DNA from: Candidatus Colinaster equi
GTDB taxonomy: Bacteria; Bacillota; Clostridia; Lachnospirales; Lachnospiraceae
Assembly (NCBI GenBank): GCA_018064425.1
Contig: JAGHVF010000076.1
Coordinates: 1 to 54,714, forward strand
Direction of reading: 5' to 3'
Length of the DNA stretch: 54,714 bases
The notes under the pieces were generated by a model that was not told the DNA's origin, searched no databases, and was given only the letters and a program-made list of their open reading frames with translations. The position numbers and the translations under genes are program-made. Positions within the stretch are counted from its first letter, which is position 1, and each line of letters opens with the position of its first letter. Of this stretch, positions 1-54,714 are shown one piece after another.

Positions 1-92
1 TGTCTACGTTTCAAACAAGTTCGCTGACGTCTGTGTTTTTGTATAATTCGATGCTTAACCTTTAAGTACAATGACAAAGTTTTGGAAAGCAT
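1..92. repeat. Fifth copy of the ~100-bp repeat unit (partial element at window edge)
   Basis: Positions 1-92 align colinearly with 8271-8363, the outer part of the right arm of the large palindrome. Both begin TGTCTACG and share AAGTTTT-like blocks near their ends. The reverse complement of 1-70 also aligns with the inner left-arm unit at about 8054-8120 (shared CTTAAAGGTTAAGCA block). The similarity decays after about 92. The rest of this element, if it is a full palindrome, lies beyond the left edge. It sits just downstream of the rpoC terminator, so rpoBC is flanked by copies of one repeat. The alignment was made by eye. Confidence 0.75.
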
Positions 93-167
93 ACATATAT
101 AGGCCCGGGCGCACAGAGCAGAAAGTGCCTGCGCAAAGGTGTCGCCCTTGATTCTTTAAGTGCAGAT

Positions 168-202
168 AAAAAAAGGGTGGAAGCATCAAGCTTCCACCCT
201 TT
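168..202 (-). terminator. Rho-independent terminator of rpoBC
   Basis: A 13-bp perfect stem pairs 172-184 with 190-202 around a 5-nt loop. On the minus strand it is followed by a run of seven T. It lies 5 nt beyond the rpoC stop codon, which ends the rpoBC transcript. Confidence 0.95.
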
Positions 203-207
203 GGTGA

Positions 208-3200
208 TTACTCTTGTGTATCGTCAAGTGCTGCCTCAATCATCTCGTCTACAGGATCTGCTTCTGTTGCATTAACGTCTACAGCGTCCATCTCAATGAT
301 TGCTTCCTTGGCAAGTCTTGCCTGCTCAAGACGGTAGTCTGTACTAAGCTTAACATCTCTGTAACGCTTCATACCTGTACCGGCAGGAATAAGTTTACCG
401 ATAATAACGTTCTCTTTAAGACCGATAAGCGGATCAACCTTACCCTTGATAGCTGCTTCTGTGAGAACCTTTGTTGTCTCCTGGAATGAAGCTGCTGAAA
501 GGAATGAGTTTGTTGCAAGGGCTGCCTTGGTAATACCAAGCATTATCTGTGTACCTGTTGCAACCTGCTTACCCTCTGCTGCAAGAGCTTCGTTGATTTC
601 CTCAAAGTCAAGAACATCCACAAGTGTACCCGGCAATACTTCCGAATCACCGTTTTCTTCTATACGAATCTTCTTGAGCATCTGACGAACGATAACCTCA
701 ATATGCTTATCTGCAATATCAACACCCTGAAGTCGATATACACGCTGAACTTCCTTAAGCATGTAATCCTGAACAGCTCTGATACCCTTAATCTTAAGAA
801 GATCATGAGGATTGATTGAACCTTCTGTAAGCTCATCACCTGCTTCAAGCACTGCTCCGTCGAGAACCTTGATACGTGAACCGTAAGGAATAAGATATGT
901 CTTAGACTCTCCGGTCTCATCATTTGTTATCACGATTTCTCTCTTCTTCTTTGTATCTCTGATCTCAGCCTTACCGCCGAACTCAGCGATAATTGCAAGT
1001 CCCTTAGGTTTACGAGCCTCGAAAAGCTCCTCAACTCTAGGAAGACCCTGTGTGATATCATCACCGGCAACACCACCGGTATGGAATGTTCTCATAGTAA
1101 GCTGTGTACCAGGCTCACCGATTGACTGAGCGGCAATAATACCTACTGCCTCACCAACCTGAACAGCCTCACCTGTTGCCATGTTGGCACCGTAACACTT
1201 AGAACATATTCCGTTATGAGAATGACATGTAAGAATCGTACGAATCTTAACTGTCTCAATACCCTCATCAATAATTCTCTTTGCTCTGGAAGGTGTTATC
1301 ATGTGGTTCTTCTTAACAATGATATCTCCCTTAGCATCTTTGATTTCCTCACAAGAATATCTTCCTGTGATTCGATCCTTAAGGCTTTCGATTGTTTCCT
1401 TACCATCCATGAACGCCTTAACATTCATACCGTGGATATCTTCTCTGCCTTCACAACAATCCATCTCACGAATGATGAGCTCCTGAGATACATCAACCAT
1501 TCGACGAGTCAGGTAACCGGAGTCGGCTGTACGAAGAGCTGTATCCGAAAGACCTTTTCTGGCACCATGCGCTGACATGAAATACTCAAGTACGTCAAGA
1601 CCTTCACGGAAGTTTGACTTAATAGGCAACTCGATTGTACGACCGGTTGTATCTGCCATAAGTCCACGCATACCTGCAAGCTGTTTAATCTGCTGATTAG
1701 AACCACGGGCTCCGGAATCAGCCATCATGAAGATGTTGTTGTATTTATCAAGACCATCAAGAAGTTCCTTGGTAAGTCTTCCATCAATTTCGTTCCAAGT
1801 CTCAACGACTGCACGATATCTTTCCTCTTCTGTGATAAGACCTCTGTTAAAGTTACGAGAGATTTTATCTACTGTTGCCTGTGCTTCGGCAAGAAGCTCC
1901 GGCTTAGAAGCAGGTACTGTCATATCAGAAATAGATACTGTCATAGCGGCTCTTGTAGAATACTTATATCCTGTAGCCTTGATGTCATCAAGTACTTCTG
2001 CAGTAACAGATGCACCATGTACATTAATAACCTTCTCAAGAATCTGCTTAAGACCTTTCTTACCTACATGGAAATCAACTTCAAGCTTAAGTTTGTTTTC
2101 CTCAAGACTTCTGTCAACAAATCCAAGGTCCTGTGGAAGTATTTCATTGAAGATAAATCTTCCGAGTGTTGATTCTACAACACCTGTTACTTCCTCACCA
2201 TCTATCTCCTTAGTTACTCTTACTTTTATACGAGAATGAAGTGTACATGCCTTATTCTCATAAGCAAGAATAGCTTCGTTAAGGTTCTTAAAGAACTTGC
2301 CTTCTCCAACAGCGCCTTCACGCTCCTGTGTCAAATAGTAAATACCAAGTACCATATCCTGTGAAGGAACGGCAACAGGGCCACCATCTGAAGGCTTAAG
2401 TAAGTTGTTAGGTGACAGAAGAAGGAATCTACACTCTGCCTGTGCTTCTACCGAAAGAGGAAGATGCACGGCCATCTGGTCACCATCGAAGTCGGCATTG
2501 AAAGCTGTACATACAAGCGGATGCAGCTTAATAGCTTTACCTTCTACAAGGATTGGCTCAAATGCCTGAATACCAAGTCTATGAAGTGTAGGTGCACGGT
2601 TAAGCATAACCGGATGCTCCTTAATTACTTCTTCAAGGACATCCCAAACGCTTGCATCAAGTCTTTCAACAAGCTTCTTTGCATTCTTAATATTCTGTGA
2701 TATACCACGGCTTACAAGCTCTTTCATAACGAAAGGCTTGAACAACTCAATAGCCATCTCCTTAGGGAGACCACACTGATATATCTTAAGTTCAGGTCCA
2801 ACAACGATAACCGAACGTCCTGAGTAGTCAACTCGCTTACCAAGCAAGTTCTGACGGAATCTACCGCCCTTACCCTTTAACATATCTGACAGAGACTTAA
2901 GTGCTCTGTTACCGGGGCCTGTAACCGGACGACCACGTCTACCGTTATCGATAAGTGCATCAACAGCTTCCTGAAGCATTCTCTTCTCGTTACGAACGAT
3001 AATATCCGGTGCTCCAAGTTCAAGCAATCTCTGCAAACGATTATTTCTGTTAATAATTCTTCTGTACAAATCGTTCAAGTCAGATGTAGCAAATCTACCA
3101 CCATCCAATTGAACCATAGGACGCAAATCCGGAGGAATAACCGGTATAGCATCCATTATCATCCATGAAGGCTGATTACCTGACTCTCTGAAAGCTTCAA

Positions 3201-3855
3201 CAACTTCGAGTCTCTTAATAATCTTAGCTCTCTTCTGGCCTGTTGCATCAACAAGCTCTTCCTTAAGCTCTACACTATCCTTCTCAAGATCGATTGCTTC
3301 AAGTAACTCCTTGATAGCCTCGGCACCCATTCCTACACGGAATTTCTTGCCTTCCTCTCTTGCATCGGAATATTCCTTCTCAGACAAAATCTGCTTATAT
3401 GCAAGTCCTGAATCTTCAGGATCAAGTACTATATAAGATGCAAAATAGAGAACTTTCTCAAGATTTCTTGGTGAGATATCCAAAATAAGTCCCATTCTGC
3501 TAGGTATTCCCTTGAAATACCAAATATGTGATACAGGTGCAGCCAATTCGATATGACCCATACGCTCTCTACGTACGTTAGCCTTTGTAACCTCAACGCC
3601 GCATCGATCACAGATTACGCCTTTATAACGAATCTTCTTATACTTACCACAGTGACACTCCCAATCCTTGCTTGGTCCGAATATTTTCTCACAAAACAGA
3701 CCGTCGCGTTCAGGCTTAAGAGTTCTGTAGTTGATTGTCTCCGGCTTAGTAACCTCACCGTGAGACCACTCTCTGATCTTCTCCGGTGATGCTAAACCTA
3801 TCTTAATGGCATCAAATGTCATTGGTTGATATCCTTCTTGTTTTGTTGCTGACAT
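208..3855 (-). CDS. rpoC: DNA-directed RNA polymerase subunit beta'
   Basis: This is the catalytic beta' subunit of RNA polymerase, 1215 residues, full length for a Clostridia RpoC. The N-terminal zinc site is visible as C67, C69, C82 and C85. The Mg-binding active-site motif NADFDGDQ is at 453-460. A second zinc cluster with the pattern [11 protein letters not shown] lies near residue 885. The C-terminal part carries the bridge and trigger helix region (around [19 protein letters not shown]) with no large lineage-specific insertion. The start has an AAAGGAG site 7 nt upstream. It follows rpoB by 44 nt and is evidently cotranscribed with it, ending at the 168-202 terminator. Confidence 0.99.
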
Positions 3856-3899
3856 CTTAGCGCTCCTTTGCTTAATCTTAGTCTACGTACAAAAATGGA

Positions 3900-6800
3900 T
3901 TATTCATCCAGTGAATCTTCAAATTCTTCTGACTCATCTTCCACATACGAATCATCTTCCGCATCTGTAAGTTCTCCGGCTTCGTTGAACTCCTGCTTCT
4001 GATATCCGTGTGCACTGAACGATTCGTCATCACGGCCGAAACGATTATCATCGCCCATAGCGAATCTGTAATCTGTATCTGTGTAATCAACAGATTCCAT
4101 AATCTCAACCTCTGTCTGATCTTCACGAAGTACTCGTACATCAAGACCAAGTGACTGCAATTCTTTGAGCATAACCTTGAATGATTCAGGAATACCTGCC
4201 TCAGGTATGTTATCGCCCTTAATGATTGCTTCATATGTCTTAACACGTCCGATTACATCATCTGACTTAACAGTCAGGATTTCCTGCAGAGTATATGATG
4301 CACCGTATGCTTCAAGTGCCCATACCTCCATCTCTCCGAATCTCTGTCCACCGAACTGAGCTTTACCACCGAGTGGCTGCTGTGTTACGAGTGAGTAAGG
4401 ACCCGTTGAACGTGCATGAATCTTATCATCTACCAAGTGATGCAACTTCAGGTAATGCATATGACCGATTGTTACAGGGCCATCAAAATACTCACCTGTT
4501 CTACCATCACGAAGTCTTACTTTACCGTCTCTTGATATCGGAACACCCTTCCATAAAGCTCTGTGCTCTCTGTTCTCTGACAGATATTCCATAACTTCCG
4601 GAAGCAATTCTTTCTTATGCTTCTTCTCAAACTCATCCCACTCAAGATTTACGTAATCATTGGCAAGATCAAGAGTATCCATGATATCATTCTCGTTTGC
4701 ACCATCAAATACAGGTGTTGCAACGTTAAATCCAAGTGCTTTTGCGGCAAGACTCAAGTGAATCTCAAGGACCTGACCGATATTCATACGCGAAGGTACA
4801 CCAAGAGGATTAAGTACGATATCAAGAGGACGTCCGTTAGGAAGATATGGCATATCTTCTACAGGTAATACTCTTGAAACGACACCCTTGTTACCATGTC
4901 GACCGGCCATCTTATCACCAACAGAAATCTTACGTTTCTGAGCGATGTAGATTCTTACTGCCTGGTTAACGCCCGGTGATAACTCGTCACCGTTCTCACG
5001 TGTAAATACCTTAGCATCTACGATAATACCGTATTCGCCATGAGGTACCTTAAGTGAAGTATCTCTTACTTCTCTTGCCTTCTCACCAAAGATTGCTCTA
5101 AGGAGCTTCTCTTCAGCTGTAAGCTCAGTCTCACCCTTAGGTGTAACCTTACCTACCAAAATGTCGCCGGCACGAACCTCGGCACCGATTCTGATGATAC
5201 CACGCTCATCAAGATCCTTAAGCGCATCCTCACCAACACCCGGTACATCTCTTGTTATCTCTTCAGGTCCGAGCTTTGTATCTCTTGCTTCTGCTTCGTA
5301 TTCTTCAATATGAACAGAAGTATATACATCATCTTGAACAAGTCTCTCACTGATAAGAACGGCATCCTCGTAGTTATAACCTTCCCAGGTCATGAAACCG
5401 ATAAGAGGGTTCTTACCAAGTGCAAGTTCACCACCATTTGTTGAAGGACCGTCAGCGATAACCTGTCCTGCTTCAACATGGTCGCCCTTAAATACTATTG
5501 GTTTCTGATTATAGCAGTTAGACTGGTTACTACGTGTGAACTTAGCAACCTTATATGTCATCTTCTCGCCATCATCAGCTGTAATCTTAATTTCATTGGA
5601 AGCTACATAATCAACTGTACCCGGCTTAGTAGCTACAATACATACGCCCGAGTCAACAGCTGCCTTAACTTCCATACCTGTACCGACTGCAGGAGTCTCA
5701 GTAAACAGAAGCGGTACTGCCTGACGCTGCATGTTTGATCCCATGAGGGCACGGTTAGCATCATCGTTCTCCAAGAAAGGAATGAGCGCTGTAGCAACCG
5801 AGAATACCATCTTAGGTGATACATCCATATAATCAAACATAGCCTTAGGATATTCCTGAGTCTCTTCTCTATATCTACCTGATACAGAATTACGTACAAA
5901 ATATCCCTTCTCATCAAGCTGCTCATTAGCCTGAGCTACATGATAATTATCTTCCTCATCAGCTGTCATATATACAACTTCGTCTGTAACGCGAGGATTC
6001 TCGGCATCTGTCTTATCAATCTTACGATATGGTGCCTCTACGAAACCATATTCATTAATTCTTGCATAAGAAGCAAGTGAGTTAATCAAACCGATGTTAG
6101 GACCTTCAGGAGTCTCAATAGGACACATACGTCCGTAATGAGAATAGTGAACGTCTCGAACCTCGAATCCGGCTCTGTCTCGTGACAAACCACCGGGACC
6201 GAGTGCAGACAAACGTCTCTTATGAGTAAGCTCACCAAGAGGGTTGTTCTGATCCATAAACTGTGACAACTGTGATGAACCAAAGAATTCCTTAACAGCT
6301 GCCTGTACAGGTTTGATATTAATAAGTGCCTGTGGAGATACATCTTCCGTATCATGTGTAGTCATACGCTCACGTACAACCCTCTCAAGTCTGCTAAGAC
6401 CGATACGATACTGATTCTGAAGAAGTTCACCTACCGCACGAATACGTCTGTTACCAAGGTGGTCGATATCATCATCTTTACCGATACCATACTCAAGATG
6501 AATATTGTAGTTGATTGATGCAAGAATATCTTCCTTAGTAATGTGCTTAGGAATAAGCTCTGCAATATTCTTGGTGATTGCGTCGGCAAGTCCTTCCGGA
6601 TTGTCACGGTTCTCATCAATAATCTGTGCAAGTACAGGATAATATACAAGCTCTGTTACGCCGAGTTCCTTAGGATCGCAGTCAATAAAGCTTGTGATAT
6701 CAACCATCATATTGGAAAGAACTTTTACATTCTTCTCTTCTGTCTGAATCCAAACATAAGGAACTGCTGCATTCTGAATAGTATCAGCCAGCTCAGGGGT

Positions 6801-7742
6801 AACCTTTGTACCCTTCTGTGCAATAATCTCGCCGGTATTAACATCTACAACGTCTTCAGCCAAAATATGATGACGAATACGATTACGAAGCATCAATTTC
6901 TTGTTGAACTTATATCTACCGACTTTTGCAAGATCATATCTTCTTGGATCGAAAAACATTGCTGTAATTAAGCTCTCTGCGCTTTCTACGCTAAGAGGCT
7001 CGCCCGGACGAATCTTCTTGTACAACTCAAGAAGACCTTCCTGATAATTTGTAGCAACGTCCTTAGTAAATGAAGCCTGAATCTTAGGCTCATCACCGAA
7101 TAATTCAACAATCTCTTCATTAGTACCAACACCGAGTGCTCTGATAAGTACTGTGATAGGTACCTTACGTGTTCTATCTACACGTACATAGAATACATCA
7201 TTGGCATCTGTCTCATATTCAAGCCATGCACCTCTGTTAGGAATAACAGTGCAGGCAAACAGCTCTTTACCGATTTTATCATGTGAAATCGCATAATATA
7301 TGCCGGGTGAACGAACCAACTGGCTAACGATAACTCGCTCAGCACCATTGATTACAAATGTACCGGTCTCGGTCATAAGAGGGAGATCGCCCATGAATAT
7401 CTCATGCTCACTAATCTCTTCCTTCTCTTTATTATAGAGACGTACTTTGACTTTAAGTGGAGCAGCGTAAGTTGCATCACGCTCCTTGCACTTCTCAATA
7501 GAATACTTTACATCATCTCTGCACAACTCGAAGTCAACAAACTCTAAGCTGAGATGTCCGCTATAGTCTGCTATTGGAGATATATCTCTAAAGACTTCTT
7601 TGAGACCTTCATCAAGAAACCACTTATAGGAGTTCTTCTGAACTTCGATAAGATTTGGCATCTCCAAAACTTCCTTCTGTCGTGAATAACTCATACGTAC
7701 CTGTTTTCCACCATAGGTAGGTCGTATTCTGTTCTTTTCCAT
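3900..7742 (-). CDS. rpoB: DNA-directed RNA polymerase subunit beta
   Basis: Beta subunit of RNA polymerase. The recognisable blocks include the rifampicin region ([32 protein letters not shown]), the [10 protein letters not shown] motif and the C-terminal [20 protein letters not shown] clamp segment. The longest reading frame starts at 7748, but that ATG directly abuts the GGGGTGA ribosome binding site. The second ATG at 7742 lies 6 nt beyond it, so I place the start there (1280 residues). The C-terminal tail after about 1210 is very acidic. A sigma-A promoter at 7814-7843 gives the gene its own transcription start, separate from rplJL. Confidence 0.98.
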
Positions 7743-7813
7743 TGACATTCACCCCGTTCTATATATTTATGCGTAAACTCTGTCGCATACCACACCACAA
7801 TAGTGCACCATCC

Positions 7814-7843
7814 ACTATACAACAAACGCGCCACATTCGTCAA
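7814..7843 (-). promoter_or_regulatory. Sigma-A promoter of rpoBC
   Basis: On the minus strand, TTGACG (7838-7843) and TATAGT (7814-7819) are separated by 18 nt. Transcription would start near 7807, leaving a leader of about 65 nt before rpoB. The promoter lies between the large palindrome and rpoB, so rpoBC does not depend on readthrough from rplJL. Confidence 0.75.
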
Positions 7844-7883
7844 CAAGTTTTTTCAATTTTCACACAAAACATTTATTTTTGCC

Positions 7884-8392
7884 CAATCGGCTTTGCGAGC
7901 GGTGGCGTCACGTGCCTTTGAAAACTGCTAACATACTATGAAGTTTTTTGCATTTGGAATGTTAAAAACATGACACCTCTCAAACTCGCGTGACAAAATA
8001 AGTGCTTTGGCAGAGGGATAAAAAGTGTATGTTCAAAAATATTCGCTACCATGCCTTAAAGGTTAAGCAGACGGATTATATAAAAACGCCGACAGTTGCG
8101 AACTGTTTGACGCGAAAACAAAATCTAGAACTTCGTTTACGAAGTTCTTATTTTGTTTCGCTAGTTTGAGCACTGTCGCGTTTTTAATAATTCGTCTGCG
8201 AAAAGCTTTTTAGGATGGTAGCGTTTTTTGAACATACCTTTTTAATCCCCTCTGCCAAAGTACTAAATTTTGTCTACGCTTCAAACATGTTCGTAGGCGT
8301 CTATGTTTTTAGTCATTCCAAATACTCAACCTTCAAGTCATGTTAGCAAAGTTTTCAAAGGCACGTGACGCCACCGCCCGCAAGACCGATTG
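7884..8392. repeat. 509-bp imperfect palindrome (fold-back element) made of four repeat units
   Basis: The element runs from CAATCGG at 7884 to CCGATTG at 8392. Arms of about 253 nt (7884-8136 and 8139-8392) are reverse complements at roughly three quarters of positions by eye. The outer 35 nt are nearly perfect, and the centre is a 9-bp perfect stem (8128-8136 with 8139-8147). Each arm itself holds two diverged direct copies of a ~100-bp unit: 7917-8010 and 8028-8136 on the left, 8139-8236 and 8255-8360 on the right. There is no plausible ORF, tRNA or transposase. It fills most of the 713-bp gap between rplL and rpoB, lying between the rplL terminator and the rpoB promoter. It could be a MITE-like element or a structured RNA; I cannot assign a family. 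Confidence 0.9.
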
Positions 8393-8431
8393 AAAAAAAA
8401 GAGACCATGGAAAATGCAATCCATGGTCTCT
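8393..8431 (-). terminator. Rho-independent terminator of rplJ-rplL
   Basis: An 11-bp stem pairs 8400-8410 with 8421-8431, followed on the minus strand by eight T (8393-8400). The T-run touches the outer end of the palindrome at 8392. Confidence 0.93.
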
Positions 8432-8455
8432 AAAAATGACTTAGTTAAAATTAAA

Positions 8456-8833
8456 TTACTTAAGAGTAACCTTAGCGCCAACTTCCTCAAGCTTAGCCTT
8501 GATATCATCAGCCTCTGCCTTAGAAGCGCCTTCCTTGATCATCTTAGGAGCTGAATCAACGAGATCCTTTGCTTCCTTAAGACCAAGACCAGTTGCCTCA
8601 CGAACAACCTTGATAACCTTAACCTTCTCAGCACCTACATCTGTAAGCTCTACGTCGAATGAATCCTTCTCCTCTGCTGCTGCACCGCCTGCTGCACCTG
8701 CTGCTGCAACTACAACGCCTGCTGCTGCAGATACGCCGAACTCTTCCTCACATGCCTTAACGAGATCGTTAAGCTCTAATACTGTTAACTCCTTGATAGC
8801 ATCAATAATATCCTGTGTTGATAACTTTGCCAT
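8456..8833 (-). CDS. rplL: 50S ribosomal protein L7/L12
   Basis: This is the stalk protein of the large ribosomal subunit that recruits translational GTPases; 125 residues is the usual length. The N-terminal dimerisation domain begins [11 protein letters not shown]. An Ala/Gly-rich hinge follows near residues 38-53. The C-terminal domain has the conserved [21 protein letters not shown] block. The frame is open upstream to 8878, but the ATG at 8833 has an AAAGGAG site about 10 nt upstream and matches the family N-terminus. It is 69 nt downstream of rplJ and ends at a strong terminator. Confidence 0.98.
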
Positions 8834-8902
8834 GATAATTAATCTCCTTTCGAATTTTCGATTAAGCGCTGTACACATATTGTGACAGCATAACTATTTT
8901 AC

Positions 8903-9538
8903 TTATTCTGTTGCTTCTGCTGCAGGTGCTTCCTCTGCTACCGGTGCCTCTGCTGCTGCAGGTGCTTCCTCTGTTGCAGGTGCTGCCTCTGCTGCTGCAG
9001 GTGCTTCCTCTGTTGCAGGTGCTGCTTCTGCTGCTGCAGGTGCTGCTTCTGATGCACCGCCTTTTTCTGCCAACTGATTCATGCAACGAGCGAAGTTGGC
9101 GATAGGTGACTGAATGCTTCCAAGCAATTTTGAAAGTAATTCATCACGTGAAGGAATAGAAGCGATAGACTTCATTCCGTTTGCATCGTAAAGAGTACCC
9201 TCTACGACACCAGCCTTGATCTCGAGTGCCTCAGCTGTCTTTGCGAAGTTTGCAAGTATTCTTGCAGGAGCTGTTGCATCTGTAGTAGAAATTGCTACAG
9301 CGCTAGGTCCGTTAAGATAAGGTGCAAGTGACTCGAAGTCAGTGCCCTTGAATGCAAAATTCATCATTGTGTTCTTGTACACCTTGTAGTTTACTCCGGC
9401 TTCACGTAACTGCTTACGAAGCTGTGTATCCTGCTCAACTGTAAGGCCACGATAGTCAACAAGTACAACTGACTGTGCTTCCTTAATAGCTGCTGAGATT
9501 TCTTCAACTACAGGTTTCTTGATTTCAACCTTTGCCAT
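8903..9538 (-). CDS. rplJ: 50S ribosomal protein L10 with an Ala/Glu/Pro repeat tail
   Basis: L10 anchors the L7/L12 dimers to the ribosome and represses its own operon through the leader mRNA. Residues 1-160 are an ordinary L10: globular rRNA-binding domain with LVDYRGLTVEQ, then the helical stalk segment. Residues about 161-211 form a low-complexity tail of repeated PATEEAPAAAEA-like blocks, encoded by imperfect direct repeats of about 36-39 bp between 8920 and 9050. Most L10 proteins stop near 165-175 residues, so the tail is an addition. It has a strong ribosome binding site (AGGAGGAG) and an L10 leader upstream. Confidence 0.97.
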   Translation of the reverse strand: MAKVEIKKPVVEEISAAIKEAQSVVLVDYRGLTVEQDTQLRKQLREAGVNYKVYKNTMMNFAFKGTDFESLAPYLNGPSAVAISTTDATAPARILANFAKTAEALEIKAGVVEGTLYDANGMKSIASIPSRDELLSKLLGSIQSPIANFARCMNQLAEKGGASEAAPAAAEAAPATEEAPAAAEAAPATEEAPAAAEAPVAEEAPAAEATE

Positions 9539-9580
9539 TTTATCTCCTCCTATTATTATTTTGCCGAATAGAAGTATATC

Positions 9581-9701
9581 AAAAAATATAAAAGCCTTCT
9601 GCGCGAAGCAGAAGGCTATATCAATCTTACGATAAATCCATTCCTCGGTAGGGGCTACGCATTACTTGACATCACTGTCATAACCTACTGTCTTCGGCAC
9701 G
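9581..9701 (-). promoter_or_regulatory. L10 leader (ribosomal protein autoregulatory RNA) with attenuator hairpin
   Basis: On the minus strand the leader contains GCCGAAGACAGTAGGT, then a TCAAGTAATG segment, then CCTACCGAGG (9643-9652). The ACAGTAGGT and CCTACC strands can pair, which is the hallmark of the L10 leader family. Downstream, a 10-bp perfect stem (9593-9602 with 9608-9617) is followed by TTTTATATTTTTT and would act as a transcription attenuator. L10-L12 binding is known to control this operon in related Bacillota. The match was recognised from the sequence, not searched. Confidence 0.85.
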
Positions 9702-9707
9702 AAAAGT

Positions 9708-9736
9708 ATCTTAACACTATGAATCACGATTGTCAA
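9708..9736 (-). promoter_or_regulatory. Sigma-A promoter of rplJ-rplL
   Basis: A perfect -35 TTGACA (9731-9736) and a -10 TAAGAT (9708-9713) are separated by 17 nt. The predicted start, near 9701, is the 5' end of the L10 leader. Confidence 0.85.
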
Positions 9737-9767
9737 CACTTTTATTATAATAAAAATGTAATCAAAA

Positions 9768-11045
9768 TCACGACATATAATATTTTGAAGTAATAACCCC
9801 AACGCTGTCTATCAACACATTGGGGGATATAGACCTCATATAGTCTAATATTCGGTTTTTCTCACCTTCCGTAGCAATATTAACCCGACTGTCGCACTGT
9901 ATTGCCGGAATAAATCTTAAAGATGGCGTCTTGCTATCTGTGTAAAGCGTCACCTCCAACAATCCCGTATCTATCGTTTTACTGTTAAACCAATAATTGC
10001 CCAGACTGTAAATAACGGGAACACTGTCACAATAATCCATCCTCTGTAAAATATGCGGATGGTCGCCAATGATTATATCCGCACCTGCATTTGACAGCTT
10101 GTGTGCCAGTTCATCCTGCGCCCAGTCAGTCTCTACCTGCAGCTCTGTTCCCCAGTGAATATAAGCCACCACATAATCGCTGCATGCCGCTGCTTCACTG
10201 ATAACATCACACACCTGGTCATCATACCAGCATCTAAAGGTTCCCGGGCTATTATCTGTAGCGCCCTTCGTATCGGGATTATCGCTTCTTTCGATTTGCG
10301 TCGCGTTAACAATTGCAATACGCATATCATTTGCAATAAAATATGTAGGTTTTATCGCTTCCGTAATATTACGTCCGGCTCCCACATAAGGCATCTCAAC
10401 CGCCTCAAGAGTATCAAGGGTATCGGTAAGAGATACTTCACCATAATCATATACATGATTATTGGCCAAAGAAACAATATCGACCCCCATATCAAACAAA
10501 TACCTGACATTATCCGGATTAGTCCTGAAAGTATACTGTTTCCCCTCGGTAGGTACTCCGCCCGTAGTATATGTGAATTCATTATTCACCATAAAAATGT
10601 CCGCGTTTTTCATTACTTCAAGCGTATTATTATCAAACGCAGCACTAATATCACCACCTCTATTTTTGAGTGACTCCAATACCGCATAACCTTCCTGTAA
10701 GCCTACATCACCGGCAAAAAGCATAGTCACCTTGTCGGGAGCCATAGTCTCTTTTGGATAAATGTGGTCACGACTGCATAACTCATCATCTTTAAGCAGT
10801 TCTCCGTATCTGCTGTCAATCTCATCAAGATTGTTTCTGTCTTTTGCCGCCTCATCAACATTGCTGCCCTTTATCTTGTCAATATTGATTATTTCAGCTT
10901 TAACTGTGTCGGATGTGCTGTCATGTTCAATAAGTCCTTTACTCTGTGCAACATATAGCACTATTCCCAGACCGGCCACTACCACCAACGCCAGCACTTC
11001 CAAAAACAGTATTATTGTTCGTCTTTTAATATGCTTTCTTCTCAT
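9768..11045 (-). CDS. CapA/PgsA-family membrane-anchored protein (PGA_cap metallophosphatase fold)
   Basis: 425 residues with a single N-terminal membrane anchor (about 12-33) and an extracellular CapA domain. The family signatures appear in order: LFAGDVGLQ, NNEFTYT, SLANNHVYDYG, YIHWGTELQ, GDHPHILQ and YSLGNYWF. The last four carry the metal and phosphate ligands typical of this calcineurin-like fold. Members take part in poly-gamma-glutamate capsule synthesis, but many lone copies have unknown substrates and no pgsB/pgsC lie nearby. The frame begins at 11054; I prefer the ATG at 11045 (MRRKHIKRR). No convincing ribosome binding site precedes either start, and TATAAT lies only 7 nt upstream of 11045. 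The gene sits between rplA and rplJ, which are usually adjacent. Confidence 0.85.
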   Translation of the reverse strand: MRRKHIKRRTIILFLEVLALVVVAGLGIVLYVAQSKGLIEHDSTSDTVKAEIINIDKIKGSNVDEAAKDRNNLDEIDSRYGELLKDDELCSRDHIYPKETMAPDKVTMLFAGDVGLQEGYAVLESLKNRGGDISAAFDNNTLEVMKNADIFMVNNEFTYTTGGVPTEGKQYTFRTNPDNVRYLFDMGVDIVSLANNHVYDYGEVSLTDTLDTLEAVEMPYVGAGRNITEAIKPTYFIANDMRIAIVNATQIERSDNPDTKGATDNSPGTFRCWYDDQVCDVISEAAACSDYVVAYIHWGTELQVETDWAQDELAHKLSNAGADIIIGDHPHILQRMDYCDSVPVIYSLGNYWFNSKTIDTGLLEVTLYTDSKTPSLRFIPAIQCDSRVNIATEGEKNRILDYMRSISPNVLIDSVGVITSKYYMS

Positions 11046-11052
11046 AACCCAC

Positions 11053-11061
11053 ATTATAACA
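11053..11061 (-). promoter_or_regulatory. Extended -10 promoter for the CapA-family gene, possibly leaderless
   Basis: On the minus strand TGTTATAAT (extended -10, TATAAT at 11053-11058) ends 7 nt before the ATG at 11045. No clear -35 is visible. Transcription would begin at or next to the start codon, consistent with the absence of a ribosome binding site. This is an inference from one motif. Confidence 0.45.
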
Positions 11062-11062
11062 T

Positions 11063-11097
11063 AAAAAGAACACCGTAGGCATTATGTCTACGGTGTC
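11063..11097 (-). terminator. Rho-independent terminator after rplA
   Basis: An ACACCGTAG/CTACGGTGT stem (11070-11078 with 11088-11096) is followed on the minus strand by TCTTTTTAT. It closes the rpmG-secE-nusG-rplK-rplA transcript and separates it from the CapA-family gene. Confidence 0.85.
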
Positions 11098-11123
11098 TGT
11101 TATCATCCTATATTATTCTATAA

Positions 11124-11813
11124 TTAGAACTTTGCTGTTGAAACCTTAACGCCAGGTCCCATTGTACAAGCAAGTGTCATTGACTTCAAATACTGACCCT
11201 TGAGTACAGCCGGCTTAGCCTTAACGATTGCAGCCATAAGTGCATCAAAGTTCTCCTGGAGCTGCTGCTCTGTGAATGATGCCTTACCAACAGGAACATG
11301 AATGATGTTAGCCTTATCAAGACGGTACTCAATCTTACCAGCCTTAATATCATTGATAGCCTTAGTAACATCCATTGTTACCGTGCCTGCCTTTGGATTA
11401 GGCATAAGACCCTTAGGTCCGAGTACCTTACCAAGACGACCAACAACACCCATCATATCAGGTGTAGCAACTACTACATCGAAATCAAACCAACCGTCAT
11501 TCTGAATCTTAGGAATGAGTTCCTCACCACCTACGAAATCAGCTCCGGCTGCCTGTGCTTCGTCAAGCTTTGTGCCTTTTGCAAATACCAATACTCTAAC
11601 AGTCTTACCTGTTCCGTTAGGAAGAACTACGGCACCACGGATCTGCTGATCTGCGTGACGTCCGTCACAACCTGTACGAACATGTAACTCAACTGTTTCA
11701 TCAAACTTAGCATTTGCTGTCTTCTTTACAATGCTAATAGCCTCTGCAGGCTCATACTGTGCTGCACGATCTACTAATTTAGCAGCTTCGTTATACTTCT
11801 TACCATGCTTCAT
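11124..11813 (-). CDS. rplA: 50S ribosomal protein L1
   Basis: L1 binds 23S rRNA at the E-site stalk and guides release of deacylated tRNA. The 229 residues are the standard length. The L1 signature is present around [20 protein letters not shown] followed by [12 protein letters not shown], and the C-terminal block ends in TMGPGVKVS. The AGGAGGAG binding site is 6 nt before the ATG. It follows rplK by 18 nt in the usual order and is the last gene before a strong terminator. Confidence 0.98.
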
Positions 11814-11831
11814 ATCTGCTCTCCTCCTAAA

Positions 11832-12257
11832 TTAGTCCTCTACTGTAATACCCATACTACGGGCTGTACCGGCGATCATGCTCATTGCTGCCTCAACGCT
11901 TGCTGCGTTCAAGTCAGGCATTTTAAGCTCCGCAATCTCACGTACCTTGTCCTTAGAAATTGTTGCAACCTTTGTCTTGTTAGGAACTCCTGAACCGGAC
12001 TTAATGTTACAAGCCTTCTTAAGTAATACAGCTGCAGGTGGAGTCTTTGTAATGAAGCTAAAGCTTCTGTCTGCATAAACTGTGATAACGACAGGGATAA
12101 TCATATCACCCTTGTCTGCTGTTACAGCGTTGAACTGCTTTGTGAATTCAACGATGTTAACACCGTGCTGACCAAGTGCTGGTCCAACCGGTGGTGCTGG
12201 TGTTGCCTTTCCAGCAGGGATCTGCAACTTAATGTATCCTTCTACTTTCTTTGCCAT
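11832..12257 (-). CDS. rplK: 50S ribosomal protein L11
   Basis: L11 forms part of the GTPase-associated centre with 23S rRNA. The 141 residues match the family length. The N-terminal domain shows [19 protein letters not shown], and the C-terminal domain has [12 protein letters not shown] and the terminal GTARSMGI block. A strong AGGAGGAG site precedes the ATG. It lies 95 nt downstream of nusG. That gap contains only a small CAAGGC/GCCTTG hairpin without a T-run, so cotranscription with nusG is likely. Confidence 0.98.
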
Positions 12258-12352
12258 GATTGGCTCCTCCTATAATAATATATTGTGGTCCGGGTTATAG
12301 GTGCCCTTCCACTACGCATAATCAAGGCTATGCCTTGTATTGCACAACAAAA

Positions 12353-12871
12353 TTAGTTCAACTTACGAACTTCTTCAAAACCGATTTCTACCGGTGTCTC
12401 TCTGCCGAACAACTCGACATTGATTGTAGCTGTCTGCTTGCTGTAATCAATCTTCTGTACAGCACCGACTGTATCTTTCCAAGCGCCGGCAACAACAACA
12501 ATTGTATCACCCTCAGTGAAGTCGATTGTTACATTCTCAGTCTTAATTCCAAGAGGCTTCATCTCTGCTTCAGTAAGAGGCACAGGCTTGCTTCCCGGTC
12601 CTACAAATCCGGTAACACCTCTTGTATTTCTTACTACGTACCATGTATCATCATTCATAATCATGTTGATAAGTACGTAACCCGGAAACATCTTCTTCTG
12701 AACTGTCTTACGGGCACCGTTCTTCATCTCGACAACTTCCTGCATAGGTACTCTGACTTCAAGAATCTGCTCCTCTAAGCCACGATTAGCAATTGTCTTA
12801 TCAAGATCGGCTTTTACCTTATTCTCATATCCTGAATATGTATGAGCAACATACCAATTAGCTTCTGACAT
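12353..12871 (-). CDS. nusG: Transcription termination/antitermination protein NusG
   Basis: NusG binds RNA polymerase and controls elongation and pausing. The N-terminal NGN domain starts WYVAHTYSGYENKV and contains KKMFPGYVLI and the RNTRGVTGFVG segment. The KOW domain near 120-150 contains FTEGDTIVVVAGAWKDTVG. The open frame reaches 12889, but the ATG at 12871 (MSEANWYV) is preceded by AGGTGG at good spacing, giving 172 residues. It is directly downstream of secE, the conserved arrangement. Confidence 0.98.
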   Translation of the reverse strand: MSEANWYVAHTYSGYENKVKADLDKTIANRGLEEQILEVRVPMQEVVEMKNGARKTVQKKMFPGYVLINMIMNDDTWYVVRNTRGVTGFVGPGSKPVPLTEAEMKPLGIKTENVTIDFTEGDTIVVVAGAWKDTVGAVQKIDYSKQTATINVELFGRETPVEIGFEEVRKLN

Positions 12872-12907
12872 AATCAACCACCTTTTCATCCATCACAATA
12901 GATAATA

Positions 12908-13108
12908 TTACATAGATAATAAGTTCACGCCATACTGTAAGCCTGTATCAAGCAATGTAATGATAAGACCTACTATTACTGTAATTATTACTACGGCAAT
13001 AGACTGCTTTGTCAGCTGATCCTTAGCCGGCCAAGATATCTTTCCGAACTCAGCCTTAACGCCATCAAAAAAACTTGGTTTGTTCTCGTTATTTGTGGAA
13101 TTTCCCAT
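12908..13108 (-). CDS. secE: Preprotein translocase subunit SecE
   Basis: A 66-residue SecE of the single-transmembrane type found in most Bacillota. The amphipathic helix FFDGVKAEFGKISWPAKDQL precedes one membrane span (about 38-60). It clamps SecY in the SecYEG channel. The position between rpmG and nusG is the classical context, and GGAAGGAG precedes the ATG. Confidence 0.97.
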   Translation of the reverse strand: MGNSTNNENKPSFFDGVKAEFGKISWPAKDQLTKQSIAVVIITVIVGLIITLLDTGLQYGVNLLSM

Positions 13109-13144
13109 AGTTAACTCCTTCCAAAACCAAACGAAAGACTAATC

Positions 13145-13294
13145 TTACTTAGTCTCCTTATGTAAAGTATGAGCCTTGCAGAATCTACAATACTTCTTTG
13201 TCTCCATACGATCAGGATGTGTCTTCTTATCCTTTGTTGTATTATAGTTACGCTGCTTGCACTCTGTACATGCTAATGTAATCTTTGTACGCAT
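13145..13294 (-). CDS. rpmG: 50S ribosomal protein L33
   Basis: A 49-residue reading frame, translated here by hand because of its small size. It begins [13 protein letters not shown] and ends [13 protein letters not shown]. Four cysteines in two CxxC pairs make it the zinc-binding form of L33. GGAGGTGG precedes the ATG by 5 nt. It lies directly upstream of secE, the usual context. Confidence 0.97.
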
Positions 13295-13330
13295 ATTTCC
13301 ACCTCCAAGCGTCTAACGCAAATTATGGCA

Positions 13331-13386
13331 TAAAAAAAAGACCTTACGCCTCGCCCAACTAATATATCATAGAGTATGCGAGGCGT
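13331..13386 (-). terminator. Terminator of hflKC that contains the rpmG promoter
   Basis: The stem ACGCCTCGC/GCGAGGCGT pairs 13346-13354 with 13378-13386 around a loop of about 23 nt. On the minus strand it is followed by AAGGTCTTTTTTTTA. The -35 and -10 of the next promoter are inside the 5' arm and the loop. Confidence 0.75.
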
Positions 13387-13389
13387 CAA
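13361..13389 (-). promoter_or_regulatory. Sigma-A promoter of rpmG-secE-nusG-rplKA
   Basis: TTGACG (13384-13389) and TATATT (13361-13366) have a 17-nt spacer. The start would fall near 13354, in the 3' arm of the terminator hairpin, so transcripts from this promoter cannot form the terminator. Confidence 0.7.
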
Positions 13390-13422
13390 CATCTTTTTTA
13401 TGTAAAATTTGGATTGTTTCAA

Positions 13423-14295
13423 TTAGTTCTGTCCGTATAACAAACGGGCATATTCTGAGTTCTTATCTAATATCAATGTCTTATTCTCTCCTGCCATTGC
13501 TTCAAGCGAATCAAGTCCTCTGATATAACTATAGAATTCAGCCTTTTCTTCCGTATTATATGCTTCACTCAATATCTGCATATATCTGGCTTCACCCTCT
13601 GCTTCCAGTTTTGCCGCTTCCTTCTGCGCATTTGCAGTCAAAATTGATATCTGTTTATTTGCTTCGTTCTTTATCTTCTGCGCATCAGCCTGTCCATTAG
13701 CTGTATAACCTGCAGCGATATTATTTCTTTCAGATATCATACGCTCATATACAGCTTCCTTATTATCATCCGGCAAATCAAGAGCCTTAATCTCTGCAAG
13801 TTCAACAACAATTCCGTACTGTGCGATATCGGAATTGGACTCATCTGTAATGAGCTTTGTCAAAGTATTACCTCTGGCCGCAATTATCTGATCCTGAGAC
13901 ATTGCAGATATTGTATTTTTTGTTGCATTGTATACCGCAGCTTCAATTCTTTCTTCCGCTCTGGCTGTTATACCGCCTAATGACTGATAATATTTGGTAG
14001 GATCTGTAACCTTCCATATTACATAGTTATCAGCTATCATAGACTTCTTATCGGAAGTAATTACGTCCGATACCGGAATATCATATAACACATCTCCCGT
14101 ATAGATCTTTGCTATAGATTCCACAAAAGGTACATGAATGTGCAGACCCGGTGTTGTTTCAATTCCTACTATTTTACCAAGGTTAATAACAATTGCCGCT
14201 TCATTCGGGTTGACGGTAAAAAGTGTCTCGCCGGCGAATATCATCGCTGCAATAACAACCACAGCAATTATTATATATTTTTTCGTTTTTCCCAT
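13423..14295 (-). CDS. hflC: HflC-type SPFH/band 7 protein
   Basis: 290 residues with one N-terminal membrane anchor (about 8-26) and an SPFH domain outside the inner leaflet. In the known HflKC complex the two proteins form a large cage around FtsH and modulate its proteolysis. Conserved features seen are the NPNEAAIVINLGKIV start of the SPFH domain and a long C-terminal coiled coil rich in Ala/Glu/Lys (about 190-250). The frame opens with a GTG at 14301, but ATG 14295 lies 8 nt after AGGAGG and is preferred. It is 12 nt downstream of hflK. Confidence 0.92.
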   Translation of the reverse strand: MGKTKKYIIIAVVVIAAMIFAGETLFTVNPNEAAIVINLGKIVGIETTPGLHIHVPFVESIAKIYTGDVLYDIPVSDVITSDKKSMIADNYVIWKVTDPTKYYQSLGGITARAEERIEAAVYNATKNTISAMSQDQIIAARGNTLTKLITDESNSDIAQYGIVVELAEIKALDLPDDNKEAVYERMISERNNIAAGYTANGQADAQKIKNEANKQISILTANAQKEAAKLEAEGEARYMQILSEAYNTEEKAEFYSYIRGLDSLEAMAGENKTLILDKNSEYARLLYGQN

Positions 14296-14307
14296 AATCA
14301 CTGCCTC

Positions 14308-15294
14308 CTACTCACTATCCGCTACTGTCGCTGTGCTCTCGTTCATTCCTGTAAAGCTCTCAAGCGGCAACATTGTTTCTGTATTACCGTCAGTAATAAC
14401 AACCTTAAGATTCGGTAAAACTTCTTCCATTTTCTCATAGAATAGTCTTCTTTTCGTTATGAGCGGATAATTCTTGTATTCCTCATAGGTCTCATTGAAT
14501 CTGGCAACCTGACCTTCTGCTTCGGCAATTCTTGCTTCCTTAGCTGCTGTTGCATTCTGAACTATAGCATCTGCATTGGCTTCGGCCTCGGGTATCTTCT
14601 GATTTTGATACTGATATGCATTGTTTATAGCCGTATCCGCACCCTGCTTTGCAGTCTCTACCGCCTTAAATGCAGCGATAATCTCAGGTGTCGGTGGTTC
14701 GGAATCCTGTACCGTTACATTCATCACCTGCAATCCGATATCACGATTATTGAGCTCAGTAACCATTGCCTCTTTAACATCCGCCTGTATCTGACTCTTA
14801 GCTGTAGTCATTGCTTCATCAACCGTATAGTTCGATACAATTGTTCTGATATTGGCCAGAGCAACATTCGATAATATATCCTCCGGACTTTCAGAATTAT
14901 ACAGATATGCAATCGGATCGGATACTCTGTATTCCAAATAGAAATCAATATTAAGCAAATTAAAATCCGACGTAATCATAATGCCGTTGTCAGCATCGGT
15001 TATATTCTGTCCGTTATCATCAACCGTATAACCGATTCCTGTACCATGTGTAGTCATATCCACATAATATGCAGTTTGCCACGGTGCCTTGAAATAGAAT
15101 CCTGCAGTCTTAACATCCAATACCTTTCCAAACTGTGTTATTACCGCATTTTCCTGCTCGGTTACCGAAATAAAGCATCTACAAATAATAATCAGCACAA
15201 CTATAGCACCGGCAATCATTCCGACTATTTTGCCGATTTTATCGCTATCCCTATAGCTCATATGCTCCAGTCCGTCGTTTTTCTTCTTAAACAT
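14308..15294 (-). CDS. hflK: HflK-type SPFH/band 7 protein
   Basis: 328 residues with a short cytoplasmic N-terminus, one membrane span (about 21-43), an SPFH domain (VTEQENAVITQFGKVLD onward) and a C-terminal coiled coil (about 195-275). The family motif DSEPPTPEIIAAF identifies it as HflK (canonical xxxxPPxxVxxAF). It lacks the Gly-rich N-terminal tail of proteobacterial HflK. I take the ATG at 15294 (MFKKKNDG), with AAGGAG upstream, rather than the in-frame ATG at 15354, which lies inside the upstream hairpin. Partner of HflC. Confidence 0.92.
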   Translation of the reverse strand: MFKKKNDGLEHMSYRDSDKIGKIVGMIAGAIVVLIIICRCFISVTEQENAVITQFGKVLDVKTAGFYFKAPWQTAYYVDMTTHGTGIGYTVDDNGQNITDADNGIMITSDFNLLNIDFYLEYRVSDPIAYLYNSESPEDILSNVALANIRTIVSNYTVDEAMTTAKSQIQADVKEAMVTELNNRDIGLQVMNVTVQDSEPPTPEIIAAFKAVETAKQGADTAINNAYQYQNQKIPEAEANADAIVQNATAAKEARIAEAEGQVARFNETYEEYKNYPLITKRRLFYEKMEEVLPNLKVVITDGNTETMLPLESFTGMNESTATVADSE

Positions 15295-15324
15295 AGATTT
15301 TCTCCTTGCCCATTTTTCTGCTAA

Positions 15325-15355
15325 AATGCCAAGGTTCATATAAAACCTTGGCATT
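15325..15355 (-). terminator. Hairpin between the EamA gene and hflK
   Basis: A 12-bp perfect stem pairs 15325-15336 with 15344-15355, followed on the minus strand only by TTTTAGC. It lies downstream of a candidate hflK promoter, so it may be a weak terminator for the envelope cluster or an untranslated-leader hairpin of hflKC. Confidence 0.6.
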
Positions 15356-15376
15356 CTATGTTTTCGTACTTAATAT

Positions 15377-15404
15377 ATATTACCACATTTATCCAAATGT
15401 TCAA
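15377..15404 (-). promoter_or_regulatory. Candidate sigma-A promoter of hflKC
   Basis: TTGAAC (15399-15404) and TAATAT (15377-15382) have a 16-nt spacer, placing the start near 15370. The leader would then include the 15325-15355 hairpin. Confidence 0.5.
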
Positions 15405-15411
15405 TTACATA

Positions 15412-16329
15412 TTACGCATCGGCCACACCGAGTATTGCAATTCCAACCATTGCGACAGCGATAACAATGTAATGAACATACGACAATTTCTCTTTTAAGA
15501 ATATTCGAGACAATATCAATGAAACAATCGCATAGCATGAGATTACGGCTGCAGCCACAGCCGGATTGGCACTAAGCGCATATACATATGTAGCCTGACC
15601 GCAAGTCTCAAATACGGCCGCCAATAATTTATCTTTCTGCTTCGGCACCTCAATCTTCTGTTTCTTTATCATAAGGAAGATAAAGATTAACACTGCGCAT
15701 ATAAGAAATGTCAGTTCATAACTTACATTTGCCACATCCTCAAGATTATTCTCAGTTACCCCTACAAGCGGAGAGCTCGCAACATCATCCAGATAGTACG
15801 CATCGAAAAATGTACCGAGACTGTCGAGTATACAGTAAATAACAGGTAATATAATTGCCACAAAACCAACCCTGTACTTCTTCTGCCCAATATCAGCCAT
15901 TCTGTTTGCATCGATTTTTTCCAGTACTCCGAGCGTCAGCATTGCAACACACACAAGTATTACTCCGATCAGAGTCATACCCTCCAATCGCATACCTAAA
16001 AAAATCAGGCACATGATACAGCATACGGCTCCCGAAGAATTCTGAATCGGCGAAGAAATCGACAATTCCAGATATTTCAGTCCCAAATATCCGACCGTCA
16101 TAGACAAAATATACATAGAAGAAACCGGTAAATATTTTACCAGATTTACCGGTTCAAACCCAATGTCGCCCGCAAGCAATGTATATATCGCGTGAGCACC
16201 CATCACAATACCCACGATCATAGATGTTTTTAAGAAACTATACTTGTCGTTCTCATCCTGTCCCTTCTTATAAAATAGATCTGCGGTTCCCCATGCAAGT
16301 GTCGTAATAATAGTAAAAACAAACCACAT
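15412..16329 (-). CDS. EamA-type (DMT superfamily) membrane transporter
   Basis: 305 residues with ten predicted membrane segments in two halves, each with the EamA pattern: the N-terminal half starts WFVFTIITTLAWGTADLFYKKG, and the C-terminal half carries ISCYAIVSLILSRIFLKEKLS near the end. That EKLS segment is typical of the second EamA repeat. DMT transporters export or import small metabolites such as amino acids, nucleosides or sugars; the substrate here cannot be inferred. GGGAGAAG lies 7 nt upstream of the ATG. It follows the potassium-channel gene by 31 nt and is probably the last gene of the envelope cluster. Confidence 0.85.
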   Translation of the reverse strand: MWFVFTIITTLAWGTADLFYKKGQDENDKYSFLKTSMIVGIVMGAHAIYTLLAGDIGFEPVNLVKYLPVSSMYILSMTVGYLGLKYLELSISSPIQNSSGAVCCIMCLIFLGMRLEGMTLIGVILVCVAMLTLGVLEKIDANRMADIGQKKYRVGFVAIILPVIYCILDSLGTFFDAYYLDDVASSPLVGVTENNLEDVANVSYELTFLICAVLIFIFLMIKKQKIEVPKQKDKLLAAVFETCGQATYVYALSANPAVAAAVISCYAIVSLILSRIFLKEKLSYVHYIVIAVAMVGIAILGVADA

Positions 16330-16360
16330 AAATATACTTCTCCCTACTTATATATAGATT

Positions 16361-17515
16361 TTATTTATACATAATGACCTTATCGCCAACATGTATAATT
16401 GTATCCCCGTTTGGCACTACCACTTTTCCTTTACGTTGAATCATCACAATCATCGACAAGCGGGAAATATCAAGTTCCTTTATCTTTTTATTCACCCACT
16501 CACTTTGTGACTTAATTAATATCTCTTTGAATTCAACCTCAGCAGGTAATGCATAATGTTTTGCGCCAATAACAAGAGTATCTCCGCTAAAAACCTTTGT
16601 CTCTCCCCTCGGCACAATCTTCTCGTTTCCTCGAATAATTAACACAAGCAACAATTCCGGCGGAAAAGTAATCTCTCTTACCATTTTACCATCCCAGCTA
16701 TGCCCGTGCTGCACCACCGATGTAACAAAATGATAATCTCTTTCTTCGGCATTTTGTTCCATCCTCTTAAACAGCGAGTATTGCTCTACAAAACCGGCAG
16801 AAATAATACCTGTCGGAATAGCGACCATTCCAACCCCCAGGAATGATATCACAATCGCAAACAACTTTCCAAGTGTAGTTACAGGATATATATCTCCGTA
16901 TCCTACCGTAAGCAGTGTCGATGCCGACCACCATATTCCCGAAAAAGCATTACTGAACGCTTCCGGTTGTGCTTCATGTTCCACCGAATACATGCAAAGT
17001 GAAGATGCCACCATCAGAATCAATATCATACATATCGAAGAAAATAACTGATTCTTCTTTTCCTTTAATACATTGGTGATTACATTAAAAGCATCATACT
17101 TTGAATTTATCTTAAATAATCTAAATATCCTTATTACGCGCAACAGTCTGAATGCTACCGCACCTGCCGGAAATACTATCGGCAGATAGAATGGCAAAAA
17201 AGTCAGCAAATCAACCAAACCGTAGAAAGAGAATACAAATTTTGCTCTTGAGCCCACCGCAGACATACCCGGATACAGATAATCCGCAGTCCACAAACGC
17301 AATATATACTCTACCGTAAAAATGATGACAGTTACTAATTCTATCACATACAATCTATGCGCATATTGTGCCGAACTGTCATAGGTAGAATACAATGTTA
17401 CAAACAGATTAAGAAATATGACTACCACAATAAATGCATCAAAGAAAACGCTCACCGCATTATCCCTTGTTCCAATCTGTATTATATTGAATATCTTTTC
17501 TTTATTCCTATTCAT
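16361..17515 (-). CDS. Voltage-gated-type potassium channel with two TrkA-C (RCK_C) domains
   Basis: 384 residues. Six membrane segments are visible. S4 carries regularly spaced arginines (FRLLRVIRIFRLFK, about 121-134), which is the voltage-sensor pattern. The pore loop has the K+ filter TVGYGD near 204, and S6 contains the glycine-rich GVGMVAIPTGI. After S6 and a short linker come two TrkA-C-like modules, one around FPPELLLVLIIRGNEKIVPRG and one at the C-terminus (MIVMIQRKGKVVVPNGDTII). There is no Rossmann TrkA-N domain. The frame opens with GTG at 17521; ATG 17515 is likely. It is 15 nt after the amidase gene. Confidence 0.88.
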   Translation of the reverse strand: MNRNKEKIFNIIQIGTRDNAVSVFFDAFIVVVIFLNLFVTLYSTYDSSAQYAHRLYVIELVTVIIFTVEYILRLWTADYLYPGMSAVGSRAKFVFSFYGLVDLLTFLPFYLPIVFPAGAVAFRLLRVIRIFRLFKINSKYDAFNVITNVLKEKKNQLFSSICMILILMVASSLCMYSVEHEAQPEAFSNAFSGIWWSASTLLTVGYGDIYPVTTLGKLFAIVISFLGVGMVAIPTGIISAGFVEQYSLFKRMEQNAEERDYHFVTSVVQHGHSWDGKMVREITFPPELLLVLIIRGNEKIVPRGETKVFSGDTLVIGAKHYALPAEVEFKEILIKSQSEWVNKKIKELDISRLSMIVMIQRKGKVVVPNGDTIIHVGDKVIMYK

Positions 17516-17530
17516 ATTCACCTATTACTT

Positions 17531-18478
17531 CTACTCAAAAAAAGCATCCAGTCCGTCCGCAATTCCCGTTACAATTTTGTTCTGATAATCTTCCGATGAT
17601 AAAAGTGTATCTTCGTTTGCGTTTGTCATATAACCCATCTCAACAATTGTGACAGGCACTTTACACCAATTGATACCGCTCATTGTGTCTGTCTCCCAGA
17701 CTTTTTCACGAACAGCACCTGTACTTGCCACCATATGATCAAGCACACATGTCGACAATTTCTTGCTACTGTCGTAATATTCGCTGTTATACGGATTGTT
17801 CTTTGTCTGACATATTGTCATCATTCCGCTTACACCGGCATTGTTTGAGCCATTGGCATGTATTCTTATAAAAGCGTCCGCATTGCTGTCATTGGCAATC
17901 GCTGCCCTCTCGGCATTGCTTATATTAACATCATTGACGGTTCTGCACATTATTACCTTGTAACCGCGTTTCTCCAATTCTGTCTGCAGTTTAAGCGATA
18001 CTTCAAGATTGAGTTCAAATTCGGCTTTTCCCGTCGCCACGCCGGACGTACCACTCGACACCTTCGCTTTCAATTCGGTAGCCCCGGGGCCTATCGGTTC
18101 TTTTTCATTATTACCCTTGCTCTGATGACCTGCATCAATAACCACCAACTTGCCGTTTTGTGCCGCATCGGCACTTTCGCTTTCCTCTTGAAGAATCTCT
18201 GCCTCCGTTTCTGTCTCGCTCACTTGTGCATTATCATCTTCGCTCGTTGATGCATCTGATTCTTCGGATACAATCGTCTCTGGCGATTCTTCATCACCCG
18301 AATCTATCGTTACCTTCTCGATAACCGCTACAGATTTATTGCCGGAATCATCGTTATTTGTTTTTACATATCGAAGTATCGCAACCAAAAAGCCAATCAA
18401 TATTGCTATTGCAGCACCTGCGATACACAGAATAATAATACGCCACCTGTTTCTTCTAGTACTGGATTTCGTCCGCAT
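17531..18478 (-). CDS. N-acetylmuramoyl-L-alanine amidase (amidase_3 family)
   Basis: 315 residues: a basic N-terminus, one membrane anchor (about 13-36), an acidic Ser/Glu/Thr-rich linker (about 50-108) and an amidase_3 domain to the C-terminus. Zinc and catalytic motifs are intact: VVIDAGHQ (His), the Glu in [19 protein letters not shown] (His) and the catalytic Glu in VEMGYMTN. It should cleave the amide bond between muramic acid and the stem peptide outside the membrane. Its first 23 nt overlap the 3' end of the vWA gene, so translation is probably coupled. Confidence 0.92.
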
Positions 18479-20219
18479 CTATCTGCTCCTGTACCTTTTT
18501 AATGTTTTCTTCAAGCTTCTCGGTTTTTGTATATCCCTGCATTTGTTTCAACGCACGCTTAAGATTCTCTTTTGACAATGCAAGATCATACTCCGACAAA
18601 TCACTTGATGCCGCATCAGGGAATATATCTTCTCTGTCAATAAGATCATTCTCATATTTGAGGATAAAATCGGCATTCTCGTTTTCCAGTTTACTTATGG
18701 ATTTACCGTTAGAGGCATTGAACTCATCCGGAGAATATTTCTCAGGTATATCCAGATACCACTCCTTTGAATAGAACCATTGGTTAAGCATCGGATCCTT
18801 AAACTGTCTGCCATGTCTTGCAAATATTTCATTACGAGCTATTCTAAGCTCCGACAGTCCCATGCCGTCAAGATCTGCTTCCGTTACTTTTCTATCCGAC
18901 GAATCCTCTATCATATAGTCCTTATCCATATACTTGTCATCAAATGCACCCGTTACATCAGGTGTCGGTACATATGATTTGGTAAATTTACCCGCATACT
19001 TCGATACTTCGGACATCTCTACCGTCACATCCTTGAAATCTTCAAGATTCTCACTTATCTGTGATTTGTACTTTATCAGATAGTAATCCTGTTGCTGCTT
19101 GTATATCTCCATATATATATCAGACAATATACTTTCCAAATCACTGTCATTTACAGAATAATATCTTCCCGCACATTCCTCTGCCAAATTTTGCAATTCT
19201 GCGGAGTCATAGCTGCTGTCACCTATTCCGATAAGATATACGGGGATTCCCGTATTACGCGACAGCTCTACAACATCTTCATATGTATAACTGCTGGCAT
19301 TCTCTTCTCCATCAGTAAAACCGACTACGCAACGTGCACCGGATTCCTTATATGTCTGATACAGTCCCGCATACAAAGCATCCAAAAGTGCGGTTGAACC
19401 ATTCGGATCGATTGCATCAATCGCCGAATTAAGTGCTGTTTCATCACTGGTGAAATCCTGTTTCAAATAAACATAATCATCAAAGGAGATGATTTCCAGT
19501 TTATCGCCGTTTTTAAGATTGACATTACCAATCAAAGTTTTTGCAGCGTTTTTTGCCTGATCCATTTTTCTGCCATCCATGCTTCCGCTTTGATCAAGCA
19601 CCAGGTTCATAGATATTTTGTCGCTTCCGCTCATGCGATAGACATCCTCAATATCCACATCCTTAAGGCTTCCGTCATCAGTTATCTCTTTAACGGTCAA
19701 ATCCTTGTCTGTCACGCCTTCAATAACATTACCGGCAGTATCCAGCAAACTCGCATACATGGTCACGCTCGGAAACGAAGCACTGTCTATCTGAGATATC
19801 TCAATACTAATATCCTGTTTTGGTCCGTCATATTCATCAGTCTCGGTCTCTTCTTCGGTTGTAGTCTCAGATTCTGCCTCTGCATCTGATGATTTCTTAG
19901 TCTTCTTAGATTTCTTTGGCTTGTCTGAATCCGATGCATCCTCTGCATCATCATTTCCAAGAATTTTTCCCACAATGCTCTGTCCCACTTCGGTAAAACC
20001 GATTGTATATACAGCACCTCCGAGTAATGCAATAAACAAAAGCACTATAAGTAACGGAATCCATACTTTTGATTTCTTCTTCTCTTCAGTCGACAAACGC
20101 TTGACGGCAACACCCCTTGCCTCGTTTTTTGCATTGGCATCATCATCCAACTTAGCGCCACATGCTACGCAGAATTTCGCACCGTCTGCAATCTCATGTC
20201 CACACTTCGTACAAAACAT
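18456..20219 (-). CDS. Zinc-ribbon membrane protein with vWA and YARHG domains
   Basis: 587 residues. The cytoplasmic N-terminus is a zinc ribbon with C3, C6, C17 and C20. A membrane span (about 52-74) is followed by a Lys/Ser/Glu-rich linker. Then comes a von Willebrand A domain with an intact MIDAS: D209, S211, S213, T276 and D303. Residues about 450-495 match the YARHG domain ([22 protein letters not shown]). YARHG is often found next to envelope-associated extracellular regions. The C-terminal 60 residues look coiled-coil. It precedes and overlaps the amidase gene, suggesting a cell-wall role. The domain assignments are strong; the function is unknown. Confidence 0.88.
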
Positions 20220-20288
20220 ATTCTATCCCCCATCAATACATATATCGTTATGCACATCTGCCATTTATGATATATGTTATAGCGTCAC

Positions 20289-22364
20289 TTACTTTTCAAG
20301 CACAATTAATCTGCGTACATCTTCATCAATCTTCTTGGATTTGCCATTCTTGTATATATACAAATCGCCCATTCGCTTTTTATTGCTATAATCTGCAACA
20401 TACGCAAATCCGCCATCTTCGAGAATCATGGCTCCATTGCAGTCATCGCAAATCTTTTTCGTTTTTCCATTGCAATATATCAAGTCACCCGGATGTTTCT
20501 CACTTGCATCTTCCTTAAACAGAATTGCTTTTTCATCAGGCAACGGATAGATAGAATACATCACGACATCATCCGATATTTCTTCATCATTCTTATACAA
20601 AGTGGCTGTATAGTTCTCAGTTTCCTCGGCTGTATAATATACATCATCACCTACAACCTCTGCCTGACCTGCAAATTCCTCTGTTACCACCTCGACATCT
20701 GCCTGACCTGTTCTCTTTGTTTTTAACAGCACTTTGTTGTCATTATCTTTAATGTCAAAATATATCATATTACAATCTTCATCAGCATGATCGATAATCA
20801 ATGACTCAACATTGTATTCAGCCGGAATTTCCATCGGTGTTGTCTTATCGAAATCATATTTGTATGTCTGCACGCCCGTCTTCTGTACTTCCTCAAACTT
20901 TGACCATCTTTCGCCATATGTCATTTCTTCCAATTCAGACATTTTTATCTTCTCTATCTTATCTGTATCTATCGTCTGATATAGGAATACATTTCCACTG
21001 CTTGCTATATTTTTAAATACTCCGCTTGCAAAATCAGCTGTTTCATTCTTTTTCGCATCATATATATGATATGTTCTCTCAAGCGGATCACATGTCTTGG
21101 CAAATTCTCTTCTGATGCTGTCTCTCTGAAGCATTGCATCATATTCATCAAGTGCATCATAGTATTGATCGTCAACTACGGTTCTCTCCCAGTCTCCCCA
21201 AAAACTGTCTACAACTTCAGTACGCTCATAATCCTCCATCTGTGGATAATCCATCTGAGCATCCTTATCGGCAAGATCATCATCAATGTACATACTTACC
21301 TCAGGTACAAGAGCATCATTATATCCATACTCATCATAATATTCATCCGTAATACCCGGTGCTACCTCTACGGCAGCCGGTGCTGCTTCATCAACAGTCG
21401 CTGCTGCAGCCCCATTGCCTGACGTAAACGAATTGAATAATGACTTAAGTGATGAGCCATTGCCATCGGAAGAATTGTCCATATCCAGGCTGTCATCTTC
21501 AATATCCGGTGCATCAGCATATATAAGCTGTACATCGTCGCCGTTTTTCAGCACATATATTTCCCCGACATCCTCAGCAATCTGCTCTGCCTTCTTACAA
21601 TTTGTCATTGAATACAAAACATTATCCGTATCAACATAATATATTGTCTTCAAATCATCTGACATATAAGCCACGTTATTGACATCAGATACTATTTTTT
21701 CGGCATCTTTTTTGCTATACATATCTTTTACATATAACGTCTCATCACCGTATTTGCCTGTTGTCCATACAACATGCTTATCGTCTCCCGCCATTCTGAA
21801 ATACACAACATCTCTTGCCAACTTATCTTTACCATCAATGTCAGCCGTATAAAGATCTTTGTCTTCAGTTATATATATAATCTTATGATTTGCATATGCA
21901 TCATAATATACGACATCCGATGCTATCTTTTTGCCCTTATCGTCCTTATCAGCCAGATTCTTGCAATATACCTCTCTCTCATCACCTACCACATTTGAAT
22001 AGAATACATACTTTTCATCATTGGAAAGGTAAGCCGTTACAAGTGCAGAATCACCTTTACATGCTTTACTTCCGAATTCTGCCGGATCACCGTGTGTCCA
22101 CATCGCTATGCAATCATCTTTCTGATATAACAATGGTGTCTTCGGAGTTATTATACGAGGTAAAACGTATATACCCCCGGCAATCAAGGCAAGAATAATT
22201 ACTACGGCAATCAATTTACCGAATATTTTTTTACCGCTCTTTTCCTTCTTAACCTTTTCCTTTTTTCCTGTTCCCGAATTGTCTTCAGTCAGCAATTCGG
22301 CTCCGCATGCAAAACAGAATTTTGCATCATTCGCATTTTCAGCTCCACATTTTCCACAAAACAT
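20289..22364 (-). CDS. Zinc-ribbon membrane protein with a large repeat-rich extracellular region
   Basis: 691 residues. It starts with a zinc ribbon (MFCGKCG, then CFACG) closely resembling that of the next gene, a Lys-rich stretch and one membrane span (about 47-68). The extracellular part has repeats of about 40-45 residues with a hydrophobic beta pattern (VVYYDAYANHKIIYITEDKDL, VVYFRMAGDDKHVVWTTGKYG), reminiscent of a beta-propeller. An acidic Asp/Tyr-rich insertion lies near 290-420, and propeller-like repeats resume at the C-terminus. AGGAGG precedes the start. I recognise the architecture but not a specific family; a ligand-binding envelope protein is the best guess. Confidence 0.75.
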   Translation of the reverse strand: MFCGKCGAENANDAKFCFACGAELLTEDNSGTGKKEKVKKEKSGKKIFGKLIAVVIILALIAGGIYVLPRIITPKTPLLYQKDDCIAMWTHGDPAEFGSKACKGDSALVTAYLSNDEKYVFYSNVVGDEREVYCKNLADKDDKGKKIASDVVYYDAYANHKIIYITEDKDLYTADIDGKDKLARDVVYFRMAGDDKHVVWTTGKYGDETLYVKDMYSKKDAEKIVSDVNNVAYMSDDLKTIYYVDTDNVLYSMTNCKKAEQIAEDVGEIYVLKNGDDVQLIYADAPDIEDDSLDMDNSSDGNGSSLKSLFNSFTSGNGAAAATVDEAAPAAVEVAPGITDEYYDEYGYNDALVPEVSMYIDDDLADKDAQMDYPQMEDYERTEVVDSFWGDWERTVVDDQYYDALDEYDAMLQRDSIRREFAKTCDPLERTYHIYDAKKNETADFASGVFKNIASSGNVFLYQTIDTDKIEKIKMSELEEMTYGERWSKFEEVQKTGVQTYKYDFDKTTPMEIPAEYNVESLIIDHADEDCNMIYFDIKDNDNKVLLKTKRTGQADVEVVTEEFAGQAEVVGDDVYYTAEETENYTATLYKNDEEISDDVVMYSIYPLPDEKAILFKEDASEKHPGDLIYCNGKTKKICDDCNGAMILEDGGFAYVADYSNKKRMGDLYIYKNGKSKKIDEDVRRLIVLEK

Positions 22365-22385
22365 ATTATGCCCCTCCTAATCGTG

Positions 22386-22411
22386 AAAATGGCGTCAAAA
22401 TATGACGCCAT
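22386..22411 (-). terminator. Probable terminator after the FliD-like gene
   Basis: A 9-bp perfect stem ATGGCGTCA/TGACGCCAT (22389-22397 with 22403-22411) is followed on the minus strand by TTTTC. The T-run is short, so termination may be partial. Confidence 0.6.
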
Positions 22412-22436
22412 CAACCTACTTATATATATAAAAAAT

Positions 22437-23786
22437 TTAACAATACGAATTAAACATCATTCCCGCGTATGCACTTGCCACATACGGACTTAAGAATGTC
22501 TTACCCGGATTCTTATATTCTACAACAGTCTTATCTACATAAGATACCGGATTAAGCGATACCTGCTTAGCCTTACGAAGCATTGCACCCGAGAAATCTC
22601 TAAGAGAAGTCATTCCTAATTCGCTGTCTTCATCAACTATAGAATTCCTCAGCTTCTCTTCATCCACCTCAAGAGTACCATCCTGTGCAATACTAATACC
22701 CATGCGTCCCATGCCTTCAGCATACAACTTGGCAATACTTCCTGTCTCCTGCACCAAACCGTTACTACGCGTCTGCTTATCTCTGTATTCACTCATCGTC
22801 TTAACGAATCTGTTATATCCGCCAATCAGATTGTTAATATTCTCAACAGCCGCTTCCGTATTGGGCTTGACTCCGATTGTAATCGGGCCGTCACCTTCTG
22901 CGGTAACGCCGTTAAGCGTAATCTCATAATTTTTCTCCAATATGAATGTATTGGATGCCGATTCAGCCTCCACACCGTTCACTGTGAAATGTGCATTGGA
23001 AGCTTCTCTGGCCACATAATCTATACCTAAATATTCAACAGATCCGGAACCCGGACCACCGTTGTCCGTAATTTCAAAAGCACGACTGCTCTCGCCAAAA
23101 TGAATACCAACCTGCGCAGACTCAATCTTCAAACTACTATTGCCCTCACCGTCTTCAATAACCGAAGAAGAAAGATGAATATTGGAATTATTAATCAATC
23201 TGCTCAGTCTGCTCTGTACTTCATAATTGGTATCATCAGGTCTGATAGTATACTGGAACTCATATCCCTGGCCGCCTACGTTCAGATCAAAAGAGTAATC
23301 ACCGGGTGCAATATCAAGCGTCTCCTTATTAAGGAAATCACCAATATTTACCTGCGATGTCGCCATCGATTGCACTTCCACTTCATACGTCGGAATCTCG
23401 CCTTCGGAACGTAATATCTGTCCATCATCAGCAGATTCATATTGCGTATTATCCTGTGAACCGACATATTTGGCTGTTGCAATATTCTCATTTGAAGAAT
23501 ACGCAATCTTACCGTCCAATTCAACCGTTCCCGCATTACCCATTACAGAAGAAATAGTATTCTGCAACATACGGGACTCTTCTTTCATACCTATTATATA
23601 TTTTCTTGCATCCGGAGTGGAATCAATCTTATACAGAGGAGCATCTTTATTGACACGCGCCATAGAATTCGTGATTCCTTTAAGCTCACTTCGCTTATGT
23701 GTATCGAATCTCGTGTCGCTCTTGTTTGGCGCATATGTAGTTAGATACTGATTATAAATCGTATTGAGAATTAACGAATTAGCCAT
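22437..23786 (-). CDS. FliD-like protein outside the flagellar cluster
   Basis: 449 residues. The C-terminal half resembles the FliD_C domain: a helix around ENINNLIGGYNRFVKTM, then KLYAEGMGRMGISIAQDGTL, which resembles the SEFGI.. segment of caps, and a conserved tail ending in YAGMMFNSYC. The middle contains the HFTVNGVEAESASNTF strand pattern of FliD D2/D3. The N-terminus (NSLILNTIYNQYLTTYAP) lacks the usual GLaSGlDT motif, so it may not function as a normal filament cap. The ATG at 23786 with AGGAGGGG upstream is preferred over the longer frame from 23843. It may be a specialised cap or an adhesin on the filament tip. Confidence 0.75.
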   Translation of the reverse strand: MANSLILNTIYNQYLTTYAPNKSDTRFDTHKRSELKGITNSMARVNKDAPLYKIDSTPDARKYIIGMKEESRMLQNTISSVMGNAGTVELDGKIAYSSNENIATAKYVGSQDNTQYESADDGQILRSEGEIPTYEVEVQSMATSQVNIGDFLNKETLDIAPGDYSFDLNVGGQGYEFQYTIRPDDTNYEVQSRLSRLINNSNIHLSSSVIEDGEGNSSLKIESAQVGIHFGESSRAFEITDNGGPGSGSVEYLGIDYVAREASNAHFTVNGVEAESASNTFILEKNYEITLNGVTAEGDGPITIGVKPNTEAAVENINNLIGGYNRFVKTMSEYRDKQTRSNGLVQETGSIAKLYAEGMGRMGISIAQDGTLEVDEEKLRNSIVDEDSELGMTSLRDFSGAMLRKAKQVSLNPVSYVDKTVVEYKNPGKTFLSPYVASAYAGMMFNSYC

Positions 23787-23922
23787 AGCACTGCCCCTCC
23801 TTTCTTCCATGATAAGAGTACCTACAATCCTTTGTACGGGCACACTGGCTCATATTCAGCCTAGTATTACATATTTATCATACCACTTCTTTGTCAATAT
23901 CTCAATACTTTTATTCAATTTT

Positions 23923-24747
23923 CTATTTTGCACTAAGAAGCTCAATATGGAAGTTGAGTTCCTTACCTGCCATTTCATGATTGGCGTCAAAAGTAATAGT
24001 CGTATCTGTTTTTGCTGTGACAGTCACCTTAAACGGCTGACCATACTGATTGGACAAAAATACCTGTTCGCCTACATTCAATTCTTCGCAGCCTTCCATT
24101 TCCGCAATCGGTACATCGAATATAGCAGCCGGATCCGGCTCGCCATAAGCTTCATCAGCTGTCAAATGTACATCCACTTCATCTCCGACATTCATCTTTG
24201 CAACCGCTGCATCAAAGCCCTTAATCATCATTCCGGCACCGCAAATGAATTCAAGCGGCTTCTCTCTGTCATATGATGAATCAAATTTCTCACCGTTATC
24301 AAAAGTACCTGTATAATGAACTGTCACAATTTTACCAAGATTGGGACCTTCGAATTCCGGTTTGCTATGGCATCCGCCACAACTGCCGCAATCGCCGCAA
24401 CTATGTTCTTCTTCATGATGATGGTCGCAATTAACGCCTGCACTTGTAAGTTCACCTGCCAGATATTTTTCCACAGCATCATCAGCATCGCCTGTAGCTC
24501 CCGAGCACAATTTTATACCGGCCTCTTCCAATGCTGCCTGTGCTCCCGCTCCAATGCCTCCGCATATCAATACATCTATTCCGCCTTCAAAAAGAAAACT
24601 CGCCAAAGCCTCGTGGCCGGCGCCATCAGTACCAACCACTTTGGAATCAATCACCTTCTCATCTTCAACTTCATACACCTTAAACTGCTCTGTGTGTCCA
24701 AAATGTCCGAATACTTTTCCGTTATCATATGTTACTGCTATTTTCAT
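23923..24747 (-). CDS. NifX-like domain fused to a SlyD-like FKBP peptidyl-prolyl isomerase
   Basis: 274 residues in three parts. Residues 1-105 resemble the dinitrogenase Fe-Mo cofactor biosynthesis (NifX/NifB-C) fold: MKIAVTYDNGKVFGHFGH, VYEVEDEKV, LICGGIGAGAQAALEEAGI. Residues 107-127 form a His/Cys-rich metal-binding linker with about four His and six Cys. Residues 135-274 are a SlyD-type FKBP with VTVHYTGTFDNGEKFDSSY and the inserted flap (DPAAIFDVP, FLSNQYGQPF). SlyD proteins bind nickel and assist metalloprotein folding, so a metal-linked chaperone is a reasonable inference. No nif genes are near. The ribosome binding site is weak. Confidence 0.88.
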   Translation of the reverse strand: MKIAVTYDNGKVFGHFGHTEQFKVYEVEDEKVIDSKVVGTDGAGHEALASFLFEGGIDVLICGGIGAGAQAALEEAGIKLCSGATGDADDAVEKYLAGELTSAGVNCDHHHEEEHSCGDCGSCGGCHSKPEFEGPNLGKIVTVHYTGTFDNGEKFDSSYDREKPLEFICGAGMMIKGFDAAVAKMNVGDEVDVHLTADEAYGEPDPAAIFDVPIAEMEGCEELNVGEQVFLSNQYGQPFKVTVTAKTDTTITFDANHEMAGKELNFHIELLSAK

Positions 24748-24824
24748 TTCTCATTATCGAACGACTTGCATATAAGTCCTTCTTTTTCCTTTCCTAATCT
24801 TAATTACTTCAATGAGCACGCCGC

Positions 24825-27008
24825 TTACATCTGTCCCGTCTCATCATCCTCCGGCAACAGCCTGAAAGTCTCAAAGACCATAACGCTTCGCGGATTAATC
24901 ATTATTGAACCGTGCACCTCCACACGATCCTGTACAACGCTGTCTTCTCTGAATGTATCTATCATTACATAGAAGCTGTAACCTGCAGGAGGATCCGGCA
25001 GTGTAATCACCTGCGGTTCCCAATAAGCGTTAATCCCCATATAGATTATCTCATCGTCTCCGCTTCTATGATGTTTACCCGCATACATTATTCCGACGTA
25101 ATGCTTATTGCTGCCATAATCCGTCCAAAACGGCTGCAAGCCATGCTGGCTTATACATGGATAGCCAAGCGAACATCTCTCTGTATCAATTCTTATTACT
25201 CTATGATGTTTACGATACCAGATTGCATACTGGAAAAAACTGAACAAATCATGATTTTTCTCAAGCAAAGTCCAATCCAGCCATGAAATCTTATTATCCT
25301 GGCAATATCCGTTATTATTGCCATACTGCGTGTTACCGAACTCGTCACCGGCCAAAAACATCGGTATTCCTCGGCTGAGCATCAAGGTCACGCACGCATT
25401 TTTCACCAATCTGCGTCGCAACTTATTAATCTCATAATCGTCCGTCTCACCTTCGACGCCGCAATTCCAGCTGTAATTATCGTTTGCGCCATCCGAATTG
25501 TTCCATCCGTTCGCTTCATTATGTTTGCTGTTATACGTATACAAATCATGCAAAGTAAATCCGTCATGACAATTGATAAAATTGACTGAAGCAAAATGTC
25601 CTCTCGTCTCAGGACTGTATATATCCGGCGAACCCGATATTCTGTTAGCCGCCACCTGCTCCAAATAATTATCACCTTTTAAAAATCCACGTACATCATC
25701 ACGATATTTACCGTTCCACTCTACCCATCTGTTCCACGACGGGAAGCTTCCTACCTGATACATTCCGCCCGCATCCCAAGCCTCGGCAATAAGTTTTACT
25801 TTACCAAGAATCGGATCAAAAGCAAGACTTTCAAGCAATGGCGGTTTGCTCATAGGCGAACCGTCTTCATTTCTTCCGAGAATGGACGCCAAATCAAATC
25901 TGAAGCCATCAATTCTGTACGCTATTACCCAATGACGCAGACAATCAATAATCATCTGGCGTACAATCGGATGATTGCAGTTAAGCGTATTTCCGCATCC
26001 GGAGAAATTATAATAATATCCGTCCGGCGTCAACATATAATACACATTATTATCAATACCCTTAAACGAGAAAACAGGTCCTTTTTCATTGCCTTCGGCA
26101 GTATGATTAAACACAACATCCAAAAATACTTCTATGCCATTCTCGTTAAGTAGCTTAATTAATCGCTTAAGCTCGTTACCTTCCTTATTGTATTCGGGTT
26201 TTGAACAATATGCCGTATTGGGTGAAAAATAATTAACGGTATTGTATCCCCAGTAATCTATCAGATGATTGTCATTATATACACGATGATCATGCATCTC
26301 ATCAAACTCGAAAATAGGCATAAGTTCCACTGCCGTCACCCCAAGCTCTTTAAGATACGGTATCTTCTGGCGTATTCCGTCAAAAGTTCCGGGAAAATCA
26401 ACGCCCGAAGATTCATCCATTGTAAATCCTCTTACATGCATCTCATAGATAATAAGGTCTTCCATCGGTGTAAGCGGTTGCTTACAGTCTTCCCAATCGA
26501 AATCATTTTTTACCACACGTGCTCTGTATCCCGAACCGCTCTTTTCGCTTCCCCATTCACGCAAGCCTGCAACAGCCTTTGCATATGGGTCTAACAGAAT
26601 GTTCTCCTTATTAAAAATAAGGCCTCTCTTAGGTTCATACGGACCATCCATTCTATAAGCATACTCCAAATCATCTACCTTCAATCCGAATACAATCATA
26701 GAATAGCAATTGCCTATCTTATAATTGTCCGGGAAAGGTATAACCGCAAAAGGTTCTGTTGCTTTTCTTCTGAAAAGCAACAATTCGCACGAAGTAGCCT
26801 GCATCGAATTAATGGTAAAATTAATGCCACCGGGAATAACGGTAGCACCGTTTATTTCATAAAATCCGGGACGTATCTCATATCCGTCCACCATATCCAT
26901 CGGTATTAAGTTGATGTGCTGATTACCAACACCACTCATTTTCTCATCATTCATAGGCACTTTTTTATTAATGTTTTCCTCAACTTCTATCTTTCTTTTT
27001 CCAAACAT
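24825..27008 (-). CDS. glgX: Glycogen debranching enzyme, isoamylase/GlgX type (GH13)
   Basis: 727 residues. An N-terminal CBM48 domain (YEIRPGFYEINGATVIPGG onward) precedes a GH13 barrel. Catalytic regions are intact: DVVFNHTAEG (region I), YRIDGFRFDLA (nucleophile Asp), LIAEAWDAGG (acid/base Glu) and INCHDGFTLHD (transition-state Asp). It hydrolyses alpha-1,6 branches of glycogen or starch in the cytoplasm. The longest frame would begin with TTG at 27011; I take the ATG at 27008 with GAGGA upstream. It follows glf by 19 nt. No terminator is visible in the 77-nt gap to the NifX-SlyD gene, so the two may be cotranscribed. Confidence 0.93.
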   Translation of the reverse strand: MFGKRKIEVEENINKKVPMNDEKMSGVGNQHINLIPMDMVDGYEIRPGFYEINGATVIPGGINFTINSMQATSCELLLFRRKATEPFAVIPFPDNYKIGNCYSMIVFGLKVDDLEYAYRMDGPYEPKRGLIFNKENILLDPYAKAVAGLREWGSEKSGSGYRARVVKNDFDWEDCKQPLTPMEDLIIYEMHVRGFTMDESSGVDFPGTFDGIRQKIPYLKELGVTAVELMPIFEFDEMHDHRVYNDNHLIDYWGYNTVNYFSPNTAYCSKPEYNKEGNELKRLIKLLNENGIEVFLDVVFNHTAEGNEKGPVFSFKGIDNNVYYMLTPDGYYYNFSGCGNTLNCNHPIVRQMIIDCLRHWVIAYRIDGFRFDLASILGRNEDGSPMSKPPLLESLAFDPILGKVKLIAEAWDAGGMYQVGSFPSWNRWVEWNGKYRDDVRGFLKGDNYLEQVAANRISGSPDIYSPETRGHFASVNFINCHDGFTLHDLYTYNSKHNEANGWNNSDGANDNYSWNCGVEGETDDYEINKLRRRLVKNACVTLMLSRGIPMFLAGDEFGNTQYGNNNGYCQDNKISWLDWTLLEKNHDLFSFFQYAIWYRKHHRVIRIDTERCSLGYPCISQHGLQPFWTDYGSNKHYVGIMYAGKHHRSGDDEIIYMGINAYWEPQVITLPDPPAGYSFYVMIDTFREDSVVQDRVEVHGSIMINPRSVMVFETFRLLPEDDETGQM

Positions 27009-27027
27009 CAATAATCCTCATCGATCA

Positions 27028-28134
27028 TTATCGATTGTCCGCCACCATTTGTAAGGCAGCCTCTATTACTTTATCCATATCATAGTACTTGTACTGACCC
27101 AAGCGTCCTCCGAAAAGTACGTTTTTCTCTCCGTCAGCCAGCTTTGCATATTGCTCATACAACGCATTATTGCGCTCATTATTTACCGGATAATAAGGTT
27201 CATCGCCTTTTTCCCACGACTTTGGATATTCCTTACTCACTACGGTTGACGGTTGTTTACCGAAAGCAAAATGCTTATGCTCGATTATTCGTGTATACGG
27301 TATTTCACGCTCAGTATAATTCACAACCGCATTTCCCTGATAGTTCTCCACGTTTTCCATAAGTTCATGTTCAAAATATACAGTTCTGTATTCAAGCTCA
27401 CCCAGTGAAAAATCAAAATACTCATCAATCATTCCGGTGTAGAGAATCTTATCAAATGTATTGCCGTCCGCTCCCGAGTTCATATATTCTTTGAATTCGG
27501 TATTCAGACGCACCTCTATTCCTTCAAGCATCTTCTCGACAATTGCTGTATATCCGCCTTCCGGAATACCCTGATATCTGTCATTGAAATAGTTATTATC
27601 ATATGTAAATCTAAGCGGAAGTCTCTTGATAATAAAAGCCGGCAATTCCGTACAGTCTCTGCCCCACTGTTTCTCGGTATATCCTTTTATAAGTTTCTCA
27701 TATACATCTGTTCCCACAAGCGACAATGCCTGCTGTTCAAGATTACTCGGCTCACCGATATTAAGCGATTCTATCTGCTCACGTATCTTAGCCTGTGCCT
27801 CTTTTGGTGTCTTTATATTCCACAACTTTGAAAAGGTATTCATATTAAAAGGCAGATTATACAACTCATCTTTGTATACCGCTATCGGCGAATTAATGAA
27901 ATTATTGAATTTCGCAAATTGTCCGATATAATTCCATATTTCTTCATTGCTTGTATGGAAAATGTGTGCTCCGTACCAATGCACATCAATATCTTCCCAC
28001 TTTTTCGTATATACATTGCCCGCAATATGTTCTCTTTTATCAATTACAAGGCACTTCTTGCCTTCCTTTGTCATCTCGTGTGCAAATACCGCGCCAAACA
28101 ATCCGGCACCCACAATAAGATAATCATACTTCAT
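27028..28134 (-). CDS. glf: UDP-galactopyranose mutase
   Basis: 368 residues, full length for bacterial Glf. The FAD-binding motif is at the N-terminus (YLIVGAGLFGAVFAHEM) and is followed by the family blocks AGNVYTKKWEDIDVHWYGAH and YTEKQWGRD. It interconverts UDP-galactopyranose and UDP-galactofuranose, so some surface glycan of this organism should contain galactofuranose. Its ATG overlaps the stop codon of the fucosyltransferase gene by one base, implying coupled translation. Confidence 0.96.
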   Translation of the reverse strand: MKYDYLIVGAGLFGAVFAHEMTKEGKKCLVIDKREHIAGNVYTKKWEDIDVHWYGAHIFHTSNEEIWNYIGQFAKFNNFINSPIAVYKDELYNLPFNMNTFSKLWNIKTPKEAQAKIREQIESLNIGEPSNLEQQALSLVGTDVYEKLIKGYTEKQWGRDCTELPAFIIKRLPLRFTYDNNYFNDRYQGIPEGGYTAIVEKMLEGIEVRLNTEFKEYMNSGADGNTFDKILYTGMIDEYFDFSLGELEYRTVYFEHELMENVENYQGNAVVNYTEREIPYTRIIEHKHFAFGKQPSTVVSKEYPKSWEKGDEPYYPVNNERNNALYEQYAKLADGEKNVLFGGRLGQYKYYDMDKVIEAALQMVADNR

Positions 28135-29033
28135 TATTCCGCGTCCTCTTTCTCTACAATCGGATTAATTACAAAATCCAAATGTTCATTAAGTAATCCC
28201 GCCAAATACGAAAAAGCACTGTTGGCCATAATAAGTCCGTCACACATACTCATAAGCTGCAAATCAACATAGCTTTCTGCACCGTAATTGCCCGACACAT
28301 ACACCACTTCAGGTGCAAAATGTAAGCCCAACTCTCCAGAATGCTGATTGCACCAATACAAATCATCCGAGAAAACAAATACTCTGTAATCTTCCTTTTC
28401 CTCGGCCAGTTTGCTCAGTGCCTCATGATAATAATTGCTCTCAAGTGCAAGACCAAGGCCAAGATAATCACCTCGTCTTATATGTACAGCTACAGAATAT
28501 TTCTCTTTTATCTGTTCCATATATGTGCATGCCTGCTTACCCTTAAGCTCCGGGAATGCCAATTCCTTTCTAAACACATCTTTGTATCCGTTGAACCAAT
28601 TGGCCTCTACCCAGTTGCCGTGGTAATACACGTTGGCTGCATTAAGTCCCACAACTCCCGGATAAAAATTGCCTTCCGGCATCATTCTGTATACACGTCC
28701 CTTGAACGGATTTGTCATCTTATAATCATCCGTCTCAGCATACATAATGATATCTTCACCGCAATCAGCAAAAATCTGAGGAATACTCATGCCCTTAGCC
28801 TTAAGGTCAATATATTCACTCCATACATCCGGTTCCATGGCTGTACTTAACAAATTGGCCTTTATACCGAATACCTTCTCAAGCTCATATCCGTTATGAA
28901 CTTTACCTACAAAGTAAGCCGAATCATCAAAAAACCATTTTCCATCCCCCGGTCTTGACAACTCACCATATCTGGCAAAAATGTATTGAAATACCTGATT
29001 TGCCAATCCACCATTTAACAATTGAATTTTCAT
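28134..29033 (-). CDS. Alpha-1,2-fucosyltransferase-like glycosyltransferase (GT11)
   Basis: 299 residues. The N-terminus KIQLLNGGLANQVFQYIFARY is the GT11 opening with GGLANQ in place of the common GGLGNQ. The GDP-fucose binding motif HIRRGDY is near 168-174. FSDDLYWC and MANSAFSYLAGLLN are further GT11 blocks. It is expected to add alpha-1,2-fucose to a surface glycan from GDP-fucose. The frame reaches 29045 with a TTG, but ATG 29033 follows GGAGGAG directly. Together with glf it forms a small glycan operon beside the flagellar genes, so flagellar or capsular glycan are both possible. Confidence 0.9.
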   Translation of the reverse strand: MKIQLLNGGLANQVFQYIFARYGELSRPGDGKWFFDDSAYFVGKVHNGYELEKVFGIKANLLSTAMEPDVWSEYIDLKAKGMSIPQIFADCGEDIIMYAETDDYKMTNPFKGRVYRMMPEGNFYPGVVGLNAANVYYHGNWVEANWFNGYKDVFRKELAFPELKGKQACTYMEQIKEKYSVAVHIRRGDYLGLGLALESNYYHEALSKLAEEKEDYRVFVFSDDLYWCNQHSGELGLHFAPEVVYVSGNYGAESYVDLQLMSMCDGLIMANSAFSYLAGLLNEHLDFVINPIVEKEDAE

Positions 29034-29093
29034 TTTCTCCTCCAAAAATTAAATCGCCTCGGGTGCTACACCCTCTTCTCCCACTTATCGCTC

Positions 29094-29102
29094 ATTATAT
29101 CA
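29094..29102 (-). promoter_or_regulatory. Extended -10 promoter candidate for the fucosyltransferase-glf genes
   Basis: TGATATAAT on the minus strand (TATAAT at 29094-29099) is an extended -10. No good -35 is visible. It lies between the flagellar terminator and the fucosyltransferase start. Confidence 0.5.
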
Positions 29103-29148
29103 TATAATGTCACAAAGGTATAACAGTCTTTCCGGTACCCGGACATAC

Positions 29149-29186
29149 AAAAAACAGGTGACTGCCATCGCAATCACCTGTTTTTG
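29149..29186 (-). terminator. Terminator after the flaG-fliD-fliS genes
   Basis: ACAGGTGA (29154-29161) pairs with TCACCTGT (29174-29181), and the flanking A and T runs extend the stem. The minus strand ends in TTTTTTGTATG, so termination of the flagellar transcript is clear. Confidence 0.88.
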
Positions 29187-29191
29187 TATAT

Positions 29192-29665
29192 TTATTTCTT
29201 CTTATCTAAGAATTGCGGAGTCACCGCTGTAAGCTTGTTTGTCACTTTGTAGTAATCGTATGCGGCACTTGACGCCGTATGCTGCTTGTTAAGCTGTTTT
29301 CGCTCCCTTGCAAAACGCAAATCCATTTGTGCTTTATTTCTGGCTTCCGCGGCTTCAATGTTGGCACTTTTGCTCATAACATCACCGATCAGTTGCTGAA
29401 TCTTACGTATCTGCGTTGCATAATCAGCTTTATTAGCTAACAATTCGCTTTTGATATTCTCATACATTGCATCAAAGCCTTCATCAAGCTTTAATAATTC
29501 CGTAATGAGTTTATCTTTATCTTCCATATTCTTATTGATATCCTCAATCGGTGCACTCTTTGATATCAGCGCTGACTGCTCAATGCACTTATCTTCAATA
29601 CCCTTCAGAATATCGAGTTTTTTCTCAAGACTTTCTGTCAGTATCTGCAAATATCTATCCAACAT
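29192..29665 (-). CDS. FliT/FlgN-like flagellar chaperone candidate
   Basis: 157 residues, almost entirely helical with long heptad-like stretches (DRYLQILTESLEKKLDILKGI, NKNMEDKDKLITELLKLDEGF). It begins on the last base of the fliS stop codon (one-base overlap), the place where fliT usually sits. FliT-type proteins hold FliD before export. Sequence similarity to FliT is not decisive; the assignment rests on gene order, size and coiled-coil character. FlgN has its own gene at 38769. Confidence 0.65.
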   Translation of the reverse strand: MLDRYLQILTESLEKKLDILKGIEDKCIEQSALISKSAPIEDINKNMEDKDKLITELLKLDEGFDAMYENIKSELLANKADYATQIRKIQQLIGDVMSKSANIEAAEARNKAQMDLRFARERKQLNKQHTASSAAYDYYKVTNKLTAVTPQFLDKKK

Positions 29666-30051
29666 TATACGGCACCCTTAGTTCTTCCTGCTTTCATAAC
29701 TTCAGCCCATGTATCTCTCATAGAACGCAAATGAACGAGTACCTCTTCCAATATCTCTTTATCTTTATGAATATTTGCCTCAAAAAGTCTCTGCAGCAAA
29801 TATGTATATACCCTGTCAAAATCTTCGCTTACAGGATATTTACGATCGAGAGTACTGCGAAATTCCTCAATAATACGTTGCACTCTTACAATGTTATTAT
29901 GGGCTTTCTCAATATCCTTTTTCTCTATGCCGATAATCGCGATATTGCAGAATTTGATAGCTCCATCATAGAGCATTAATGTAAGTTCAGCCGGAGAGGC
30001 TGTGAGTATCTTGCTATTGTTGTACTGTGCATATGCATTTGGAATTGCCAT
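29665..30051 (-). CDS. fliS: Flagellar export chaperone FliS
   Basis: 128 residues, all-helical. FliS binds the C-terminus of flagellin and stops it polymerising in the cytoplasm. The family opening is present (NAYAQYNNSKILTASPAELTLMLYDGAIKF), with the conserved LMLYDGA motif. GGAGG precedes the ATG by 9 nt. It follows fliD by 25 nt, the classical order. Confidence 0.95.
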   Translation of the reverse strand: MAIPNAYAQYNNSKILTASPAELTLMLYDGAIKFCNIAIIGIEKKDIEKAHNNIVRVQRIIEEFRSTLDRKYPVSEDFDRVYTYLLQRLFEANIHKDKEILEEVLVHLRSMRDTWAEVMKAGRTKGAV

Positions 30052-30076
30052 ATACGTTTACCTCCATGTGATTGAT

Positions 30077-32104
30077 TTACTGGTTGCTTGGGAACATTCC
30101 CGCAATTGCAGATGTTTTGCTGTTAAGTTCTGCCATTGCTTTTTCCATACGCGTGAACTTGCTGTAATAGAAATCTTCCCAAGTTGCAATCTGCTTCTCC
30201 TGATTCTTAATCTTATCTTTGTACTGATCATATTCGGTCTGCATCTGCTTATCGTTATATACAGTGAATGCAGAACTGAATTCTGTTCTCTCCATCAATC
30301 CGCCAAGCTTATCATATAGATTCTTAGCCAAGCCTGAGAAGAATTCAGCAACTTCATCAGGATTATTGGCTATAGCCACTTTAAGCTTGTCATCAGCAGA
30401 AGATGTAGTCTTATCATCAGGGTCACCATCGATGTGATATGCACCCTTCTCATTATCAGCCGCTGAAAAATAGCTCAATGTATTGATACCGAATTCGCTA
30501 AGATACATCTTTTTGCCATTTGCCATTGTTACGCCTGATGCCATAACCATCTTCATAGCATTGGAAACATTACCGAGAGTCGAGTCCTTACGCAGAAGAG
30601 CAGATTTAATCTTTTTCTCCCACTCCTCAATCTCGTCATCCTTCATTGTCTCTTTTTCCTCATCGGTAAGCATCTTATAATCCTTGGCCGATTCGGCATT
30701 ATAAAGTTTGTCCATCTCATTGACCAGTTCATTGTAATCCTTCATGAACTTCTTAATCATGTCATAGACTCCGGATGTATCCTGAGTTGTCGTCAATGTA
30801 ATATCTTCATCATATGCATGATTCAATGTAATAGTCAGACCGTTTATCTCAAAGTTATTACCGGTAGAAGTATACGTAACATCATTAAGCACTATAGAAG
30901 CATCTTCGCCCTTTACAAAAGTAGCTTTGCTCTTCTCATATGCCTTAACAATATCATCTACACCCTTGGTTGCATCTGCATTTAACTTGGCAAGTACGTC
31001 CGCATCATTCTCCCAGTCATATAAGCTGATGGCATCAGCAAGTTCTGCTGCAGCTGCATCCTTTGCGTCATTCTTGCTGACAAGATCCTCAAATGCTGTC
31101 TGCTGTTCTTTTGCAACATCAAGCTGCAATTGTGCTGTAGCTATTTCAGCATTCTTAGCCTCTATCGAAGCATTCAAAGTATCAATCTCATCAGGGTCTG
31201 TAGCTGCATCAAGCTGTGCCTGCAACACTGTGAGTTCATCCTGAAGTGTTGTAAGTGCCAGACTTTTTTCATCAACTGTTGCCTGCAATACATCGGGATC
31301 TGTCTCTGCATCATCGCCATACTTCTCTGCATATGCTGCAACTGCGGCATCATAATCAGCCGTCAAATCCGTGTGTTTCTTTGTAGCATTCGCGATTGCT
31401 GTTTTATATTCCTGTTTAAGTGCTTCTACTCTGCCTGCAATAACATCATCTTTGTTGTATGACGTATCTGTTAACAATCCCAACTTGCCCAAAGCATCCA
31501 TGCCATCGGCATCTGCTGCCTTGATTGCAAAATTGCCCTTTTCGCCGGTCTCTTTTGCACTTATATAGAATCTCTGATTCTTGGAATCAAAATTGCAATT
31601 AACACCTGCTTCTTTTACGGCATCGGCTATTTGAGCCATCGTTGTGGTATCGCTTATCTCTATTTCCGTATCTTTACCGTTCACCGTTACAGTGAATTTG
31701 CTGCCGGCTTTTATTCCAAGCAATTCCGTAGCAAGGCCCGTAGCTCCAACTTTACCGGTACTGTTTAACTTCGCTCCGGTTAAGTAAGCGGCTTTTGCCA
31801 TATTTGTAATCTTAAGTGTCTGTACAGCTTCGGGAGCGATTGAATCTGTAAGTATCGTAACCGCATCCGAGCTTGCCTTAGTCATCTTTTTGCTGTAATC
31901 AGACTTAAGACGCATATCACTAAGTGTTGTGCTGTACAAATTATATATTTTACTGTTTATTTCTTTCCAGGAATCCTGTTTCCAAGATAATTTCTTTTGA
32001 TCCTGCTCAAGAGTTATCTTTTTCTGCGACTTTGCCTTAACCAATTCTTCAACAATCGCATCGGTATCCATTCCTGAATTGAGTCCTGATAATCTGATTG
32101 CCAT
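30077..32104 (-). CDS. fliD: Flagellar filament cap protein FliD with a helical insertion
   Basis: 675 residues, well above the usual 450-500. The N-terminal motif RLSGLNSGMDTDAIVEELV and the C-terminal FliD_C region (DYNELVNEMDKLYN, LSEFGINTLSY, FTRMEKAMAELNS) are typical. Residues about 222-398 are an extra stretch rich in Ala, Asp, Glu and Lys, with coiled-coil pattern, placed inside the D2/D3 beta region just before the DASIVLNDVTYTST strand. It caps the growing filament and directs flagellin folding. The start at 32104 follows AAAGAGGTG; the upstream frame to 32125 is not needed. Confidence 0.95.
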   Translation of the reverse strand: MAIRLSGLNSGMDTDAIVEELVKAKSQKKITLEQDQKKLSWKQDSWKEINSKIYNLYSTTLSDMRLKSDYSKKMTKASSDAVTILTDSIAPEAVQTLKITNMAKAAYLTGAKLNSTGKVGATGLATELLGIKAGSKFTVTVNGKDTEIEISDTTTMAQIADAVKEAGVNCNFDSKNQRFYISAKETGEKGNFAIKAADADGMDALGKLGLLTDTSYNKDDVIAGRVEALKQEYKTAIANATKKHTDLTADYDAAVAAYAEKYGDDAETDPDVLQATVDEKSLALTTLQDELTVLQAQLDAATDPDEIDTLNASIEAKNAEIATAQLQLDVAKEQQTAFEDLVSKNDAKDAAAAELADAISLYDWENDADVLAKLNADATKGVDDIVKAYEKSKATFVKGEDASIVLNDVTYTSTGNNFEINGLTITLNHAYDEDITLTTTQDTSGVYDMIKKFMKDYNELVNEMDKLYNAESAKDYKMLTDEEKETMKDDEIEEWEKKIKSALLRKDSTLGNVSNAMKMVMASGVTMANGKKMYLSEFGINTLSYFSAADNEKGAYHIDGDPDDKTTSSADDKLKVAIANNPDEVAEFFSGLAKNLYDKLGGLMERTEFSSAFTVYNDKQMQTEYDQYKDKIKNQEKQIATWEDFYYSKFTRMEKAMAELNSKTSAIAGMFPSNQ

Positions 32105-32169
32105 ATCTGCACCTCTTTCCGACATCCGTGTCTTCTGTTATGCTTCCTCTGTGCTGTACGTGTTTCTCG

Positions 32170-32604
32170 TTATCGCTTCTCGTCAACGAGAATTCCTGCC
32201 ATCTCCCATACTCTTGCAATCATATCAAGAGTTTTCTCGGGAGGAAGTTCTTTAATAAGTTCCTTTGTCTCTTTATCAACAAGCTTGATTGTTACTCTGT
32301 TTGTTCCTTCATGAATACCGAAAACAGCTTCCGTATTACCGAAATTCTTATTCATATCGGATACGGCCTTCTTGATGTATTCAAGTTCCGCTTCAGTCTG
32401 TTCCTTTGCATTGGAATTGTCGCCCTTTGTATTGGATTCCGATGTCTTTGCTACCACTGAAGTGTTATCGTCTAATTTGGGTGTTGCGGAATTAGTTGCA
32501 AGTGCATCCACATTCTGTACATTACTTGTAGTATCAATCGGCTGTACTCTGACTGTCGACTGTACCTGCATAGCAGTCATGCTTCCAATAGGTTCTATTG
32601 CCAT
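32170..32604 (-). CDS. flaG: FlaG family flagellar protein
   Basis: 144 residues. The N-terminal 70 are low-complexity (Ser/Thr/Asn/Gln-rich). The C-terminal 75 form the FlaG domain, with VFGIHEGTNRVTIKLVDKETK and ELIKELPPEKTLDMIARV. FlaG affects filament length in several bacteria. The start at ATG 32604 lies just after GGAGGTGA. Gene order flaG-fliD-fliS is standard. Confidence 0.93.
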   Translation of the reverse strand: MAIEPIGSMTAMQVQSTVRVQPIDTTSNVQNVDALATNSATPKLDDNTSVVAKTSESNTKGDNSNAKEQTEAELEYIKKAVSDMNKNFGNTEAVFGIHEGTNRVTIKLVDKETKELIKELPPEKTLDMIARVWEMAGILVDEKR

Positions 32605-32680
32605 ATCATTCACCTCCGTAATCGTATCAAATGTTCAATCTCATACATATGATAAATCCGCGTCATTTAGCATACATACG

Positions 32681-32713
32681 AAAAAAGGTTAGCAGATTTG
32701 TTCTGCTAACCTA
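32681..32713 (-). terminator. Terminator after csrA, overlapping the flaG promoter region
   Basis: AGGTTAGCAGA (32686-32696) pairs with TCTGCTAACCT (32702-32712) and is followed by TTTTTTCG on the minus strand. It ends the flgM-to-csrA transcript. Confidence 0.88.
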
Positions 32714-32714
32714 T

Positions 32715-32742
32715 ATATCGGTATTTTTGTACAATTAATTTA
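32715..32742 (-). promoter_or_regulatory. Candidate sigma-28 (SigD-type) promoter for flaG-fliD-fliS
   Basis: TAAA (32739-32742), a 16-nt spacer, then ACCGATAT (32715-32722). This differs from the Bacillota consensus TAAA-N15-GCCGATAT by one base and one spacer position. The start would fall near 32708, inside the 5' arm of the terminator hairpin, so only readthrough transcripts form the full terminator. Confidence 0.45.
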
Positions 32743-32754
32743 TAGAAAAAAATA

Positions 32755-32976
32755 CTATTTCTTAAGAAAATCTGCCAGAGCAACAAGACCTTCCGCGTTA
32801 CCTGCATCTGCATTCTCCTGCTGTATCTGAAGATATACTTCCTTTCTGTAAATAGGCACTTCCTTCGGTGCACTTATTCCTATTTTAACCTGATCGCCCT
32901 TTATCTCAAGAATGGTTACTTCCACATTGTTATTTATAACGAGCGCCTCGTTTTTCTTACGTGATAATGCTAACAT
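32755..32976 (-). CDS. csrA: Carbon storage regulator CsrA
   Basis: 73 residues. The N-terminal MLALSRKKNEALVINNNVEV and the GISAPKEVPIYRKEVYLQI block are the RNA-binding beta sheets of CsrA. It represses translation by binding GGA-containing mRNA leaders, in Bacillota most notably flagellin mRNA. FliW, encoded just upstream, is its protein antagonist. AGGAGG precedes the ATG. Confidence 0.97.
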   Translation of the reverse strand: MLALSRKKNEALVINNNVEVTILEIKGDQVKIGISAPKEVPIYRKEVYLQIQQENADAGNAEGLVALADFLKK

Positions 32977-33007
32977 AATGTCCTCCTATCTTCGAGTGTC
33001 CACTCGT

Positions 33008-33466
33008 CTACTTCTGCTCCTTCATCTTCTCAAGTATATCATATATTGGGAAACGTACAGGGAACTGATCCGAATCCACAATTATCTGACATGCCTTACG
33101 CTCATCAGCGTTGATTACGAAAGGTGCCTGCAAATTAACGGTCATCTTCGTGATATCCTTCGGAACAGTAAGTGTAACAAGCACAAGCACAGATTCCGGA
33201 TTGAATTCTCCGATAGGCTTAAGCAATTCATCTTCTACAATCGGATTATAATCCGGCGATACTGTAAGAGGATCCATAACAGGCATTGCAAAATTAGGCT
33301 CCTGCATTGACTGCATCCATCTAATAGAGCTTCCGATGCCCTTGTCTGCATCATGCAACAGAGCAAAGTCCGTAAGCTGTGGGAATCCGACAATACCACC
33401 CGGGAAGCGGATGATCTTGTCATCTTCAATATCAATCTCTCCAAAAATTCTAGTTGTTATCTTCAT
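33008..33466 (-). CDS. fliW: Flagellar assembly factor FliW
   Basis: 152 residues with the family opening (TRIFGEIDIEDDKIIRFPGG) and the GFPQLTDFALL segment. FliW binds CsrA allosterically and is released by flagellin, which couples flagellin translation to secretion. The fliW-csrA pair downstream of flgL is the usual Bacillota arrangement. AAGGAGG precedes the start. Confidence 0.97.
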   Translation of the reverse strand: MKITTRIFGEIDIEDDKIIRFPGGIVGFPQLTDFALLHDADKGIGSSIRWMQSMQEPNFAMPVMDPLTVSPDYNPIVEDELLKPIGEFNPESVLVLVTLTVPKDITKMTVNLQAPFVINADERKACQIIVDSDQFPVRFPIYDILEKMKEQK

Positions 33467-33476
33467 ATCGTCCTCC

Positions 33477-35087
33477 TTAGATGTAGTTCATCAGGCTTGT
33501 CTGCAATATCTTACTTGTACTCATAAGCGCCGCCTGATACGTAAGCTCTGCTCCCTTGAGTTCTATGGCAACATCGGTAATATCAATGTTCTCGTTCTCC
33601 GACTGTAATGTCTCAAAGTTGGTTTTCTGGCTCATCAATCTGTTCTTAATAAGTTCCAGTTTCTTCTCACGTGTACCGCAATTGGTTGTTGCATAATTGG
33701 CGACGTTCAAGTGATTCTGCATTTTTGTAATGCTTGTCTCAAACAGTTTCTGATTTTTCTCTTTAAGATATGTAAGAGACTTATTGGCTGCATCTATCTG
33801 TTTATTTATTATATCAAGTTTTTCGTCATATGTGGGATCGGATGCATCCAAATCTTCTTTTATTTGATTTAATCTCTTCAATGTTGTCTCCATATCAACA
33901 ACACCCTGCATTGAATTAAGCAAATCATCAACATCACGTCCGATAGCATGTGTAAACACTTCATCAGCCGTTGTGTTAACTCTGATTGATTGATTAAGTC
34001 CCACATCATACTCAATAGACTGTTTCTCATACAATCCTCTGAGATAATCCTGATTGTATTTTATCCAATTGGTTGTATCGGCATCAGACATATCGGTACA
34101 TGCAAAATAGTGTTCCGGTTTAAGATCGTCCAATTTCCATCTGCTTTTTTCATAAGTAATACGTATCTCAGCTTCATCCGTAGTTGCTGTGGTAACATCA
34201 TCCTTAAGTGCCATCAGTTTTTCATATATGGATTTGCTGATAAGCATCTCGCCGGTCTCCGGAATAACTATCGCTCTATCGGTAACCGTACCCGGAGGTG
34301 TAGACGCAAGTGCGACCTCATTTGCTTTATCAGTAGCAATCATCTCATCGTACGGATTCGGTGTAGCAGTGTTGGATATAAGCTCGGCATTAATACTTGT
34401 ACCATCCATCAATGTGATTGTCGGTACATTGGTAGTTGCCTCGTTATCAACATTTGAGTACGATAATCTGATACGATAGATATTATTCTCCGCAATATCC
34501 TGCTCAACAATATCCGCATTGGTTCCCGTATTATAATTAACTTCATTAATACTATTCAAGTAATCAGAATTAACATATGTAATTTCATCAATCACATCAT
34601 TATTAATCTGCTCTGTAATGGAATATTTCTTATTCTCGGCTGCCGTAAACTTAAGTGTAGTCTCCGTTCTGTAACCGGTAAATACACTTCTGCCTGCATA
34701 ATCGGCATTACCTGTCGAATATACTTCATCTCTAAGTGCAGATAATTCATTCAAAATAGTCTGTCTGTCAGATGCGGTAAGCTTTTCACTCGACCCCTTT
34801 GTACACTGTGAAATCATATCCGTAAGTACACTTGATACTGTAGTAAGCGCATCTTCCGTTACCGACATCCAGCTCTCTGCATCCGGAATATTTTTTGAAT
34901 AATACTGTACCACCTGGCTTACATTGGTACGAAGTCTAAGTGCACGAATGGCAACAACCGGATCATCCGAAGGACGTACAATCTTCTTCTCAGTAGACAT
35001 CTGATTGTTCAGTTTGTCCTGAAGCACTTTGTTATTATTTATGTTGTTGACCGAGTTATGTTGAATAACCTTTGTTGTAATTCTCAT
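33477..35087 (-). CDS. flgL: Flagellar hook-associated protein 3 FlgL
   Basis: 536 residues. The N-terminus MRITTKVIQHNSVNNINNN and the conserved EKKIVRPSDDPVVAIRALRL identify FlgL. The C-terminal helix carries the flagellin-like LKGAELTYQAALMSTSKILQ. It forms the junction between FlgK and the filament. It is longer than the ~300-residue FlgL of Bacillus because of a large central variable region (about 130-340). Confidence 0.95.
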   Translation of the reverse strand: MRITTKVIQHNSVNNINNNKVLQDKLNNQMSTEKKIVRPSDDPVVAIRALRLRTNVSQVVQYYSKNIPDAESWMSVTEDALTTVSSVLTDMISQCTKGSSEKLTASDRQTILNELSALRDEVYSTGNADYAGRSVFTGYRTETTLKFTAAENKKYSITEQINNDVIDEITYVNSDYLNSINEVNYNTGTNADIVEQDIAENNIYRIRLSYSNVDNEATTNVPTITLMDGTSINAELISNTATPNPYDEMIATDKANEVALASTPPGTVTDRAIVIPETGEMLISKSIYEKLMALKDDVTTATTDEAEIRITYEKSRWKLDDLKPEHYFACTDMSDADTTNWIKYNQDYLRGLYEKQSIEYDVGLNQSIRVNTTADEVFTHAIGRDVDDLLNSMQGVVDMETTLKRLNQIKEDLDASDPTYDEKLDIINKQIDAANKSLTYLKEKNQKLFETSITKMQNHLNVANYATTNCGTREKKLELIKNRLMSQKTNFETLQSENENIDITDVAIELKGAELTYQAALMSTSKILQTSLMNYI

Positions 35088-35110
35088 AATATCCCGTCCT
35101 TTTCTGCAGG

Positions 35111-37021
35111 TTATACACCTGTCTCAAGAATCAGTCTGTCATATACTTCCGTAAGCGTCTGTATCATCTTCGATGCCAAAGTATATGCATTCTGGTATTT
35201 TACCAAATTAACCGCTTCGTCATCGCTGTCCACACCGGATATCGATATTCTCTGATTGTTAATCGAATTACCAATATTGGTATAATTCTTGCAAAATGTA
35301 TTTGCGTTCTTGGCATTGAGAGCCACATCCGACAACACGCATGTCAAAAATTCAGCTGTAGCAGCGCCTCTGTAGTTAGCCACTTTCTTATTGGTAGTCA
35401 TATCAATAAGTGCTCCGACATTGTCATAAGCATCCGTACCTGCAGAGGGGTCCTTCTTTGTAGCTAACAAATCGGCATTATCAATCATTGCCGTCAATAT
35501 CGTGAAGTTCTTCGCCGTCAGCCAGTAATAGCTGTCATCGCGAACATCTACATCTTCCGTAGTTCCCGTATTATACTGCTTGGTAAACATGAACTGATCT
35601 TCATCAGTAGCATGGTCACCTGTGAAAAGCAATACACCCTTTTCACCCTCAGAAGAATAACCGTTTAGAAGTATGTTATTGAATACTCCCGAAAAGATAC
35701 GGCACCATTCATTAAGCTGCTGTTGATAATACGGTATACCCTGATAGCTGATTGCTATACCGACTTCAGCCTCTTTGCCCACCTTTGCGCCGGACACCGG
35801 AGCCTCGCTCTTTGTTTCATCGATCTTAAAGGTATACGTATATTCGCCGGTTGTCTCATCATAATGATATGCCCAACCGTCATAGTAGTATTCCTGATTG
35901 GCTATAGTGATATTGCCGCCTGTATCGGACAATGTGCACTTGTTCAAATCTTTCAGATAATCTCTTGTCGCCGCAACAGTTATCTCTCTGATAACATGTC
36001 CTTCGGCATCTGTTTCGGTAGTCTGCTCCACGGCAACGATTTTACCGACAAAGTTCTCAGCATTATTACCGTCACGAAGTTCTACCAACCCCTGAAGTTC
36101 ACCGCCAAGCAATGTATTGTGAAGATTGAATTCGTCACCCAAAGCGCCTGTCATGGTATTGGTTACCCAGAAAGTATCGTACAAGCCATCAATATCCGAC
36201 TGGTTAACTTTTTCTTCCGTGCTTCTGGCAATACATGCAAGTGTATTGTAATCAGATGTATCAATAAGCGTCTGACCACCTGCTATCTTAACGATAAATT
36301 GATGTCCGCCCGTCTCTCGGTCCGGGTCATTGGAATCTATAATCGGATATTCCTTGGCATCAATATTAACAATTGATGACATCTCATCAAGTAAAAGTGT
36401 TCTCTTATCTCTTAATTCATTAGCAGTTCCGCCGGATATCTCTATTACGTTGATTTGCTTATTAATAGTAGCAATCTCGCTTGCAAGAGAGTTAATCTCG
36501 TCAATTTTTAACTTAATCTCGGAATTGATATCCTTCTGCACCTGCTCCATGCTGCTTGCCATTGAATTGAAGTATTCACACAGATTAGCCGCAAAGCCAA
36601 CAAATTGTGCTTTTGTGGAATTGGCTGCAGGATTCTTCTTCACTTCCGCAAGTGCTGCCGAAAAATGATTGAATGTTGTACTAAAGCCTTCGATCGTACT
36701 GTCATCCTTGAAATAATCTTCAACCTGCTTCATATAGTATTCCTTCATACTATATTCACCGGTCTTTGTATTATTATTCCAATACTTGGTATCGTAGAAT
36801 TCATCATGTACACGCTCGATAGACAAAGTCTCTACACCGGCGCCGGCACATCCGTAAGTAGTCCACACTCTAAGTGCTTCAGCTGCCTGCGAATTGACTT
36901 CCTGGCGGCTATAGCCCTCTGTCTCAGCATTGGAGATATTATTAGATGTCGTATTAAGGCCGGCATTGGAATTAAGCAATCCGGTATATGCAATATTAAG
37001 TCCGAAAAATTGTGATGGCAT
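35111..37021 (-). CDS. flgK: Flagellar hook-associated protein FlgK, copy 1
   Basis: 636 residues. The N-terminus has GLNIAYTGLLNSNAGLNTTS and NNISNAETEGYSRQ, and the C-terminus has VNLVKYQNAYTLASKMIQT. Both are flagellar rod/hook family helices. It is the second of two adjacent FlgK genes. Compared with copy 2 it has the opening QFFGLNIA instead of GSLYIGVSGL. AAAGGAG precedes the start. It lies 23 nt from copy 2, so both belong to the same transcript. Confidence 0.95.
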   Translation of the reverse strand: MPSQFFGLNIAYTGLLNSNAGLNTTSNNISNAETEGYSRQEVNSQAAEALRVWTTYGCAGAGVETLSIERVHDEFYDTKYWNNNTKTGEYSMKEYYMKQVEDYFKDDSTIEGFSTTFNHFSAALAEVKKNPAANSTKAQFVGFAANLCEYFNSMASSMEQVQKDINSEIKLKIDEINSLASEIATINKQINVIEISGGTANELRDKRTLLLDEMSSIVNIDAKEYPIIDSNDPDRETGGHQFIVKIAGGQTLIDTSDYNTLACIARSTEEKVNQSDIDGLYDTFWVTNTMTGALGDEFNLHNTLLGGELQGLVELRDGNNAENFVGKIVAVEQTTETDAEGHVIREITVAATRDYLKDLNKCTLSDTGGNITIANQEYYYDGWAYHYDETTGEYTYTFKIDETKSEAPVSGAKVGKEAEVGIAISYQGIPYYQQQLNEWCRIFSGVFNNILLNGYSSEGEKGVLLFTGDHATDEDQFMFTKQYNTGTTEDVDVRDDSYYWLTAKNFTILTAMIDNADLLATKKDPSAGTDAYDNVGALIDMTTNKKVANYRGAATAEFLTCVLSDVALNAKNANTFCKNYTNIGNSINNQRISISGVDSDDEAVNLVKYQNAYTLASKMIQTLTEVYDRLILETGV

Positions 37022-37043
37022 CTTAATGTCTCCTTTCTGAATT

Positions 37044-38750
37044 TTATGAACCCAATGTGTTCAAAATATGTTCAAGCATCTCATCAACGACATTTATATA
37101 TCTTGATGATGCGTTGTAAGCATTCTGGAACTTTATCATAAAAGTAAGTTCCTCGTCCTGAGATACACCTATTATCTGTTCTCGGGCATTGCTTGTTGCT
37201 GTTACTGTTCTGTCCTGGCTGTCCAAAAGGCTCTTATATACCGAACCCGAATTGGCTACCTGACTTACCAAATCTCCGTAGTAATCAATATATGAGGATT
37301 TCTTCTTGACGTTAGGATTAAGTGTACTTTCTTCCGCTTCAAAAGCAGCTTTGAGTTTTTCCATTGTCGAATAATCCACTGCACCGTCAGCCAGTACAAA
37401 TCCAAGTTTGGTAGGCTGTCTGAGCAAATCGGCATTTATCTGAAGATTGGTTACTGTATAAAGTGTCTCAATTATCTCAGGATCTTCACCAATATAATTG
37501 GAATAATATGCATTACCGTCCGCATCATGGTCTATTGTAGGAGTACCCTTGTAACCGTCTGATGCTATTTTCATAAATACCTGTATCGGATTACCGTTCT
37601 CATCAAGTAAATATGTACTTGAAGGATTAAGATCTTTAGCCTGTGCCGCAACATCGGCAAAAAGATTATTAACCGTAGTTGCTACATTATGTACCAGCTG
37701 GTCGAACTCAGCCTGAATGTTCATACATATCGACTGAGACAGCTCGTTGTCGTAATTGGTAAGGTCAAGGTCTGTATAATTAGCCTTGTGGTCACCTCTT
37801 GCAAGTAACGTCGACTTAAGACCACCGATATCTGTATTCAAATCCGAAGAAATAACTCTTGTAAGGTCAAATACCTTTGCCTTCTCTACTTCTTCGTCAG
37901 AGTAAACTCTCTCATGTACTTCATTGTATGTGAATTTTGCATTTTTCTCCCAGAACGGTGTGTAGAATCCGGTCTCGGGATTGCTATCAAGTAATATCTT
38001 ATATGCAATCTCACCTCTGACCAAATCTTCGCCTTCAAATTGCACCCACACTGTACTGTCTATATCTTCCGAGTATGTGATACGTCCCATCTTGGATAAT
38101 TCATCCAGCAACTGATTACGCGTATCTCTCAGATCGTTTGCTTCCTCAAAACCGCCGCATTCGATATTACGTATCTCATCATTCAGCTCTTTGATACGAG
38201 CAGCATAATCATTAATGGTATCTGTATACTGCTTTACTTTTTCATTAAGGCTTAACTGATAATCACACAAGCCTTCGTATACCGAATTGGCTCTGGCCAA
38301 GAACTCCGAACATCTCTCCACGAACAGTCCCTGTGTAACTGCACTGCTCGGATCTTTTGCAAGCTCCTGTACAGCAGTCCACAAATCCTGTACCGAATCC
38401 TGAAAAGATTCACCGTTCATCTCATCAAGCAAATATTCCACTTCTCCCAAAGCATCATACGACACTTCGTAAAAAGCACTTCTGCCCGACTCTTTTCTGT
38501 ATGTAGAGTCCAAAAATACATCTCTAACTTGTCTTGTCTTGGAATATACGACACCGAGACCGATTTGTTGTTTGGCTACAGCATCGATATCGGCCTTAAT
38601 AGTATTATAAGTTGCCGTACCGGTAAGAATCTGCTGACGCACGTATCCGGTGGTGTCTGTATTAGATATGTTATGTGCAGTTGTATTAAGAGAATTCTGG
38701 CTTGTCTGTAAGCCGGACACTCCAATATACAGGCTTCCCATCAATGGCAT
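37044..38750 (-). CDS. flgK: Flagellar hook-associated protein FlgK, copy 2
   Basis: 568 residues. The N-terminus (GSLYIGVSGLQTSQNSLNTT, HNISNTDTTGYVRQ) and C-terminus (FMIKFQNAYNASSRYINVVDE) are classical HAP1. It is transcribed first of the two copies and follows flgN by 18 nt. The two FlgK proteins share ends but diverge in the central domain, so they may form different junction layers. GAGGTG precedes the start. Confidence 0.95.
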   Translation of the reverse strand: MPLMGSLYIGVSGLQTSQNSLNTTAHNISNTDTTGYVRQQILTGTATYNTIKADIDAVAKQQIGLGVVYSKTRQVRDVFLDSTYRKESGRSAFYEVSYDALGEVEYLLDEMNGESFQDSVQDLWTAVQELAKDPSSAVTQGLFVERCSEFLARANSVYEGLCDYQLSLNEKVKQYTDTINDYAARIKELNDEIRNIECGGFEEANDLRDTRNQLLDELSKMGRITYSEDIDSTVWVQFEGEDLVRGEIAYKILLDSNPETGFYTPFWEKNAKFTYNEVHERVYSDEEVEKAKVFDLTRVISSDLNTDIGGLKSTLLARGDHKANYTDLDLTNYDNELSQSICMNIQAEFDQLVHNVATTVNNLFADVAAQAKDLNPSSTYLLDENGNPIQVFMKIASDGYKGTPTIDHDADGNAYYSNYIGEDPEIIETLYTVTNLQINADLLRQPTKLGFVLADGAVDYSTMEKLKAAFEAEESTLNPNVKKKSSYIDYYGDLVSQVANSGSVYKSLLDSQDRTVTATSNAREQIIGVSQDEELTFMIKFQNAYNASSRYINVVDEMLEHILNTLGS

Positions 38751-38768
38751 AGTTAATCACCTCGGATG

Positions 38769-39287
38769 TTATTGCTTAGCGTCAAATGCCCCCGTATTAC
38801 CACCTACAACTGTACCCGCATTATACGCATTCCTATTGTAGTTAGCCGTCTGTGGGGCTGATTTATAGGCTTGCAAAACATTAAGGTCAAACTCTACCAT
38901 TTCAAGCGAACTTGCTATCAACTGACGATTCTGTTCATTCACAGTTCTCATCTGTGCAAGTGTATCTCTCAGCTTGTCGTATATTGACGCAAGCCTATTG
39001 CGTTCTACCGGCCTCGCATTCAACATGTCAATAAGGTCAGTAAGCTTAAGGCTATCAACATCCTTGTTAATAACATTAGCTATGTCTTTCATATTCATGT
39101 CTCTCTTTTTGTCGAGAGCATTGATCCGAATCACAATCTCTTGTTCATCATCCGTGATTCTTTGAAGAGATTCCAGATCAGCGCTTACGATAACCGGTGT
39201 CTTTTCCATGGACAAAGAAAGCAACTTCTTGTAAGCCTGTTCTTCAAGCTCAAGATTATCGATTAGTTCTTCCATCAGACTAGCCAC
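38769..39287 (-). CDS. flgN: Flagellar chaperone FlgN
   Basis: 172 residues, helical; the opening MEELIDNLELEEQAYKKLLS and the NRLASIYDKLRDTLAQMRTVN segment fit FlgN, the export chaperone of FlgK and FlgL. The C-terminal 35 residues are Asn/Ala/Gly-rich. Two starts are possible: GTG at 39287 with AGGAGG at 7 nt, or ATG at 39275 with AGGTGG at 8 nt. I keep the longer one. It lies between flgM and flgK as expected. Confidence 0.9.
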   Translation of the reverse strand: MASLMEELIDNLELEEQAYKKLLSLSMEKTPVIVSADLESLQRITDDEQEIVIRINALDKKRDMNMKDIANVINKDVDSLKLTDLIDMLNARPVERNRLASIYDKLRDTLAQMRTVNEQNRQLIASSLEMVEFDLNVLQAYKSAPQTANYNRNAYNAGTVVGGNTGAFDAKQ

Positions 39288-39303
39288 CTGTTATCCTCCT
39301 AAA

Positions 39304-39579
39304 TCATAATGCGCTGTTGTACTTCTGAAACAGTTTCTGTGCGAAACTCTCACTGTCCACACTGTATTCTCCATTGTCGATTCGGCTCTTAATAGAGTTA
39401 ACCAAATCTTCGCGAATATCAGATGCGCCGGCTACTGCAGCCTTTGCTGTCTGAATATCCTTTCCCATGCTGGAAATCTGCAGCTGGTCAGAGAAGCTCT
39501 TTGAAGTCTCTTTCTTCACTTGTTTGGCGCTGTTATTGTTATATAACTGTTGCACCTGAGTATATGCTTCTATACGCAT
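39304..39579 (-). CDS. flgM: Anti-sigma-28 factor FlgM
   Basis: 91 residues. The C-terminal half contains DIREDLVNSIKSRIDNGEYSVDSESFAQKLFQ, the sigma-binding helices of FlgM with the typical RxxxGxYxxd pattern. It holds the flagellar sigma factor until the hook is complete. The frame opens far upstream, but ATG 39579 follows AAGGAGGAG and gives a normal size. A sigma-28-like promoter precedes it, implying feedback on its own expression. Confidence 0.93.
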   Translation of the reverse strand: MRIEAYTQVQQLYNNNSAKQVKKETSKSFSDQLQISSMGKDIQTAKAAVAGASDIREDLVNSIKSRIDNGEYSVDSESFAQKLFQKYNSAL

Positions 39580-39622
39580 GTCGCTCCTCCTTATCAGGAA
39601 TACACATTTGTTTTCAATATGT

Positions 39623-39649
39623 TTATCGACATTTACCAATAAATCTTTA
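39623..39649 (-). promoter_or_regulatory. Sigma-28 (SigD-type) promoter of the flgM operon
   Basis: TAAA (39646-39649), a 15-nt spacer, then GTCGATAA (39623-39630), close to the TAAA-N15-GCCGATAT consensus. Spacing to flgM leaves a leader of about 35 nt with a strong ribosome binding site. Confidence 0.75.
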
Positions 39650-39663
39650 GGCTTTTTTGTAAA

Positions 39664-39690
39664 AAAATTGGACCAAAACGGTCCAATTTT
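39664..39690 (-). terminator. Terminator of the chemosensory/phosphorelay operon
   Basis: An 11-bp perfect stem pairs 39664-39674 with 39680-39690 and is followed on the minus strand by TTTTTTT. It overlaps the stop codon of the DegV-fused kinase by 2 nt. Confidence 0.9.
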
Positions 39691-42367
39691 ATATGTATTT
39701 ATTTCGTCTGTAGAATGACAAGCCGATTGCCTTATCTCCTACCGTACCGGCGACCGTAACAGAAGTCTTCTGCACAATAATATTCTCCGGTTCATAATAT
39801 TTTGTAAGCATATCATATGCTAATTCCTGCTGTTTATGCGTCAATCCGACGTGACTGAATATAACCTTGCTTCCCGGTGCAATACGTCCTTTACCAATCA
39901 TGGACTGGGAAATATGTTTACGTATAACACTGTCGTCACTGCCTGTCATTACCGACACAAATAATTGTACGGATTTATTGATTCTCATAACAGGTCTGAA
40001 ATTGAATGCATTGAAGAACGCTCCGATTACCGCCGACATTTTGGCCGATTGTACAAATACATCAGATGACGGCAATACAACATTGGTATCCACATATTCG
40101 CATAATGCGGTTATATCTGAATAGATTTTATCCGCTCCTACGCCTTTTGTTACCCAACTTGCTGCCGTAAGTGCAAGTAGACCTAAGCCTCCCGATACTT
40201 GTCCTGTATCAACCACTCTAACATGATCAAAGCTCTCTGCTGCCTCACACGCCTTATTATAGCTCTCGCCCAAGCCCGCACCAACAGACAGATGAATTAT
40301 CTCCTGAGCTTCTTCCAACTGTTCTCCGAAGAATCTCTCATATTCTTCAACAGACGCGCTGACCGCCTTTACATATGTCTTAGAGCTTGTCAAATATCCC
40401 GTCAGGTTACCCGAATCTATTTCAACGGTATCCATGAATCTGCCCTTAGGTGTTTTGACATACAGATACATCATGGCAATTCCGTTTTCCGATGCCACTT
40501 CAACATCCAAATCACATGCGCAGTCAGTTGTTATCTTCACTTTTTTCTTGTTTTCCGCCAAAAATGCCCCTGTTACGGCATCACCGATTACAACCGTTGT
40601 GTCTTTCTGATATTCAACAACCTCTTCCGGAAGACAATGCAACAGACATTGTTCCAATCTGCTTCCGTCAATAGGTTTCTGCAATGTCATATTGAATCTC
40701 GTACTATACTTAGCCAGTGTCTCTTCGCTTATCGTAGCTCCCGTAAGTGCCACAATCGCAGTATCTCTATTCAGTCCGCCATCTTGTATACGTATGGCAT
40801 TCATAAGTTCAAGTCCATCCATCTGCGGCATCATATAATCTACCAAAATAGTATGATATACATTCTGCATAGTCAGTTGAAGAGCCCTTCTGCCATCACC
40901 CGCAGTATCCACTTTCACCTTTGTGTCCTTAAGCAACTGCACAAGAATCGCTCTGTTAAGTTCATCATCATCTACCACTAATATCCTTGCGCTCGGTGCT
41001 TCAAAAGAGCGTTCATATGCATCATTTTTCAGTGCCACATTACCTGACAGGATATCTGTTTTACCAATTACTTCTTCTCCCACATATCCCTGATCAACCG
41101 TAATTGTAAAAGTACTTCCTTTGGTATATACACTATCTACCGCAATTTCGCCGTGCATAAGAGTAACAAGTTCTTTGGTAATAGCCATACCAAGTCCGTT
41201 GCCTTCTATTCGACTGTTTTTGCTTCTGTCAAACTGGCTGAATGAATCAAAGAGGTATTTCAAATTCTCCTTTTTGATACCGATACCCGTATCCGCAACA
41301 CTGATTTTGAGTGTTACATGTCCTTCTTTCGCCTTCACGCAGGAAGCGCTCAGCACTACTTCACCTTCTATCGTATACTTGATCGCATTGGTAAGAAGAT
41401 TGAGCACCACTTGCACAAGTCTGCGCTCGTCGCCAACCATTGTGGCAGGAATAGACGGATCCAGCAAAAGTTTCAATTTGAGCTTCTTTTCTTCCGCCCT
41501 TGTTCCGACCAGTTCAACAAGTTCAGTAAAGAAATCATTACTGTTATAGGGTGCCTCAATAAGTTTCATACTGCTGTTCTGTATCTGAGAAAAATCCATA
41601 ATATCATTAATAAGATTAAGAAGCAGACGGCTTGAACTCTTTATGGCATGCGCATTGGCTGCAGTCACTTCATCGTTTGTCTTTCTCAAAGTTATCTCAT
41701 TTAAGCCTATTATCGCATTAATCGGATTACGAATCTCATGGCTGAAATTCGCGTAGAATTTGTCTTTACTTCTTCCTAATTTTTCAAGCTTCTTTCTCTG
41801 TTCATTATTGATTTTTCTCTCAATCTCATACTCATGTGCCTGATACATATACATGCTTCCGGCAATAAAACCTACAATAATAACAGCTGCACCCGATTCA
41901 AACATTCGTCCGTTGGATTCAATAGCAAAAGCAGTAGGATTGACCGCAGCGTACCACAAGCAGATAATGTCCACAACAATTGCAAACGAGCCGAAGAACA
42001 ACAACTGTTCACCGCTGAAAATGATGAACACATATACTATGCCAAGTGTCAACCATGTTACCGTGCCGCCGTCAAAACCGCCCGAGGTAAAAAACATAAC
42101 AGGCAATACAAACAGCACCAGCATTCCGGCAACAACTATCTTCGAAATGTTAGTCAGTTTATCCTTAACACATAGCAAAAGGCTTATCCCCATCACCACC
42201 AAAATCGTACCGATGCATACCAGTTTGGTCGCACTTTCCCTAAGGCAAATTGCCACAATAAGGGCAAACACACTAATCGCAAGGCCTTCAATGCACAATA
42301 TTCTAAAGATTCTTTCTTTGAATCCTATTTCTCTGTCATGAACAAACATCCTCAGTTTTTCACGCAT
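39689..42367 (-). CDS. Membrane hybrid histidine kinase with receiver and C-terminal DegV domain
   Basis: 892 residues. Six or more membrane helices (about 20-175) replace any external sensor domain. HisKA follows with His210 in FSHEIRNP. The HATPase domain has its N box near 319-331, DTGIGI and GNGLGM. The receiver at about 460-575 has D510 (VDYMMP) and K564. Residues about 609-892 resemble a DegV/FakB fatty-acid-binding protein: KITTDCACDL opening, a VSASVEEYERFF segment, HLSVGAGLGESYNKAC, VVDTGQVSGGLGLLAL and the end VGDKAIGLSFY. The fusion suggests lipid sensing inside a phosphorelay, which is inference. Last gene of the operon, 16 nt after the preceding kinase. Confidence 0.87.
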   Translation of the reverse strand: MREKLRMFVHDREIGFKERIFRILCIEGLAISVFALIVAICLRESATKLVCIGTILVVMGISLLLCVKDKLTNISKIVVAGMLVLFVLPVMFFTSGGFDGGTVTWLTLGIVYVFIIFSGEQLLFFGSFAIVVDIICLWYAAVNPTAFAIESNGRMFESGAAVIIVGFIAGSMYMYQAHEYEIERKINNEQRKKLEKLGRSKDKFYANFSHEIRNPINAIIGLNEITLRKTNDEVTAANAHAIKSSSRLLLNLINDIMDFSQIQNSSMKLIEAPYNSNDFFTELVELVGTRAEEKKLKLKLLLDPSIPATMVGDERRLVQVVLNLLTNAIKYTIEGEVVLSASCVKAKEGHVTLKISVADTGIGIKKENLKYLFDSFSQFDRSKNSRIEGNGLGMAITKELVTLMHGEIAVDSVYTKGSTFTITVDQGYVGEEVIGKTDILSGNVALKNDAYERSFEAPSARILVVDDDELNRAILVQLLKDTKVKVDTAGDGRRALQLTMQNVYHTILVDYMMPQMDGLELMNAIRIQDGGLNRDTAIVALTGATISEETLAKYSTRFNMTLQKPIDGSRLEQCLLHCLPEEVVEYQKDTTVVIGDAVTGAFLAENKKKVKITTDCACDLDVEVASENGIAMMYLYVKTPKGRFMDTVEIDSGNLTGYLTSSKTYVKAVSASVEEYERFFGEQLEEAQEIIHLSVGAGLGESYNKACEAAESFDHVRVVDTGQVSGGLGLLALTAASWVTKGVGADKIYSDITALCEYVDTNVVLPSSDVFVQSAKMSAVIGAFFNAFNFRPVMRINKSVQLFVSVMTGSDDSVIRKHISQSMIGKGRIAPGSKVIFSHVGLTHKQQELAYDMLTKYYEPENIIVQKTSVTVAGTVGDKAIGLSFYRRNKYI

Positions 42368-42383
42368 CTTTAGTCCCTCAATC

Positions 42384-45110
42384 CTACCTGTTCCTATATA
42401 TATCCTTCATGCGGTTAATCGAATCTATAGCCGACATATAATCACTCATTTCCACTTTACGTCTGATATTGGCCACATCTTCATCCAAAGGATTGCCATT
42501 ATACATACAACCTTTCAGTCTATCCAATACCCCATGCATATTATCAGCCTCAAAGGTATATGCAGCATCCTCAAATTCAGCAATGATTTTGTCCAATTCC
42601 TCATCCGATACAGCTACAAGTGTCTCAACATCTATCACCTTGTTTGCACTGTTACCGATATATTCAGATGCACGCAGCATATCAATAACGCGTCTGTATT
42701 CCTTAATCATTGCATCATGTCCGGCTAAGATATCATCAATCCTGCCGTCTTTTCCTGCCTGTTCCAGATCTTTTGCCATATCAGACAATCTCATGGCACC
42801 GATGCTCTTCATGGAACTCTTAAGCGCATGTACAACAATGGTATAATTGTTCCAATCTTCCCTCTTGTAAAAATCAACAATATTATTAAGGTTGGTATCA
42901 CCGTCATGCTCGTGCATCTTCAGAATGTCAAGATAATTCTCCTCGCTTCCGCAATATAGTATTCCCTTCTTGATATCCAAATCGCCGATTACCATTGATG
43001 CTCCGGGTTTTCCTATTCCTTCCGAGTCAATCGCATTGTCCTGAACATATTCAATTTTCTCCTGTGATATGAATTTCTTAAGTATTCGTTCAAGTCCGGA
43101 TATTTCAACCGGTTTTGCCAGGAAATCGGCGCAACCTTCTTCAATGAACATCTCGCGCATACCTGCCACAGCATTGGCGGTAAGTGCAATAATAGGCACA
43201 TTCTTATAGTATGCATCCTCCATACGCCTAATACGATGCATACATTCTATTCCGTCCATTTCAGGCATCATGTGATCCATGAATATAAAATCATAATCTT
43301 TCGTGGTAACTTTGTTCAGCGCTTCTTTTCCGCTGGACGCTGTAGTTATCTTGATTTCATATGGTTTTAGCAAACCTTCCAGCACTCTCACATTCATAAA
43401 GCTGTCATCTACAACAAGAATATGTGCGGTAGGCATTATGAAACGCTCCGCTTTATGCTCCCCGCTAATCACCATTTGGTTTCCTATATTACCGTTTACA
43501 ACATTTATCGCCGAGATGGCAAATATCGGTTTGTATACAAATATCAAATTATCTTTGCGTTCAGATACCTCTTTTCCTGCATCAATATATACAACCACAC
43601 ACGTACTCTTTGTCAGTGCATCGAAAAATTCCTTGTTTTCCAGGTATTCGGAATATCCTGTAAATATATGTGTCAGTGGCTCGCTCTTTACTTTAGCCTT
43701 AAGCTCCTCGATATTCTTGCACAGAAAACTCTTTACACCCATCTGTTTGGCAACATCGACAATAAGTTCTTTATATGCATCCTTAAGCGCTGTAATTTTA
43801 AGTCCATCCAAACCGAAATATGCGGCAAATCTTAATTTATCCTTATTCTCGATTTGTCCTATAGGTGTATCATCAGCTATTTCAAAAGGAATAACTACCT
43901 GTATCTTTGTACCCTCATTTTCCTTTGAATTAATTGATACAACACCGCCCATCAGCGTTGCCAGCGCCTGCGCTATAGACAAGCCGAGACCGACTCCGTT
44001 TTCATTTCTGTTGCGTTCACCGTTTCCTTGAGTAAAGCCCGAAAAAATATTGCTAAGCTGCTCTTTCTTTATACCGCAACCGGTATCCGACACGCTGACA
44101 ATCATGTTGATGCCGTAATCTTCTCTTCTGTATTGTATATCAAGGCTCACATATCCTTCATTTGTGAATTTAACGGCATTATCCATCAAGCTGAGTATTA
44201 TACGTTTCAGTTTTTGCTCGTCACCTCTTATCGAGCACGGAATCGATATGTCACAATTAACCAACAGCTCTACATCTTTATTCTCCAGCTTCGCAAATGT
44301 CATATTGATTACATCATTGACTGTAGAAGTAACATTAAACGGCTCATTTACAAGGCTCATTTTACCGCTCTGAAGCTCCGAAAAATCAAGTATATCGGTC
44401 ACAACGGACAGCAGATTCTTACCTGCGGACCTAATATCCTGCAGCGATTCCTGTATATCCTCCGGTGCATCTTTACGCAATACAATCTCGCTCATACCAT
44501 AGATAGTATTAATCGGAGTTCTAAGTTCATGCGATACATTTGCCAGGAAATCATCTTTGCTTTTTTGTGTTTCTTTAAGTTCATCAATGGTTTCCAACAG
44601 ATTAATCTTATTTTTTTGCTCTTCCGTTACCAAAAAGTACACAACATATATTGTCAAAGGCACTGCAAGCAATTGCAGAATATTCTGTATATCATTGCTC
44701 AGATCACCAAACACAATGCTTTTTCTTATAAACAAATGATATGGCAAAAGGATAATATACGATACTATCGGTAAAACAAGAAGCTTCGTAGACTCATACA
44801 GACCGAGAATAATGATAAGTGCCGCAAAGGAAACAAGAATATGTTGGAAATTATCAACCGTGAAGCCATACATAAGCAGATTAATTTCCAGGAAAAGTGC
44901 ATACATATTTGCTCTGAATTGATACGTCTTTATCATAGTAATAAATGACATCCACGACACTACAAGAAGAACCTGCATTGGAAGTGTAATCCAATATACA
45001 GGCTCTTTATACAGCATGATACTCACGCCGACAACATACAAAGTGAATATTGCCAGCGTGATTACCTCTATTCTGTTTCGTTTTATTTTGTCATATTCCA
45101 TATTGTCCAT
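42384..45110 (-). CDS. Membrane hybrid histidine kinase with pseudo-receiver, receiver and Hpt domains
   Basis: 908 residues. Five or six membrane helices (about 15-165) end in a short helix and HisKA with His194 (VSHELRTP). The HATPase follows with DNAVKFT, DTGCGI and GVGLGL. Residues about 426-545 have the outline of a receiver but lack the acidic pocket and phosphoacceptor Asp. The next receiver (about 562-680) is intact with D612 (MDHMMP), T644 and K667. An Hpt domain follows with His761 (HALKSSMKSIGA). The C-terminal 90 residues are helical with no evident His. This is the full relay set in one chain. GGAGCG precedes the start. Confidence 0.92.
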   Translation of the reverse strand: MDNMEYDKIKRNRIEVITLAIFTLYVVGVSIMLYKEPVYWITLPMQVLLVVSWMSFITMIKTYQFRANMYALFLEINLLMYGFTVDNFQHILVSFAALIIILGLYESTKLLVLPIVSYIILLPYHLFIRKSIVFGDLSNDIQNILQLLAVPLTIYVVYFLVTEEQKNKINLLETIDELKETQKSKDDFLANVSHELRTPINTIYGMSEIVLRKDAPEDIQESLQDIRSAGKNLLSVVTDILDFSELQSGKMSLVNEPFNVTSTVNDVINMTFAKLENKDVELLVNCDISIPCSIRGDEQKLKRIILSLMDNAVKFTNEGYVSLDIQYRREDYGINMIVSVSDTGCGIKKEQLSNIFSGFTQGNGERNRNENGVGLGLSIAQALATLMGGVVSINSKENEGTKIQVVIPFEIADDTPIGQIENKDKLRFAAYFGLDGLKITALKDAYKELIVDVAKQMGVKSFLCKNIEELKAKVKSEPLTHIFTGYSEYLENKEFFDALTKSTCVVVYIDAGKEVSERKDNLIFVYKPIFAISAINVVNGNIGNQMVISGEHKAERFIMPTAHILVVDDSFMNVRVLEGLLKPYEIKITTASSGKEALNKVTTKDYDFIFMDHMMPEMDGIECMHRIRRMEDAYYKNVPIIALTANAVAGMREMFIEEGCADFLAKPVEISGLERILKKFISQEKIEYVQDNAIDSEGIGKPGASMVIGDLDIKKGILYCGSEENYLDILKMHEHDGDTNLNNIVDFYKREDWNNYTIVVHALKSSMKSIGAMRLSDMAKDLEQAGKDGRIDDILAGHDAMIKEYRRVIDMLRASEYIGNSANKVIDVETLVAVSDEELDKIIAEFEDAAYTFEADNMHGVLDRLKGCMYNGNPLDEDVANIRRKVEMSDYMSAIDSINRMKDIYRNR

Positions 45111-45149
45111 AGTCGCTCCGAACAGTCCAGACTATTGCTGCATTAATGC

Positions 45150-46514
45150 TCAATATTTTCCGAAGTCATCTCCTAAAGAAATAATTTTCTCATTCTCTTC
45201 GGAAGTGCTCTTACTTCTAAGTTTACCGGCTACAGATGTGCTCTCCGACGCTGATTTGCCGACCGAACCACTGCCAAGATTGTATATAGATAGCAATTCT
45301 CTCATCCTTGAAGCCTGACTTGACAATTCATCACTGGCTGCCGCACACTGCTCGCTTGTAGCCGAATTGGTTGATACTACCTGTGATATCTGTCCGATTG
45401 CCTGATTAATCTGGGCTACTGCTGTCGCCTGGTAATTAGAAGAATCAGCTATACCTGTAATAAGTGCTTCACTGTTTCTTACCACCTCTGTTATTACTTC
45501 AAGAGACTTGTATGTTGCACTTGCCATTCTTGAACCGACTTCCACTTTATTAATAGAGTCTTCTATAAGTTCTGCAGTCTCTGCTGCCGCCTGAGCCGAT
45601 TTTGCAGCCAGGTTACGTACTTCCTCTGCAACAACAGCGAATCCCTTTCCGGCTTCTCCTGCTCTGGCTGCCTCAACAGCCGCATTAAGTGCCAGAATAT
45701 TAGTCTGGAATGCAATATCATCAATTACCTTAATTATCTTTGATATGCTCTCTGATGACTTATTAATATCAGCCATTGCCTCAAGCATCTCGCTCATTTC
45801 ATTATTGCCGGCGCGAACATCGTCAATTACCTGATTAACCATACCGGCTGCATCCGCTGCCTCTGTTGCATTCTGTTTTGCCTTCTCGGCAACCTCTGCA
45901 ATAGAAGCTGTTACCTCTTCAATAGCACTTGCCTGCTCTGCGGAGCCCTGAGCCAAAGATTCCGAAGCACTTGCTACCTGCGAAGCACTTGTCATCACCT
46001 GATATGCTCCGTCATTAATATTGGACAATGCCCTCCTGTTGCTTTCGACCATTTGTGCAATGGCATGGCCAAGTTTATCCTCATCACTCTTTACCTTGAC
46101 ATCCACCATCAGATTGCCGTCAGCCACAGCCTGCGCCACTTTAGCATCTTCGTCATGAGTCTTCGCAAGTTCATTTACCAAATCTGCCAAATGTCCGAAT
46201 TCATCGTTATACTTAATCTTGAGATTAACATCAGTATCACCTTTGGCCAATTTCTCTGTAGCTATCGTCAAATCTCTCAGAGAAATTCTTACCTGTCTTG
46301 CCAACGTAATGCAGAAGAAATACATTATTGCAAAACATATAATCGCCGCAATAATGCTGACAATTACCATACTATTGAAATACTTGTTCGGCTTTTCCGC
46401 TGTAAGAATACCTCTGGTTCTTGCCAAAGTGATAATAAACAAAATAGCAAATGAAACAAAACTAATTGAAAAACTAATAATCAATCTTGTATGAAACTTT
46501 AGATTCTTCCACAT
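45150..46514 (-). CDS. Methyl-accepting chemotaxis protein without an external sensor domain
   Basis: 454 residues. TM1 (about 10-29) and TM2 (about 48-71) are separated by fewer than 20 residues, too short for a dCache or 4-helix sensor domain. A HAMP-like region follows (about 72-150). The signalling domain has the hairpin tip [20 protein letters not shown] and a long helical bundle. No C-terminal CheR-tethering pentapeptide is visible. It starts 2 nt after cheW and probably feeds the CheA of this operon. Input may come through the membrane or through partners. Confidence 0.94.
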
Positions 46515-46516
46515 AG

Positions 46517-47140
46517 TTACTCTCCCTCCGTAGCTGTTCCCGTGCTTTCAATTGCAACATCTTCCTGCTTCTTAGCCTTCACATCAGGTACTGCGGCTCC
46601 CTGTAATGCCTCAGCCTGACCAATGATTGCGATATCTGCTTCATTTAACAGCTTATCGGGGTCAAGAAGTAATTTTACTGCATCCCCAACCTTACCTATC
46701 GCATAAACATATTTGTTATGCGACTTATCCGCCTTGCCGAAAGATGGCGACGGAATAATATTGTTTGCTTCAATCTCAACGACTTCGGCAATTTTCTCAA
46801 CAATCAATCCAACCACGGTCGAATTGACATTGATAATAATGATACATGTTCTGTCATTGTATGGCAGCGGTTCCTGCTTGAATCTTATTCTTACATCAAT
46901 TACAGGTATAATCTTTCCTCGAAGATTAATCAGGCCTTTGATATAATCCTCACTCTCAGGAATAGCCGTTACCTCCTGATATACAATGATTTCATTAACA
47001 TACTGAATCTTGATTGCAAAGTATTCACCGCCCGATTTGAAAGTCACATATTTGCCTTCCTGGGTATCCGTTGCAGAATTGGTGCCGTCCTCTTCAAGCA
47101 TTTCAGACGCTTCCAAAATCATATCCTTATTCTCGTCCAT
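46517..47140 (-). CDS. cheW: Chemotaxis coupling protein CheW
   Basis: 207 residues, a single CheW domain (about 28-165) with [34 protein letters not shown] and [15 protein letters not shown]. It links the MCP to CheA. The ends are extended: an acidic N-terminus and an Ala/Glu/Lys-rich C-terminal tail of about 35 residues. GGAGGG precedes the ATG. It follows cheA by 16 nt. Confidence 0.95.
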
Positions 47141-47156
47141 ATGTGTTCTCCCTCCA

Positions 47157-49298
47157 TCACTCGACCAATCCGGCAGGATCCAAAATCAAAGCAATACCTC
47201 CATCGCCAAGTTGTGTACATCCTGACAATCCGCGAACCTTCTTAACATACGAAGGTATCGGTTTTACAACAATCTCCTGTTTGCCGATGAGTCTGTCAAC
47301 AAACATGCATACACGCTTGCCGTCAATCTCCAATATAAGCATCATACCGTTATTGATGTCACTCTTATAATCATCGAGATGATACCATTCGCCCAGCCTC
47401 ATTACCGGATAACATTCACCTCGAATCATCACACATTCTTCGCCATTTGGCTGTTCCACCATCATATCTTCGTTGACGCTTACAAATTCTTTTACAACAT
47501 CAGTCTGAATAACAAATGTGGTGTCGCCGGCAGTCATTACAATTCCGTCAATAATTGCAAGAGTAAGCGGAATCTTAAGTAACATCAGGCTTCCTTCACC
47601 ATAGACGCTTTCTATCTCCAGACTACCGCCTATCTCCTGAATGTTCTGGACTACAACGTCCATTCCAACACCTCTGCCCGAGTACTCTGTTACCTTCTCA
47701 TTAGTTGAGAATCCCGGCAATGTAATGAATTGGAATACTTCCTTATCGGTATAAGAACTCTCTTTTCTGTCAAGATCCAACAGCTCCTGCTTACGGGCTT
47801 TCTCCATAATCTTCTTACGATCCAAGCCACCACCGTTATCCTGTACTCCTATCCACACCTTTCCTGCTTCTGTCTTAGCAAAAAGTGTTACTTTTCCTTT
47901 ACTCTTCTTACCTGCCGCAAGTCTTTCCTCCGGCATCTCTATACCATGGTCAACCGCATTTCTTACAAGATGCATAAGCGGATCCGAAATGTGTTCTATA
48001 ATATTCTTATCCACTTCCGTAGTATCACCCTGCATCTCAAACTCAATCTCTTTGCCAAGTTTTCTTGATACATCAAATACAATACGGTTCATCTTTTGGA
48101 ATGTATTGGTAAGCGGCACCATTCGCATTGACATTATTACATTCTGCAAATCCGTTGATATCTTGCTGAGTTGTCCTGCAGCCTTACTGAAATTATCAAG
48201 CTTAAGGCCCGGCACCTTCAAATCCGGATTCTGCAATACAACCGATTCGGATATTACCAATTCACCTATAAGATCCATCAGCATATCCATCTTGTTAACA
48301 TCAACACTTATGTAAGATGTCTTCTCAGCTTTCTTCTGCTTATCCTTTGCCAGCTTCTTGCCCTTGCCGGGCTCAGCATTTTGAATAACGAAATCACCGG
48401 GAGCAATCTTTTTCTCTTCCTTAGGCTCCTGCGTCTGTTTCTCAGCTTCGCTTCTTGCTTCAATCTCCTCAACGGGCGAATCAAGATCTATCTGAATATC
48501 CGTACCAAAGATATCAAATCCACGCTTATAAGTTGCTTCGTTGACTTCAAACAACTCAATAGACTCTATCTCGTATCCCATACCGATAATATCTCTGATT
48601 ACGCCTTCGGTAGACTGAGTCTGCAACAATATCTTGAAGCCGTGCTCCAATATCTCTGTTCCGCTTTCCGCATCTGTAATAATATTATCCGGAGAATATT
48701 GCAGATCTTCCGCAATCTCTTTGAGTGCATGTACAGCTTTATATGCATGTACATTCGCCATCTGCGTATCAGGCGTATATACAATGTATATCTGATAAAA
48801 ATGGCTTTCGCTCTTGGCCATTGGTGCAATATAGAACTGTGTCGGTTCCTCATGCACATTCTCTTTGATGACCTCTTTGGGCTTCTTTTCCCCTTTGATT
48901 GATGCCAGGAAATCATCAAGACGCGCCACTATGTCACTCGCTTTGCCGTCGGCTTCTTCACCATCCGACAATTTGTCCATCTCACCCTGAATAAAATCTG
49001 CAACTTCAAGTACATGCTCTACCAATTTTATATGCGGAACATTGTCAGGATGTGATTCTCTAAGATAATAGAACACATCTTCCAGCTTATGAGACACTGT
49101 TGTAATCTCATCAAACATCATGACACCGGATGAACCTTTTATCGTATGCATCGCTCTAAAGATTTCGTTAATCGCTTCATCATCAAAGCATTCCGCATCC
49201 TTTTGTTCCAGCACAGTCTCTTGCAATTGTTCAAGCAACTGATTGTTCTCAAACAAATATATATCAAGCATGCCGTCTGTATTAAACCCTGCTGACAT
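47157..49298 (-). CDS. cheA: Chemotaxis histidine kinase CheA
   Basis: 713 residues with all five modules. P1 has His51 (RAMHTIKGSSG). A P2-like domain at about 165-255 (FYQIYIVYTPDT) should dock the receivers. P3 dimerisation precedes P4, which has HLVRNAVDHGIE, VQDNGGGLD and GRGVGMDVV. P5 (about 580-713) is CheW-like and carries FVDRLIGKQEIVVKP. It phosphorylates CheY and CheB in standard systems. AAAGGAG precedes the start. This is the core of the operon. Confidence 0.97.
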   Translation of the reverse strand: MSAGFNTDGMLDIYLFENNQLLEQLQETVLEQKDAECFDDEAINEIFRAMHTIKGSSGVMMFDEITTVSHKLEDVFYYLRESHPDNVPHIKLVEHVLEVADFIQGEMDKLSDGEEADGKASDIVARLDDFLASIKGEKKPKEVIKENVHEEPTQFYIAPMAKSESHFYQIYIVYTPDTQMANVHAYKAVHALKEIAEDLQYSPDNIITDAESGTEILEHGFKILLQTQSTEGVIRDIIGMGYEIESIELFEVNEATYKRGFDIFGTDIQIDLDSPVEEIEARSEAEKQTQEPKEEKKIAPGDFVIQNAEPGKGKKLAKDKQKKAEKTSYISVDVNKMDMLMDLIGELVISESVVLQNPDLKVPGLKLDNFSKAAGQLSKISTDLQNVIMSMRMVPLTNTFQKMNRIVFDVSRKLGKEIEFEMQGDTTEVDKNIIEHISDPLMHLVRNAVDHGIEMPEERLAAGKKSKGKVTLFAKTEAGKVWIGVQDNGGGLDRKKIMEKARKQELLDLDRKESSYTDKEVFQFITLPGFSTNEKVTEYSGRGVGMDVVVQNIQEIGGSLEIESVYGEGSLMLLKIPLTLAIIDGIVMTAGDTTFVIQTDVVKEFVSVNEDMMVEQPNGEECVMIRGECYPVMRLGEWYHLDDYKSDINNGMMLILEIDGKRVCMFVDRLIGKQEIVVKPIPSYVKKVRGLSGCTQLGDGGIALILDPAGLVE

Positions 49299-49329
49299 CT
49301 ATCTCTCCTTTCTAATATTCCGATCAGTT

Positions 49330-49722
49330 TTATATCAAACCCAATTTCTTAAGAGCCTGTTCAAATCTCTCCTGGTTGATTGGCTTTCCCGAATATATCG
49401 TGCATCCCAAATCAAAAGCCATCTTTACATTTTTCTCTTCGTTAAGCGCTGTCGCCATAATAACCTTTGCCGCTTTCTCCTGCGGAATCTCGCGCTCCTT
49501 TTCCAAATTACGAATACCGATAAGCGCCTGATAACCGTCCATAACCGGCATCATTATATCCAAGCATACCAAATCGTATGGATCATCCTCCTCAAGTGCC
49601 ATCATAAAAGCGTCAACCGCTTCCATTCCGTCTACGGTTACATCACAGTCACCGTACTTTGACAAGAAATTCATCATAAATTTTCTTGTCACAAAATCAT
49701 CTTCCGCCAATAGTATTCTCAT
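49330..49722 (-). CDS. CheY-like single-domain response regulator
   Basis: 130 residues, one receiver domain. The acidic pocket is LLAEDDF (E7, D8, D9), the phosphoacceptor is D55 (LDIMMP), and the switch residues are MATALN (Thr) and the Lys in SGKPIN. It lies between cheB and cheA, so it probably acts as the diffusible output of CheA. It could drive flagellar switching or the relay proteins of this operon; the FliM-binding face cannot be judged by eye. AGGAG precedes the ATG. Confidence 0.9.
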   Translation of the reverse strand: MRILLAEDDFVTRKFMMNFLSKYGDCDVTVDGMEAVDAFMMALEEDDPYDLVCLDIMMPVMDGYQALIGIRNLEKEREIPQEKAAKVIMATALNEEKNVKMAFDLGCTIYSGKPINQERFEQALKKLGLI

Positions 49723-49741
49723 ATCACCCTTCTCCTTTTAT

Positions 49742-50788
49742 TTATTCTCTACGTAACACCGAATATACCTTTGCCGCTATGTTCTCAAGTCGTTCCTGAT
49801 ATTGCACCGCTCCGCACTCGTATGCCACCTTCGGCATACCATACACCACGCAAGTCGACTCATCCTGTCCGATTGTCTGTGCTCCCGCTTGTCGCATCTT
49901 TAGCAATCCTTTGGCACCATCGCCACCCATTCCGGTAAGTATCACGCCTACCGCATTGGCACCTGCTGCTGTTGCCACCGAATCAAAAAGCACTTCCACC
50001 GACGGGCAATGTCCGTTGACACGTTCACCCTTTTTTATCTCTACCTGATAGCCTCCGGCAACTTTTACCACTCTCATATGAGCATCACCACCCGGCGCTA
50101 ACAGTACTGTTCCCTTTTCTACTCTGTCTCCGTTTTGTGCTTCCTTAACGAATACCTTGCAGCGTTCATTAAGTCGTTGAGCATACATCTGCGTGAATCC
50201 GGCAGGCATATGTTGTACTATCACCACTCCCGGGATATCCGTTCCAAATTCGCTTATCACATTAGCTATCGCCTCCGTGCCTCCGGTAGAAGCCCCGATT
50301 GCGACGATTTTCTCAGAAGACGCCGTTACCGGTCTGCTTGCATTAGCTAACGCATTTCTTTGTCCCGATGCCACACGTTTCTTGATATTAGCAAGACTCG
50401 CTGTAGAAGCAATCTTTATTTTAACGGGCAATTCATTGGCCAAGAAGAATTCCAGCTGTTTCTTATCGGTCGTCTGAGGTTTTGCCACAAAATCGACCGC
50501 CCCGGCCTGCATCGCATCAAATACTTTTTCACTCAGCGTACTAATCATAACCACCGGCATCGGATACTGCGGCATCAGCTTACGCAAGAATTCCAATCCG
50601 CTCATCCTCGGTAGCTCGATATCCAGAGTCATCACATCAGGATGATGACTGATAATCAAGTCTCTTGCTTCATACGGATCGTTGGCCGTTGCCACTACCT
50701 CTATCGCCGGATCATTATTTAAATTCTGTACCAGAAGTTGTCGAAAAACTAACGAATCTTCAACAACCAATACTCTGATTTTTTTCAT
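49742..50788 (-). CDS. cheB: Chemotaxis protein-glutamate methylesterase CheB
   Basis: 348 residues. The receiver domain (1-120) has D56 (LDIELP). The methylesterase domain has the Ser-His-Asp triad S167 (IGASTGG), H193 (VQHMPAGFT) and D290 (TGMGGDG). It removes methyl groups from MCP glutamates when phosphorylated by CheA. Its first 29 nt overlap cheR, which supports translational coupling. CAGGAGG lies within the end of cheR. Confidence 0.96.
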   Translation of the reverse strand: MKKIRVLVVEDSLVFRQLLVQNLNNDPAIEVVATANDPYEARDLIISHHPDVMTLDIELPRMSGLEFLRKLMPQYPMPVVMISTLSEKVFDAMQAGAVDFVAKPQTTDKKQLEFFLANELPVKIKIASTASLANIKKRVASGQRNALANASRPVTASSEKIVAIGASTGGTEAIANVISEFGTDIPGVVIVQHMPAGFTQMYAQRLNERCKVFVKEAQNGDRVEKGTVLLAPGGDAHMRVVKVAGGYQVEIKKGERVNGHCPSVEVLFDSVATAAGANAVGVILTGMGGDGAKGLLKMRQAGAQTIGQDESTCVVYGMPKVAYECGAVQYQERLENIAAKVYSVLRRE

Positions 50789-51596
50789 TTGGCCTCCTGA
50801 ATATTGAAGGATGAATCACTTCAAATCCTGTACCCTCTCTGTCTATAGTTTCTGTCCTTCCTACGAATAAATATCCGCCCGGTACCAAACTGTCATATAT
50901 CTTCTCAATCAATTTTCGCTTGGTCGGTCCGTCAAAATAGATCATTACATTTCGTAAAAAAATAACATGCATTGGTTTCCTAAACGGAAAATCATCCATC
51001 AGATTGAACTTACGAAAAATAACCGAATCTTTGATTTCACGGGTTACCTCATACACATCCGAATGCGGCAACTGCTTAAAATACCTGTTTCTCCATGCTT
51101 CGGGAATCACTTCAATCTGCTCAGCATCATATCTTCCTTCTATCGCTTTGCTCAATGCTCTCTCGGAAATATCAGTAGCAAGTATTGTGGTATCCCACTT
51201 GGCTGCTTCCAGTCCAAGTGATTCCTTTAGCAACATTGCTATCGCGTAAGGCTCTTCACCGGTTGACGATGCACCACACCACAAACGCAAATCATGAGTA
51301 TCCTTTGCTTCCTCCTTAATCCAGGGAACAACATTCCTTTTCATAAAATCAAAATGCTGTGATTCCCGCATAAAAAAGGTGTGATTGGTTGTAAGCATAT
51401 TCACCAGGTCAATTTCAAGATTTCCGGACTTATCAGCTTCCAGCTTATCCATAAATTCGCCAAAGTCTTTATAGCCTTCGCTCACTATGTAGTTTTCCAA
51501 TCTCCCGTTCACAATCACCTTTTTGCCTGTCATATTTATTCCATACTTAGACTTAAGGTATGTGGTGATTCGAACAAATTCCTGTTCAGATATCAT
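50760..51596 (-). CDS. cheR: Chemotaxis protein methyltransferase CheR
   Basis: 278 residues. The N-terminal all-helical domain (FVRITTYLKSKYGINMTGKK) precedes the SAM-binding domain with LRLWCGASSTGEEPYAIAM and the IFLRNVMIYFD motif. It methylates MCP glutamates using S-adenosylmethionine. No tetratricopeptide tail is present. No obvious ribosome binding site precedes it. Its start lies 2 nt after the stop of the HD-GYP gene, so it is probably expressed by coupling. Confidence 0.96.
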   Translation of the reverse strand: MISEQEFVRITTYLKSKYGINMTGKKVIVNGRLENYIVSEGYKDFGEFMDKLEADKSGNLEIDLVNMLTTNHTFFMRESQHFDFMKRNVVPWIKEEAKDTHDLRLWCGASSTGEEPYAIAMLLKESLGLEAAKWDTTILATDISERALSKAIEGRYDAEQIEVIPEAWRNRYFKQLPHSDVYEVTREIKDSVIFRKFNLMDDFPFRKPMHVIFLRNVMIYFDGPTKRKLIEKIYDSLVPGGYLFVGRTETIDREGTGFEVIHPSIFRRPNEKNQSIGC

Positions 51597-51598
51597 TT

Positions 51599-52675
51599 CT
51601 ATTTTAATTGCCTATAAATCTTCCTGCACACTGTATATATCGCAGGATTAAATTTAACACCAACATCCGCTTCCAAAATTCTTAATGCTTCTTCTTTTGT
51701 ATAAGACATTCTGTATGCTCTGTCAGCGGTCAGTGCACAATATACACTGACAATCGCTACTATCTGTGCCGAAATAGGTATCTGATCTCCCTCTTTTCCG
51801 GTCGGATAACCGCTTCCGTCCCAATTCTCATGATGATAATGAGCTATATCCATCGCCATCTGTACGAAATCATTATAATCTCTCGACAAAGCCACATCCT
51901 GCAATATCTTGGCTCCTACAGCTGTATGTGTCTCAATAATCTCTCTTTCTTCATCCGTAAGCGGTATTCGCTTCTTTTGAAGTATCGCCTTAGGTACTGC
52001 TACATTACCCAGGTCGCAAAGCGGTGCTGCCACTTCGATAGTATCGATAAATGTGTCTGATATCACATCCTCATATACACCCGCTATCTGCAAAGACTGT
52101 GCAACAATCCTGCAATTATATTGCAATCTCTCGATATACTTCTCTTCATACATCGAATTGCTTCTTGCAAGATTGGCAAGCGCATACAATACACTCTTTT
52201 TTTCCTGCTCAATCTGCTTAAGCTGATTGTTTAATGATGTCTGAAGTCTCCTGTTAGTCTCTTGCAAGGTGTTCTTTGCTTCATGAAACTTAAGGTGTAC
52301 ACCCGCTCTGGCTTTAACCACTTCCGGAATAAAGGGCTTGGTGATATAATCCTCACCACCCAATTCAAAGCCCTTTACTATCTCATCCACTTCATCATAT
52401 GCAGATATGAAAATGATAGGGATTTCTCTTGTATTTACATCACCCTTCACAATTTGAGTGAATTCATATCCATCCATCTCCGGCATCGATATATCCAAAA
52501 GAATTAATTCCGGTATACATCTTTGCAACACTTTGAGAGCCTGTATTCCGTTTTCAGCAAGTATTGGCTTATATCCCATCTCTTCAATAATGTTGCGCAA
52601 TACAAATCTGTTTACTTCAACATCATCAACAATTAGCACTCTGCCGTCTTCCCTGATTGCATTACTTGTATCCAA
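51599..52675 (-). CDS. Response regulator with a degenerate HD-GYP domain (TTG start)
   Basis: 358 residues. The receiver domain (about 12-125) is intact, with D61 (LDISMP) and K113. A coiled coil links it to an HD-GYP domain (about 160-358). The GYP half is kept (HHENWDGSGYP), but three expected metal-site positions differ: the HD pair is C220-D221 (CDLGNVAVP), the ADVFDALT segment reads SVYCALTAD, and the first helix lacks the usual His (YNCRIV). Cyclic-di-GMP hydrolysis is therefore doubtful. The start is TTG, preceded by AAAGGAG at 10 nt; no ATG is nearby. Confidence 0.88.
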   Translation of the reverse strand: MDTSNAIREDGRVLIVDDVEVNRFVLRNIIEEMGYKPILAENGIQALKVLQRCIPELILLDISMPEMDGYEFTQIVKGDVNTREIPIIFISAYDEVDEIVKGFELGGEDYITKPFIPEVVKARAGVHLKFHEAKNTLQETNRRLQTSLNNQLKQIEQEKKSVLYALANLARSNSMYEEKYIERLQYNCRIVAQSLQIAGVYEDVISDTFIDTIEVAAPLCDLGNVAVPKAILQKKRIPLTDEEREIIETHTAVGAKILQDVALSRDYNDFVQMAMDIAHYHHENWDGSGYPTGKEGDQIPISAQIVAIVSVYCALTADRAYRMSYTKEEALRILEADVGVKFNPAIYTVCRKIYRQLK

Positions 52676-52700
52676 TCCGTTCTCTCCTTTATACTTATCA

Positions 52701-54107
52701 CTACAGCTGTGACTGTAACAATTCTATTGCTTCTATACTCTTTTGTGTGTTTTCCTTTGCAACAGCCATTTTCAGCTTAAGTACCGCTGTTTTAATCTCA
52801 TGCGGTGCCCCATCCGTAAGTGTCTTTATTGCGTCCGAGAACATCTCGGCTTTCTCCCAGTTCTCCATGTCGATACACAGATTAAGCTTCATAAGACGCT
52901 TCTTTATCTCTTCTACATTGTCACCTGAGCCAAAGCTTAGGCTGGCGGCATCAGCATCTGTCAAACCAAGTTTTTCCTGGAAAAGAGGCTTTGCAACTTC
53001 ATAATCCTGTGTTATTGCATTCTGTCCCGGAACCTCAAGCCATATAGAAAACGTAAACATTGTTCCCTTACCGACTTCACTTTCCACCGAAATATGACCG
53101 CCCATCAGCTCAACAAGGTTCTTACTGATATTAAGTCCAAGTCCCGTACCGCCGAATCTTCTCGATATTGATGCTTCCACCTGCGAAAAACTCTTGAATA
53201 ATTTATCCTGGTCTTTCTTATCTATTCCTATGCCCGTATCAACGACCATAAAAAACAGTTCAATCTTATTACCCGCTTTGGCCGTAGCCACCGCTTCAAG
53301 CATTACTTTTCCAACCGTGGTAAACTTTGTCGCATTCGATAACAGATTATTAAGAATCTGCGCTATTCGAAGTTCATCTCCGATAAGTACATCCGGAATA
53401 TCAGGGGCTATAGTCATAAAGAAATCAAGTCCCTTTTCATGTACCTTATTGATATGATTGGATTTGACGTATTCCATCATATCCTTGAATTTGAATTCTC
53501 TCGGTTCGAGCTGGAATTTACCTGCCTCCAGCTTAGAAAAATCAAGGATATTGTTAATAAGTGCATTCATATCATCACAGCCATGTTCAATCAGCTGCAA
53601 CAATTTAATATCATCCGGTTCAAGTTCTCTGGACAATAATTCTTTGGTATTACCCAGAATACCGTTAACCGGAGTTCTAAGCTCATGCGTAACATTTGCT
53701 ACAAATTCATTCTTGATATTATCCAGATTAACGCTGTTCTCTTTAACACTGGCCAGTTCCTTAAGTGCGCTTTCCATGCGGGATGCATCTGTTCCCATCA
53801 GAATGCGACTGCCGGCCAGTCCCGGATTGTCGATAATCTTCACATCTACCTTAAAACAAGTCTTATTCTGTCTGTATGCCATCATGGATAAGATATCATT
53901 CTCAGGTTCTGCGGTGCATACTATGCCATCTAAGTTACGTTCGAAACAGCCCGGAAAAATATCATCAATACTTTTCTCAATCAATCTGTCATATCCTAAC
54001 AACTCTTTAGCACACGCATTGGCATATGTTATCTCGCCTTGCTTGTTGTAGAAAATCATCAATTCAATTAGTTCATCATAAATTGCCAAAAGATTATCAA
54101 CATTCAT
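52701..54107 (-). CDS. Soluble PAS-domain histidine kinase
   Basis: 468 residues with no membrane helix. A PAS domain at about 10-115 (LMIFYNKQGEITYANACAKEL) is followed by HisKA with its His near 144 (VTHELRTPVNG) and HATPase with NLLSNATKF, DTGIGID and GGTGLGL. The last 90 residues are helical with no receiver and no recognised Hpt histidine. A partner receiver could be the REC-HD-GYP protein, whose gene follows by 25 nt. ATG 54107 lies after a weak GAGG. The frame extends upstream to a TTG that overlaps the hpt gene. Confidence 0.9.
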   Translation of the reverse strand: MNVDNLLAIYDELIELMIFYNKQGEITYANACAKELLGYDRLIEKSIDDIFPGCFERNLDGIVCTAEPENDILSMMAYRQNKTCFKVDVKIIDNPGLAGSRILMGTDASRMESALKELASVKENSVNLDNIKNEFVANVTHELRTPVNGILGNTKELLSRELEPDDIKLLQLIEHGCDDMNALINNILDFSKLEAGKFQLEPREFKFKDMMEYVKSNHINKVHEKGLDFFMTIAPDIPDVLIGDELRIAQILNNLLSNATKFTTVGKVMLEAVATAKAGNKIELFFMVVDTGIGIDKKDQDKLFKSFSQVEASISRRFGGTGLGLNISKNLVELMGGHISVESEVGKGTMFTFSIWLEVPGQNAITQDYEVAKPLFQEKLGLTDADAASLSFGSGDNVEEIKKRLMKLNLCIDMENWEKAEMFSDAIKTLTDGAPHEIKTAVLKLKMAVAKENTQKSIEAIELLQSQL

Positions 54108-54120
54108 AGCAACCTCAATC

Positions 54121-54492
54121 TCAACCAATCATTTCAATAACCTTGCGTATCTCTCCATCCGCCTCGACCAGCTTAACAGTGAGCTCGTTAGTAGTCGGCA
54201 CGTCCACATCAGCCGCCGCTTTGTTACGAAGTTCTTCCGTAATCTCACTTGCCAGTGTTGCCACACAGCTTATTCCGAGATTACCTGCCAAACCCTTCAA
54301 TGAATGAGCCGCCTTAAATGCGTTCTCATAATCCCCGGCTTTTACAGCTCGATCCAAATCCGCAACTCCCGTATCAGCCAAGTATTTCTTCAAAAAAGTC
54401 ACGTACATATCTTCACGTCCAAGGAATCTATGCAGTGCATCAGCATAATCAACACCCAAATCTATTAATTTCTCTGTTATTTCAGAATCCAT
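54121..54492 (-). CDS. Hpt (histidine phosphotransfer) protein
   Basis: 123 residues, all-helical. The conserved motif AHSLKGLAGNLG contains the phosphorylatable His (about 62). It is a stand-alone Hpt that can pass phosphate between the operon's receivers. The reading frame extends upstream, but the ATG at 54492 (MDSEITEKL) with AAGGGGG upstream is clear. It is the first gene of the operon. Confidence 0.93.
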   Translation of the reverse strand: MDSEITEKLIDLGVDYADALHRFLGREDMYVTFLKKYLADTGVADLDRAVKAGDYENAFKAAHSLKGLAGNLGISCVATLASEITEELRNKAAADVDVPTTNELTVKLVEADGEIRKVIEMIG

Positions 54493-54529
54493 AGTATCCC
54501 CCTTATAGATTTGATAATACAATATATAA

Positions 54530-54558
54530 ATTATAGTAAATGTGTACAGATTTTTCAA
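54530..54558 (-). promoter_or_regulatory. Sigma-A promoter of the chemosensory/phosphorelay operon
   Basis: TTGAAA (54553-54558) and TATAAT (54530-54535) are separated by exactly 17 nt. The start is near 54523, leaving a leader of about 30 nt before hpt. Unlike the neighbouring flgM operon it is not a sigma-28 promoter. Confidence 0.88.
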
Positions 54559-54651
54559 GTTTTTGTGTGAAATTTGTGTAAATTTTCTGACAATCAAAAA
54601 AGGAGCTAAAAAGCCAATGTCATTAAGTTAATGTGGCATAAAAAGTACAAC

Positions 54652-54696
54652 ACCGGGCGATTATGATTTAACTACATAATTGCTCGGTATTTTTTG
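54652..54696 (+). terminator. Hairpin with T-run at the right edge
   Basis: ACCGGGCGATTATG (54652-54665) pairs with CATAATTGCTCGGT (54675-54688), with two G-T type mismatches, followed by TTTTTT on the plus strand. No plus-strand gene is seen upstream in the window. It may end a small RNA, serve as a bidirectional terminator, or belong to a gene beyond the edge. Confidence 0.45.
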
Positions 54697-54714
54697 TTTG
54701 TTTAAATAGAATCT

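Follow-up and report, generated by a model that had tools for sequence, protein, structure and literature searches.

The window analyzed here, a stretch of 54,714 nucleotides from Candidatus Colinaster equi, encodes on its reverse strand a hybrid histidine kinase of 892 amino acids that ends in a DegV domain (39689..42367) and, directly upstream of it, a second hybrid kinase. Kinases of this kind form a sizeable family among Lachnospiraceae-like bacteria, where they usually occur as pairs. Our main reading, to which we assign a probability of approximately 0.55, is a two-kinase phosphorelay in which a repurposed DegV domain of the FakB fold binds a ligand and thereby biases the flow of phosphate. 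The domains, the fold, the presence of the catalytic residues, the pairing of the genes, the distribution of Hpt domains, and the losses of pocket residues are direct observations, from which the binding of a ligand, the direction of signaling, the route of phosphotransfer, and the output are deduced. DegV/FakB proteins are known as carriers; the incorporation of their fold into a family of histidine kinases, accompanied by consistent changes of the carrier residues, would clearly exemplify how a binding protein of metabolism can be converted into the input of a signaling pathway.

Domain composition and fold of the DegV kinase

The DegV kinase was defined by its open reading frame, its Pfam matches, and its catalytic residues. 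In the full-length model, the N-terminal part contains six predicted membrane helices at residues ~16 to 178 (41834..42322), the last of which continues into a coiled coil (helices at residues 16-41, 46-68, 72-94, 102-116, 119-142, and 154-229); the hydropathy profile of the same region has five peaks above the threshold. There follow, all on the reverse strand, a HisKA domain with the phospho-acceptor His210 (residues 201 to 264; 41576..41767), an HATPase_c domain (residues 312 to 425; 41093..41434), a receiver domain with the phospho-acceptor Asp510 (residues 462 to 573; 40649..40984), a flexible linker with pLDDT values below 50 (residues 588 to 605; 40553..40606), and the DegV domain (residues 609 to 887; 39707..40543). 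HisKA, HATPase_c, and receiver were assigned with Pfam, and both phospho-acceptors by an additional residue check. The phospho-acceptor His, the N and G boxes for ATP binding, and the receiver Asp, Thr, and Lys residues are all present. These are the catalytic residues of a hybrid histidine kinase, and autophosphorylation and phosphotransfer are predicted. The three domains and their catalytic residues are common to the window protein and hybrid kinases of the BarA, TorS, and ArcB kind, whereas the DegV domain after the receiver and the adjoining second hybrid kinase distinguish the window system from them.

The identity of the C-terminal domain is supported by profiles as well as by its fold. 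The Pfam DegV profile PF02645 matched with 102.3 bits (cut-off 27) over positions 1 to 279 of 280, and the NCBIfam DegV model TIGR00762 scored 117.3 (cut-off 99.7); among the best 25 of 138 NCBIfam matches, none of the 24 models other than DegV was above its cut-off. In a structure comparison by VIA-align of 888 of the 1,000 top-ranked Foldseek chains, the first 29 matches to the window domain were DegV/FakB proteins, several of them titled as fatty-acid-bound structures, and the domain has the DegV/FakB fold. The first-pass annotation had proposed a DegV domain behind the receiver of a membrane hybrid kinase and had suggested a profile search and a structure prediction of this part; both returned DegV, and the order of the Pfam domains confirmed its placement. 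The domain comprises ~285 residues and is expected to be soluble. The full-length model has a pLDDT of 83.5 and a pTM of 0.53, and with this pTM it does not fix the packing of the DegV domain on the kinase or the receiver.

The known DegV/FakB fatty-acid-binding proteins (PF02645, COG1307; PDB 1pzx, 2dt8, 3fys, 4x9x, and 5uto) are free-standing, unlike the kinase-borne domains. Only distantly similar in structure is DhaQ (2iu4, 2iu6), a DhaK-like operon co-activator of Lactococcus. DhaQ acts with a transcription factor, not with a histidine kinase. We know of no DegV domain in SaeS. The two-component system SaeRS of Staphylococcus aureus is, according to the available part of one article, inhibited by fatty acids that are kept low by the fatty acid kinase (PMC5539427); it resembles the window system in linking fatty acids with a sensor kinase but differs in that its link to the fatty acid kinase is indirect. 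Among the matches listed for DegV together with kinases or signaling in the open-licence literature, we found no description of the layout or the family, in agreement with the earlier statement that this architecture appeared to be undescribed. Of two matched articles, in their accessible portions, PMC9912610 is unrelated, as its mention of DegV is confined to a proteome table and that of hybrid kinases to the title of a reference, and PMC12688256, on a Ligilactobacillus regulator, lists a DegV gene in a deletion.

The kinase pair, its family, and the position of the DegV domain

Two features went beyond the first-pass annotation, namely, that DegV kinases constitute a sizeable family and that they are encoded with a second kinase. 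DegV-kinase matches in frames of at least 680 amino acids were present in at least 46 of the 299 genomes searched from the taxonomic family of the window, as counted by hand among the matches listed. At an E value of 1e-82, matches were obtained in 27 of 392 genomes of the order sample and in 10 of 391 genomes of the class sample, a threshold that gives no clean divide, as G1168 of the class sample contributes a free-standing DegV protein whose residues are of the FakB type (L159) and the order sample also takes in frames of 288 and 419 amino acids. Two matches of the order sample (frames of 651 and 924 amino acids) and three of the class sample (908 to 917 amino acids) came from another family of the order and another family of the class, respectively. 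Among the matches listed for the phylum sample of 398 genomes, frames above 600 amino acids occurred only in G261, G180, and the window genome. The sole other sampled genome of the genus, G213, contained only weak matches (best E value, 4.0e-8), which counts against our main reading. An assembly chimera was considered and rejected because the layout recurs in many genomes of the taxonomic family and in one further family each of the order and the class. The frame L119:1498-2907, also from a different family of the class, carries a DegV domain at residues 191 to 466 of 469, preceded by ~190 residues without a Pfam match at an E value of 0.001; the open frame comprises 580 residues.

Full-length identity between the window protein and its relatives was at most 40%. 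The closest named relative is L035, from an uncultured Lachnospiraceae bacterium, which was also the one relative found in a single-sequence scan of the genome contigs. We aligned 59 full-length proteins and, separately, their DegV domains. Ten of these proteins were of a long type, described below; among the 49 others, Pfam detected DegV and HATPase_c in all and HisKA and receiver domains in 47. A tree was calculated for the 59 kinase-borne and 31 free-standing DegV domains, the latter being the best own-profile matches of the phylum sample plus three proteins of the same genome and not a random sample, and a single branch with a support of 100/100 parted the two sets. In this tree the window protein pairs with L035 (100/99), followed by a set of 11 (97/95) that consists of nine members encoded in chemotaxis (che) operons, window included, and two others.

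The partner kinase of the window (42384..45110, reverse strand; open reading frame and Pfam) comprises 908 amino acids in the order HisKA-HATPase-receiver-Hpt and is located 16 bp upstream of the DegV kinase gene. In 52 of 58 relatives, a similar hybrid kinase gene was found directly upstream on the same strand, at distances from -46 to +96 bp; in three of them (L051, L057, and L078) it is a piece. The remaining loci are diverse. The upstream hybrid kinase of L062 overlaps beyond the allowed limit and so was not counted, a lone receiver precedes the DegV kinase in L064, the nearest kinase in L092 is 614 bp away with its gene in pieces, and the DegV kinase of L088 lies at a contig end. At L086 and L090, no kinase gene directly adjoins the DegV kinase. 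The proteins at these two loci (L086:7773-10358 and L090:7728-10337; ~865 amino acids) have HATPase_c and DegV domains with no Pfam match for HisKA or receiver, and form one branch of the tree (100/100).

The distribution of Hpt domains between the two kinases was uneven. Outside the long type, Pfam detected Hpt in none of the 49 DegV kinases and in 37 of the 40 whole partners, window partner included. All 10 long-type DegV kinases carry an Hpt domain, which stands after DegV in the three shown, and none was detected in 10 partners, namely, those of nine long-type kinases and that of L071, whose frame runs off the contig. As one member of the pair carries Hpt, the two kinases would constitute one relay, and we regard this division as the best evidence for such an arrangement. 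We infer the following route of signaling. The membrane kinase would autophosphorylate at His210 and hand the phosphate to its own receiver at Asp510, and the single Hpt of the pair, here on the neighboring kinase, would carry it to the receiver of an output protein. Binding of a ligand to the DegV domain, in the cytosol or at the inner face of the membrane, would bias the flow of phosphate in the pair.

In the window protein, as in most members of the alignment, the DegV domain comes immediately after the receiver. In the three long-type proteins shown it is located between receiver and Hpt, and in L071 it precedes the membrane helices (DegV at residues 19 to 289, hydropathy peaks from 334, and HisKA from 511). 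Furthermore, 20 free-standing DegV proteins were selected from the results of the 299-genome search; 17 of them belong to the FakB type, whereas L129, L130, and L131 belong to the kinase-borne type and have their genes immediately behind those of HK-REC-Hpt kinases (loci L149, L150, and L151). A domain that moves around the module in this way suits a regulatory role. A 419-residue DegV-Hpt frame was also found directly behind an HK-REC kinase (L152:7590-8846), and could represent a genuine protein of two domains or else a gene of the long type that has been split.

These positions bear on whether the DegV domain is an output rather than an input. Domains after a receiver are often outputs, as in hybrid kinases that end in AraC-type DNA-binding domains, and the position directly behind the receiver is the usual place of an output domain. 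Phosphorylation of the receiver would then gate the uptake or release of a lipid, and the kinase would control a lipid pool. The prevailing position in the family agrees with this proposal, but it is an improbable one, since the DegV domain of L071 stands ahead of the kinase and, at L149 to L151, DegV is a free protein without a receiver of its own. The Arg residue for docking to FakA is present in just 3 of 59 kinase-borne domains, so that a released lipid would have no evident taker, and the retention of Hpt in the pair, along with regulators near many pairs, argues for an onward relay.

Ligand pocket and docking residues

FakB carries a fatty acid for the kinase FakA. As described in the accessible portion of PMC8892158, the fatty acid carboxylate is held in FakB1 by a network of Thr62, Ser95, Ser171, and His270, whereas catalysis requires Arg173, and docking to FakA and the membrane requires Arg205; both arginines of FakB are described there as completely conserved and essential. 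We transferred these positions onto the alignment of the DegV domains. In the window protein, Thr62, Ser95, and His270 correspond to Ala668, Gly700, and Thr875, and only Ser171 is retained, as Ser774, so that one of the four network residues is kept. Arg173 and Arg205 are replaced by Lys776 and Thr808, respectively. The check for carboxylate contacts that had been suggested along with the initial DegV assignment thus gave a negative result for this copy, which has lost the Thr/Ser pair of the free-standing proteins in addition to the changes that are frequent in its family.

In the family, the hydroxyl at position 62 is widely kept (Ser/Thr in 47 of 59 kinase-borne and in 31 of 31 free-standing domains), and position 95 has Ser in 32 of 59 kinase-borne domains versus Ser/Thr in 31 of 31 free-standing ones. 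At position 171, Ser occurs in 14 of 59 kinase-borne and in none of the 31 free-standing domains, all of which have Gly. The largest differences concern the remaining positions. Arg173 is conserved in 25/59 versus 31/31, and the His270 position has His in 1/59 (Asn in 52/59) versus 31/31. Arg205 was found in 3/59 versus 29/31, and in 17/17 FakB-type proteins of the same taxonomic family; its column is uncertain by one, and Arg in any of the three columns was present in 11/59 versus 30/31, with Met, Thr, and Gly as the window residues. The column after Arg205 has Gly in 57 of 59 kinase-borne domains and also in the free-standing ones, there with Arg just before it. At the positions of His270, Arg205, and Ser95, the fused proteins L154, L155, and L157, from another family of the class, have Asn, Phe, and Glu, respectively. 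Ser at profile position 266 was considered as a mark of kinase-borne domains (57 of 59) and dropped because it is likewise found in 8 of the 17 FakB-type proteins of the window's taxonomic family. Retention of a FakB1-like membrane-insertion helix is weakened by Arg/Lys at the positions of Ala177 (29 of 59) and Trp180 (22 of 59), where the free-standing proteins, among the rows listed, have mostly hydrophobic residues.

That the DegV domain is a working FakB, which would hand a fatty acid to FakA for phosphorylation, is hardly credible. The genome does encode a FakA-like protein, but also three free-standing DegV proteins, all of which keep Thr62, Ser95, Arg173, and His270; fatty-acid kinase work does therefore not need the kinase-borne domain. 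A partnership with FakA was rejected on the losses of Arg173 and Arg205, and in the proposed mechanism the DegV domain of the kinase would not serve a fatty-acid kinase.

The first-pass annotation had further suggested that the phosphorelay responds to fatty acids. In its literal form, the sensing of long-chain fatty acids by the window protein through FakB-like contacts, this is very unlikely: the fold is that of proteins of which several were solved with a fatty acid, and Ser774 stands at the Ser171 position, but Ala, Gly, and Thr have taken the places of Thr62, Ser95, and His270, and because these carboxylate contacts are lost, fatty acid binding by this copy is not supported. The more general proposal is only partly supported. 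Both carboxylate hydroxyls were kept in 32 of 49 kinases outside che operons, as against none of the 10 che-operon members, window included. Based on these residues, a fatty acid is a possible ligand of members with both hydroxyls. In the majority of the family, a fatty acid or a related acyl molecule may still serve as the ligand; the che-operon branch, which includes the window protein, has lost the carboxylate clamp and probably has a different ligand.

The loss of carboxylate residues in the window protein counts against our main reading, and could also indicate a degenerate scaffold without any ligand, whose sole function would be to keep the two kinases together. Such a scaffold would be consistent with the replaced pocket of the window copy and with the wide variation of the ten che-operon members at key positions. 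We consider it unlikely given the pattern in the remaining family, where hydroxyls are kept as stated above and Asn occupies the His270 position in 44 of 49 members, and also in 8 of 10 che-operon members. A common Asn at a position where all 31 free-standing proteins have His is hard to explain without a ligand. Considering the loss of carrier residues, the replacement of His by Asn in most members, the kinase partner, and the mobility of the DegV domain, we favor a ligand-binding regulatory domain.

Neighboring genes and candidate outputs

The chemotaxis genes for MCP, CheW, CheA, a CheY-type receiver, CheB, and CheR (45150..51596, reverse strand; Pfam) stand between the kinase pair and a gene for a receiver-HD-GYP protein of the c-di-GMP phosphodiesterase type (51599..52675, reverse strand), which is a candidate output with homologues near the kinase pair elsewhere. 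Directly downstream of the DegV kinase lies the gene of the anti-sigma-28 factor FlgM (39304..39639, reverse strand; Pfam), followed by flgN and two FlgK-type genes, both with FlgK_D1. In L035, CheA precedes the pair and the FlgM, FlgN, and FlgK-type genes follow it in the same order as in the window.

Regulators were sought within 5.5 kb upstream on the same strand using single-sequence searches, with 9 of 31 checked by Pfam. A regulator with c-di-GMP enzyme domains was found in 20 of 58 loci (13 REC-HD-GYP, 3 with REC, GGDEF, and HD-GYP, and 4 REC-GGDEF) and a lone receiver of 119 to 138 amino acids in 11, counts that cover DegV-kinase loci only and may differ from the background rate beside other hybrid kinases. 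A che operon surrounds the pair in 9 of the 58 relatives, plus the window itself, and 18 loci had no che genes and no upstream regulator of the c-di-GMP or lone-receiver kind, which counts against our main reading.

This gene order suggests an output through c-di-GMP or a CheY-type receiver, and the Hpt of the window pair would most likely act on the receiver-HD-GYP protein or the CheY-type receiver. If the ligand is an acyl molecule, Lachnospiraceae-like bacteria would be able to couple their lipid state directly to motility and c-di-GMP through this system. In a broader and more tentative view, which we hold to be possible but less than even, the family would be a class of paired-kinase phosphorelays that captured a fatty-acid-carrier fold as an internal sensor connecting a lipid or acyl metabolite to c-di-GMP turnover; the window branch, with its pocket re-tooled, would have been directed to chemotaxis and flagellar control.

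Several additional features of the window were observed. At 52701-54597, upstream of the receiver-HD-GYP gene, lie the genes of a PAS histidine kinase and of a separate Hpt protein, which may provide an additional input to this region. The flagellar cluster contains two FliD-type genes (22437-23843 and 30077-32125), the first of which matches only the FliD C-terminal model, at residues 281 to 404, and between both lies the gene of an alpha-amylase/CBM48 protein (24825-27011). Two zinc-ribbon proteins are encoded in tandem at 18456-22364; one has VWA and YARHG domains, and the other, of 691 amino acids, has no further Pfam match at an E value of 1e-5.
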